Shown here piece after piece: positions 1-64,000 of a stretch of DNA of 64,000 nt (its first letter is position 1; the number at the start of each line of letters is the position of its first letter). The stretch covers positions 992,001 through 1,056,000 of the forward strand of contig NW_008805073.1 of NCBI RefSeq assembly GCF_000004825.1. Direction: 5' to 3'. The stretch is from Heterostelium album PN500 (taxonomy: Eukaryota; Evosea; Eumycetozoa; Acytosteliales; Acytosteliaceae). The notes below the pieces were generated by a model. That model was given only the letters and a program-made list of their open reading frames with translations. It did no database searches and had not been told where the DNA came from. Both the position numbers and the translations under genes were made by a program.

Positions 1-393
1 GGTAACTCTAAACATGTCAGTAAGTAGAGCACTCATTGTGATATTAATGTTTAATAAAAGATATTTAAACATTGATTTTATATGTTTTGTTTGATATAGG
101 TGGATTGTGGGTTCCATATAAAAAATCAGGTAAATCAGTTAGAATCTTAGTAGGCTCCACTGTATTCACAATGTATGACGATGAATGGAAGATTGTCATT
201 GAGAACAATGTTACCTTTGACCTTGCTCATGATTGTATGAAGTTTTTCTTAACTGTCAATGGTAATGATGAATCTAATCTTAATTTCCAATTGTAAGTCT
301 CTATTGAATAAGATATGATATAAATAACATAAATATATATATATTAACACTTTATTCTTTTTATTATTTAGAGAACAAATCAAAGCCTTTTAA
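1..393 (+). CDS. 3' end of an unidentified protein-coding gene (partial)
   Basis: The gene enters from the left edge. Reading exons 1-19, 100-292 and 372-393 with introns 20-99 (GTAAGT...TAG) and 293-371 (GTAAGT...TAG) gives one open frame. It starts GNSKHV-S-GLWVPYKKSGKSV and ends NFQLEQIKAF before TAA at 391-393. The visible piece is about 78 residues. It is mixed hydrophobic and charged, with no membrane segment and no low-complexity run. I do not recognise the family. The splice sites fit dictyostelid introns and restore the frame at both junctions, so this is a real gene end rather than chance. The 5' part lies outside the window. Confidence 0.6.
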
Positions 394-853
394 AGAAAAA
401 ATAGACAAATTTAAATAATAAATAAAAAAATAGTATTATTCTATTAATAATAATTTATATATTATTGTTTCTTTTATATCTTTTAAATGAGATAGTTAAA
501 ATACACCTGTATCAATACAAACGAATAAATGTTTTAAAGTATTTGAATCCATTATAAGTGACTTTAATATTTAAAAATTCATATAAATAAAACAAAAGTG
601 CGAGCTCTTCAAGTGATCGATAACAAAATGAAATCATAGTTATATCAAGATAGGTGTTTAACATTTATTGATTCCTAAATATTGATTTCGCACATTTTTT
701 TATTATACTGATTGTTGTTCCCGCCCAAAATCTTTGATTGCAAACATTGGCGCCTTTTTTGAATTTAAATTTTATTTTTACAACTTCAGTGATTAAGCAC
801 ATTAAATTTAATATTAAATTGTAATATTTATTTAATTATATATATAATTAAAG
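394..853. other. Intergenic region, contains spc25 promoter
   Basis: This is AT-rich non-coding DNA between the partial gene and the Spc25 homologue. No ORF or RNA gene was seen. The proximal 140 bp holds two GC-rich E2F-like boxes, listed separately. Confidence 0.6.
718..757 (+). promoter_or_regulatory. Two E2F/DP-like sites upstream of spc25
   Basis: TTCCCGCCC (718-726) followed by AAAA, and TTGGCGCCTTT (about 748-757), stand out as GC islands in very AT-rich DNA, about 100-135 bp before the ATG at 854. Both match the E2F consensus core (TTTSSCGC and its reverse). E2F/DP factors are known to drive S- and M-phase genes, and Spc25 is a mitotic kinetochore gene, so the match makes functional sense. 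Binding itself is inferred. Confidence 0.5.
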
Positions 854-2028
854 ATGTCAGCTTTTAATAATAGTGGTATCAATTTCAATTCACAGATTAA
901 TATGAATAATAATCATATGAAACAATCTTATTATCATTCGACCATGGGAAATCAACAGCCATTCACTGCGTCTTTATTGAATAGTACAACAATAACCAAT
1001 AATAATAATAACAATACTTATGATAGTATGATGATGACATCTTCACAAATGACAAGATCACAAAGACCAACACAACAACAGCAACAGCAACAACAAACAT
1101 TAGATATACCAGAGTCATTCTTAGAGGAAGTGGTCAATCAGATGCGAAGAATCGAAGATAATGTCGATCAGTGGAAATCGGAGCATCTCGACACTCTTCG
1201 AAAGAATAAGATATCACACTTTACCAGTACAACTAAATTAAAAGAGAAGATCGATAATCTAAACAATGAAGAACTGTTCTTCAAACAAGCAGATGAACAT
1301 TCAAAACAAAGTATGTTTAATAATATATATATTTTTACATAATAATGAAATCAATTTTATTAACAATCTCTCTCTTTTCTTTGCAATTATTACTATTTCA
1401 AGTTATCGAAAGACAACGTGCAGATATACAATCATTTATAGATCAAATCAAAGAGTTGAAAGAACGTCAGGATAAACTACCACCAACAGTCCAACATCTC
1501 TCTGGATTGATACGCGACGAACAGAGAGAAGTACACGAGAAACAACAATCAACAAATCAAACAGAATCCGACAATACCAAACAACTTTATTTCATCAACA
1601 AGAATCTTGAATTTTTTAGAGAGTATTTAGCATTGGATATAAAAGTTTCACAAGGTAAAGATTAATCTTATTTAAATTTGATCATATTATAACTTAACTT
1701 ATAAACATCATTAACATAACTTTTAACTTTATATTGTATATATATTTATATAGATGGTGTAGAATTTAATTATAAATTAATAGATAGATTAAACCCGGAT
1801 CATTTGTTTTCAGTAAAGATAGATTGTGAATCGGATCGCTATAGATTGGTCAGATGCGAACCGAACCTTCCCAATATCAATACACTGGTAGACACACTGA
1901 ATGAAACAAGTCATTTATCAGGTTTTATAAAATCAGTTAGAAATTCTTTTGTACATTTTTGCAATTTAAGAAATAACAATAATAACAACAATAATATTAC
2001 AAAAGATACAAACATAATGGAATCATAA
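854..2028 (+). CDS. spc25: Kinetochore protein Spc25 homologue
   Basis: Three exons: 854-1310, 1403-1654 and 1754-2028. The introns are 1311-1402 (GTATGT...CAAG) and 1655-1753 (GTAAAG...TAG), both phase 1. The N-terminal ~75 residues are Asn/Gln-rich and disordered. Next comes a long charged coiled coil (about residues 85-230), and then a C-terminal globular part that reads FFREYLALDIKVSQ-DGVEFNYKL, then NPDHLFSVKID, CEPNLPNINTLVDTLNET and FIKSVRNSFVHF. That order matches the Spc25 C-terminal domain. Spc25 pairs with Spc24 in the Ndc80 complex and anchors it to the inner kinetochore. The Asn tail after residue 310 is a typical dictyostelid addition. Expression is probably cell-cycle controlled, given the upstream E2F-like boxes. 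Function is assigned from motif order by eye. Confidence 0.82.
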
Positions 2029-2413
2029 TCATAATCATAATCATTAAGAATAAATTAATTTTTATTGTAATTTGTATAATTATTAAAAAACAAAACAAAA
2101 AAAAAATCAAATATTTATTTATATTTTTAGATTGCTCATCTAAATAGAATGTATGTACTTTTGATGAATCATCTGATTATGACTCATAATCTTTGCAGAT
2201 CCGCACATGTTTTAGTAAAAGATAATTAAAAAAAAGTGATTCACCATCTTTAACCCGAATCACTTCCTTTTGAAACATTTAAATTTTGACTTTTTTTTTT
2301 TTTTTACTAATTTTTTTTTTTTTTTAATCGACCTCATCATTTTTGTTAAAAAATAACACGATTGTCATTTTTGTTTGTCTAATTGTTGTTCTTGTCATTC
2401 TTAACTTCAAAAG
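2029..2413. other. Intergenic: spc25 3' end, inverted repeat, next promoter
   Basis: An AATAAA lies about 20 bp after the spc25 stop. The rest is poly-A and poly-T tracts, plus a 9 bp inverted repeat: AAGTGATTC at 2234-2242 and GAATCACTT at 2257-2265, with a 14 nt spacer. The repeat sits about 150 bp before the next ATG. It could be a dyad operator or a 3'-end hairpin. No gene was seen. Confidence 0.5.
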
Positions 2414-3720
2414 ATGTCAACAAAGAATAAATTGATAACAATACAACATAATGTTATAGATAGAAAAACAAATAAAGTAATAGAATCAAATTCAAAAGAT
2501 GAAAAGAAACATTTAAAACAACAACAGCAGCAACAACAACAACAACAACAGCAGCAACAACAAGATAATAGTAATAGTAATAATAACAATAATAATAATA
2601 ATAATGGTGGAATTTTAAGTTATTTTAATAATATATATAGTAATGTAAATGATTGGTTGTATTTAAAGAATTTCAGTTTGTTTTCATCTATTTTACAGTG
2701 TGGTGTTATACCACGACATATCGGAGTGATTATGGATGGCAATAGAAGATTCGCACGAAAGCAACATATCGATACGTCTGAAGGTCACAAGCTAGGTTTC
2801 ACCAAGATGCTGGATCTGTGTCAGTGGGGATTGGCACTGGGTGTTCAGATCATCAGTGTCTATGCATTCTCCATAGAGAACTTCAAGCGACCACAACACG
2901 AAGTAAACTACCTAATGGAATTGGCCAACCAGAAATTCGGAGAGGTCATCTCTCGGTCACACAAACTTCAGAAACTCGGTGTCAGAATTCGTATTGTCGG
3001 TGACATCTCCCACATTCCCGAGAAAACACAAATCATCTTGGCAAAAGCTGTTAAAGCAACCGAATCAAATACAAAGTATGTTAAATAGTTTAGTTATATA
3101 GATTGAATGACTGATTAGCCAACTCTAACTTGTTGTTTATGTTATGTTTGTTTTTAAAACTTTAAAGGGCATTGTTAAATATATGTATGTCATATACTTC
3201 ACATGAAGAGATGTTACATTCGATGAGGACACTATCGAAGGGTGTGGAGGATAAGGTTATTAGGACAGAGGATATCGATCAGAATCTGTTTGAAAAGTGT
3301 TTATATATTGAAGAGGATCTAGATATTTTGGTTAGAACGTCTGGCGAGTATCGTCTGAGCGATTTCATGCTGTGGCAATCATGTTTTAGTAGCACCAATT
3401 TTCTGAATGTACTGTGGCCAGATTTCTCTTGTTTCCATTTCTTTTACATCATATTTCTATATCAATTCAATTATAAATTAGTTAAAGAAAGACAAAAGAA
3501 GAGAATATCATCAAATATCAATAATAATAATAATAATAATATTTGTAATAATACTAATAGCAATAGCAATAGCAATAACAATAACAATAACAATAATAAT
3601 AATCAACAACAATTACAAGATAGTTTAAATTCAACTGATAGAATAAGAGATTTCATTGAACTCATAAAAAAGAATGAAAAAGATTTGTTTGAAGAGTTAT
3701 CAATGAAAGAAGAACTATAA
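2414..3720 (+). CDS. DHDDS: cis-prenyltransferase, dehydrodolichyl diphosphate synthase-like
   Basis: Two exons, 2414-3075 and 3168-3720, with intron 3076-3167 (GTATGT...AAG, phase 2). The N-terminus carries a Gln run and then an Asn run (residues ~35-65). The catalytic core follows with the family signatures: IPRHIGVIMDGNRRFAR (~100-116, the Asp that binds the pyrophosphate), then SVYAFSIENFKRP, and RTSGEYRLSDFMLWQ near residue 300, the IPP-binding RxSGExRxS motif. The enzyme condenses isopentenyl diphosphate onto farnesyl diphosphate to make the dolichol precursor for N-glycosylation, at the ER. Eukaryotic enzymes of this group usually work with a Nogo-B receptor partner. After the core there is a second long Asn/Ser run and a charged tail. 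Core motifs appear complete; only the homopolymer ends are unusual. Confidence 0.9.
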
Positions 3721-3811
3721 GCGAAATAAATAAAATAAATAAAATACGATTATTTATAATTATAAATATATATAATAATGTATTTGTATTTTAGATTGTT
3801 TAGATTTAAAT

Positions 3812-4499
3812 TTATACATTCTCGAATTGATTGATCTTATGTTGACTTCTACCCAGAAGATCATTCATGAATACCCAATCTGTAAGTTTGTTCTCCTCTG
3901 TCTTTAAATAGATATATGGAATGATATAAGGAACTGGTTTACGAGTAAATAACAATACCTAATAGAATTGAATTATAATTAGTATAAACATGATAGTGAT
4001 TCTATTTGTAAATAAAACATACATTGATAAAATGATAACCTTTCTTATGTGGACATTCAGTTGATTCCGATATTAAAATTTCGATGACTTGATCAAAGTT
4101 GAATGTTGTCTTTACTTCTAATCTATTTATAACAAGTCCATCTTCTTTGACAATACCTGTGTTTTTAACCTATATATTTATTTTTAAAATAGTATTAAAG
4201 AATGATTTGGTTAATCACTATCTTTAAAAACCTAATAATAGATTCATAACAAACCATACTTCAAATGGAATACATTTTGCACCCTGATCTTTAATTCTCT
4301 TTATCTCTTTGTTCAACATCTCTTTCATCCAATTAAGTACTTTTGTTTCTTTTAGGTTGTCATTGGTAGTTGGATTCACTGATTCACCCAAGGTAACTGG
4401 ATCTTGTGGTTCTGCTGGTTGTGATTCTACTGCGGCTGTTACTACTCCTATTGCTGTAGGAGTAGATTGTTCTTTTTGTTGTTCGTCTGTTTGACTCAT
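3812..4499 (-). CDS. Unrecognised small protein, three exons
   Basis: On the minus strand, exons 4499-4260, 4169-4023 and 3958-3812 join in one frame. The first junction is GAA|GTATGG...TAG|GTT and the second is AAT|GTATGT...TAG|GTA, both phase 0. The product is about 177 residues. Residues 1-50 are Gln/Thr/Pro-rich and disordered. A basic helix follows (NWMKEMLNKEIKRIKDQ), then a compact alpha/beta-like part with CPHKKGYHF and RKPVPYIIPYIYLKTEENK, ending in NQFENV. There is no signal peptide or membrane helix. I do not recognise the family. It is transcribed convergently with the prenyltransferase gene, about 90 bp away, and divergently from giant gene A. Confidence 0.65.
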
Positions 4500-5226
4500 C
4501 TCTTATTTATCAATAATAATATCTTATTAGCTTATTCGTTTTTTAGAAAATTTAAATTAAAAAAAAGTTTTTCGTTTTTTTTTTTTTTGGCTTTTTCATA
4601 AGGGCCTCGTCTTTGTAATATCTAAAGATAATTTATTTTTATCATTTTTTATTTATTTTTATTTATTTTTTTGTTTTAAGTATCATTCATATAAATTAAA
4701 GTTTTGATAAATATTATTTTAAAATCGTATCAAATACCATTATTGCTAAAATATAACTAATTACTTTTGGGTTATAAAAATTAAGACCTTTCAAAAAAAA
4801 AAAAAAAGAAAGATATTAGTTTTTTTTCAAAAGTGAAAAATTCTTTGAAGAAAACTATCAACAACAGATAAAAGCCTATCAAAATGAAGTGCGAAAATCC
4901 AATATTTCGCAAATATTAGTCATTTTTTTTGCGATCGAACATCAAGATCAATAGGATCTTACTATGATCGTAACTCGTCAATAATTTATTGTTTTTTATT
5001 AATATTGATTTAATTTGAGGTTTTTTGATTTAGATTTAAATTAGTTATTATTTAAAAGGTCGCACTCACCGATTAAGAAACCATGGTCTACCATCAAACA
5101 ACAATACTAAACAAAACAAAACATTTCAAAGATTTAATAAATTCACATTTCATTCTCAAATAGATAAATATATAATATAATAAAACTTATAATTATATTT
5201 ATTTCTATTTAAAAAAAAAGAAAAGA
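4500..5226. other. Divergent intergenic region before giant gene A
   Basis: About 730 bp of AT-rich DNA with many poly-A and poly-T runs. TGCGAAA (4890s) and TTTCGCA (about 20 bp later) form a short inverted pair, with another TTTGCGATCG about 20 bp on. It presumably holds the promoters of the 3812-4499 gene and gene A. No ORF was seen. Confidence 0.45.
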
Positions 5227-8200
5227 ATGGAAAGAATTAAAAATAATTGTAAAATGAAAAGTCAAACATTCATTTTATTTTTAGTATCTATATTATTTTT
5301 ATTTGATATTAATTTAGTTTATGCTGCCCGTTTGTATTATGAATTTTGATTATAATAATAGTTGATTTGATCAAAGAAAGATCTTCTATCACACTCACAT
5401 TTTTATTAACACTTTTTTTTAATTTTATTTTTTTAAAAAAAAAAAATTGTATCAAATCAAATCAAATTTAGCGGCCATACCAATTATAAGTGAGGTCATA
5501 CCAAATGTAATAATAAATAGATTCCCATATATATCTATTGCCGGAACTCTGTTTGATCCAGCCACAGCAACAGTAACTCTAAATGGTCAGAGCTGTGAGA
5601 TTACAAGCATAACCAGTACAGCCATCGATTGCAATGCAAGTCCAAGTGACTATTACGGTGATGCCAGTGTCGCCGTACAGAGTAGAGGTTTTACCTCATC
5701 TCCATATGTAATCAAAATGACACGTATGTTCATAATGGTTTATAGGTTATAGATTTATCTTTATTTGTTATTAATTACTTTACTCCACTCTACTTTATAT
5801 TATATATATTATTTCATTTATGAAATTTCATAAGCAATGCCACCAACCTATGATAGTATCTATCCAAATTATATCGTAACTTCTGCATCTGTTCAGGTTA
5901 CTATCAGTGGTAGTCAATTCGAGATTGGACTAACTACAGCAACGATCGGTGGATTACCATGTAGCAGTCCAAGCGTTTTGAACAATGGACATACCATATG
6001 GTGTTATTCTCCAGCGATCAACACTCCCGGTATCCAACAAGTAGTTATCACCAATGGAAATGCCGATTCAGCTCAATCATCCAATGTTGTTACAATCTTT
6101 GCTCGTAAGTTTTTAATTAAAAGTTTATACCCACGAATAATCATTCATTCATTCATTCTTTCAATTATTAATATTATAGCACCAACAATTACCCGTGTAA
6201 ATCCAAGTACGGTAGTCAATCAATATGCTTTTTTTAGTATTACCGGAACAGGATTTGATGGATCAACCATAGTGAATGTCAATAATCAGGCTGCAACAAC
6301 CACTAAACTCAACAGTACATTCATCGAATGCAATGTACCTCCAACCAGTTACTTTGGTAATGCACCTCTACAAGTATTCACCAGAGATATCGGTTCAAAT
6401 ATTGCTACATTAGTAATGACACGTATGTCTAATAGCTATTCATAAAACAATATATAATTCATTGGCAAATAATATTTATTAATTATTAATTTTAAACTAT
6501 TAATATATAGCAATACCAGCTGTAATAACAAGTGTTTATCCAAGTAGTATCTATGTTGATACCACTCCCATAGTTACTATCTCTGGTTCCAACTTTGTTG
6601 GTGGTAGTGGATCTCAGATTACAGTCGGAAGTCTATCATGTAATGGTTACAATGTTATAAATTCAACTACAGTATTGTGTTATGCTCCCCTACGCAATGT
6701 TGTTGGAAGCCAACCAATCGTTATTAGAATTGGAAACGTCAATTCCAATCAATTTCCTTTAAATTATATTGCCAGTAAGTCTATTATTATCTTACATTAT
6801 TGTATTATTTTTAAAAGCTACATTTTATTAATATTATATTATTTTATCTATAGCTGCACCACCTCCACTCATTTTTTCGACTCTACCTGAACTGGTTTCA
6901 ACATCAAGCCCAATCATTACAATTTATGGACAATATTTTGCTTTGTCCTATACGGTTATGGTCAACAATCAACCTTGTCCACTCAGCCAATCCCCCACTA
7001 GTACAATGATCATTTGTGAAGCCACTCAGCTTCGTAATACCAATTTTAATAGTATCACTCAACTTCAAGTTAAAAGTAATGGACAATTCTCTAATGCAGT
7101 TCAAGTTAGATTTGTTAGTAAGTTCAATATTTTATAACATTTTGTATTATTTCGAACAAAGTAAAACTTTTACTAATTTACAATATATATTATTGTTCAA
7201 TTTTAGCCAATCCACCAAATGTTATAAGTATTTATCCAAGTGCTATCCAGGTAAATACATCGCCATATATTACTATCGTTGGTAATCAATTTGTTACGGG
7301 TCTTTCGCAAGTTACCATTGGTGGTAGACCATGTCCGACAGTATCCAATTCCGGACATACAATTACTTGTCAAGTTCCACCAAGTGCTGCTTCCAGCCTT
7401 CCTGTTTTGGTTATCAATGGTGCTTTATCTTCAACCGCTAATGCAAATACTATTTTGTATGTCTTGCCTGTCCTCCCAAATATACTTAATTTCAACCCTA
7501 CCACCATTCAATATAATACACCAACAACTATCAGTGTAAATGCAATTGGATTGACAGGTACCGGTCATAGATTATTCATTGGTGACACTCCATGTTTAAC
7601 TGGCAATGCCAATGTACTAATGATGAGTGCGACGTGTACTATTGTTTCCAACTATGGACAGTTGCCACTCAATATCAGAACATCCACAGGTGTAACCAAC
7701 ACTGTCATGGTCACGGTTAACTATCCTCAAATGCAACCAATAGTCAGCTCGGTCACTCCAAACGTTTACATAATGGGTGAAACCACTCAGGTTACACTCA
7801 CCGGTAACTTTTTTGTCAATCCAAGAGTTCGTGTCCTCCAAACTAGTATGGAATTCCCTCAGGTAACCTATGTCTCACCGAGCATCTTGACTTTCACAGT
7901 ACCACCTAATTTCTTTCAGAATGAAGGTAGTTATCAACTTATTGTCCAAACACCAACTTCTTCATCCAATGGTGCCTTTTTCAATGTTGGATCACCTCTT
8001 CCCAGTATATCTTCTATCAACCCACAATCCGCTCTCAACAACCAGTCTACACTGATCCAAATTTCAGGTGTTGGATTTGTAGATGGCTTTACCCGAGTAA
8101 CTATTAACAATGTTCAAGTACAAATGACTGTCGCTTCCAAGAATCTCATGTTTGGTTTTGTTAATCCACCGAATCCTGCAAGTCTGGGTGCCAACCAAGT

Positions 8201-11200
8201 GTTGGTGACCAACGGCCAAAGAACTGGATCACCTAGTCAAATCGTCTATAAACCATCGCAACCCAACATCACATCGTTAAGTCCATCGTCCAAGTTGGCA
8301 AGTGATACAACTAACATTGTTATCAATGGTTATGGTTTTGTAGCAGGTTTAATGACTGTTATGGTTGGCAATTCCCAAGTACAAAGTAACACAGTCTCAG
8401 GAACATCCATTGTATTCTCTGCCCGTCCAGAAAACTTTGTTGGAGCCAAACAAATTACTGTAATGCACGCTGGTCTAGTTTCAAATCCAATGCCATTGAC
8501 CTATACAGGCATTACACCTTCCATCGACTCGATATCATCCCAATCCGTCACCAACATACAATCTACGCAGGTAACAATAACCGGATCTAATTTCATGGTT
8601 GGATACATATCGGTTTTGATACAATTCGACTCTGGACCTGTCAATTGTACCATTTTAGATTCGACCAATACATCGATTATCTTTGACAGTCCAGAGGTTG
8701 CAGAGGCAGGTCAAAAGACTGTTCAAGTATTAAATGGTAACACTGTCAATACTGGTTCATTCTCGATTCTCTACCAATCACCAGGATTGTTCATTGATTC
8801 AATAGATCCACCTGCAATGATTAATACTCACTCCACTGTAATTACCATTCACGGTAGTGGTTTCGACGCCAGACTTTTGACAGTTGTCGATAACTTTAAT
8901 TTCCGATGTGCAATGCTTTCCAGCGATGTTCACTATACCTATATGGTTTGTAATCTTCAGCCACCACCCAATAATTTCGTTGGTACCGTAACAGTAACAC
9001 TCAAGAGTTTGACAGACAGTGCTCACTTCTTTCTCCTACACCTTTATGTCACCTCAGCCAGTTGTCAATTCAGTCTATCCAAACCCAGTAAACATTGATG
9101 GATCACTTCCAGTCACATTGACAGGTTCCAATTTCCAAAAAGGAGTATCAAGTGTAACTACTGGTGGTATTACAGCTAATATCATATGCGATCTTCACCA
9201 ACAGAAATCGTTTTCGATTCCACTCCTTTGCCATCAATTGGTGACTTCCCATGCCGAGTATACAATACTCGTGATAATCTATTTGCTCAAATCACTGTGA
9301 AATACATGCCACTCCCATCGATCACCAGTATCACTCCTACTTCTGCTTATGCTGGAAGTGGAACAGTCTTTACAATTGTTGGTCATGGTTTTGTTGCAGC
9401 ATATTCCATCATTGCTATTATGGCACCCGATCACATTGAATACTACATTGCCCACCAAGTTGATCCAGCAGGAGCCAATGGATTGGTACAAACCTATGTT
9501 ACACTTCCAAAATACTATAACTGCTGGAACAAAGTATATTGGCAATCCAACAACGGTCCACTTTCCACACAGAACCCACTACCCCGTTGAAATAACAGCA
9601 CAACCTATTCCAATCATATCATCTGTCGAATCCAAGTACAGTTGTCAATGTCCAATCTACACAGGTAACAATAACAGGATCTAGTTTCATGGTTGGATAC
9701 GTTTCTGTGTTGATACAATCCGCGTCTGGTCCTGTCAATTGTACAATTGTAGAATTGACCAGCACGAAAATTATCTTCAACAGTCCAGAGGTTGCAGAGG
9801 CAGGTCAAAAGACTGTCCAAGTTCTCAATGGTAACACTGCAAATTCTGGTTCATTCTCGATTCTCTACCAATCACCAGAATTGGTCGTTGATTCAATAGA
9901 TCCACCCGCAATGATTAATACTCATTCCACTGTAATTACCATTCACGGTAGTGGTTTCGACGCCAGAATATTGTCGGTCGTCGATAACTTTAATTTCAGA
10001 TGTGCAATGCTTTCCAGCGATGTTCACTATACCTATATGGTTTGTAATCTTCAGCCACCACCCAATAATTTCGTTGGTACCGTAACAGTAACACTCAAGA
10101 GTTTGACAGACAGTGTCACTTCTTTCTCCTACACCTTTATGTCACCTCAGCCAGTTGTCAATTCAGTCTATCCAAACCCAGTAAACATTGATGGATCACT
10201 TCCAGTCACATTGACAGGTTCCAATTTCCAAAAAGGAGTAACAACTGTGACAACCGGTGGTATTACAGCTAATATCATATCGATTTCACCAACAGAAATC
10301 GTTTTCGATTCCACTCCTTTGCCATCAATTGGTGACTTCCCATGCCGAGTATACAATACTCGTGATAATCTATTTGCTCAAATCACTGTGAAATACATGC
10401 CACTCCCATCGATCACCAGTATCAATCCAACTTCTGCTAATCTTGGAAGTGGAACAGTCTTTACAATTGTTGGTCATGGTTTTGTTGCAGCATATTCCAT
10501 CATTGCTATTATGGCACCCGATCACATTGAATACTACATTGCCCACCAAGTTGATCCAGCAGGAGCCAATGGATTGGTACAAACCTATGTTACACTACCA
10601 AATACTATCACTGCTGGAACAAAGTATATGGCAATCAACAACGGTCCACTTTCCACACAGAATCCACTACCCGTTGAAATAGTAGCACCTGTTCCAACCA
10701 TATCATCCGTCAATCCAAGTACAGTTGTCAATATCCAATCCACTTTAATTGTTATTACCGGTACAAATTTCGATCAAAGCACTACAGTTTCAATTATTTC
10801 ACAGGTTAAAGGTTCCGTTCCTTGTCCTGTGGACACCTATACTGCCACCACTATTTCATGTATTGCTCCGCAGTTGGAAGAGTTTGGATCTAAACAACTT
10901 GTTGTTGCCAATGAATATGGTAATGTCTATGGTACTATCAACTATGAATCACCACCCATTGTAATCGATAGAGTGTTACCATCGTCAATGCCGAACCAAA
11001 TCGCAACGACTATTACCATCAAAGGTAGTGGATTCGATACACGTATCACTAGCTTCCTCCCCGATCCAAATTTCAATTGCGTTGTTGTTGCTATTATGCG
11101 AGATCAGTATATCTGTACGGTTCAACCACCTCCCGACCAGTTGGAGGGTGACATTACAGTGACCATTATGAACCTCTATCCAGGAGATTCCGCCACCTTT

Positions 11201-14200
11201 ACATTTACCTATTTAAATTCAATGCCATACCTTTCTGCGGTTCAACCTTATGTTGCGAATACCGATGGATCTATTCCCGTTACCGTCATAGGTTCAGGAT
11301 TCTTTGATGGTGTTACCACTGTCAGTATTCCAGATGCTTTTCCAGTCCAAACTATTGTACAGTCAATCACGCTAAACGAGATCGTATTCACGATTTCAAC
11401 AAATCCTGAGATTTCAGCTGGTGGTCACGAAGTTAAAGTTATCAATGGTAACAATCCACTGTTGGCTATATACTTTTATGTTACCTATCTTCCCACTCCG
11501 CAACTACTTGCCGTTGATCCAAATTTCCAATATCTACATATTCTTGTTCCATTCACTCTTTACGGCTCAGGATTTTTACGTGAATTCACAACAGTCTATA
11601 TAACAGATGTTAACAACCCAAGTTTAGAACAGACTGTCTTTGGTGACGATATAAATCCAGATGGTTCCATTTCATTCAGGCTGTCAGACCAACTCATGGT
11701 TCCAGGTAACAAATTAATCTATGTTAGAAACGGTCCGTCATTTGAATCCCAACGATTGATGGTTGAAGTACAATGGCCAACACCATCCATTGACCGCATC
11801 GAGCCTGCAGCCGTACCAAATCAAAATGTAACTCAAATCACTTTGACAGGTACAAACTTTTACGGTCCAACCGTGCAAGTTAGAATCAGTATGTTTGAAG
11901 TGTACGATTGTCCAGTCATTGAGAATATCAATTACGATACGTTGATTATCAATTCTCCAAATGTACAAAATAACGTTGGTACATATATGATAGAGATAAC
12001 TGTCTTTGATAATATCGGACGTTATCCCATTGAATTTATGTCATCTACCATCGCCGTTGACTCTGTAGTTCCATCATCGATGATAACCACCCATGCAACA
12101 ACTATTACCATTCTCGGTAGTGGATTCGATTCACGTTTACTCTCTGTTGATGACAACTTTAACTTCAGATGTCCAATTCCCGATAGTAACGTTCAGTTCA
12201 ATTCCATTGTATGCACTGTCCAACCAACAATGTATGCATACATAGGAGATGTTAGAGTAACACTCAGACTATCAACTGGAACATCTGCTACCTTCCTATT
12301 CACATTCAGTTCACCACAGCCTAATATCACATCGGTATCTCCAATGATTGCAAACACGGCTGGTTCCACACTTATTACCATCTCAGGTTCGAGTTTCCAA
12401 GAAGGAATATCCAGCGTACTCATCAATGGTGAGATTGAAACCGCTATCTCCTTGATAACACCAAATCAAATTGTATTCACATCGAACGAAGTTCCCGAAG
12501 GAATTCAAAATATTACTGTTACCAACTCTGGTGATAATCTATCGGCAACCACTCAACTTCTATACCTCCCATCCCCAGTATTGACTTTTATAACACCAAC
12601 ATTCATTACCAATGAAGTTAGTTCTATTATCACTGTAACTGGTACTGGATTCTTTGTCGGTCATACAGTTATCGCCGTTGGATCGCCCAATGAAATTCCA
12701 GATCTCACCTTTACAGTTGACAATATCGAGAATGATGTTGATTTTATCATATCAATTCCACCATTATCGCCATTCTTTGGAGTAAAAGATATCATTGCCT
12801 ACAACGGTCCTTCCTCATCGAATATCATAAATCTTCAAGTTTATAAACCAACACCAGTTATCACTAATGTCGACCCACAACAGGTTGATTCAACCACTGC
12901 TACCAATGTAACTTTAACTGGTACCAATTTTGTTGTTGATGAAACACAGTTGTCAATTTCACCAAATAACGATGTATTTATCCCACTCATAAGTATATCA
13001 ACAACTGAAATCATATTTACAACCAATGTAACAAGATTAATTGGAATTAGATCTATCTTTTTACAAGTGGAGGGTGCTCAGTTGGTTTCTAAAGACTTGG
13101 AATTCCTTCCAGGTGTACCAGTCATCACCGATTTCCAACCAAAATCAATGAACTACTCTGCCCAGACAACATTTACATTGACAGGTTACAATTTCTACGA
13201 TATCTCTACAGTATCGGGATGTATAGTATTGGAACAGAATGAAACTACAATCACATGTTTAACATTTATTTTCTTTGATGGAATGATCCTACAGAATAAT
13301 ACATACAAATTGCGTGTAACCAACAATAATTTCGATTCCAACGAAGTTAGTGTTCAAGTATTACCAATCACCCCTGTTATTAAATCAATTAGTCCATCCG
13401 TACTCTATTCCCATCAACAAATTTCACTTTTAGTCCTAACTTCTGGAGTAATGTTTGGTGCTAATGTAACAATCAACGATATTCAAGTTAGAATTTTCGA
13501 GATCAATTTGAACCGAGTTTACTTGTTGACACCCTCACTACCAAAAGGAACCTATCCACTTGTCATTCGTAACTCTCCAGATCAAATTGCAGCCTATGCT
13601 TTGACATTCATTGATCCAACACCAATCATCACTGGTGTCAGTCCAAATGTTACTGATCTATATGCAACCAATACTATTATCACTATCAGTGGTTCAGGTT
13701 TTGTATCAAACTTTTCGATTATAACTGTTGGAGCCTATCAATGTCAGAATGATTCAACCGTAACAAGTACAGAGATCCAATGTATTCTCTCAAATGTTAC
13801 AACTCAAGGTGTTTTACCAATCAATATACAGAATGGTGATATTATTTCCAACACAGAATATGTCGAGTTTATGTATCCTTTGCCAGTCAATTATGTATCG
13901 CCAAATTATGTAATCTTCAGTGATCAGAGCACTAGTACATTCACCATTACATTGTTTGGCCATGGATTCAGCCATTATCAAGATGGAAAGGTTCAATTCC
14001 AAAAAGAAGTTGTTGGTACCACTCCAACTTTGACCTATCAATGCAATGTGACTACAAAGACAGATACCAGTATCGAATGTATTTCATCGATGATTCCAAT
14101 CGGTAGATACGAAGTCCTATTCTATTCTGGACATCTTCATTCCAATACCACTGTTTTCACTGTTGTCGATCGTGCTCTTTCTTGTTTGTCGACACAGGGC

Positions 14201-17200
14201 GCATCTGTATCCTGGTGGTTCGTAAGAAAGATCCCACAATCACAATCGTACATCTATGTGGATAGTGATTCTCAAGATATGAAATATCTACCATCTATCA
14301 ACTCAACTACCGGATGTTTGGCTCGAACATTGAACCAAATAGCAATCAGCTCATCCGAAAGTTCCAATGGATATGTTGTTTATAATGATCATCCATGGTT
14401 TGATGATCTCAGTGGACAACTTTCTCTCTCGATCAATGGATACGGAAATCTAAATAAATCACTTGGAAAAGGTATCTTTGTGGCAAACACTTTCTTCAAT
14501 GCTACATATTCACCTGGTTTCCACATTAAACATTCAATGGAAGGATTCCCAGTTCCACTTCCAAATGGATTGTTCAAAACACCTTCAAGTCATCCATCAA
14601 GTTGGATTCCAAATGACTACCATTTGATTCAGAATCAAGGTGATGATTATTCACTTGGTCATTCATTTATGTGTCATTCACTCATTGATTCATCTGATTT
14701 TGTGAATGGAATTCAATCATTGAAACCATTCATCTATTCATCAAACAGATTCACACCAACTTCTACAACCAACATATTCTCATCACTCTTTACTGACAGC
14801 ACAACCAATTCATTCACAAGTAAAGATTGGTCAAAAGGATACTTTATTTCTGCTGGATTCAGAAATGATATCTTTACACCAACAAGAATTCAACCACTTT
14901 CAATCACATTGCCATCGAAATTCAAGATTCCATCAGGTGCAAATGCAATCACTGATGTAAAGTTACCAACTGAATTTATCATTCAAAATAACATTCCGAC
15001 CAAGATATCACAATGGAAATCAGATATCGATAAAAGTTATATTGCATTCAATGATACACATCTTTGTCTTGGTGATTATTCATCAAAGACATCGTTTGGT
15101 GGTGGAATTGCAGTTTGTGTGATCAATCAATTCTCAAGTGAATTCTTTGTTGAATCAATATTCAAATATCAACAACAAAATTGTTCAACTCCCAAATGTG
15201 AAAATCAAATTCAAAATCAATTCTTCATTTCAATCAAATCAAAATTATTGTTGGACAATACCTATTCAAGCAATAACAATGATTTACAAATGATTTTGAA
15301 CAACATCGATTCAATTTTACCCAATACCAAACTCAGTGTCGGAGATTCAGGATGTTTTGGAATATTCTGTCCAATCACAGCTCCATACTCTGAAATCAAA
15401 GTAAATCCAACAGATTCAGTTGGAATATTCTCATTCAGAGGAAGTTACACACCTGTTTTCAATTTGATACTTCAAGATACAAACAGTTCAATCACAGTCA
15501 AATCCAATGGATCACCAATATCATATTCAACATATAATATCTCTGGATCATTCACTGCAAAGACCAATGGTAATATCCAAAGTAATAATGTTATCGTTGC
15601 ATATAAATTGATCCAAATTGTGAAGAAAGTCAGAGATAATCTTGGACTTGGAACACTTGGAAATATTGAATTGATTTTAAATGGCAATGGTATTGCAATT
15701 CTAAATCAACACAATGATATTCCAATCAAGATAGACAGCAATACACTTGATGTTCAATCATTATTCCGTGCAATCAGTTATGATTTGATTTTGCAGTTAA
15801 ATAGTGCAACTTCAAGTGTCGAACTTCCAGAATTGAATTTCGATTCATACTTGAACTTTCAAAATCATCAGCATTGTTGGGAGGAATGATCAATTTCATT
15901 TCAATGAAACTCAGACAACTTTCACTTCCAAACTTACCAATTTCAATGATTCAATCAATGAGAGACAGAAATCAACAATTGATTGATATTGAACATTTCA
16001 CAAGTTCAAGAATGTCAAGAAGAAATGCAATTTTATCACAAGGATGGATCACATCATACCTCTGGGATTTGGTTGATCAAGAGAATGATGATTATCTCAA
16101 TCCATCATTCAGAAGACCACCACACAGTGATAATAATTATGGAAATCAAATTGATTTCAAATACATTCTCCAAACAATTCAAAACAACTCTTTGAATTCA
16201 GATATTCTCATATTTTCAGAATATTTATTCAATATTCTTCCACTTTGGAACACTCTCACAATTCCACATGCTCGTTCCATCATGATCTATAACAATATAT
16301 TCGAATGTAACAATTGTAAAGTTGATAATCCACCAACTGTCAGCAATTCAACAGATTTATCAAATGTATTGCAGTCCAAAGGTGTTTGTAAATCATCGAT
16401 CGATAACTTAATAATGCCAACGATCGATGAAATTCAATCATTTGTTTCATTTTGGTCATCTTCTTCAACAAACAATTGGAATGACAATCAAGGAATATCG
16501 AATATCTATTCATCTTCATTCGTTTCACTCTATAACAATTCATTGTTATTGGAATCATTGATTCAAGTTGCAGATCCAACACTTTGTGAATTCCAAATCG
16601 AAAATGGATATCCAGTCACACCAAAAGGTTTGGAGATATTGACAAGAGTTTTGGTCAATCAAATCAACATTGCCAACAAAATGATCAAATACAATGAAGT
16701 TTCAACATATTTTGTCAAAACAGAAACAACCAAAGGATTGACAATCATCACATACAAGAATTATCTTTGTGCATTCGATATTGTTGATGAATCATCATTT
16801 GACAATGGACAAGTCCTATCACTTTGTCCATCAGGTCCAATTGTGACATCGATCACTGGAAACACAGGACCAACACATTCAAACAACAATGCAATCACTT
16901 TGATTGGTCGAAAACTCAGTGAAACTGGAGTACAAGTTCAAATTGGATCAAAGAACTGTTCGATTCAAAGTCAATCAGATTCTCAATTGATTTGTCAAGT
17001 TGGTCAAGGTGTTGGAACATTACCAATCACCTATTTCAATATTAACACTAAACTTCCAAATGAAACACCACTCGATAATTATGTATTCCAATTCAATCAA
17101 CCAGTTATCACTTCATTATCAACCAACAGTCCAGTTAAGACCTATGGACAAAAGATCACAGTTTATGGAAACAACTTTGGATTTACCAACGATGACACAA

Positions 17201-20200
17201 ATTTATTTGTTGGAGATATTCAATTCAACATTGAAACATTCTCAACATCTGGAAACTCAGAACTATTGATTTTCACATCGAATGGAACTGGTGTTGGAAG
17301 AATAGTTTCCGTCCTAGTTGGAAATCAGACTTCAGATTTGAACAGTCAATTCACCATCGATTACAATGCACCTGTTATCAATTCAATCTCTGTCGATCGA
17401 TCACCAACCTATGGAGGTGGACAGATGACAGTAACTGGAAATTCATTCGGTCTCTATGGTGCGATGAATGTGCTCATTGGCAGTGTAACTTGCTCAACTA
17501 CCACAAGAATCGATGATAACACAGCAGTTTGTGAGATACCGCCGTTCGTAGGTGATAATCCAGTTACCATAATGGTAGAAGGTCAACAATCAAATACTGC
17601 ATCAACAATATTTAAGTATGATAAACCCGTCATTTTCGAAGTTTTACATTCGAACAACACACCAACCGCAGAGACCAGTAGTTTCTGGATTATTGGAAAA
17701 GATCTTGGACCACAAGGTTACGAATTCCCTAATATCACGATGTTCCTTTCACTTTTAAACTTTGAATGTGATGTCGATGAATTCTGTTACTACAATTTGA
17801 CCTACTCTGACAAAGACGGTAACGTTATGCCTATGCCAGCAGATCCATATTACGATGGTGATTTCGACCCATATATCGCAATGAATTCATCCTCACGTTC
17901 ATTTGTCAACTTTGATTGTATTCGATGTGATATCAATCCTGGAATTGGACATAATATTCCAGTGAATATATCATACTATGGTTATTTCTCGAATATCATC
18001 AATGACTCACTCTCATACAATCGTCCAACGATTTTGAATGTCACTGAAAACCAAAGTAATACAGATGGTGGAGCATTTATTTCAATTATTGGTTTTGATT
18101 TCGTTCCAAATGAAATCAATGAAACAATTGATTTCTTGAATGCCAATCCAGCATATACATACAAAGATAAGTATATTTATAATCTTGAAGGACCATTGAC
18201 ATACAGCAATGCCAGTATTGCACAATATCTATTCAACAATATTACTTTTGTCAATTCAACATTGGTGACTGCTCAAATTCCACCTGGAATCGGTGCAAAT
18301 CACACAATATCACTTTTCATTGGTGGTCAAAATTCAACACAACTCTTTAACTTTTCATACAATACTCCAAATATATCATCGATTTCATATTCAGATACAA
18401 TTGGTCAAAATATCACATTATCAGGTTTCAATTTCGTTCCCAAGAATGTTTCATCTGGAAATTCAAGTTTTGTTTTGATCAACGGAACTGAATGTCAATC
18501 ACCTCAATGGATTTCATCAAACACAATCAATTGTACTGCTTCTCCAGGTATAGGAAAGAATTTAACATTAACTGTATCTATTGGAGCTCAAAACAATACT
18601 GATAATACAACATTCTCTTATAATCGTAAGTTTTTCTTTTTTTTTAATAACACTAATATACATACTAATATAAAATAAATAGCACCAAATGTAAATAATG
18701 TGACAATGAGTAAAACAGATGGTGAGATTATTTCGATTATCGGTGATAATTTCGTTCCAGCCAATATTTATGCTTTCAAATCAAATGTAACGATTTTCAA
18801 TGATCTTTGTGATAATATTAACTGGATCAATGAGAATAATATTACATGTACTGTTAAAGCAGGAATTGGAAAGAACTTAACACTTTCTGTTATTGTTGGA
18901 GACCAACAATCAACCAATAATAATGTAACATTCTCATATTTACCACCAACCATCAAGAATAATGTGACAACCGATACAAAAGGAGGTTCAGTTATCATTG
19001 AAGGAACCAACTTTGTTCCACAAAACATCGAACCAAAGAATTCAAATATTTCGATAAATGACAACAACTGTCAGAATATTGAATGGACAAGTTCTTCCTC
19101 CATTAAATTTGATGTACCACCAGGAATTGGAAATAATCAAACTTTTGTTCTTTTTGTTGGAAATCAAACAACTGATCAGAAACATTACTTTGACTACAAC
19201 AGTATGTATAGAAATTAATTATAATTATTTGTTAATGAAATTATTAATTTTAAAATCTCTTTTCCAAATAGAACCAAAGATATCGAGTATTTCTAAATCC
19301 AAAACAGATGGTGAACAAATTACTTTGGCAGGTACAAACTTTGTACCTCAGAATGTTGAACCAAGAAACTCTAATCTTACAATTGGAACTCAAGCATGTA
19401 ATAATATTGTTTGGAGTAGTGATACTCAGATTCTTTGTACGATTCCAAAAGGTATTGGAAAGAGTTTGAATGTAACACTTTTTGTTGGAAATCAGACCAC
19501 TGAAGATAAACCAACTTTTGATTATATTGGTAAGTTAAACAAACATCCACTCAATTTCAATCGATAATTTAATTTATTTAATTAATACTTTTTGTATTTA
19601 TGAATAGCACCTTCGATTAGCAGTGTAACTAATTCAAAGACAAGTGGTGAATCAATCACTCTTCAAGGTTCAAACTTTGTTCCTGAAAACGTTGAACCAA
19701 AGAATTCAAACATCACAATTAACAAGAATGTCTGTAAAGATCCAGTTTGGACAAGTTCATCACAGATCATTTGCTCAGCACCATCTGGTATTGGAAAAGA
19801 TTTAGAATTATTATTATTTGTTGGAAATCAATCTACCACAACCAAATTCACCTATAAAAGTAATGTATTAAATTTGAAAAATGAAAATTAACTATTTCAT
19901 ATTAATATCTGATTAAATATATTTTTTTTTAGTTCCAAAATTAGATGATACCAAATACAAAGGAAATCCATCTGGAGGTGATTGGATAACAATCAAAGGT
20001 GAAAACTTTATTCCAAGTGATTTCGTTCAAGAAGTCAATCAAAAAACACAAGATAGTAACAATTCAGTATCGATTGCCGACAAACAATGTCAATCAGTGG
20101 AATGGGTAGACTTTAACACTGTTAAATGTCAGATTCCATCTGGAACAGGTAAAGATAAGAATATAAAGGTTATTGTTGGTACTCAGAGTTCAGAGAACAA

Positions 20201-23200
20201 TCAATTGTTCAGTTATAATGCTCCTGTTGTCGAATCTATTTCTCCAGATAATGGTGAACAATCCTCAAAGAAACAAGTCACAATTAATGGAATCAACTTT
20301 GGTTCAAATCCTACAGCCACAATTGGAGATGCTGGTGAGTGTCAGAGTGTCGTTGTTCTATCAAAATTGAATGACAAAGAAAGAATTCAATGTAATGTTC
20401 CAGAATATAATACAAATGGTGCACAAATCGTTAGTGTAACATTGGATGGTCAGAAATCAAATGAAACCAATGTTAAATATACATACAATGGTGATCCAAA
20501 GATTGATTCGATTTCACCCACCTCTGGATCTGTCGATGGTAACTTTGAGATGACTGTTTCCGGAAAGAACTTTAAGAATGGCGATGCAACAGTGACTGTC
20601 TACTTCAACTCGAAATCGATTACACCAACATCGAAATCAACTGATACCATCAAATTTACAGTTCCTGAAGGTGGAGGTACCAGTATTGCACTTTACATCA
20701 AGGTTGGCAATTCACAAAGTAACACAAACAATGACTTCTCATATGATGCACCAAAGATAACATCGATCACACCAGATGAAGGTCCTTATGACCAAGAAAC
20801 ATCAGTCAGTATCTCTGGATCAAATCTTGGTCTTTCATCTGATTCCTCTTCGACCACAATCACAGTTGGTGGAAAACCATGCTCAAGTATTCAAGTTTCA
20901 TCTTCATCATCGGTGAGCTGTACAGTTCCCAGAAACGAAGATGAAGGAGAAGTATCTGTTCAACTTACTTTCAAATCTCAAAGTGCATCCACAACATTCA
21001 AGTACACCAAAGAAGATTCAAGTAGCAGTGAGAGTAGCAGTGAGAGTCAGAGTGAAGGAAGTCAAGATTCAACTACCTCAACCACCACAAGTACAACAGG
21101 TGGTGGATCTTCATCAGGTGGAGGTGTTGGCGGTATTGGCGGTATAGGCGGTATTGGTGGTGCCATTTGTGGAGGACCTGGTGGTGGTGGTGATGATGAC
21201 GATGACGATGATGGTGGTGATGATGGTGGTGGTGATGGTGGTTCAACAACTGGTGGTCATACACCTACAACAACAACTACAACAACATCAACATCTTCAA
21301 CTACTGGTACAACATCTGAACCAATTACATCAACAACTAGCACTACAACTTCAACATCAACATCAACATCTTCAACTACTGGTTCTACTACTTCAACAGC
21401 AGCACCCACTACAACCTCAACTTCATCAACCACTGGAACTACAACATATGTAACAACTGAGATAATTTCAACAAACTCAACAGACACAACAGGTGCCACA
21501 ACAGGAGGTCAAACAACATTGACTACATCGACAACTGGTGGAGATTCAACTACAAGTTTACCAACAACTGTGTCCATTACAACCTCGACCACAGCTGGTG
21601 ATTCTACTACAACAAGTGGAGATTCAACAACCTCTACCACATCTACTACCAATGAACCAACAACAGTATCTATCACTACTACTTCGACCACATCTGGAGA
21701 TTCAACAAGCTCTACAACCAATGAACCAACTACAGTATCTATCACTACTACTTCGACCACAGCTGGAGATTCGACAACCTCGACAACCGGTGAACCAACA
21801 ACAGTATCTACCACCACTTCAACCACAGGTGAAGTTTCAACAACCTCTACTACTTCGACCACAGGTGGAGATTCAACAACCTCTACAACCGGTGAACCAA
21901 CAACAGTATCTACAACTACTTCAACCACAGGTGGAGATTCAACAACCTCTACCACATCTGATTCAACCACTGGTGTAGATTCAACAACCTCTACAACCGG
22001 TGAACCAACAACAGTATCTACAACTACTTCAACCACAGGTGGAGATTCAACAACCTCTACCACATCTACAACCAATGAACCAACAACAGTATCAATCACC
22101 ACTTCAACTACTGGCGGAGATTCTACTACAACAGGTGGTGATTCAACAACCACGACCACATCCGGAGATTCGACAACTTCGACAACAGGTGGAGAGTCAA
22201 CAACATCTACAACCGGTGAACCAACAACAGTATCTATCACTACCTCTACCACAGGCGGTGATTCTACTACAACAGGTGGTGATTCAACAACCTCTACTAC
22301 ATCAACAACCGGTGAGCCAACAACAGTATCTTTCACTACCTCTACCACAGGCGGAGATTCTACTACAACAGGTGGTGATTCAACGACCTCGACTACATCA
22401 ACAACCGGTGAACCAACAACAGTATCTATCACTACTACTTCTACCACAACTGGAGATTCGACAACCTCGACAACCGTTGAACCAACAACAGTATCTATGA
22501 CCACTTCTACAACAGGTGAAGTTTCAACAACCTCTACTACTTCGACCACAGGTGGAGATTCAACAACCTCGACTTCATCGACAACCGGTGAGTCAACTAC
22601 ATCAGTTCCAACTTCGACCACAGGTGGAGATTCAACAACCTCGACTTCATCGACAACCGGTGAACCAACAACAGTATCTATGACCACTTCTACAACAGGT
22701 GAAGTTTCAACAACCTCTACTACTTCGACCACAGGTGGAGATTCAACAACCTCGACTTCATCGACAACCGGTGAGTCAACTACATCAGTTCCAACTTCGA
22801 CCACAGGTGGAGATTCAACAACCTCAACCACATCGACAACCGGTGAACCAACAACAGCATCTACAACTACTTCAACTACAGGTGAAGTTTCAACAACCTC
22901 TACTACATCTACAACCGGTGAGTCAACAACAATATCTATTACCACAGGTGGCCATTCATCAGCTTCTACTACATCTACAACCAATGAACCAACCACAGTA
23001 TCTATCACCACTTCAACCACTGGCGGAGATTCTACTACAACAGGTGGTGATTCAACAACCTCTACTACATCAACAACTGGTGAACCAACAACAGTATCTT
23101 TCACTACCTCGACCACATCTGGTGATTCGACAATCTCGACCACATTGACAACTGGAGAGTCAACTACATCAGTTCCAACAACAAGTGATATATCAACAAC

Positions 23201-25685
23201 TGGAGATCACTCCACTACAGGTGTAGCAATAACTACTTCAACCACCGGAGGAGATTCAACAGCAACTACCACAGGTGAGTCTACAACAGTATCTACCACC
23301 ACTTCAACCACTGGTGGAGATTCAACAACTGTTGGTGATTCGACAACATCGACAACCGATGATTCTACAACAATATCTATCACCACTTCAACTACCGGTA
23401 TAGATCCAACAACATCTACAACTGGTGAACCAACAACAGTATCTATCACAACCTCGACCACATCTGGTGATTCAACAATCTCCTCCACGTCAACCACAGG
23501 TGGAGATTCGACAACCTCTACTACATTGACAACCGGTGAGTCTACAACAGTATCTATCAGCACCACTTCAACCACTGGTGTAGATTCAACAACCTCGACC
23601 ACATCTGGAGATTCAACATCCACTTCAACAACCGGTGAACCAACAACAGTATCTATCACTACCTCGACCACATCTGGTGATTCGACAATCTCGACCACAT
23701 TGACGACCGGTGATTCTACTACATCAGTTCCAACAACAAGTGATACATCCACAACTGGAGATCACTCCACTACAGGTGTAGCAATAACTACTTCAACCAC
23801 ATCTGGTGATTCAACAACATCTACGACCAGTGATCCAACAACAGTATCTAGCACCACTTCGACCACAGGCGGTGATTCAACAACATCTACAACCAGTGAA
23901 CCAACAACAGTATCTATCACAACCTCGACCACATCTGGTGATTCTACTACCTCCTCTTTGACAACTGGCGAATCAACTACATCAGTCTCAACAACTATTG
24001 ATACAACAACCGCACCAATAACTAGTGACCAATCTACTACAGGTGTAGCAATAACTATTTCGACCACAGCTGGAGATTCAACAGCAACTACCACAGCTGG
24101 AGATTCAGCAACCTATACAACAGTATCTATCACGACCTCGACCACCTCTGGAGATTCAACAACCTCGACCACAGGTGGAGATTCAACAACATCTACAACC
24201 AATGAACCAACTACAGTATCAATCACCACTTCTACCACAGGTGGAGATTCAACAACCTCTACAACCAATGAGCCAACCTCAGTATCTATCACCACTTCAA
24301 CTACTGGCGGAGATTCTACTACAACAGGTGGTGATTCAACAACCTCGACTACATTGACAACCGGCGATTCTACTACATCGGTACCAACTACGGGTGACAC
24401 GATAACAACTCTACTGACGACTGGAGATCAATCCACTACAGGTGTAGCAATAACAACATCGACAACCAGTGAACCAACAACAGGCGGAGATTCAACAACC
24501 ACTGTATCGACAACTGTCGAATCAACTACATCAGTTCCGACTACAAGTGATACAACAACTGCACCAATAACTAGCGATCATCCTACTACAAGTGTAGCAA
24601 TAACTACTTCTACTACAAGTGGAATTTCTACAACTGGAGATTCAACAACCTCTACCACATCGACATCAGGTAAACCAACAACAGTATCTATCACTACTAC
24701 TTCAACCACAGGAGGAGATTCAACAACATCTACAACCGGGGAACCAACAACAGTATCTATAATCACCACTTCTACTACAGGTGGAGATTCAGCAACATCG
24801 ACCCCATTAACAACCAGTGATGCAACTACATCAGTCCCAACAACAAGTGATACAGCAACAACTGGAGATCACTCCACTACAGGTATAGCAATAACAACTT
24901 CGACCACAGGTGAGGATTCTACAACCTCGACTACATCCGTAGATTCTACGACAACAGGTCAAGATTCAACAACCTCGACTGTAACAACCAGTGAACCTAT
25001 AACAGTATCCGTCTCTACTACATTAACAACAGCCGGGGATTCATCAACTTCGACAACCAGTGAACCAACAACAGTATCTAGCACCACTTCAACCACAGGC
25101 GGTGATTCGACAACATCTACAACCAGTGAACCAACAACAGTATCTATCACAACCTCGACCACATCTGGTGATTCTACTACCACCTCTTTGACAACTGGCG
25201 AATCAACTACATCAGAACCCACAACGACTCTATCGCCAAGTGGTGATCATTCTACTACAGATGTAGTAATAACTACTTCGACAACCGGTGAATCAACAAC
25301 AGTATCTATCACTACTACTTCGACCACAGGTGGAGAATCAACAACATCTACAACCAGTGAACCCACAACAGTTTCTATAATCACCACTTCTACAACAGGT
25401 GGTGGATCTTCATCAGGTGGAGATTCAACAACCTCGACCACATCTGGAGATTCTTTTACCACATCAATACCCTCTACAAGTGATACAACAACAACTGGAG
25501 ATCAAACCACTACAGGTGTAGCTTTAACTACTTCGACAACCTCCACCACATTGACGACCGGCGAACCAACAACAGTATCTATCATAACCTCGACCTCATC
25601 TTTGACAACTGGCGAATCAACTACATCAGAACCCACAACTATTGATTCGACTGTATCTACAGCAGGTTTAACTACTACTTTTTAA
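5227..25685 (+). CDS. Gene A: giant secreted IPT/TIG protein with DNase II-like domain and mucin-like tail
   Basis: Eleven exons by eye: 5227-5329, 5472-5723, 5835-6104, 6180-6422, 6511-6774, 6854-7117, 7207-18625, 18683-19201, 19272-19529, 19608-19859 and 19933-25685. All introns are phase 1. The product is roughly 6,500 residues. Order: signal peptide (FILFLVSILFLF...VYAA), about thirty IPT/TIG domains of ~85-90 residues, DNase II-like domain (from 14188), a conserved unnamed region, about a dozen more IPT/TIG domains, a Gly/Asp block (21100-21246), then ~1,500 residues of Thr/Ser repeats. No transmembrane or clear GPI signal ends it, so secretion into matrix or sheath is likely. Frame breaks occur between ~9023 and ~9630 and at ~15849; paralogue or tandem copy is intact at each, and the frame stays open for kilobases afterwards. 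Base signal AATAAA lies at 25706. Function is inferred from domains only. Confidence 0.8.
5472..7117 (+). other. Five single-domain exons, one IPT/TIG each
   Basis: Exons 2-6 of gene A are 252, 270, 243, 264 and 264 bp. Each starts and ends in phase 1, and each encodes one IPT/TIG domain that begins with the P-x-I-x-S-x-x-P pattern just after the splice site. The introns are 62-111 bp and start GTATGT or GTAAGT. The arrangement allows domains to be lost or gained without breaking the frame. Confidence 0.7.
8565..10742 (+). repeat. 1.09 kb tandem duplication inside gene A
   Basis: Unit 1 (about 8565-9655) and unit 2 (about 9656-10742) are nearly identical, offset by about 1,092 bp, and each covers roughly four IPT/TIG domains. 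Shared landmarks include CAGAGGTTGCAGAGGCAGGT and the stretch around the Asn-Phe-Val-Gly-Thr codons. Unit 2 is open throughout. Unit 1 has about eight extra bases at seven places between 9023 and 9630, and no visible deletions. Confidence 0.85.
14188..15125 (+). other. DNase II-like domain of gene A, catalytic histidines absent
   Basis: The domain opens with VSWWFVRKIPQSQSYIYVDS, the DNase II start (WWFxxKxP...YxYxDS). It continues with GYVVYNDHPW, SLGKGIF, PGFHIKHSMEGFPVPLP, HSFMCHS and finally CLGDYSSKT-FGGGIAVC. DNase II enzymes use two HxK motifs. The first (normally GHTKG) is here SLGKG, with LGK at 14462-14470. The second (normally DHSKW) is DIDKS, with IDK at 15026-15034. Both lysines remain and both histidines are replaced. 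The fold is probably kept but catalysis is not expected. Confidence 0.75.
14503..21010 (+). repeat. Gene A segment shared with gene B
   Basis: By eye, 14503-17300 is almost base-identical to 39340-42120 of gene B. The match loosens over about 17300-17990 (B 42120-42780) and becomes near-identical again from about 18000 to 21010 (B 42830-45850). The intron at 18626 has diverged while the next one at 19202 is almost identical. The N-terminal IPT arrays upstream do not match base for base. The patchwork suggests gene conversion between the two paralogues. Confidence 0.8.
21022..25682 (+). repeat. Mucin-like Thr/Ser repeat region of gene A
   Basis: About 1,550 residues that are mostly Thr, Ser and Gly, built from variants of TTSTTGGDSTTST and TGEPTTVSITTSTT. 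It starts with an acidic Ser stretch, then a Gly-rich and poly-Asp block at 21100-21246. Such regions in secreted eukaryotic proteins are usually densely O-glycosylated and extended. The repeat makes the complementary strand open for long distances by composition; these antisense frames are not genes. Confidence 0.85.
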
Positions 25686-25920
25686 ACAAAAAATAACTTT
25701 TAAACAATAAAATTAAATATGAAAATCCATTTAAATGTTAAAAGTCAATTAAAGCTAGTGAGAAAAACGAAAAAAAATTGACATAGCGAGCCACCCTTTT
25801 TTTTTTTGTTTATTGCATAATAAAAAGTTTGTGGCGACAGCAAAACACTATTTTCGCTATGTCTAGTAAGGTGTGGGGGTTTATTTGATTTTTAACAAAT
25901 TAAAGATTGAGAATTTATTT
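25686..25920. other. Convergent A/C intergenic region with inverted repeat
   Basis: Only 235 bp separate the two stop codons. AATAAA at 25706-25711 serves gene A. GACATAGCGA (25780-25789) and its exact complement TCGCTATGTC (25854-25863) flank about 64 bp. Inside that, GCCAC and GTGGC form a second short pair. This may be a hairpin at the shared 3' ends or the remains of a small insertion. Confidence 0.55.
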
Positions 25921-28900
25921 TCAAATTAAATTATAAATATTTGATGATTGTCCACCAACGATGATTTGAATAGATTGTGGTAGTTTAGTGGTCAAACATT
26001 CAGCAAGAATACTGGATTTGAATGATTTAAAAGTGGTGGTGTATCCATCATAGAATAATACAATCTGTGAACTTTCAGTGACAGTGAATCCATTCTCGAT
26101 TGGAACAAAGTTATTGCCTGATATTTCAATCAAATCATTCTTGATTATAACATTGTTGATCACTGGTTGCGAATATGAGATTATTTGATTTGGTAAGAGT
26201 TCGACACCATTGATTGTTGCTGATAATCGATATGATTGTCCATATCCAGATGGAACATAACATTCAACAAACAAATCGAATGAAGTGCAATCTAAATCGA
26301 TTCCATTCAGTTTGACAACCAATTGTTCATTTGATGATAATCCTAATCCAAATCCATTCAATTGAATCAAACCACCACTCGTTGGAATTTCAGTGTTGTT
26401 GATATTTGTGATTATTGTTGAATAATATTCGAATTCTGATTGGATTGTTTGATCACCTGATTGGATAATGACTGGTTGTTTTGATGTTTCATATTCCAAT
26501 TGGAATTCAATGAAATTGTTGGTGAAATTATCAATTTCGATTTGATTATCTCCAATGAATAATAGAGGTGGAAGATCATAGACTTCTTCATTTCCGAATC
26601 CATTTCCAAGAATTACAACTTTATCTGTTGGATCTCCTGATTTTGGAACGATTTTGAGAATTTCTGGTCCACCGAAACTGAATGATTGTGTTCCAATCGA
26701 ATATAATGCCAATTTCGATGATTGATCATGAACAATAACAGTTACATGTCGATGATCTCCAATTGCATTCGGTGTTAAACATGCAATTGAATTTGATGAA
26801 ATACTTAGAATTGGTGAACAATCAAGTTTATCATCAATCAAAACTCTGATATCTTTGATATTATCTCCAAAATTTGAACCATAAATTGTCATGATATCAT
26901 TTCCATAACTCTTGATCATTTCTGGTTCAATATTTGTGATCGTGGGAGAATCATATGAAAATATGAATTTTGATCTCTGGATATTGAATGAGATTTGTTG
27001 TGTTGAAATTTGAATCAGATTATTTCGACCGCTTCCTTTTGGAACTTGACAAACAATTTGTTGATTTGAAATCAATTCTGTTGAAACACATTGTTGTTCT
27101 CCAACTGAGAGTGTCATTGATGAATTGAATCTAATTCCATTGATTGTAATCTTATATCCACCATTGGTTGGTCCATTCAATTGATTTACTGATGTTATGA
27201 TTGGTCCTGATGATGGACATGTCATATCGAAATTATTTGATTGGAAATCAGATTCACTGATCATTTGGAAATCACAAAGTTGCGAATTGATTGTCGATAT
27301 TATCATTCCATAAACACCATCATAAAAATTCGGTTTTGGAAGATAATACACTTCGAAATCTCCAAATGTTGAATGAATTGTTGATTTACTCATCAAAATA
27401 CTTTCAAGAATGAATGTTATCGAAACAATTGAAATTGGTGATGATAAGCTAATTATTTTTTGGTTACTTTCAGTTTGTTGGGTACTGAGATCGATTGAAT
27501 TACCATCGAGATCACGATTGATTTCATCAATGAATTTGATTGCATGATTTTCAAATTGATTGAAACTATTGATAATTAGTGTTTGAATTGCTTGACTTTG
27601 ATCGTTGATTGTGATCCATTTGTCAATTGAATTCTCGAGATTTGACAATTCATTTGAATTCAATGAATAAATATCTTCCAATCGAATTGATTTTGGTGTG
27701 ATTGAAATTAATTGTTGAACTCCTGATCTGATGACTCTTTCATCTTGAACAAGTGGTGATAGCTGATTGTAATTCTTGATTTCAACATTGTTCAAAATTG
27801 ATTTTGAAAACATTATTGATTTCTTTTTAATCTGAGAATTGAATGAATTAACATCGATTGGATTTGAAGGTACTGGAATAATATAATTATTAACGAGAAT
27901 AGTTTTAAAGTTTTCTTCTGAAATGTATTGTATATCAATGAATCTTCTCAAATTACTCATATTCAAGATATATCCATTCTGTCTTGCTTTGATAACTGTC
28001 TCCAATAAAATGTGAACTGGAATAATATTATCTTTGTCAATTCTTGAAAGTTTGTCTCCTTTTCCACCATTACCATTTGAATAGGTTGGATTCATCCAAT
28101 CCCATGCTGCTTTGGCACTCCTTCTGAAAATTATATCTGCAGTAGGATTAACCAAATCATGATTACTTAATAAGAAATAAAGAAAATTAGAATGAATAAA
28201 AACATTATTGAAAAAAATAAATTATCATACTCTGGAAAACTTTCAATATTTTGAAGATTAGAAAATACATTATTCATACATTTATCGAAATTTGGAATTT
28301 GCTTGTTCGACATTACCTAAAAATAAATAAATTAATTGATTTATCATAAAAATAAAAAATGAATTGAACATACATTGTAAAGTTTCTTTGAGATTGCTAA
28401 TATCACACCATTTGCCCAATTTGGATTGTTTAGACCAATTGTGTAAATCAAAGAAGAAGAAGGTAGTGCACCAGATTGATAATAGATATAATGAAGTGTC
28501 ATATAATATGCAATCTCTTCTTCACAAACCTTTTGAACTCCAAAAATAAATGGTGCTTCAAAATATGATTTCGAATTTAATTGTGATTCCATGAATTGAT
28601 AGAAGTTTCGTTTGGCATTTGGAAGATAATTAATGAATTTAGAAGTGAATTCCAAAACTTTGAAATTATCATTTGAAGATAAATCAAATGTTCTCTCGCT
28701 TTGAATATCGTTATATTGAATTAAACGTAAACTTGGAAAATTGATTGGTTTACCATATTTTGGTTCTGTTATCAAAGAAGAAATTGATTTGTCTTTGGTG
28801 CATTCTGTCAATGTCGAATCAAAACTGCAAATAGAACCAACATCTTTGTCAAATGCAACGTAATGAAGTGAAAACAAGTCATTTGCCACATAATTCATAA

Positions 28901-31900
28901 TATCAGGTGGAGTACTTGGGAGAGTTGGTTCTACATCATTACTTGATATCTCTCCATTAGGAGCAACAAATGTTGTAGTGGTTCTTAGTGCTGGGAATTC
29001 AGCTCTAATTTTATCATAAGGAGTAGGAGGATTATTCTTTAGGTTTGGAGTGATTTCATGAATCTCTCTTGGATATTTAGAAATGTGATTTCCATTAATG
29101 AAATCTTTAACCTCCACTTCATATGTATTCGACCATTGACCTCTTTGAACTTTGATTGGTTGTGTAACTGAACAAAATAGATCTACTGAGTTTCCTTTAT
29201 TGGGTTTTGTCAAAACATTATTTCTATCTACAACATTGTATTGACGGACCATTCTGTTGAATTGATATGAAAGTGTTGGGTGTTGTATACAAACCAGACC
29301 ACCTCCTCTACCAGCTATTAATTATATAAATAAAATAAAAGAATTAGTTTAAAAATAGGAATAAAAATTGGATATTATAAATTACCTTGACCATTGTGTC
29401 TGTTTGAATCACCAAAACAAAAATAATTTTCTAAAATTATTCAAAATTTATATTGTTAATAAATCAATATATGAAAAAACTTTTACTTAGTGATTTTACC
29501 TTTATCATTGAGAGCCTGATCACCATAAGTAGGATACATCGGAATTCCTAATTTCGAATGTTCCTAATTAATTGGTTAGATAATATCATAATTTTCTAGT
29601 AAACGAAAAACTTACATTTGAATAACCAGAGAATTTAAAAGATTTTGTTTCGAGATTTAGTTGAGGATTACTGAGATATGGTGGAAAATTTAAAAATCCA
29701 ACATTTGACACTCCTGAAGAAATATCAGTCTGAATATTTTTTGATGCGTAAAAGAAATCCACAAAATATTTTCTATCCATTTCTTTTGCCAGAACTGTCC
29801 AAATATCAACTCCATCCACTGATCTTTTTAACGATTTATCAGCTTGCTTTGATGTTTTCATGACAACATATTCATTTAAATTTGCAATGTTGTGAATATT
29901 AGCTTTCTCAAAGAGAGAATCTTTGTTTCCAATTTTCATAAAGTATTGAATCTTCAAATTTCCACCAATTTCGATTGGGTTTTTCTTCCACCAACATATA
30001 TTTTCAAGTCGAGTATTTTGTATGATATTGGGTTCACAATCGTCAACAAGTTGTTTTTGTGTTTTAGATTTCGGTGTGGTTCCTCTTTGTACACGTGCTT
30101 TAAGAAGGACATTATAATTAATTGATAAATAATCATAAAGATATGGGTATTTATCTTGTGTGTTATTTGTCCAACTATTCATATTTGAAAAGACATTGTT
30201 TTTTTCGAGAAGATAACCATCATTCTTCAAGTAATACTCTGCAACATCATCAAGATGATTGAATGTATAACAAAAGAAATGTTGACTATTGTCTGGTCTT
30301 CCAAGGAATTTCACTTTATCTTTTGGTGTGAGGTATTCATCCTTATCTTCTGAAGTATAACCTGGAAATGCTGAATTTAGAAACAAAGTTAGAAATTTAA
30401 AGAGATTGGAAAATTAAAAATAAATAATTACCTGGATTTGAATGATGAATATGAATTCCATTGATATGATCGTTGACATCAGGATCTTCCCAAAATACCA
30501 TTCCTTTAACATGTCCATTTGGGATCGGACTATCAAATCTTTTTTTTGTTTTTTAAATGTACCTGACCTTCCACCTGTATCAGTTCTTCCTTCAGGTTGA
30601 TCATTAAAAAACATATAGTAATAATAACTATGTTGATTAAAAGTAGCTTCAATTGGACTGAATACACTGAAATCGTTAGATATTGTATGTTGAAGGTTAT
30701 CAAGACGTTTGAGTCGATCCATTGTTGAGTCGATATATAAATATTCATTGGTATAACTGATTTTATAGACAAACCACCAATCAACTGCATTGTTACTTTT
30801 GTCAGGAAGTGGTGGTCCAAGACATGATAATCTATTTGATTTGAAAACAATATCATCTCCAGATGACACTCCATTCACTGTGATCGTCACTGAATGTGTT
30901 CCATTTTTCAATAAATATTCCATTTTACATATTACTTGAGTATTGGTGATTTTTTGAATTTTACATGATGATGATCCCACTGAAATTGATACTTGACTGG
31001 AAACAGTTCCAAAAGAAGTTCCAACGATTGTGAGAGTTTGAATAATTTTCTCAAATCCTTGAATTGGTATTAATTTATCAATTTTCGGACCAACATAATC
31101 GATTTTGAAATTCGATGGATATGAATATTCATCATCATTTGATTTTACAATCAATGTAATTCCATAACTTCCTGACTTGTATCTTGGTATTTGACAAGTC
31201 AATTTTGTTTGTCCATTTAAAGTGCAACTGGATGATTGGATTTCAATTGATCCAAATCGAATCAAAGTTACTAAATCCAAATTAACTCCAATGATATCAA
31301 AATTACCACCACCTGTTGGGTTGGTATTTGTTCGTGAAACTGAAGTCACACTTGGTTCAACAAATGAAAATTCTTTTGTTGTATCGACTGTTTGTCCGTT
31401 GATAGAAAATGAAATAGGTTCATCTGATACTAATCCTCTTGGAGGTATTGAACATGTGAATAAATTAATTGATGATCTTTCAAGATATTCACAATATTGA
31501 TTCCCAATCTTAAATGAAATTACATCATCAAGAATCTCTTGATCTACTTCTGGGAAGTTATGAACTTGAATTGAAACTGGTGTGTATGATTTTGAATGTC
31601 CTCTGTCGATATTAATACCAACAAATGTTCCTTCTCCGATATTAATATTTAGAATATTACTTGTAATTCCATTTTCAATGATTGTCACTGGATAACTTCC
31701 TGTTGCATGATTTTTGGTATCGAGTTGAAATGTGATTGTATTTGTTGATATAATAATTGGTGTGTAATGAGTTTGACCAACTTGAACTTTTGAATTTTGA
31801 CGAAACCAACCTTGAACTTGAATATTATGTAAACCAAGATTAACAACAGGATTTGGAATGATTTTATTGATTTGGAGTGAATGATATTTGAATTTAAAGT

Positions 31901-33205
31901 TGTTCGATGAGCTAAAGATTTTATCATCAATTACAAAATTAACATCCAAATCTTGTTCTGATGATCCACCAAGATCATATCGAGATGTTATGCAAGATAT
32001 CTTGTCATTAAATTGATTGCGACTGAACGATCCATGAATCAAATTACAAATTGAAGTACCAATCGATATCGATTCAATATCTTGGAGATATTGACCAAAA
32101 ATATCGATTGTGTCTCCTCCATTCCATACACTGTGTGGTGGATTTATATTTTGAATTTCAGGATCTAAAATAATGTTATTATAAAAATTAATAAATAAAC
32201 AAAATATTTAATATTGAAGTTAATTTACTTACGATAAATAGTCAGTTTTACAGATGATGATATTGATATTCCATTTAAGTCAATTTCGATAACGAATTCT
32301 TGCAAAGTTCCTGATTGAATATTAATTATTGGACTGTCACATGACAAAATTCCATTTTGATGGATGACATTTAAACAATCTTGTTGTGCAATTCGAACGG
32401 TTGGTGTGCTTGTCAGTTGGACAATATCGAATCCAAATATTGAAATTCTCTTACTGACTCCAGAAGCTACACTGTCTGGAATAACACTTTTTGTACTCGG
32501 TAATATATACTTCAGATTTCTTCGAGCATCTATTTCCAATCCAGTATAGAATCGAATCTTGATAGTTGAAATTTTTGGAGTATTGGAAACTGGAATATCA
32601 CAAATGATTTGATTATTATCAATAGATTTGATATTAACAGAGGTGGTGTCATCAAAGATGACTTCTGGTAGTTGGTCAAAACTATTAAGTCTAAGATGAT
32701 TTCCACTCATTATCATTTCTATTCCAACCACATCTGTATAAACTTGTTCAGGACTTATCATTATACTTGGTTCTTTGATTTGAATGTTAATTTTAATGAA
32801 TTTACGAAATGAATGAAAGATAGATAAATACATACCAACATATTCGAAATCTTGTTCGAAAAAGTTTAAAGTCGATCCTTGAAGTTGAATGATGAACTTA
32901 ACGGTTCCAATTTCTGAATTGATTCTCTTTTGACGTTGTAAATTAGATTCTGGTAAACTTGGTACAATCCATTCAAATATTCCGGGAGATACTTGTTGAA
33001 ACGAATCGAAAATTGTTTCTTTGCCAGCATTTACAACTTTGAGTGTTGGTGGATTCGCAACTGGGAAATCAGGAGATACAATTCGAAATTTATTGTTTCC
33101 ACCTCGATAAGCAATCATTGGTGACATCGATTGTATCGTGAATGCATTGCTGTAGAGAAAATCGAATCCCAATAATACTATTAATATTATTGTTATACGA
33201 TTCAT
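25921..33205 (-). CDS. Gene C: secreted IPT/TIG protein with DNase II domain, HxK motifs intact
   Basis: Nine exons on the minus strand: 33205-32836, 32772-32233, 32164-30432, 30370-29616, 29563-29500, 29430-29386, 29314-28374, 28316-28231 and 28165-25921. The product is about 2,260 residues. Order: signal peptide (MNRITIILIVLLGFDFLYSN), seven or eight IPT/TIG domains, DNase II domain (~750-1180), an unnamed Lys/Asn-rich region conserved with A and B, then about five IPT/TIG domains ending YNLI. There is no mucin tail and no membrane helix. The second HxK exon is tiny (64 bp) and easily missed by gene finders. A one-base loss in an A-run near 30550 shifts the frame just before the first HxK; gene D is intact there, and the C frame resumes cleanly into exon 4. 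Likely a secreted acid nuclease tethered by IPT domains; substrate is inferred. Confidence 0.8.
29287..30832 (-). other. DNase II catalytic domain of gene C
   Basis: The start is SCLGPPLPDKSNNAVDWWF, followed by VYKI and EYLYIDS, then YYMFFNDQPEG. The first HxK is GHVKG (HVK codons 30505-30513). FPGY and HFFCYTF follow, then EHSKLGI as the second HxK (HSK codons 29552-29560). The end is CFGDSNRHNGQ-GRGGGLVC, matching the DNase II ending (GDxNR...RGGGxxC). Both catalytic His-x-Lys pairs are present, unlike A and B. DNase II cuts DNA at acid pH without metal, leaving 3'-phosphate ends. The HSK motif only appears after splicing exon 4 to exon 5. Confidence 0.82.
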
Positions 33206-33886
33206 TTCTAACTTAGTAGATATATTTATAACTTTAAAAATATTCCTTTTTTTTAAAATACAACTCTATAACTATTAGTTATTGATTTAACGAAAATAAC
33301 TATTTTTACACTAGTCACTCTCTAAAATAAACAAACGAGTAAAGTGTAACAAAAAAAAGATAGGTTTGAAAACACACGGTTCACCAATCATATGACCAGA
33401 TGAACAATCGCTCTAAATAGCGATTAAAAAGAATAACATAAACACTTCAATAAAGTTTAGATCTTTGTGCAATTCGTCGAACAAAGCAAGATTTTTTTAT
33501 GTTTAGAGAAGTGTTTTTGCTTATAATGCAAAGATCTAATTTAGGAATATCAAAAAGAATATGAAAATCAGTACCATTCGATTACCAGGAACATTGCACG
33601 GTTTCATCGAATTTTAGATATTTTTAAAAAACAAAATTTGACAAGAATTTAAGATGATTTGCAAAAACCGAGATTTACGAAAACATCTTAAACTACAAAA
33701 AATCCACTATCACCACGACTAGTCAATCAAAAACCTTAGACTTTTTAAAATACAAATTTTGATTAATTTTTTATTTTATTTAATTTTTGATATTCACTCT
33801 TCTATGGTCTTTTCATATGTTTGTAAAGAATTTAAGTATTATTAATCATATAATTAGAATATTAATAATTAAGTTAGAGAACAATA
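33206..33886. promoter_or_regulatory. Divergent promoter region between genes C and B
   Basis: About 680 bp serve both genes. There is a hairpin AATCGCT-6nt-AGCGATT at 33406-33425. A larger imperfect inverted repeat has AACACTTC (33441-33448) and TAGATCTTTGTGCA (33458-33471) on the left, with GAAGTGTT (33508-33515) and TGCAAAGATCTA (33527-33538) on the right. The paired dyads between two head-to-head genes could be shared regulator sites. No ORF was seen. Confidence 0.45.
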
Positions 33887-36800
33887 ATGAAAGAGTTTCG
33901 AACTTCTCATTTATTTTTCTCTCTTTTAATTATTTTTCATTTTTGTACGACAATTATTTTTTTTTAATTTTTTTGACAATCAAAAACAATTTTTACTAAT
34001 TTATTTTTTATTTTTTATTCTATTTATTTTTCGATCAAAAACGAAAAATTAGATATTAACAATGTTTTATCATTGGTAGTTCCGATAACAAATGTTACTC
34101 CATCACCTATTGCCACAATTTCCTCACTAATAACAGTGATTGGAAGTAACTTTAATGCTGCAACAATCATAACAATCAATTCAACGTATTCGTGTCCTTC
34201 TACAGTGGTGGTCAGTAGCACCCAAATTATTTGTAATGCACCTGCACTTCCATTTGTTGGAAAAGCCATTGTTCATGCAAGAAATCCACCTTTGGACCCA
34301 ATAACCACTGAGCCAGGATTTACCATTAATGTAGGGGTACCACAACCTGCAATTACGCTCATTAAACCAGACATCCTTACGAATGTAGCGTCGAACAGTC
34401 TTACGATCACTGGAAAGTACTTCATCCCAGATGTCAAGGTTTTGATCAATAGTACATATCCTTGCATCCAGGAGATTGCCACCGAAACATCTTTGATTTG
34501 CCACTTTGCAGCTGTTCCAATTGGAGGTACCAATTCGATGTATCCAATAACAACAGTTAACTCTGGTACAAGTTCAGATCCATATTACATGAAATTCAAT
34601 TTACCAACTCCGGTTTTCGATGAATTCAATGAAGATATCCTTATTGAAAAAGATACTACGTATCTATTCAAAGGTTCTTTATTTGTTTGTGATAAAGTAA
34701 AGATTTCGGTAAATGGAACTTTCGATTATTTAACTATTCAAAATTGCAATCCAAACCGAATATTAGTTAAATATAGTGATCCCACTAAGACTCTTAATTG
34801 GTCATTTCCTGTTATTATTTACAATGATAACGTCGCTTCCAACTCTAGACAAATTTCTTTTCGGGGTATGATATTAATTACCATCTTTCAAAAATTCTAA
34901 ATTCAATCTCTGTATATTAACTATATTTCATAATTAGCACCGATGCCTATTGTAGATAGTGTTATTGAATATGGAATGTCATACAAGCTTTTTACTGGTC
35001 AATTGACGATTCTTGGTAAAGAATTTAGAAAGGAACTTACATTCGTATATTTTAATGAAGTAAGATGTACTACAATAGAAATGACTATGACAAAAATCAT
35101 ATGTCAATGTTCAACAGTAACAACTTATGGAAATTATGAGCTCCAAGTTTGGAAAATATTTACGGGATACACAGGCTTTACTGTTTTTTTGGCATGTAAG
35201 ATATATTTATTATTTAAAAATGATAATTTCTTTTACTAATTTAAATTTCCCAAGCAATTCCAACAATTACATCATTCAGTCCAAATGTTTACCAGTATGA
35301 CCAAACAACTGATTTAAATATTGTTGGTGATGAATTTAATAGAGGTCTAACCAAAGTGTATGTTGGAGATGTACTCTGTGATATTACGAGCATAATTAGT
35401 AAAACTCAGATTATCTGCCATTTCCCTCAGATACAAAGAACTGGACCCACTTCAATCGTTGTTAGAAATACTGGACATGGAGATTCAAACACTGTTTATG
35501 TTGATTACCGTCCACCATTTGTATATATCACTTCAATTTATCCCACCACAATTTTGAATACAATTGATAGTTTTATTACTGTCAGAGGTCAAAAGTTTAC
35601 TTCATCTTCCTCGGCAAAGTTGACTCAATTGGATATGGCACTCCTATCAGAAACTATATTTACGAATTCATCTCAAATCATTGTAAAAGTCTTGGCAAAA
35701 AGCATGGGTGGTACGTGGAATTTGACAGTGTTTGATGGTGGAAAGTCTTCAAATCAGGTTCCTGTTCAACTTCTCAGTTCGGTGTCAAAACCTACAATCA
35801 CTTCAATCACACCATCTAGTACATTATACACCAAAGCCACTGCTATTTCTATCGTTGGTACCGGATTTATCGATGGGGTCACCAATGTATTAGTCGATAA
35901 TGTATTGGTAACATGTTCTGTTACAAACACATCATTGGTTTTCACCTCTCCACTCTTGAACAAAGTTGGAACTTTCAATGTTGTTGTGTATAACGGTGAT
36001 AGAGCTATCAATTCTACAACCACTATCAAATATTATCCACCAACTCCAACTCTCACACAAATTTCACCAAATTCAGTTGAAATCACATCAGGTACAGCAA
36101 TAACTTTAACTGGTACAAACTTTATTTCAGGAATATCGAAATTACTTGGAAATGGTGCAACCATTCCAATGACAAGCATAACATCAACCAGAATCATTTT
36201 CAACTCTCCAACCAACACAGCTGTAAATGTTGTATGTAAAATTTCAAATGCAGTTGGTTATGATTCCAATACATTATCACTTACATTCACAACAGTGAAA
36301 CCAGTTGTTACCAGTTTTTCACCAGTTAATGTAACAAATATCCAATCGACCAGTATAATAGTCAAAGGTTCAAAGTTCGTTCCTTCATACACAATTTCAG
36401 ATGCTATTTTCGATAATTCTAAAGTGAGATGTACCACTTCAGTTTCAAATCCAACAACTCTCACAATCACCTCACCTGTAAAGGCTGAAGTTGGACCAAA
36501 GATATTCATGATTACCAATGGAAATTTGGTTACGAATATATCAATCAATTATGTATCACCACCTATAACATTGACTTCGATTACTCCTAGTTCAATGGTG
36601 GGTAATCAAGAGCAAGTTATCACATTAAAAGGAACTGGATTTGATTCTAGACTTACATCGATTGAACTTCCAAATTTCTCATGTCCATTCTCATTTATTA
36701 ATTCAACTGTTATCATTTGTACAGCTGGAAAATCAACAAACTATGGAATAAAGTCTTTAAGATTGAAGAATATCAATGAATATTCCCAATCAATAAACTT

Positions 36801-39800
36801 TCAGATTTTTGCACCTCCAGTAGTAGTTTCCAATATAGAGCCATTATATCATATCTTAAATCAACAATCAAAAATAACAGTTATTGGTCAGAACTTACCT
36901 TCAAATACTATAATTCAGTGGAATGGACAATTTATTGTTCCAGAATCTATTACAGAGACTAGAATAATTGCCAAAAACGTAATCTCACCAACCACTATTG
37001 GAAAATATCCGATAAATGTCTTGTCAGGATTTTTAGGCATTTCACCAATATCTTTTTCTATATATTATGTTCGAGGACCCAAACTCATAAATGCTTCACC
37101 ATTACCAATTTATTACAAGTTTCCAACAAACTATAATGCTTTATTATATCTATCGTAAGTAAAACAATGAAAGTGACTATAAATATCCATTCTAATGAAC
37201 AAAGTTTAGTGGTGAAAATCTCATAGATCAAGTAAATTCAAAAACAAAAACAATTGTTACTTTTGGAAATCAAAATTATACTACAGTAAGTGAAGCTGTT
37301 AGTAATGTAGCCGTATATCCACCAGTAGACCAATTAAATTTCATCGATGTATTTGTTACCACCTATGGTCAATTTGTTTCAAATACTCTTAGGCTACCAG
37401 TCGCTGTTGCACCACCAATATTTTCAAATCTAAAACCCATGATGATGACTAGTGATGTTACAAATTCTTTAACTATCATTGGACAATACTTTTTGAGTGG
37501 AGAAACAAATGTATATTTAAGTTTTGGAAAACTATCATGTTCAAATACTTTTGAAACCATCATGTGTTCAGTACCTCCAACAAATTTTTATGGAAGCACA
37601 CCCGTCACCATCGAAATGATGAAAAATAATTATACTTATGGAGCTATTACATTTAGAAGACCAAACACCATAATCGATACAATATCTCCAAGTCAATTAT
37701 ATTTTAATACAACAAATCAAATGACAGTAACTGGTTCCAAATTTTATGATGGCTCAACTTCCATCATTATTTCAAATCTCAATGCATTTCCAAATCCATC
37801 TTACTCGATTTCAAGTGTGACTCAAAATCAAATTATTTTCGATTTAAATCCATTTACCAAGGTTGGAACATATTCGATCAGTGTTAAAGTGGATGGTTCA
37901 TTAAATACAAACAGTAACTCACTGGTTGTTGATGTAATTCCTGGTAAAATTACAATTAATTCGATCAATCCAAATAAACTTCAATATGGATTAAGCAATC
38001 AAGTTGTCACTCTAAAAGGTTCAAACTTTTATTATGGAACTGTTATTCAATTGGATTCTGTGAATTGTCAGATATTATCACAAACTGAAGATACTATTTT
38101 GTTTTCAGTTTCTGAAATCACTTATTTTGGAAAATCAGATTTTGTTATTGTCCAAAGTCCACAAGCAGATACACTGTTTAATATGGAGATAGATGTTCCA
38201 TATCCAGTTATCAATAGTATGAATCCATCAAATCCATATTCTTATCTTGGCAAAGATATCGAGATAATTGGTTCGATTTTCACTCACACCATCTCTGTTA
38301 CTATTAATGGAATTAATTGTTTAACCATTCGAAATTCACTAAATTCCATCACAATTACAACACCAAAGTTAAAATCAGGAACTTATCAAATGCAGATATT
38401 CAATACTCCAGAGATTTTCTTGACAACAACCATCGAATTTATCGATTCAACACCGATCATTCAATCGATTTCACCAATTTCAGCAAGCATCAATGATATG
38501 AGTATGACAAATAGTATGATCACAATCATTGGTTCACAATTCGTCAACAACTATTCAATCATCAAAATTGGATCCTACCAATGCGAACCAAGATATATCG
38601 ATGAAACTCTAATTCGTTGTTTGATGCCAGAGGTCACTGTTGAAGGTGAACTTTCAGTCAATGTCAATAATGGAGAGATGATATCAAACACATTCCACAT
38701 TTCATACATCAATTCACTTCCAATTACATCTGTGACGCCTAAATTCGTCAATTATAATCAATCCAACGATATCACCATTACAATCACTGGATTTAATTTC
38801 AACAATCTACTTGATAGTCAAGTATTTATTGAAAATAAATCTGGAACAAAGAATCAATGCAATATTCTCACAAAAGAAGATGAAATTATAATTTGTCGAT
38901 CTCAAATGATTCAATTTGGAAAATATCAAGTTATCTTATATTCGAAAGAATTACATTCAATTCCATCTGATTTCAGTATTCTTGATGATTCATTGGCTTG
39001 CAAATCAAATTCTAGAAAACAAGTATCATGGTGGTTCGCCAAGAAACTTCCACAATCGCAATCATACATCTATGTTGACAGTGATTCTCAAGATATCATT
39101 TATCTTTCTGATATTTCCTCAATTACAAGTAGTTTGGCACTCACTTTGAACCAAATCATACTTGATAGCAATACACACAATGGATATGTTGTTTATAATG
39201 ATCATCCATGGTTTGATGATCTCAGTGGACAACTTTCACATTCAGTTCAAGGATATCCAATTGGTCATTCAGGAGAACTCAATAAATCACTTGGAAAAGG
39301 TATTCTTGTTGCTCAAACCTATTTCAACTCAACATATTCACCTGGTTTCCACATTAAACATTCAATGGAAGGATTCCCAGTTCCACTTCCAAATGGATTG
39401 TTCAAAACACCTTCAAGTCATCCATCAAGTTGGATTCCAAATGATTATCATTTGATTCCAAAACAAGGTGATGATTATTCACTTGGTCATTCATTTATGT
39501 GTCATTCATTCATTGATTCATCTGATTTTGTGAATGGAATTCAATCATTGAAACCATTCATCTATTCATCAAACAGATTCACACCAACTTCTACAACCAA
39601 CATATTCTCATCACTCTTTACTGACAGCACAACCAATTCATTCACAAGTAAAGATTGGTCAAAAGGATACTTTATTTCTGCTGGATTCAGAAATGATATC
39701 TTTACACCAACAAGAATTCAACCACTTTCAATCACATTGCCATCGAAATTTAAGATTCCATCAGGTGCAAATGCAATCACTGATGTAAAGTTACCAACTG

Positions 39801-42800
39801 AATTTATCATTCAAAATAACATTCCAACCAAGATATCACAATGGAAATCAGATATCGATAAAAGTTATATTGCATTCAATGATACACATCTTTGTCTTGG
39901 TGATTATTCATCAAAGACATCATTTGGTGGTGGAATTGCAGTTTGTGTGATCAATCAATTCTCAAGTGAATTCTTTGTTGAATCAATATTCAAATATCAA
40001 CAACAAAATTGTTCAACTCCCAAATGTGAAAATCAAATTCAAAATCAATTCTTCATTTCAATCAAATCAAAATTATTGTTGGACAATACCTATTCAAGCA
40101 ATAACAATGATTTACAAATGATTTTGAACAACATCGATTCAATTTTACCCAATACCAAACTCAGTGTCGGAGATTCAGGATGTTTTGGAATATTCTGTCC
40201 AATCACAGCTCCATACTCTGAAATCAAAGTAAATCCAACAGATTCAGTTGGAATATTCTCATTCAGAGGAAGTTACACACCTATTTTCAATTTGATACTT
40301 CAAGATACAAACAGTTCAATCACAATCAAATCCAATGGATCTCCGATATCATATTCAACATATAATATCTCTGGATCATTCACTGCAAAGACCAATGGTA
40401 ATATCCAAAGTAATAATATTATCGTTGCATATAAATTGATCCAAATTGTGAAGAAAGTCAGAGATAATCTTGGATTTGGAACATTTGGAAATATTGAATT
40501 GATTTTAAATAGCAATGGTATTGCAATTCTAAATCAACACAATGATATTCCAATCAAGATAGACAGCAATACACTTGATGTTCAATCATTATTCCGTGCA
40601 ATCAGTTATGATTTGATTTTGCAGTTAAATAGTGCAACTTCAAGTGTCGAACTTCCAGAATTGAATTTCGATTCATTTGAACTTTCAAAATCATCAGCAT
40701 TGTTGGGAGGAATGATCAATTTCATTTCAATGAAACTCAGACAACTTTCACTTCCAAATTTACCAATTTCAATGATTCAATCAATGAGAGACAGAAATCA
40801 ACAATTGATTGATATTGAACATTTCACAAGTTCAAGAATGTCAAGAAGAAATGCAATTTTATCACAAGGTTGGATCACATCATACCTCTGGGATTTGGTT
40901 GATCAAGAGAATGATGATTATCTCAATCCATCATTCAGAAGACCACCACACAGTGATAATAATTATGGAAATCAAATTGATTTCAAATATATTCTCCAAA
41001 CAATTCAAAACAACTCTTTGAATTCAGATATTCTCATATTTTCAGAACATTTATTCAATATTCTTCCACTTTGGAACACTCTCACAATTCCACATGCTCG
41101 TTCCATCATGATCTATAACAATATATTCGAATGTAACAATTGTAAAGTTGATAATCCACCAACTGTCAGCAATTCAACAGATTTATCAAATGTATTACAG
41201 TCCAAAGGTGTTTGTAAATCATCGATCGATAACTTAATAATGCCAACGATCGATGAAGTTCAATCATTTGTTTCATTTTGGTCATCTTCCTCAACAAACA
41301 ATTGGAATGACAATCAAGGAATATCGAATATCTATTCATCTTCATTCGTTTCACTCTATAACAATTCATTGTTATTGGAATCATTGATTCAAGTTGCAGA
41401 TCCAACACTTTGTGAATTCCAAATCGAAAATGGATATCCAGTCACACCAAAAGGTTTGGAGATATTGACAAGAGTTTTGGTCAATCAAATCAACATTGCC
41501 AACAAAATGATCAAATACAATGAAGTTTCAACATATTTTGTCAAAACAGAAACAACCAAAGGATTGACAATCATCACATACAAGAATTATCTTTGTGCAT
41601 TCGATATTGTTGATGAATCATCATTTGACAATGGACAAGTCCTATCACTTTGTCCATCAGGTCCAATTGTGACATCGATCACTGGAAACACAGGACCAAC
41701 ACATTCAAACAACAATGCAATCACTTTGATTGGTCGAAAACTCAGTGAAACTGGAGTCCAAGTTCAAATTGGATCAAAGAACTGTTCAATTCAAAGTCAA
41801 TCAGATTCTCAATTGATTTGTCAAGTTGGTCAAGGTGTTGGAACATTACCAATCATCTATTTCAATGTTAACACTAAACTTCCAAATGAAACACCACTCG
41901 ATAATTATGTATTCCAATTCAATCAACCAGTTATCACTTCATTATCAACCAACAGTCCAGTTAAGACCTATGGACAAAAGATCACAGTTTATGGAAACAA
42001 CTTTGGATTCACCAATGATGACACAACTTTATTTGTTGGAGATATTCAATTCAACATTGAAACATTCTCAACATCTGGAAACTCAGAACTATTGATTTTC
42101 ACGTCGAATGGAACTGGATATGGTAACATTGTTTCTGTTTATGTTGGAGACCAAAATTCAGAATTGAATAATCAATTCATTATCAATTACGATATACCTG
42201 ATATCAATTCAATCTCTGTCGATCGATCACCAACCTATGGAGGTGGAGCGATGACAGTATCCGGTACTTCATTCGGTCTCTATGGTGATATGACGATTAA
42301 TATTGGAGCTATTGAATGTTCATCAACAATTAGAATCGATGATAACGCAGCAATTTGTATAATTCCTCCACATGTGGCAGATCACCAAGTAACCATTGTG
42401 GTTGGTAACCAATTCTCATCGGAAGGACCAATGTTCAAATATGACAGACCAGTGATCTTTGAAGTTTTACAAACAAACAACACACCAACTTCAGAACCAA
42501 GTAGTTTTTGGATTATTGGAAAAGATCTTGGACCACAAGGTTACGAATTCCCATATATTTCATATTTTTTAAACCTGACGGTTGTCGAATGTGATGATGA
42601 TTATACATGTTATTACAATAAGACTTACACTGACGAAAATGACAATGACATTCCAATACCAACAGATCCTTACCATGATGGGTATTTTGATGCATATGTG
42701 GCAATGAATTCATCATATCGTTCAGTTGTCAACTTTGATTGCATTCAATGTGTTCTCAATCCTGGAATTGGACATAATATTCCAGTGAATATATCATATT

Positions 42801-45800
42801 ATGAAATTTCTCGAATATCATCAATGACTCACTTTCATTCAATCGTCCAACGATTTTGAATGTCACTGAAAACCAAAGTAATACAGATGGTGGAGCATTT
42901 ATTTCAATTATTGGTTTTGATTTCGTTCCAAATGAAATCAATGAAACAATCGATTATTTGACATCAAATCCAGCATATACTTATAATGAAGAGTATATTT
43001 ATAATCTTGAAGGACCATTGACATACAGCAATGCCAGTATTGCACAATATCTATTCAACAATATTACTTTTGTCAATTCAACATTGGTGACTGCTCAAAT
43101 TCCACCTGGAATCGGTGCAAATCACACAATATCACTTTTCATTGGTGGTCAAAATTCAACACAACTCTTTAACTTTTCATACAATGCTCCAAATATATCA
43201 TCGATTTCATATTCAGATACAATTGGTCAAAATATCACATTATCAGGTTGCAACTTCGTTCCCAAGAATGTTTCATCTGGAAATTCAAGTTTTGTTTTGA
43301 TCAACGGAACTGAATGTCAATCACCTCAATGGATTTCATCAAACACAATCAATTGTACTGCTTCTCCAGGTATTGGAAAGAATTTAACATTAACTGTATC
43401 GATTGGAGCTCAAAACAATACTGATAATACAACATTCTCTTATAATCGTAAGTTTTTCATTATAAATTTGATTATTTTATTTACTAATTTAATACTATCA
43501 TGAATATTTAGCACCAAATGTAAATAATGTGACAATGAGTAAAACAGATGGTGAGATTATTTCGATTATCGGTGGTAATTTCGTTCCAGCCAATATTTAT
43601 GCTTTCAAATCAAATGTAACGATTTTCAATGATCTTTGTGATAATATTAACTGGATCAATGATAATAATATTACATGCACTGTTAAAGCTGGAATTGGAA
43701 AGAACTTAACACTTTCTGTTATTGTTGGAGATCAACAATCAACCAATAATAATGTAACATTCTCATATTTACCACCAACCATCAAGAATAATGTGACAAC
43801 CGATACAAAAGGAGGTTCAGTTATCATTGAAGGAACCAACTTTGTTCCACAAAACATCGAACCAAAGAATTCAAATATTTCGATAAATGACAACAACTGT
43901 CAGAATATCGAATGGAGAAGTTCTTCCTCCATTAAATTTGATGTACCACCAGGAATTGGAAATAATCAAACTTTTGTTATTTTTGTTGGAAATCAAACAA
44001 CTGATCAAAAACATTACTTTGACTACAACAGTATGTATAGAAATTAATTCTAATTATTTGTTAATGAAATTATTAATTTTAAACTTTTTATTATTATTTC
44101 GAAATAGAACCAAAGATATCGAGTATTTCTAAATCCAAAACAGATGGTGAACAAATTACTTTGGCAGGTACAAACTTTGTGCCACTGAATGTTGAACCAA
44201 GAAACTCTAATCTTACAATTGGAACTCAAGCATGTAATAATATTGTTTGGAGTAGTGATACTCAGATTCTTTGTACGATTCCAAAAGGTATTGGAAAGAG
44301 TTTGAATGTAACACTTTTTGTTGGAAATCAGACCACTGAAGATAAACCAACTTTTGATTATATTGGTAAGTTAAACAAACATCCACTCAATTTCAATCGA
44401 TAATTAAATTAATTTAATTAATACTTTTTGTATTTTATGAATAGCACCTTCGATTAGCAGTGTAACGAATTCAAAGACAAGTGGTGAATCAATCACTCTT
44501 CAAGGTTCAAACTTTGTTCCTGAAAACGTTGAACCAAAGAATTCAAACATCACAATTAACAAGAATGTCTGTAAAGATCCAGTTTGGACAAGTTCATCAC
44601 AGATCATTTGCACAGCACCATCTGGTATTGGAAAAGATTTAGAATTATTATTATTTGTTGGAAATCAATCTACCACAACCAAATTCACCTATAAAAGTAA
44701 TGTATTAAATTTGAAAAATGAAAATTAACTATTTCATATTAATATCTGATTAAATATTTTTTTTTTTAGTTCCAAAATTGGATGATACCAAATACAAAGG
44801 AAATCCATCTGGAGGTGATTGGATAACAATCAAAGGTGAAAACTTTATTCCAAGTGATTTCGTTCAAGAAGTCAATCAAAAAACACAAGATAGTAACAAT
44901 TCAGTATCGATTGCCGACAAACAATGTCAATCAGTGGAATGGGTAGACTTTAACACTGTTAAATGTCAGATTCCATCTGGAACAGGTAAAGATAAGAATA
45001 TAAAGGTTACTGTTGGTACTCAGAGTTCAGAGAACAATCAATTGTTCAGTTATAATGCTCCTGTTGTCGAATCTATTTCTCCAGATAATGGTGAACAATC
45101 CTCAAAGAAACAAGTCACAATTAATGGAATCAACTTTGGTTCAAATCCTACTGCCACAATTGGAGATGCTGGTGAGTGTCAGAGTGTCGTGGTTCTATCA
45201 AAATTGAATGACAAAGAAAGAATTCAATGTAATGTTCCAGAATATAATACAAATGGTGCACAAATCGTTAGTGTAACATTGGATGGTCAGAAATCAAATG
45301 AAACCAATGTTAAATATACATACAATGGTGATCCAAAGATTGATTCGATTTCACCCACCTCTGGATCTGTCGATGGTAACTTTGAGATGACTGTTTCTGG
45401 AAAGAACTTTAAGAATGGCGATGCAACAGTGACTGTCTATTTCAACTCGAAATCGATTACACCAACATCTAAATCAACTGATACCATCAAATTTACAGTT
45501 CCTGAAGGTGGAGGTACCAGTATTGCACTTTACATCAAGGTTGGCAATTCACAAAGTAACACAAACAATGACTTCTCATATGATGCACCAAAGATAATAT
45601 CGATCACACCAGATGAAGGTCCTTATGACCAAGAAACATCAGTCAGTATCTCTGGATCAAATCTTGGTCTTTCATCTGATTCCTCTTCGACCACAATCAC
45701 AGTTGGTGGAAAACCATGCTCAAGTATTCAAGCTTCATCATCGTCATCAGTGAGCTGTACAGTTCCCAGAAACGAAGATGAAGGAGAAGTATATATTCAA

Positions 45801-48800
45801 CTTACTTTCAAATCTCAAAGTGCATCCACAACATTCAAGTACACCAAAGAAGATTCAAGTAGCAGCAGTGATAGTAGTGACAGCAGTGACAGTAGTCATG
45901 GTAGTGAAGGAAGTCATGAAGATTCAACTACCTCAACCACCTCAACTACTGCCTATTCTACCACCACATCAACCACAGGTGAAGTTTCAACAACCTCTAC
46001 TACTTCGACCACAGGTGGAGATTCAACAACCACATCTACAACCGTTGAACCAACAACAGCTACTACTGGTGGAGGCACTGATGGTGGTGGCCCTGGTGGT
46101 TCTGGAGGTGCTGCTGGCATTGGTGGCGCTGCTGGTATTGGTGGCGCTGCTGCTATTGGTGGTGCTGCTGCTATTGGTGGTGCTGCTGCTATTGGTGGTG
46201 CTGCTGCTATTGGTGGTGCTGCTGCTATTGGTGGTGCTATTGGTGGTGCTGCTGCTATTGGTGGTGCTGGAGGTGGTGATGATAATGGAGACCATACATC
46301 ATCTACAACCTCAACAAGTTCCATGATTTCTGGTTTCATAACAACTTTAACTACAGGTGAATTTACAACAACAGGAGAACCAATCACAACCACAACTATA
46401 TTGACAACCTCTACAACATCTACTACGGGCGGAACTACAGGTGGAGTTACTAGCAACTCTACTACATCAACAACATCTACTACTATAAGTACAGATTCAA
46501 CAACGGGAAGTACAATCACAACAAGTGGATCAGATAATTCCACCACGTCAACAACTGGTGAATTAACTACCTCTTCCACTTCCACCACTTCCACAACTGG
46601 CGAAACATCATCATCGACAACTGGTGTTGCAAACACCACCACTGGAGAACCCACTTCAACTTCAACGACTGGTCAAGATCCTTCGACGTCGAATTCTACA
46701 ACTGGTGGGGATTTAACAACGGGAAGTACAATCACAACAAGCGGATCAGATAATTCCACCACGTCAACAACTGGAGAATTTACCACCTCTACTACCTATA
46801 CCTCTTCAATAACTGGTGAAATATCATTATCGACAACCGGTGGTGCAAACACCACCACTGGAGAATCCACTTCCACCTCAACTACTTCTGATTCGACCAC
46901 CACTTCCACAACTGGTGAAATATCATCATCGACAACCGGTGGTACAAACACCACCACTGGAGAGCCAACCTCCATTTCATCAACTGGTGAAAATCCTTCG
47001 ACAACCACTTCAACAACTGATTCAACCACCTCTTCCACCTCCACCACTTCCACAACTGGTGAAATGTCAACATCAACAACTGGTGGTACAAACACCACCA
47101 CCGGAGAACCCACTTCCACTTCAACAACTGGTCAAGATCCTTCGACATCTTCAACCACTGGTGTAGATTCAACAACCTCGACCACAAGTGAATCAACAAC
47201 AACGTCTATCACCAGTTCGACCACAAGTGGAGATTCATCAACTTCGACCACAACTGGTGATTCAACAACCACGACTACTTCGACAACAAGTGGATCAGAT
47301 AATTCCACCACATCAACAACTGGAGAATTTACCACCTCTACCACTTCCACCTCTTCAATTACTGGTGAAATATCATTATCGACAACCGGTGGTACAAACA
47401 ACACCACTGGAGAACCCACTTCCACTTCAACAACTGGTGAAGATCCTTCGACATCCGCTTCTACCACAGGTGGAGATTCAACAACTTCGACTACAACTGG
47501 TGATTCAACAACTTCGATTACTTCGACAACAAGTGGATCAGATAATTCCACCACATCAACAACTGGTGAAATGTCAACCTTAACAACTGGTGAAATGTCA
47601 ACATCAACAACTGGTACAAACAGCACCACGGGAGAACACACTTCCACTTCAACAACTGGTGAAGATCCTTCGACATCTTCAACCACAGGTGGAGATTCAT
47701 CAACCTCGACTACATTGACTACCAGTGAACAAACAATCACCACCTCGACCACTGGTGGAGATTTAACAACATCGAATAATTCGACTACAGGTGGAGATAC
47801 ATCAACCACATCTACAACAGGTGAACCGACAACGGCATCTACCACTACTTCGACCACAGGTGGTGATTCGACAACCTCTACGACATCTACAACCGGTGAA
47901 CCAACAACAATATCTATCACAACTTCGACATCCACAACTACTTCGACCACCGGTGGAGATTCAACAACCTCGACAACATCTACAACCAGTGAACCAACAA
48001 CAATATCTACCACAACCTCGACAACAGGTGGAGATTTAACATCCTCAACTACATCTACAACCAGCGAACCAACAACAGTATACTTAACTACCACTTCGAC
48101 CACTGGAGATGACTTAACAACCTCGACCATATCTGGAGATTCGACTACCACCTCTTTGACTACTGGTGAATCAACCACCTCAGTACCCACAACCACAACC
48201 GGTCATGAATCTACCTCTATATCAACAACTGGAGGATCAAGCTCAACAACCAGTGAACCAATCACCACTTTGACCACAGGTGGAGATTCAACAACCTCTA
48301 ATAATTCCACAACAACTGGAGATTCAACAATTTCGACAACAACTGGAGATTCAACAACATCGACATCAGGTGGAGACTCGACATCCTCGATCATAGGTGG
48401 AGATTCAATCTCGACTACATTGACAACTGGTGAACCTACAATCACCAGTTCGACCACTGGTATAGATTCGGCAACAAGTTCAGCAATCTCGACCACAAGT
48501 AGTGATTCAACAACCTCGACAACAAGTGGAGATTTAACAACCTCGACCACAAGTGGAGACTCAACAACTTCTACTATTCCGACCACAACTGGAGATTCAA
48601 CAACCTCGACAACAAGTGGTGATTCAATACCTTCGACAACAAGTGGAGATTTAACAACCTCAACCACAAGTGGGGATTGGACAACTTCGACAACAAGTAG
48701 TGATTTAACAACCTCTACAACAAGCTCAGTATCTTCGACAACAAGTGGAGATTCAACAACCTCGACTAATTCGACTACAGGAGGAGATTTAACAACTTCG

Positions 48801-49460
48801 ACAACAAGTGGTGACTCCTCAACTTCAACCACAAGTGGAAATTTAACAATCTCGACAACAAGTGGAGATTTAACAACCTCGACAACAAATGGAGACTTAA
48901 CAACCTCGACAACAAGTGGTGATTCGACAACTTCGACAACAGGTTCAGCAACTTCGACCACAAGTGATGATTCAATAACCTCTACAACTTCGACAACAAG
49001 TGGAGATTCGACAACCTCGACCACAAGTGGGGATTCATCAATTTCGACAACAAATTCAGCAACCTCGTCCACGAGTGGTGACTCAACAACTTCAATAACA
49101 ACTGACGGAACAAACTCAACAACAGGCGATGATACTTCCACAACTGGAGATATATTAACTTCGACCACAGGAGTTATTTACTCTACTACATCCACATCTG
49201 GAGACTTTAATTCTTCGATGATATCAACAACTTCTACTGTTGATTCGACCACAGGTGAAATAAACTCTACACCTACCACCTCAATGATAACAACTAGCGA
49301 ATTGTTTATAGTCTCATCTTCTGAATCATCAACAACAACAGGTATTCCAAGTATTTCGACAACAGGAACTAGTATCTCACCTCTTGATTCTGGAATTTCT
49401 GGCGAAATACCTTCAACCACTTCTACAACAACTGTAATCAATACAGGAGAATCCCTCTAA
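33887..49460 (+). CDS. Gene B: giant secreted IPT/TIG protein, paralogue of gene A
   Basis: Nine exons: 33887-33944, 34053-34865, 34938-35195, 35255-37154, 37210-43447, 43512-44030, 44108-44365, 44445-44696 and 44770-49460. The product is about 5,000 residues. The short first exon supplies a signal peptide (FFSLLIIFHFYINNVLSL, across the splice). About seventeen IPT/TIG domains follow, then a DNase II-like domain without catalytic histidines, the unnamed conserved region, about a dozen IPT/TIG domains, a Gly/Ala block and a long Thr/Ser tail ending TGESL. The first half is much shorter than in gene A and diverged; the second half is nearly identical in sequence. One base is missing near 42804 relative to gene A, shifting the frame for a short distance before an open frame continues. 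Start choice rests on the signal peptide and a clean phase-1 splice. Confidence 0.78.
38990..39950 (+). other. DNase II-like domain of gene B, catalytic histidines absent
   Basis: VSWWFAKKLPQSQSYIYVDS opens the domain, then GYVVYNDHPW, SLGKGIL, PGFHIKHSMEGF and GDYSSKT-FGGGIAVC. The HxK positions read LGK (39290-39298) and IDK (39854-39862), as in gene A. A nearby GHSGELNK has a histidine but sits about nine residues upstream of the motif position and is absent from gene A, so it is unlikely to replace the catalytic one. Confidence 0.75.
45856..49457 (+). repeat. Mucin-like Thr/Ser tail of gene B with Gly/Ala block
   Basis: After the last IPT/TIG domain come a Ser/Asp stretch, a Thr/Ser segment, and a block of about ten GGAA(A/G)IG-type repeats (46100-46270), coded by GGTGGTGCTGCTGCTATT units. 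Then follow about 1,050 residues of Thr/Ser repeats such as TTSTTGEPTSTSTTG and TTSGDSTTSTTSGD. Gene A has Gly/Asp where B has Gly/Ala, so the low-complexity block changed composition after duplication. Confidence 0.85.
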
Positions 49461-50377
49461 CAACCACATCGACACCAGTAATTCAAATTCATTCCTATGT
49501 TATAAATCAAAATATAATAAATAAATAAAATATAAAATAAAATTCATGCATATTAATTATCCCAATGGTGTAATTTGATTAATTTATTTTTTTGGAATAT
49601 TTAGCACAATGAAATAAAAGCTATTGTGAGGTTGTGTTAAGTAATCATATGATTACTGTTTTATTCAACCCAAATTGTGGACAATCACTATTTAAAAAAC
49701 CAATTAGATCTAATTCCTAGTCAGCTCCCAAGGCGTTGATGATGGCTAACCAGTGGACATCCTCGAAATGACCATGGTCTTGATTCGGTGGCTACCTCAA
49801 TACAACGGGTGCACCTTCCACTTTAAATTTGTCGGCCATTGGAGAGTCTCCACTCATTGATCCGCTGGCGAGTTGTCATTTCCCTTTTCCTGAACAAGGA
49901 TGATCTTGTGACGTGTCTACAAGCCTATTATCTTCTTTGGAGTCGTTCTTTGTCATTACAAGTCTGCCACTCACGGTTGAAGGAGTTACTGTGCCAGTTC
50001 TATCTTAGTAGGTGTACTCTTCGTCTGCAATGAACGACCTCTGCACCTTTTCATGTGTTGTCTGTTGTGCATGAATTTACTATTGGCACTCCGGGGACTC
50101 GTACGTCTAAAAAAATGATTTAAACCCCTATCTCACACATTGTTGGCATGTTTTTTATAAAAATAATTGAAAAAAAGCACCTATATTTGGAAAAACGTAG
50201 TAGGTACTTTTGAACCCCAAGCAAGATTCTCATCCTCACTGAAAAACAAAAAAAATTTGGCAGTTGTGTGGTCACCCACAATTTTTTTTTTAATTTTTTT
50301 TAATTTTTTTTTTTTTTTAATTGTTACCTGTATACAGAATATATTATATTATTCTAGTTATGATTTTTTTTTAAAAG
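49461..50377. other. Post-B intergenic DNA with a perfect palindrome and an unassigned GC-richer patch
   Basis: Several AATAAA motifs follow the B stop. AGTAATCATATGATTACT (49640-49657) is an exact 18 bp palindrome. The stretch 49720-50110 is clearly richer in G and C than its surroundings and shows broken reading frames on both strands. On the minus strand a fragment reads MADKFKVEGAP, and further on HGHFEDVHWLAIINALGAD. It looks like decayed coding DNA, possibly from a mobile element, but I cannot name it. Poly-T tracts follow. Confidence 0.4.
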
Positions 50378-50934
50378 ATGGAAAACTATATGTTTAAGTT
50401 TAAGTTGGAGCAACCAGAGTCTACCAAAGAAAATGATAACAAGAAGTGTGTATTCAATGATGAGGAAATTGAAATAATAAATGATAACCCAAGAGATCAC
50501 GTTTCGGTTGATTATGGCTTAAATATTTTGTTCGAAGTGATTGAAAATGAAAATAATTATATTAGTAGTATTAGTAGTAGTAGTAGTGGTGGTAGTAGTA
50601 GTAGTAGTAGTATTAAATAGTAATAGTTCAGTTTCTAAAATAAATACATACCACGTTAATAGTGTTGAATTCAAGTGTGAGCATTGTTTATATTCTTATG
50701 GTGAATTGACCAAACTCAATAGGCACAAGAGAGAAAAGCACCCCAATGAAATGAAAAAGTCACATTGGGAGCAACCACTCCAAGTGAATGCAGATATAAA
50801 TTCGAAGCAGTGTTGTCATAACAACTGTCAAGTAAAAGTGACTCTATCAAACTATGCAAGCATCTGAAAACCAAACATCCTTGTTGGGAAACGAATAATA
50901 AACTGGAATTAGACGAAATCACATGTTAAGGGTG
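50378..50934 (+). pseudogene. Zinc-finger gene relic, frame-broken
   Basis: The first frame starts at 50378 (MENYMFKFKLEQPESTKEND) and runs into an AGT (Ser) repeat, then stops at about 50618. A second frame carries EFKCEHCLYSYGELTKLNRH followed by KREKHP, a C2H2 or BED-like finger (C-x2-C...H-x4-H). A third frame near 50840 reads IKLCKHLKTKHPCWE, resembling the tail of a second finger. At least two frame changes separate the parts. Paired fingers of this kind occur in BED-type transposases and their host derivatives. It may be a decayed gene or a transposon relic. Confidence 0.4.
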
Positions 50935-51099
50935 CAAAAACAATTGGATAATCAGATCAAAAGAGAGAGAAATAACCTTGCTGTGTCTACTCCTGTTTGA
51001 CATCTTAATAGATTTATTGTCTTCAGTGTGTTTACCTATTTATTTATTTACAAAAAAAAAAAAAGTTAGAATTAATATACTAGTTATATAAGTTTTCAA

Positions 51100-51755
51100 A
51101 GTATTTGAAGGTATTGGTGGATTGACATTTAATCAAATTGACATGTGTTTGGATCGATATTTAGAACAAAAGAATCTATTTGTAGAAGTAAGAAGTTACT
51201 AAGAACTCTTGACTGTAATACTACAGAAAGAGATGATGAATATTTGGATAAGGTATTCGAATTGGAGTTGTGCTTTGATGGTGATATATGTAGTCGAAAT
51301 ATCAATCGCCAAATGGAAATCAACAAACATCAGATTGGAAATCAACAACATTAAGAATATACTAGATGATATTATGAACCAAAAATGTTATGATATTAAG
51401 AACATAACATTCAACGATAATTTAATCGCTTTTTTGGAAATACATTCACAAAACAAATTAACACATCCAGTCATATTTTAGAAAGTAGTTGAAGAAGACT
51501 ATAGGAGATTTAAAAGAGAAGAAGAGAGAATTAAACAAAAGAAAAGGAAGATACAGCAAGATAGGAAACAGGATAAGCAACAAGACAAGAAACAAGATAA
51601 ACAGCAAGATAAGAAACAAGATAAGAAGATACAATATAAGAAGCAAAACAAGAAACAAGATAAACAACAAAACAAGAAACAAGATAAGAAACAAGACAAG
51701 AAACAAGATAAGAAGATACAATATAAGAAGCAAAACAAGAAACAAAAAAAATAAA
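51100..51755 (+). pseudogene. Decayed ORF ending in a Lys/Gln/Asp repeat
   Basis: Pieces in different frames read LTFNQIDMCLDRYLEQKNLF, then DNTTERDDEYLDKVFELELC-like sequence, then ITFNDNLIAFLEIHSQNKL. The last and longest coherent piece starts at about 51485 (VVEEDYRRFKREEERIKQKK) and runs into about 60 residues of DKKQDKQQ repeats that end at 51752. That tail is a highly charged coil. It may belong with the zinc-finger relic upstream. The family was not recognised. Confidence 0.35.
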
Positions 51756-51933
51756 ACAAAATATTTAGTTATTTTTTAATATTATTCTTACTTTTTTAAA
51801 GTTCTTTTATTGTGAACTCTGTTCATCTTTTAATCTATCCATATTTGCTGAACTTGTTGTTCCTTATATGCTTTAAATTTTTAATATTTGATATTATCGT
51901 ATAATCGATCAAAATAGATGTGAATGTGATGTA

Positions 51934-51986
51934 ATTTTTTTTTCAAATTTTTTTTCAAATTTTTTTTCAAATTTTTTTTCATTTTT
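51934..51986. repeat. Short tandem repeat TTTTTTTTCAAA
   Basis: About four copies of a 12 bp unit of eight T followed by CAAA. It is probably simple sequence drift in AT-rich intergenic DNA. Confidence 0.8.
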
Positions 51987-52019
51987 TATTATTCCAAATT
52001 TGTAAAAACTGAAATAAGT

Positions 52020-52443
52020 GGGGTACGACTTTCTGAAGTGTTGGTGTTCAGTTGTCTACCGTCGATTGCTTGCCTACTCATTGCTCTGCTTCTGCTGCTG
52101 CTACAGTCACGCTGGCGATGTCGGGTGATGGCGTTGTGCATTCACTATATGCCACCTAGGCCTATGAGGGATGTCAAAGCGGATGTTGTTGAATCGTTTT
52201 GTCAAACTGATTGATCCGGAGTTGATAAAGCTTCTATCTACTTGCTGGATGATGACCTCGATCGAGTGCACCTGGATATATTGCCTATGACCGCCCACTA
52301 CTTGTACTCGTATGTTATGTTGCATTGTTACTCTATCCTCGTTGGTACTGTATTGCTTACTACTTCCTTCTTACTCGACTTTCACTTTCACTATGCTCGT
52401 CTGGTGGTCTTATTGGAGTTCCTTGCTAATTACTTTATGTAGT
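52020..52443. other. GC-richer unassigned stretch, probably decayed coding DNA
   Basis: Base composition rises sharply compared with both flanks. Forward fragments include CIHYMPPRPMRDVKADVVES and, after a break, LDDDLDRVHLDILPMTAHYL. The reverse strand is also partly open. No motif was recognised. It may be a piece of a mobile element. Confidence 0.35.
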
Positions 52444-52678
52444 TTAAATTCATATAGCTTTATGTGTCATGTCGTCTGTGCGCACATTTGAACACTAAAT
52501 GCAACTTTCTATGAATGATGTTTAAAAGCTATCGAAAAATAGAACATCATTGCTAACATCTATAATAATTTAATTTATAATATTGTAAAGATAGTCAATA
52601 ACATATTGAATCACAGGTATACTGAGAAAGATAAAGTTAAGTTACTTACTTCAAATTAAAACTCTGTAAAATGATGGA

Positions 52679-52757
52679 GCTGTAGAATAACATGCACAGT
52701 AACGGTGATATAGTGATAGTGCTGTAGAATGACATGCATAGTAACGGTGCTGTAGAG
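52679..52757. repeat. Imperfect direct repeat, 29 bp unit
   Basis: GCTGTAGAATAACATGCACA plus GTAACGGTG (52679-52707) recurs with two changes at 52721-52749, followed by the start of a third copy. No coding content was seen around it. Confidence 0.7.
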
Positions 52758-53240
52758 AAGTAAACTATTAATATTAAAATTTAATTGTAAGCGATTAGTT
52801 TCACTGTATAGAAACTGCGAGTAATCGTATAATATTACCTCTCAAAATTATTATTATTATTTTAAAAACACCTGCTATTTCTTTGCTGATCTACTTTTTG
52901 TGTTATCTATGTATGATAATGTTTTTTTGATGTGATATTGTCTTTTTATTCTCCATCTGACAAACTTCATTTGTCAAGGCAATCTGATTTTAAAAACTAA
53001 TACACTTTAAATAAAACATAGTAATTGATAAACTTTAAAAATAATTTTATTTGTAAAAATGAGAAGAAGTTTTGTTTGAAAAAAAAAAAAAAACAAGTGT
53101 AATACAATACAAGGGAAAAAAAATTGTGCTCATCACAATCATTTGTCGACAAATCAATAGATATATATTATGAATAATAGTCATATAATTAATGTGCTTT
53201 ATTTTTAAAAAAACTTGTTTCTTGTCTGCGTTTAATATTT

Positions 53241-53289
53241 ATTTATTTCATTTATTAGTTTTTGTTTGCCTTTAATAAATGAAATAAAT
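53241..53289. repeat. 17 bp perfect inverted repeat (hairpin)
   Basis: ATTTATTTCATTTATTA (53241-53257) is exactly complementary to 53273-53289, with a 15 nt loop. It lies in AT-rich DNA just upstream of the LINE relic. It could form a stem-loop, but simple AT sequence makes such structures more likely by chance. Confidence 0.6.
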
Positions 53290-53479
53290 GAATAAATTCA
53301 TATATATTTATATGACTTATTAAAAATAAAGAATATTAATGATATTACTACAATAAGATTGTTTACATTTTTTTCTTTTAGGTGTTGTATTATTAATTTA
53401 ATGAACAACTATCTGTACCGCAACTATAATAGTTATATATTTGTTCACAAAAGCTTTTCGTCATTTCATAGTTGTTATT

Positions 53480-55257
53480 TGTATAAAGTTTAGATACATT
53501 AATGAAATGATGCTAAAAGATGAAGGCAAAGCATACTCAATAATCGCTGGGAAGAGAACAACAACCAATAACCAAAACAACACGCAACAACAGGAAATAC
53601 ATACAACAACGAGAGAATTTGAGTTCTGGAGCCAACTGGAACCCAACATCTACGGAAGCAACCAACTACGACGAGCTTGAATGGATACAGAGAGTGAAAG
53701 ATAGCAACCATTTCAAGAACATCAAAGAGACCAAGTTTGAAATCGAAGGAGCTGACATATCCAACTACATTAAAAAAAAAAGAAGAACTGGTCAGCTCCA
53801 GGTCCTACTGGATTAAGAGATACCATGAGGCTAGCCGAAGCCTTCAATGAGTACCTATACCATGGAGTTCCCTAAATGGTTATGTGAAGGAATTACATAC
53901 CGGATCCACAAGGGAGGTGACCAAGAGGACGAAGCCAATTACCGACCAATCACATGCATTAACAACACATGTAAGATATTAACAGGAATAGTAGCCAAGC
54001 ACCTCCACCAGCACACCAAAGTCAACAACCAACTGATGGAAGAAGTACAGAGAGGTGGAAATGACCGATGTATGGGAACCTACGAGAATCTCTTCATAGA
54101 CAATCTATTCTTTGAGAGATACCCAGACATCAAGGTGGCATGGATAGACCTTACCAAAGCATATGACTCAACGAAGCACAGGTGGATCAAGTACATACTA
54201 CATATGCACAAGATAGACCTGAAAGCCAGATCAATCATTGAAAGACTCATGAGTAAATGGAACACCAAGATATTCATATCCAAGAATCAAACACAACTAC
54301 AATACCGATTACCAATGGAATCTTCCAAGGTGATGCTCTCTGTCCCTTTTTGTCCTGCCTTACCATAAACCCAGTCGGATACTATATAAAGATTAATTAC
54401 TAAAGCGCCAATAATAAGTATCACCCAACTGTCCCACCTTATGTTCATTGACGATATCAAAATGTACTCTCGTGTGACCGAAGAGATAATCAACACCTTC
54501 ATGGAAACAGACAAAGCATTCAAATCAATTGGAATGAAGATCAACAAAAGAAATGTGGAATTCTTGGAAAAGGAATTACTAAGGATATGCTACCGGAGGA
54601 ATGAAAGAGATACCGATAGAGACGAGGAAAATCTATAAATACTTAGGAATGTTACAACACCGATTAATCGATCAGAAAAAAACACTTTTTAATAAACACA
54701 AAGTGGCGAGAGAAAGATTTAAATTAATATTAAACTCCAAAATGTCAGCATGGAACCTAGCCAGGGCATTTAACTCTTTGGTAGTCGGATACCTGAGATA
54801 CTACTGGTTCATCGACATCCCAGACTACGCCATAGATACATTTAACAAGGAATTCAATGAGACCCTTTCAAAGAGAGAACTATTGCATAGAAACATGAGA
54901 AGAGATCTCCTCCACTTGGATAGGAAAGAAGGTGGAAGAGGATTCAACGAACTAATACTAGAATATAAGGTCTACAAAATCATCACAGCAGTTAAACTAC
55001 ACTAGGTGAGGAGAAACCAAGACCTTATGAGCTATGCATTGGAAACGAAGAACCCACTATACACCAGCGCAATGAGACACATGGAATCATTTGACTACAA
55101 ACTCATATTCAGTAAAGATGGAAAATTGCAAATACACAAGGATGGAGAAACAATACTATACAATCACGATGGGAGGGCCCTACAATCACAAACACCATTT
55201 CAGCTCACCTCAAAAATGTATATAGAGAACAACACCCAATCGAATCAACAGTTCTAG
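53480..55257 (+). mobile_element. Non-LTR retrotransposon (LINE) relic with reverse transcriptase
   Basis: Pieces of one reverse transcriptase appear in order but in several frames: FEFWSQL and YDELEWIQRVKDSNHF, NWSAPGPTGLRD, ANYRPITCINNTCKILTGIV, DIKVAWIDLTKAYDSTKHRW (motif with the first catalytic Asp), GIFQGDALCPFL, and LMFIDDIKMYS, the FxDD active-site motif. A thumb-like part follows (KYLGMLQHRL, then AWNLARAFNSLVVGYLRYYW). The order and motifs fit non-LTR elements of the R2-like kind whose RT lies in one long ORF. No LTRs were seen. The 5' end is missing and at least four frame changes are visible, so it is dead. The 3' boundary and any target-site duplication could not be defined. Confidence 0.75.
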
Positions 55258-55509
55258 AACCAAATTCTGGATCAAACAAGAGAAACTCTGTTTTAATTAA
55301 ACACAAATTTAAATATAATATGAACACTTTTAAAATAAAAAATGTATAAGTAGTTCCAGTTTTGAGATTTGTGCACAAATTTTTCAAAAACCCTCAAAAA
55401 TAGCCAAGGTGTCTGAGTCCATTTTTTTTATTTTTTCACTGTTGGTTTAAAATGCATTCACATAATGGGTTTAGGGAACTTTTACAATATTTTAAAAAGT
55501 AAAAAATTA
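55258..55509. other. AT-rich DNA after the LINE relic
   Basis: I see no gene or clear poly-A tail. It may contain the untranslated 3' end of the LINE. Confidence 0.4.
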
Positions 55510-55516
55510 ACAAATT

Positions 55517-56010
55517 TTATTTAAATGTATTAAATACTGTACTTATTATTATTAATAAATAACATACTTTTTCTTCATAAATAGTTGACTTATCTTTTAG
55601 TGTTATTTCTGGGTAGAGCACTAATACAACTCGTGGGCAATCAATAACTAATGGAGTTCCTTTGTGTTTTGGTTGGGCATGAACCTTATAGCTTTCGAAA
55701 TCTTGCTTTGAATCCTGAATCCGATTGTCCATTAAACTTTTATTCTCTTTAGCAGGGACTAGAGGTTGGTAGGTAAGGTGGGTACAATAAGAGGTTGACG
55801 TCCTGTTTTAAAAAATATTGTAAGTTATTTCCTTTTTAAAATTCAAAGAATATCATTTACTCTTTAATTCTTTCTTTGGTACTGGATAATCTTCTTCATA
55901 TGAGTATTCATCTGAATCCTCTTCTAGATCAATATCACTATCTCTTATCTAAAGAACTTTTGACTTTCTGAAGGGCGGTACTACCCTTAGTTTTCTTTTC
56001 TGCTCTCTTC
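55517..56010 (-). pseudogene. Unrecognised acidic ORF, minus strand, frame-broken or unspliced
   Basis: On the minus strand an upstream part reads MKRAEKKTKGSTALQKVKSS (about 56010 downward), then DSDIDLEEDSDEYSYEEDYP. A possible intron at about 55870-55804 (GTAAAT...CAG) leads to RRQPLIVPTLPTNL. Another frame continues with LVPAKENKSLMDNRIQDSKQ and VIDCPRVVLVLYPEITLKDK. One or two frame changes separate the pieces. Composition suggests a nuclear or chromatin-type acidic protein, but no family is recognised. Confidence 0.35.
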
Positions 56011-56040
56011 ATTTCTTTTATTATTTTTTTTCTATTGTTG

Positions 56041-56515
56041 ACTAATGATGATGTTTTAAGGATATTTTATTTAATATTTAATATAAAATGTTGGGAAATA
56101 GGAGCTAACATTTGTTAGAAACTCTAAATCTGGTATCATCCACCGTAGGTATTAATTTGTTCCCATTTTTGTAATTTTTTTTATTATGTAAAATGAGTTA
56201 AACCATACATAAAACACCCCAACAAATTGGTGAATTAAAATAAATTATTATAAAAGGTGAATAAATCTAATATTATTATACCACATTTTACTCAAAACAC
56301 AAATAGTTCTATTATACTCTACAACATTAAACAAATATTAATTTTTTATAATTATTGTTTATTCGAAATAATATACCAATATCGAAATTTTGTTCCAAGA
56401 TTCATCGAAGTGAAAAACACATTAGAGACAAGATTTGGTATGTTTCGAAAAAATTGAACAACTTAATATCAAAGATCTTTAGGTAAGCAATTCTCGATTG
56501 ATAATCTCTTCGAAC
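56041..56515. other. Intergenic, no supported gene
   Basis: AT-rich. A 66-codon forward frame at 56257-56457 is Ile/Asn/Tyr-rich and looks like chance. Nothing else was seen. Confidence 0.4.
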
Positions 56516-56845
56516 TCAAGAAGATTTAAAAAGAATAAAACAGAGACTCTCAATGATAATGTGTATGTGTTTGTTCTCTTGTTGACCAGGTACGATAGAG
56601 GAAGAGATCGGAGTCTTGGATGCGATCAGGGTTGCTTGGAATACATCCGACGGGATTGAGTCTGGGCGTGTGACGGTAGGAACGATATCAGGAAACAAAG
56701 TAGAGGTTGATGGGATTGAATCATTATCATTATTGCTTTCGAGATCGTTCATTGTAAGATCATTTGTTGTGGTTGTTGTATCAGTAGGTGCTGCTGCATT
56801 ACTGGTTGTTGTAGTTGTTGTTTTTTGATCAGTTGGATCTGACAT
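56516..56845 (-). CDS. Small Thr/Asn-rich hypothetical protein
   Basis: The frame starts MSDPTDQKTTTTTTSNAAAP at 56845 and stays open for 109 codons. Its codon use is GC-richer than the flanks, and AT-rich promoter-like DNA lies upstream. Residues 1-50 are Thr/Asn/Asp-rich, and 50-85 are Pro/Ser-rich (STLFPDIVPTVTRPDSIPSD). The last 20 residues are probably read into an intron, so the true 3' exon is uncertain. No domain was recognised. Confidence 0.4.
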   Translation of the reverse strand: MSDPTDQKTTTTTTSNAAAPTDTTTTTNDLTMNDLESNNDNDSIPSTSTLFPDIVPTVTRPDSIPSDVFQATLIASKTPISSSIVPGQQENKHIHIIIESLCFILFKSS

Positions 56846-57224
56846 TTCTTATTCAAGTGATAATTAATAATAATATAAAATAATATTTTTAATAATATCT
56901 TTATATAATTTAAATCTTTAACTTTATTTTAATTCTTTTTCTTCTTTTTTTTAATTTCTTCAGTTTCTATTTTTTTTATATTGAATGATTAAAGTGAATT
57001 GAATCTTTAACGTCGCGTTAAACTCAATATATTCATTATTGAGAAGCTTGACGGCTGAATGTTGAATACTTAATTTAGAAACAACAGAAACAACAGATTC
57101 TAATTTAATTATTATTTTGATCTGTTGTTTTGAACTATTACTTATTTAGTTGATTAATTAATTTAATTAATTATAATTGACTGTTTCTTATATGTTGGCT
57201 GGTGATTATTATTGATGTTGGTTG

Positions 57225-57675
57225 ATAGGTACCGGCATTGCCTTGGCGGCTACCTTATTGTCCTTAGAAGGACAACAGTATGCGTGTTTGGTATTTGGAT
57301 ACAACTTTGTGCCTGTCCCAGCTCCAGACTATCATGATCCCGACAATAAGATACTGTACAGTAAAAAAAAGACACCCATTGTTTTAAATACGAGGTGGCA
57401 ATTGGTCTCTAATATGGTTTCGCCTATAGAGTGTATGGTCCTTGTATGGGTAGTAAACATGATTATTCAATCCTTGTTGATTCAGGTATTATAGAAGAGC
57501 TTAAAGATACCGAAGATTATTGCTGATTTAGGGTATGTTTATGTTGGAGAAGCATATAATGGTTATATTTTTACTTCATTAAAAGATACAGGTACATATC
57601 TAAAGAACAAAAGCACTGGAATATGTACATCTGTTCAAACAGAGCAATTGTGGAGAATTTCTATAGTAGATTAAC
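57225..57675 (+). mobile_element. DDE transposase relic, PIF/Harbinger (HARBI1)-like
   Basis: The pieces NKILYSKKKTPIVLNTRWQL, then VYGPCMGSKHDYSILVDSGI and KIIADLGYVYVGEAYNGYIF in shifted frames, match the order of a DDE_Tnp_4 core: the YSGKKK...K segment, GSxHDxxI, and the second-Asp motif ADLGY. Frame changes separate them, and the N-terminal and terminal repeat parts are not visible. It is a dead fragment of a plain DNA transposon or a decayed domesticated copy. Confidence 0.55.
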
Positions 57676-58062
57676 AATTTTTAAAATCGTATCTCAAACT
57701 TTTCAGAGCAGATTTTGAAAAACATATACAAGTTTTTACAATATGTGTATGGCTTACTAATCACAATATTAGTGAAAGTTCTCTTCGTTAAATTTTTTAA
57801 AATAAAATCAATCTTATTCTTTTATTTATAAAATATAAATAATTTTTAATCATATCATTTTCATTCATTATCACCATCACTACAAAATATTCATAATCAA
57901 ACAATATTTATAAGAGAAGCAACAACCAGCAACTATAAATAAGCAACAACATCTCCTTTATCTCTTCAATAAACAGCGAGACACCTCTTTGGTATCCTTG
58001 TCTTTCATCGTGATCGCTGAACTTATCAAATCCATTTAAATTAAAGATTGAGAATTTATTTT
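57676..58062. other. Intergenic before the 3' end of gene D
   Basis: AT-rich with no ORF. The last 27 bp before the gene D stop (TTAAATTAAAGATTGAGAAT onward) match the sequence just past the gene C stop. Beyond that the C and D flanks differ, which marks the edge of the duplicated unit. Confidence 0.6.
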
Positions 58063-61000
58063 TCAAATTAAATTATAAATATTTGATGATTGCCCACCAA
58101 CGATGATTTGAATAGATTGTGGTAGTTTAGTGGTCAAACATTCAGCAAGAATACTGGATTTGAATGATTTGAAAGTGGTGGTGTATCCATCATAGAATAA
58201 AACAATCTGTGAACTTTCAGTGACAGTGAATCCATTCTCGATTGGAACAAAGTTATTGCCTGATATTTCAATCAAATCATTCTTGATTATAACATTGTTG
58301 ATCACTGGCTTTGAATATGAGATTATTTGATTTGGTAAGAGTTCGACACCATTGATTGTTGCTGATAATCGATATGATTGTCCATATCCAGATGGAACAT
58401 AACATTCAACAAACAAATCGAATGAAGTGCAATCTAAATCGATTCCATTCAGTTTGACAACCAATTGTTCATTTGATGATAATCCTAATCCAAATCCATT
58501 CAATTGAATCAAACCACCACTCGTTGGAATTTCAGTGTTGTTGATATTTGTGATTATTGTTGAATAATATTCGAATTCTGATTGGATTGTTTGATCACCT
58601 GATTGGATAATGAGTGGTTGTTTTGATGTCTCATATTCCAATTGGAATTCAATGAAATTGTTGGTGAAATTATCAATTTCAATTTGATTATCTCCAATGA
58701 ATAATAGAGGTGGAAGATCAGAGTCTTCTTCATTTCCAAATCCATTTCCAAGAATTACAACTTTATCTGTTGGATCTCCTGATTTTGGAACGATTTTGAG
58801 AATTTCTGGTCCACCGAAACTGAATGATTGTGTTTTTAGTGTTCCTAATTCAAGTCTCGAAGATTGATCTTGAACAATAACAGTTACATGTCGATGATCT
58901 CCAATTGCATTCGGTGTTAAACATGCAATTGAATTTGATGAAATACTTAGAATTGGTGAACAATCAAGTTTATCATCAATCAAAACTCTGATATCTTTGA
59001 TATTATCTCCAAAATTTGAACCATAAATTGTCATGATATCATTTCCATAACTCTTGATCATTTCTGGTTCAATATTTGTGATCGTGGGAGAATCATATGA
59101 AAATATGAATTTTGATCTCTGAATATTGAATGTGATTTGTTGTGTTGAAATTTGAATCAAATTATTTTGACCTCTTCCTTTTGGAACTTGACAAACAATT
59201 TGTTGATTTGAAATTAATTCTGTTGAAACACATTGTTGTTCTCCAACTGAGAGTGTCATTGATGAATTGAATCTAATTCCATTGATTGTAATCTTATATC
59301 CACCATTGGTTGGTCCATTCAATTGATTGACTGATGTTATGATTGGTCCTGATGATGGACATGTCATATCGAAATTATTAGATTGGAAATCAGATTCACT
59401 GATCATTTGGAAATCACAAAGTTGTGAATTGATTGTCGAAATTATCATTCCATAAACACCATCATAAAAATTCGGTTTTGGAAGATAATACACTTCGAAA
59501 TCTCCAAATGTTGAATGAATTGTTGATTTACTCATCAGAATACTTTCAAGAATGAATGTTATCGAAACAATTGAAATTGGTGATGATAAGCTAATTATTT
59601 TTTGGTTACTTTCAGTTTGTTGGGTACTGAGATCGATTGAATTACCATCGAGATCACGATTGATTTCATCAATGAATTTGATTGCATGATTTTCAAATTG
59701 ATTGAAACTATTGATAATTAGTGTTTGAATTGCTTGACTTTGATCGTTGATTGTGATCCATTTGTCAATTGAATTCTCGAGATTTGACAATTCATTTGAA
59801 TTCAATGAATAAATATCTTCCAATCGAATTGATTTTGGTGTGATTGAAATTAATTGTTGAACTCCTGATCTGATGACTCTTTCATCTTGAACAAGTGGTG
59901 ATAGCTGATTGTAATTCTTGATTTCAACATTGTTCAAAATTGATTTTGAAAACATTATTGATTTCTTTTTAATCTGAGAATTGAATGAATTAACATCGAT
60001 TGGATTTGAAGGTACTGGAATAATATAATTATTAACGAGAATAGTTTTAAAGTTTTCTTCTGAAATGTATTGTTTATCAATGAATCTTCTCAAATTACTC
60101 ATGTTCAAGATATATCCATTCTGTCTTGCTTTGATAACTGTCTCCAATAAAATGTGAACTGGAATAATATTATCTTTGTCAATTCTTGAAAGTTTGCCTC
60201 CTTTTCCACCATTACCATTTGAATAGTTTGGATTCATCCAATCCCATGCTGCTTTGGCACTCCTTCTGAAAATTATATCTGCAGTAGGATTAACCAAATC
60301 ATGATTACTTAATAAGAAATAAAGAAAATTAGAATGAATAAAAACATTATTGAAAAAATAAATAATTATCATACTCTGGAAAACTTTCAATATTTTGAAG
60401 ATTAGAAAATACATTATTCATACATTTATCGAAATTTGGAATTTGCTTGTTCGACATTACCTAAAAATAAATAAATTAATTGATTTATCATAAAAATAAA
60501 AAATGAATTGAACATACATTGTAAAGTTTCTTTGAGATTGCTAATATCACACCATTTGCCCAATTTGGATTGTTTAGACCAATTGTGTAAATCAAAGAAG
60601 AAGAAGGTAGTGCACCAGATTGATAATAGATATAATGAAGTGTCATATAATATGCAATCTCTTCTTCACAAACCTTTTGAACTCCAAAAATGAATGGTGC
60701 TTCAAAATATGATTTCGAATTTGAATTTGATTGTGATTCCATGAATTGATAGAAGTTTCGTTTGGCATTTGGAAGATTCTTCATGAATTTCGATGTGAAT
60801 TCCAAAACTTTGAAATTATCATTTGAAGATAAATCAAATGTTCTCAAATTTTGAAGGGATCGGTAAAGGAAACCAAAATAACTTGGAAAATTGATTGGTT
60901 TACCATATTTCGGTTCTGTTATCAAAGAAGAAATTGATTTGTCTTTGGTGCATTCTGTCAATGTCGAATCAAAACTGCAAATAGAACCAACATCTTTGTC

Positions 61001-64000
61001 AAATGCAATGTAATGAAGTGAAAACAAGTCATTTGCCACATAATTCTTAATATCAGGTGGATTACTTGGTAGAATTGGTGCGATTGCATTACTTGATTTC
61101 TCTCCATTAGGAGCAACAAATTTTGTAGTGGTTCTTAGTGCTGGGAACTCAGCACTAATTTTATCAATAGTAGGAGGACTATTCTTTAGGTTTGGAGTGA
61201 TTTCATGAATCTCTCTTGGATATTTAGAAATGTGATTTCCATTAATGAAATCTTTAACCTCCACTTCATATGTGTTAGTCCATTGACCTCTTTGAACTTT
61301 GATTGGTTGTGTAACTGAGCAAAATAGATCTACTGAGTTTCCTTTATTGGGTTTTGTCAAATCATTATTTTTATCTACAACATTGTATTGACGGACCATT
61401 CTGTTGAATTGATATGAAAGTGTTGGGTGTTGTATACAAACCAGACCACCTCCTCTACCAGCTATAAATTATATAAATAAAATAAAAGAATTAGTATTAA
61501 AAATAAGAAAATGATTTGAATATTATAAATTACCTTGACCATTGTGTCTGTTTGAATCACCAAAACAAAAATAATTTTCTAAAATTATTCAAAAATTTAA
61601 TATATTGATGAATATGAATTAATTTAAATTGTGATATTACCTTTGGCATTTAGAGCCTGATCACCATAAGCAGGATACATCGGAATTCCTAATTTCGAAT
61701 GTTCCTAATTAATTGGTTAGATATTATCATAATTTTCTAGTAAAAGAAAAACTTACATTTGAATAACCAGAGAATTGAATAGATTTTGTTTCTAATAACA
61801 AATCATCATTTGGAATTCTGAGATATGGTGGAAAATTTAAAAATCCAACATTTGACACTCCTGAAGAAATATCAGTCTGAAAAGTCTTTGTTGCGTAAAA
61901 GAAATCCACAAAATATTTTCTATCCATTTCTTTTGCCAGAACTGTCCAAATATCAACTCCATCCACTAATCTTTTGAAAGAATCATCTTTTGTATTTGAT
62001 GTTTTCATGACAACATATTCATTTAGATTTGCATTGTTATTAATTTTAGCATCCACAAAGAGAGAATCTTTGTTTCCAATTTTCATAAAGTATTGAATCT
62101 TCAAATTTCCACCAATTTCGATTGGGTTTTTCTTCCACCAACATTTGTTTTCAAGTCCAATATTTTGTGTTAAAAGCGTTCCACAATCTTCAACAAGTCG
62201 TGTTTGATTTTTAGATTCTGGTTTGGTTCCTCTTTGTGTACGTGTTTTAAGAAGGACATTATAATTAATTGATAAATAATCATAAAGATAAGGGTATTTA
62301 TCTTGTTTGTCATTTGCCCATCTATTCATATTTTGAAAGACATTGTTTTTTTCGAGAAGATAACCATCATTCTTCAAGTAATACTCTGCAACATCATCAA
62401 GATGATTGAATGTATAACAAAAGAAATGTTGATTGAAATCTGGTCTTCCAAGGAATTTCACTCCATCTTTTGGTTCGAGGTATTCATCCTTATCATCTGA
62501 AGTATAACCTGGAAATGCTGAATTTTGAAACAAAGTTAGAAATTTAAAGAGATTGGAAAATTAAAAATAAATAATTACCTGGATTTGAATGATGAATATG
62601 AATTCCATTGATATGATCGTTGGCATCAGGATCTTCCCAAAATACCATTCCTTTAACATGTCCATTTGGCATCAATGTATTAAATCTTTTATTTTTTGAT
62701 TTAAATGTACCTGACCTTCCACCTTTTTCATCTCTTCCTTCAGGTTGATCATTAAAAAACATATAGTAATAATAACTATGTTGGTTAAAAGTAGCTTCAA
62801 TTGGACTGAATACACTGAAATCGGTAGATGTTGTATGTTGAAGGTTATCAAGACGTTTGAGTCGATCCATTGTTGAGTCGATATATAAATATTCGTTGGT
62901 ATGATGGATTTTATAGACAAACCACCAATCAACTGCATTGTTACTTTTGTCAGGAAGTGGTGGTCCAAGACATGATAATCTATTTGATTTGAAAACAATA
63001 TCATCTCCAGATGACACTCCATTCACTGTGATCGTCACTGAATGTGTTCCATAATTCAATAAATCTTTCATTTTACATATTACTTGGGTATTGGTGATTT
63101 TTTGAATTTTACATGATGATGATCCTACTGAAATTGATACTTGACCGGAAACAGTTCCAAAAGAAGTTCCAACGATTGTGAGAGTTTGAATAGTTTTCTC
63201 AAATCCTTGAATTGGTATTAATTTATCAATTTTCGGACCAACATAATCGATTTTGAAATTCGATGGATATGAATATTCATCATCATTTGATTTAACAATC
63301 AATGTAATTCCATAACTTCCTGACTTGTATCTTGGTATTTGACAAGTCAATTTTGTTTGTCTATTTAAAGTGCAACTGGATGATTGGATTTCAATTGATC
63401 CAAATCGAATCAAAGTTACTAAATCCAAATTAACTCCAATGATATCAAAATTACCACCACCTGTTGGGTTGGTATTTGTTCGTGAAACTTGTGTCACACT
63501 TGGTTCAACAAATGAAAATACTTTTGTTGTATCGACTGTTTGTCCTTTGATAGAAAATGAAATAGGTTGATTTGAGACTTCTCTTGGAGGTATTGAACAC
63601 GTGAATAAATTAATTGATGATCTTTCAAGATATTCACAATATTGATTTCCAATCTTAAATGAAATTACATCATCAAGAATCTCTTGATCTACTTCTGGGA
63701 AGTTATGAACTTGAATTGAAACTGGTGTGTATGATTTTGAATGTCCTCTGTCGATATTAATACCAACAAATGTTCCTTCTCCGATATTAATATTTAAAAT
63801 ATTACTTGTAATTCCATTGTCAATGATTGTCACTGGATAGCTTCCTGTTGCATGATTTTTGGTATCGAGTTGAAATGTGATTGTATTTGTTGATATAATA
63901 ATTGGTGTGAAATGAGTTTGACCAACTTGAACATTTGAATTTTGACCAAACCGACCTTGAACTTGAATATTCTGTAGACCTGGATTAACAACAGGATTTG
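58063..64000 (-). CDS. Gene D: secreted IPT/TIG-DNase II protein, paralogue of C (partial at window edge)
   Basis: Minus-strand exons: from the window edge to 62579, then 62517-61757, 61704-61641, 61578-61534, 61461-60518, 60460-60375 and 60307-58063. Exon lengths match gene C except for small in-frame differences (+6 and +3 bp). The visible part starts inside the N-terminal IPT/TIG array and covers the DNase II domain, the unnamed region and the C-terminal IPT/TIG domains ending YNLI. The frame is open throughout, including the A-rich stretch where gene C loses a base. No mucin tail. The signal peptide and first domains lie beyond 64000. As with gene C, a secreted acid DNase is expected. Confidence 0.82.
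61434..62975 (-). other. DNase II catalytic domain of gene D
   Basis: It shows VDWWFVYKI, EYLYIDS, FFNDQPEGRD, then PNGHVKGMVFWEDPDANDHI with the first HxK (HVK codons 62652-62660). The second HxK is EHSKLGI at the start of the 64 bp exon (HSK codons 61693-61701), and the end is GDSNRHNGQ-GRGGGLVC. This is the cleanest copy in the window and the best reference for gene C. Confidence 0.85.

Follow-up and report, generated by a model that had tools for sequence, protein, structure and literature searches.

The window analysed here, a 64,000-nucleotide stretch of the Heterostelium album PN500 genome, carries a tandemly duplicated family of four large proteins, A, B, C and D, for which signal-like N termini suggest putative secretion. 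In all four genes a DNase II-type domain lies between arrays of IPT/TIG domains. The state of its two catalytic HxK motifs differs among the copies: D has both intact, A and B lack both key histidines, and C is either broken or misread. Family membership, fusion, motif state and gene arrangement are demonstrated here.

Gene A (5254..25685, plus strand) encodes a signal-like N terminus, a long TIG array, a DNase II-like domain, a middle region, a further TIG array and a Thr/Ser-rich tail, and gene B (33887..49460, plus strand) follows the same design, including the signal-like start. Gene C (25921..33205, minus strand, with its ATG at 33205 and its stop at 25921) is a near-identical paralogue of D, and its N terminus (MNRITIILIVLLGFDFLYSNA) is signal-like, in keeping with the secreted protein of the first-pass annotation. 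Genes C and B are transcribed head to head, with 681 bp (33206..33886) between their start codons; tgrB1 and tgrC1 are also divergent neighbours. Gene D (58063..63998, minus strand) comprises a TIG array, the DNase II domain, a middle region and another TIG array. Because the window cuts off its 5' end, D shows no signal-like start, unlike A, B and C.

Architecture of gene D and its DNase II domain

A full spliced exon model, with introns predicted from the sequence, was made for D only. It joins seven exons (63998-62579, 62517-61757, 61704-61641, 61578-61534, 61461-60518, 60460-60375 and 60307-58063) across GT..AG introns into a protein of 1854 amino acids, and a Pfam search of this protein returned DNase_II at 1.9e-30 in two stretches and TIG at 3.7e-56 in seven. 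The first-pass annotation had placed a DNase II between IPT/TIG arrays in one protein and had proposed this profile search as a check; both families are significant, and the arrangement holds in D. The upstream TIG array and the first DNase piece share one uninterrupted frame (62544-63998), and that piece alone, unspliced and 127 amino acids long, matches DNase_II at 7.2e-14.

The DNase II domain of D, as delimited by Pfam and alignment, spans 61382..62951 with introns included. An extra stretch inserted between its HxK motifs makes it longer, at about 440 amino acids, than the Pfam profile of 326 positions. The short motifs previously listed for the domain were all located on the minus strand: WWFVYK at 62927-62910, the first HxK motif GHVKG at 62649..62663, the second, EHSKLG, at 61687..61704, and an intron-split block that closes the domain (61436..61561), with GDSNR at 61561-61547 and GRGGGLVC at 61459-61436. 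In alignments the two HxK motifs and the closing block face bacterial GHTKG/GHSKG, DHAKW/DHSKW and ADINR/GDINR...KRGGG, respectively. Downstream lie a middle region of about 630 amino acids (59362..61381), which is in part common to A and B and has no Pfam match, and the C-terminal TIG array (58066..59361), identified by Pfam. The middle-region exon at 60521-61459 likewise matched no Pfam family, and the C-terminal edge of the region together with the start of the next TIG gave an hhalign E value of 3.5e-5 (probability 72%). A heme peroxidase identity for the middle region was dropped, there being no such Pfam match. For the middle region of B the PDB matches were only marginal, all four of them ecto-nucleotidases (best E 0.052), and Pfam gave sub-threshold noise (e.g. 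HincII endonuclease at 0.068).

Membership in the DNase II family is well supported by sequence profiles. Against PF03265, for which the curated cut-off is 23 bits, D scores 106.6, A 145 and B 125.7. Both motifs of D fall on the HxK columns of five aligned bacterial DNase II proteins (GHVKG against GHTKG; EHSKL against DHAKW), and a profile made solely from 11 bacterial DNase II proteins recovered D at 58.8 bits with both motifs aligned unaided. Chance similarity is ruled out, the best of 500 same-residue shuffles of D reaching 8.2 bits against 58.8. A contrary result came from a profile built on six proteins of another bacterial subfamily, which gave D only 27.6 bits and left the second motif unaligned.

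Bacterial genomes were sampled to ask whether the TIG fusion occurs in bacteria as well. DNase_II was present in all seven seed genomes, in 4/395, 6/399 and 7/397 of the sampled genomes (with the seeds recounted in these samples), and in none of 14 control genomes. All 17 full-span bacterial DNase II frames carry both HxK motifs, a count that includes near-identical frames (e.g. L001/L002 and L022/L023) and from which same-locus duplicates (L009-L015), partial frames (L006, L007, L016 and L017), one stop-interrupted frame with a motif in each piece (L020) and two broken pieces without the family HxK (L030/L031) were excluded. Nine of these frames are 332-378 amino acids long and eight are 428-872, and among the six that were scanned none has a TIG or any other second Pfam domain.

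A profile of eight aligned proteins (five bacterial, plus A, B and D) reached the DNase II structures 5I3E/5UNB at 2.1e-109, mostly through its bacterial rows. When the B domain sequence was searched on its own against the PDB, no DNase came up, the one match having an E value of 0.73. A fold model of the B domain from an 11-row alignment was unusable (pLDDT 34.5), and one from a 22-row alignment that included bacterial DNase II was weak (mean pLDDT 50.7). Searched against the PDB, the weak model had DNase II 5I3E as its sole low-E match (5i3e_B at 1.1e-5 and 5i3e_A at 1.1e-4, with TM-scores of only 0.29-0.39), everything else being 0.93 or worse.

Motif loss, dN/dS and frame disruptions

Genes A and B have the architecture of D without either catalytic histidine. 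In A the alignment places SLGKG at the first HxK position (14459..14473) and SDIDKSY, containing DIDKS, at the second (15020..15040), the histidine being lost and the lysine kept at both; B, also on the plus strand, reads SLGKG at 39287..39301 and SDIDKSY at 39848..39868. Pfam DNase_II is found at 3.9e-42 in A and 2.9e-36 in B, and both proteins match TIG strongly as well (9.3e-71 over 14 stretches in the A frame; 7.9e-60 over nine in the B frame), and in B a single open frame of 1886 amino acids (37199-42856) holds TIG, DNase_II and TIG again, all unspliced. The two genes are 97-100% identical over 2.6 kb from inside the DNase domain onward and diverged before that. Between them dN/dS is 0.24 in the first 130 codons of the DNase domain and 0.13 in the next 195, which is consistent with selection on non-catalytic copies; in the middle region it is 0.80.

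Genes C and D are 95% identical over their shared part. In a count that skipped 8 of 1854 codons, their DNase domain has a dN/dS of about 1.0 (62/441 codons changed) where the C-terminal TIG array has 0.29, and this could reflect relaxed constraint. The ratio reaches 1.33 in the part with the first HxK motif (14/127 codons changed), while the segment with the second is conserved (3/70; dN/dS 0.38).

Both patterns lend some weight to an alternative that we consider unlikely on balance, namely that the proteins serve adhesion or recognition and use the DNase II fold only as a structural or ligand-binding module. Cutting would then not matter, or would have disappeared from most copies, leaving D as an evolutionary remnant. 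Low dN/dS in A and B despite the missing histidines, and a DNase domain that is the fastest-changing part of C and D, would both fit. Harder to accommodate are the retention in D of both motifs together with the surrounding GDSNR...GRGGG block and the conservation of the second HxK segment between C and D.

The claim that both HxK motifs are intact in C and D stands for D, where both occupy the HxK columns, and fails for C as read. One frame of C matches TIG at 3.5e-34 and DNase_II at 7.3e-08; it contains the TIG array and WWFVYK, and GHVKG lies outside it. The disruption falls in an A-run between these two motifs (30540..30560, minus strand), where C has a one-base gap relative to D at about 30552, and with GHVKG thereby out of frame only D has both motifs cleanly intact. 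The gap may mark a pseudogene or a sequencing error.

Since frame disruptions as read affect three of the four genes (two bases in A at about 15849, one in B at about 42804 and one in C), decay or sequencing error is possible. On an account that draws on these disruptions, the locus would be a decaying, recently duplicated block made up mostly of pseudogenes, with D reading as intact only through chance persistence; adjoining reverse-transcriptase debris (RVT_1, 1.1e-7) and the dN/dS near 1 of the DNase domain in C and D also speak for it. We regard it as very doubtful. Every gene otherwise keeps long open stretches, and several parts have a dN/dS of 0.13-0.29, although the A/B middle region has 0.80. 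Between C and D, exons (5329/5549 aligned sites identical, 96.0%) are more conserved than introns (341/370, 92.2%). Leaving aside the 30552 gap and another in the final base of the stop codon, every exon indel has a length divisible by three or belongs to a compensating 2+2 pair. Loss of one base from a run of A is, moreover, a common sequencing error. Further non-triplet gaps between A and B, at A positions 18673, 19260 and 19596, may fall in exon or intron.

A putative tethered nuclease and its known relatives

From the sequence we infer what can be said of expression, secretion, catalysis, location, tethering and biological role. The favoured reading, to which we assign a probability of roughly 0.6, is that D is a secreted or matrix-tethered DNase II capable of cutting, set within a string of immunoglobulin-like IPT/TIG domains and accompanied by the pseudo-nuclease paralogues A and B. 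With both HxK motifs, the D domain would most likely cleave DNA as an acid-type phosphodiesterase that needs no metal. The TIG arrays would provide a stalk and adhesive arms, keeping the nuclease on the cell surface or within a secreted matrix rather than in the lysosome, and A and B would be partners that retain the fold without cutting, perhaps for binding a ligand or DNA. As proposed in the first-pass annotation, such a matrix- or surface-bound nuclease might act on prey or extracellular DNA.

Hydropathy (19-residue windows, level 1.6) revealed no hydrophobic anchor in the terminal 120 residues of D, nor in those of the A and B last exons (maxima of 1.02, 0.38 and 0.58 for D, A and B), and the proposed tethering therefore falls to the TIG arrays alone. 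Windows reaching 1.6 are internal only, at residues 1344-1365 of D (maximum 1.74) and in an Ala/Gly repeat of the B last exon (1.67); the A last exon has none.

The same domains might instead belong to a conventional DNase II of the lysosome or phagosome that carries accessory domains and digests the DNA of bacterial prey inside the cell, which we judge improbable. The very large TIG arrays and, in A and B, the long Thr/Ser-rich tails are typical of extracellular proteins and would not be needed by a lysosomal enzyme, yet signal-like N termini are also compatible with lysosomal entry, and DNase II enzymes are acid nucleases, the Trichinella protein Ts-Pt being active in a narrow acidic range according to the excerpted text of its report (PMC4148230). 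A more elaborate form of the tethered-nuclease reading, speculative and rather unlikely, would have matched pairs of DNase II adhesins, cutting (C/D type) and non-cutting (A/B type), on the surface or in the matrix, serving extracellular DNA handling (e.g. of antibacterial DNA nets) or recognition, with variants generated by conversion whose boundaries lie inside the DNase domain.

If the tethered-nuclease reading is right, social amoebae would possess a tethered enzyme for acting on extracellular DNA, its catalytic and pseudo-catalytic versions encoded next to one another, and the importance of the locus would lie in this possible family of surface- or matrix-tethered nucleases. Genes A, B and D would also offer a natural active/inactive set for probing roles of the DNase II fold besides cutting. 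DNase II is known as a standalone enzyme, lysosomal or secreted. Among the matches listed in the open-access literature, as judged by titles and abstract starts, no DNase II-IPT/TIG fusion was described. Sentinel cells of the Dictyostelium slug release DNA nets that trap bacteria, as summarized in PMC4773522, and a tethered DNase would be a candidate for remodelling or recycling this net DNA.

Comparison with the DNase II family itself (PF03265; the Burkholderia thailandensis structures 5I3E/5UNB; animal DNase II) shows likeness over both halves of the domain, D retaining the two HxK motifs as well as the ND, HS and GDxNR...RGGG blocks; the differences are the placement of the domain inside TIG arrays and, in D, the insertion between the motifs. 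Loss of catalytic residues has a parallel in Trichinella, where 125 DNase II-like genes are predicted and the HKD motif is annotated in one only, with TIG arrays unmentioned in the excerpted account (PMC4148230); this expansion, too, would suit a non-catalytic module.

The same can be said of the allorecognition pair TgrB1/TgrC1, which an excerpted preprint counts among dictyostelid IPT/TIG proteins (PMC12324515) and which resembles the present family in its IPT/TIG arrays, its duplicated genes and one head-to-head pair (here C and B). Against this likeness, and compared by description only, the Tgr proteins are presented in that excerpt as transmembrane, with TIG/E-set domains and no mention of a nuclease domain (PMC12324515), while the proteins studied here have borderline internal hydrophobic stretches only. 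In a study of five dictyostelid species, lineage-specific expansions shared among species are enriched for GO terms that include deoxyribonuclease II activity (PMC8535579). Its excerpted text names neither domain architecture nor motif loss, and the expansions probably belong to the same general gene family as A to D.

Four paralogous genes of one design

One design is common to four paralogous genes in the window, A to D, in which a DNase II or DNase II-like domain lies between arrays of IPT/TIG domains. GC content is 33.6%, coding stretches are poly-Asn/Gln- and Thr/Ser-rich, and introns are present. The style of the genes suggests that the DNA comes from a dictyostelid. The paralogues are of two types. 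A and B, the first type, lie on the forward strand with candidate start codons at 5254 and 33887; A ends at stop codon 25685 and B at its last stop, 49460. C and D, the second type, lie on the reverse strand, C running from ATG 33205 to stop 25921 and D, truncated by the window end, to stop 58063. A and C are convergent, as are B and D, while C and B stand head to head with start codons 681 bp apart. The first-pass annotation had reported a DNase II with both catalytic HxK motifs between IPT/TIG arrays at 58063-64000, and these coordinates correspond to gene D, the only gene given a full spliced model. Elsewhere, 2405-3720 holds a putative cis-prenyltransferase gene, judged by its motifs, that is interrupted by a poly-Gln stretch, and 53838-54365, between B and D, holds a broken retroelement with a reverse-transcriptase fragment (RVT_1, 1.1e-7).

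Pfam matches both domain types in D (IPT/TIG 3.7e-56, DNase_II 1.9e-30) and in the main open frames of A (9.3e-71, 3.9e-42) and B (7.9e-60, 2.9e-36). The order TIG, DNase_II, TIG occurs within one unspliced frame of B (37199-42856), so the fusion is independent of intron calls. In D, likewise, the TIG array upstream runs in a single frame into the initial part of the DNase domain, whose unspliced 127-aa piece matches DNase_II at 7.2e-14. The middle region between DNase II and the second TIG array (about 545 aa in B, 630 aa in D) gave no Pfam match above threshold in either gene. The TIG array of A contains a direct tandem duplication (8559-9660 and 9653-10743, 93.5% identical), and the C-terminal tails of A (21000-25685) and B (45900-49460) are long, Thr/Ser-rich and mucin-like, with GDSTTS-like repeats.

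Catalytic motifs and bacterial relatives

Scanning bacterial genomes with an A/B/D alignment yielded eight loci, titled as Schlesneria (4), Desulfobulbus, Spirosomataceae, Crocinitomicaceae and a beta-proteobacterium. When A, B and D were aligned with five of these, D carried GHVKG against bacterial GHTKG/GHSKG at the first motif and EHSKL against DHAKW/DHSKW at the second; the corresponding residues of A and B are SLGKG and DIDKS, with both histidines lost and both lysines kept. With loci added from genome searches, both motifs were kept in 17/17 full-span bacterial ORFs. An 11-protein, bacterial-only profile aligned both motifs of D and scored the protein at 58.8 bits (best of 500 D shuffles, 8.2 bits); it scored A and B at 31.5 and 31.9 bits over the first half only. 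A profile from a second bacterial subfamily (6 proteins) gave D 27.6 bits, leaving out the second motif. In one bacterial DNase II (L026:1063-2781), a long Pro-Thr linker is accompanied by additional C-terminal sequence reminiscent of a carbohydrate-binding module; Pfam gave only DNase_II for this ORF.

The sole PDB relative found was Burkholderia thailandensis DNase II (5I3E/5UNB, 2.1e-109, with a profile that included bacterial rows), which the B domain alone as query did not recover. A predicted model of the B domain was weak (pLDDT 50.7, pTM 0.49); with it Foldseek returned 5i3e_B (1.1e-5) and 5i3e_A (1.1e-4), all others being 0.93 or worse, a test that is not independent, since bacterial DNase II proteins were present in the input alignment and the release of 5I3E dates from 2017.

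Divergence within the two pairs

Identity between A and B is 94% across 6.9 kb (14207-21094 and 39023-45949), a tract that starts two codons ahead of the DNase-domain WWF. In fine windows, identity is 0.53-0.66 upstream of this start, 0.76 and then 0.90 over the first lobe of the DNase domain, and 0.97-1.00 between about 14640 and 17240 of A; a pocket of 0.66-0.84 follows at 17240-17843 before identity climbs again. The TIG arrays preceding the tract have diverged strongly: at the protein level, the 600 aa ahead of WWF are 32% identical (185/572) and the DNase domain 91% (297/325). Near-identity that begins inside a coding domain suggests that the tract arose by gene conversion or by partial duplication.

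All dN/dS values are NG86 estimates from one pair each (C/D and A/B), without a significance test. The A/B estimates are 0.24 and 0.13 within the DNase domain, against 0.80 for the middle region. C and D share 95.3% identity across 6 kb (exons 96.0%, introns 92.2%), and their most changed part is the DNase domain (62/441 codons, dN/dS 1.0, dS 0.08). Within it, the first part with HxK1 has 14/127 codons changed (1.33), the insertion 45/244 (1.0) and the HxK2 end 3/70 (0.38); values elsewhere are 20/345 (0.56) for the N-terminal TIG, 29/628 (0.46) for the middle region and 14/432 (0.29) for the C-terminal TIG. The lowest C/D identity (87-92%) is at D 62400-61594, coinciding with the insertion that separates the HxK motifs.

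The predicted exons in the visible part of D are open. Relative to D, C lacks one base at about 30552, between WWFVYK and GHVKG; frame-breaking differences of 2 bases (about 15849) and 1 base (about 42804) occur in A and B, respectively. Sequencing error or decay may lie behind these breaks.

Possible functions and known systems

The proteins may be secreted or belong to a matrix, as the TIG arrays and the signal-like N termini of A, B and C suggest. No hydrophobic anchor was found in the C-terminal 120 residues of D or of the A and B last exons; internal hydrophobic stretches are borderline (D 1.74, B 1.67). We think that D is probably a tethered acid DNase and A and B pseudo-nucleases. A role in adhesion or recognition alone is a real alternative, since the DNase domain of the inactive copies A and B looks constrained and dictyostelid TIG proteins include the allorecognition proteins TgrB1/TgrC1 (preprint PMC12324515).

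Among the literature matches listed, neither a TIG-embedded DNase II nor active and inactive copies side by side appeared. The DNase II family and its expansion are already known: DNase II activity has been listed among the GO terms enriched in dictyostelid lineage-specific expansions (PMC8535579), and Trichinella has DNase II families with many members annotated as being without the catalytic motif (PMC4148230).
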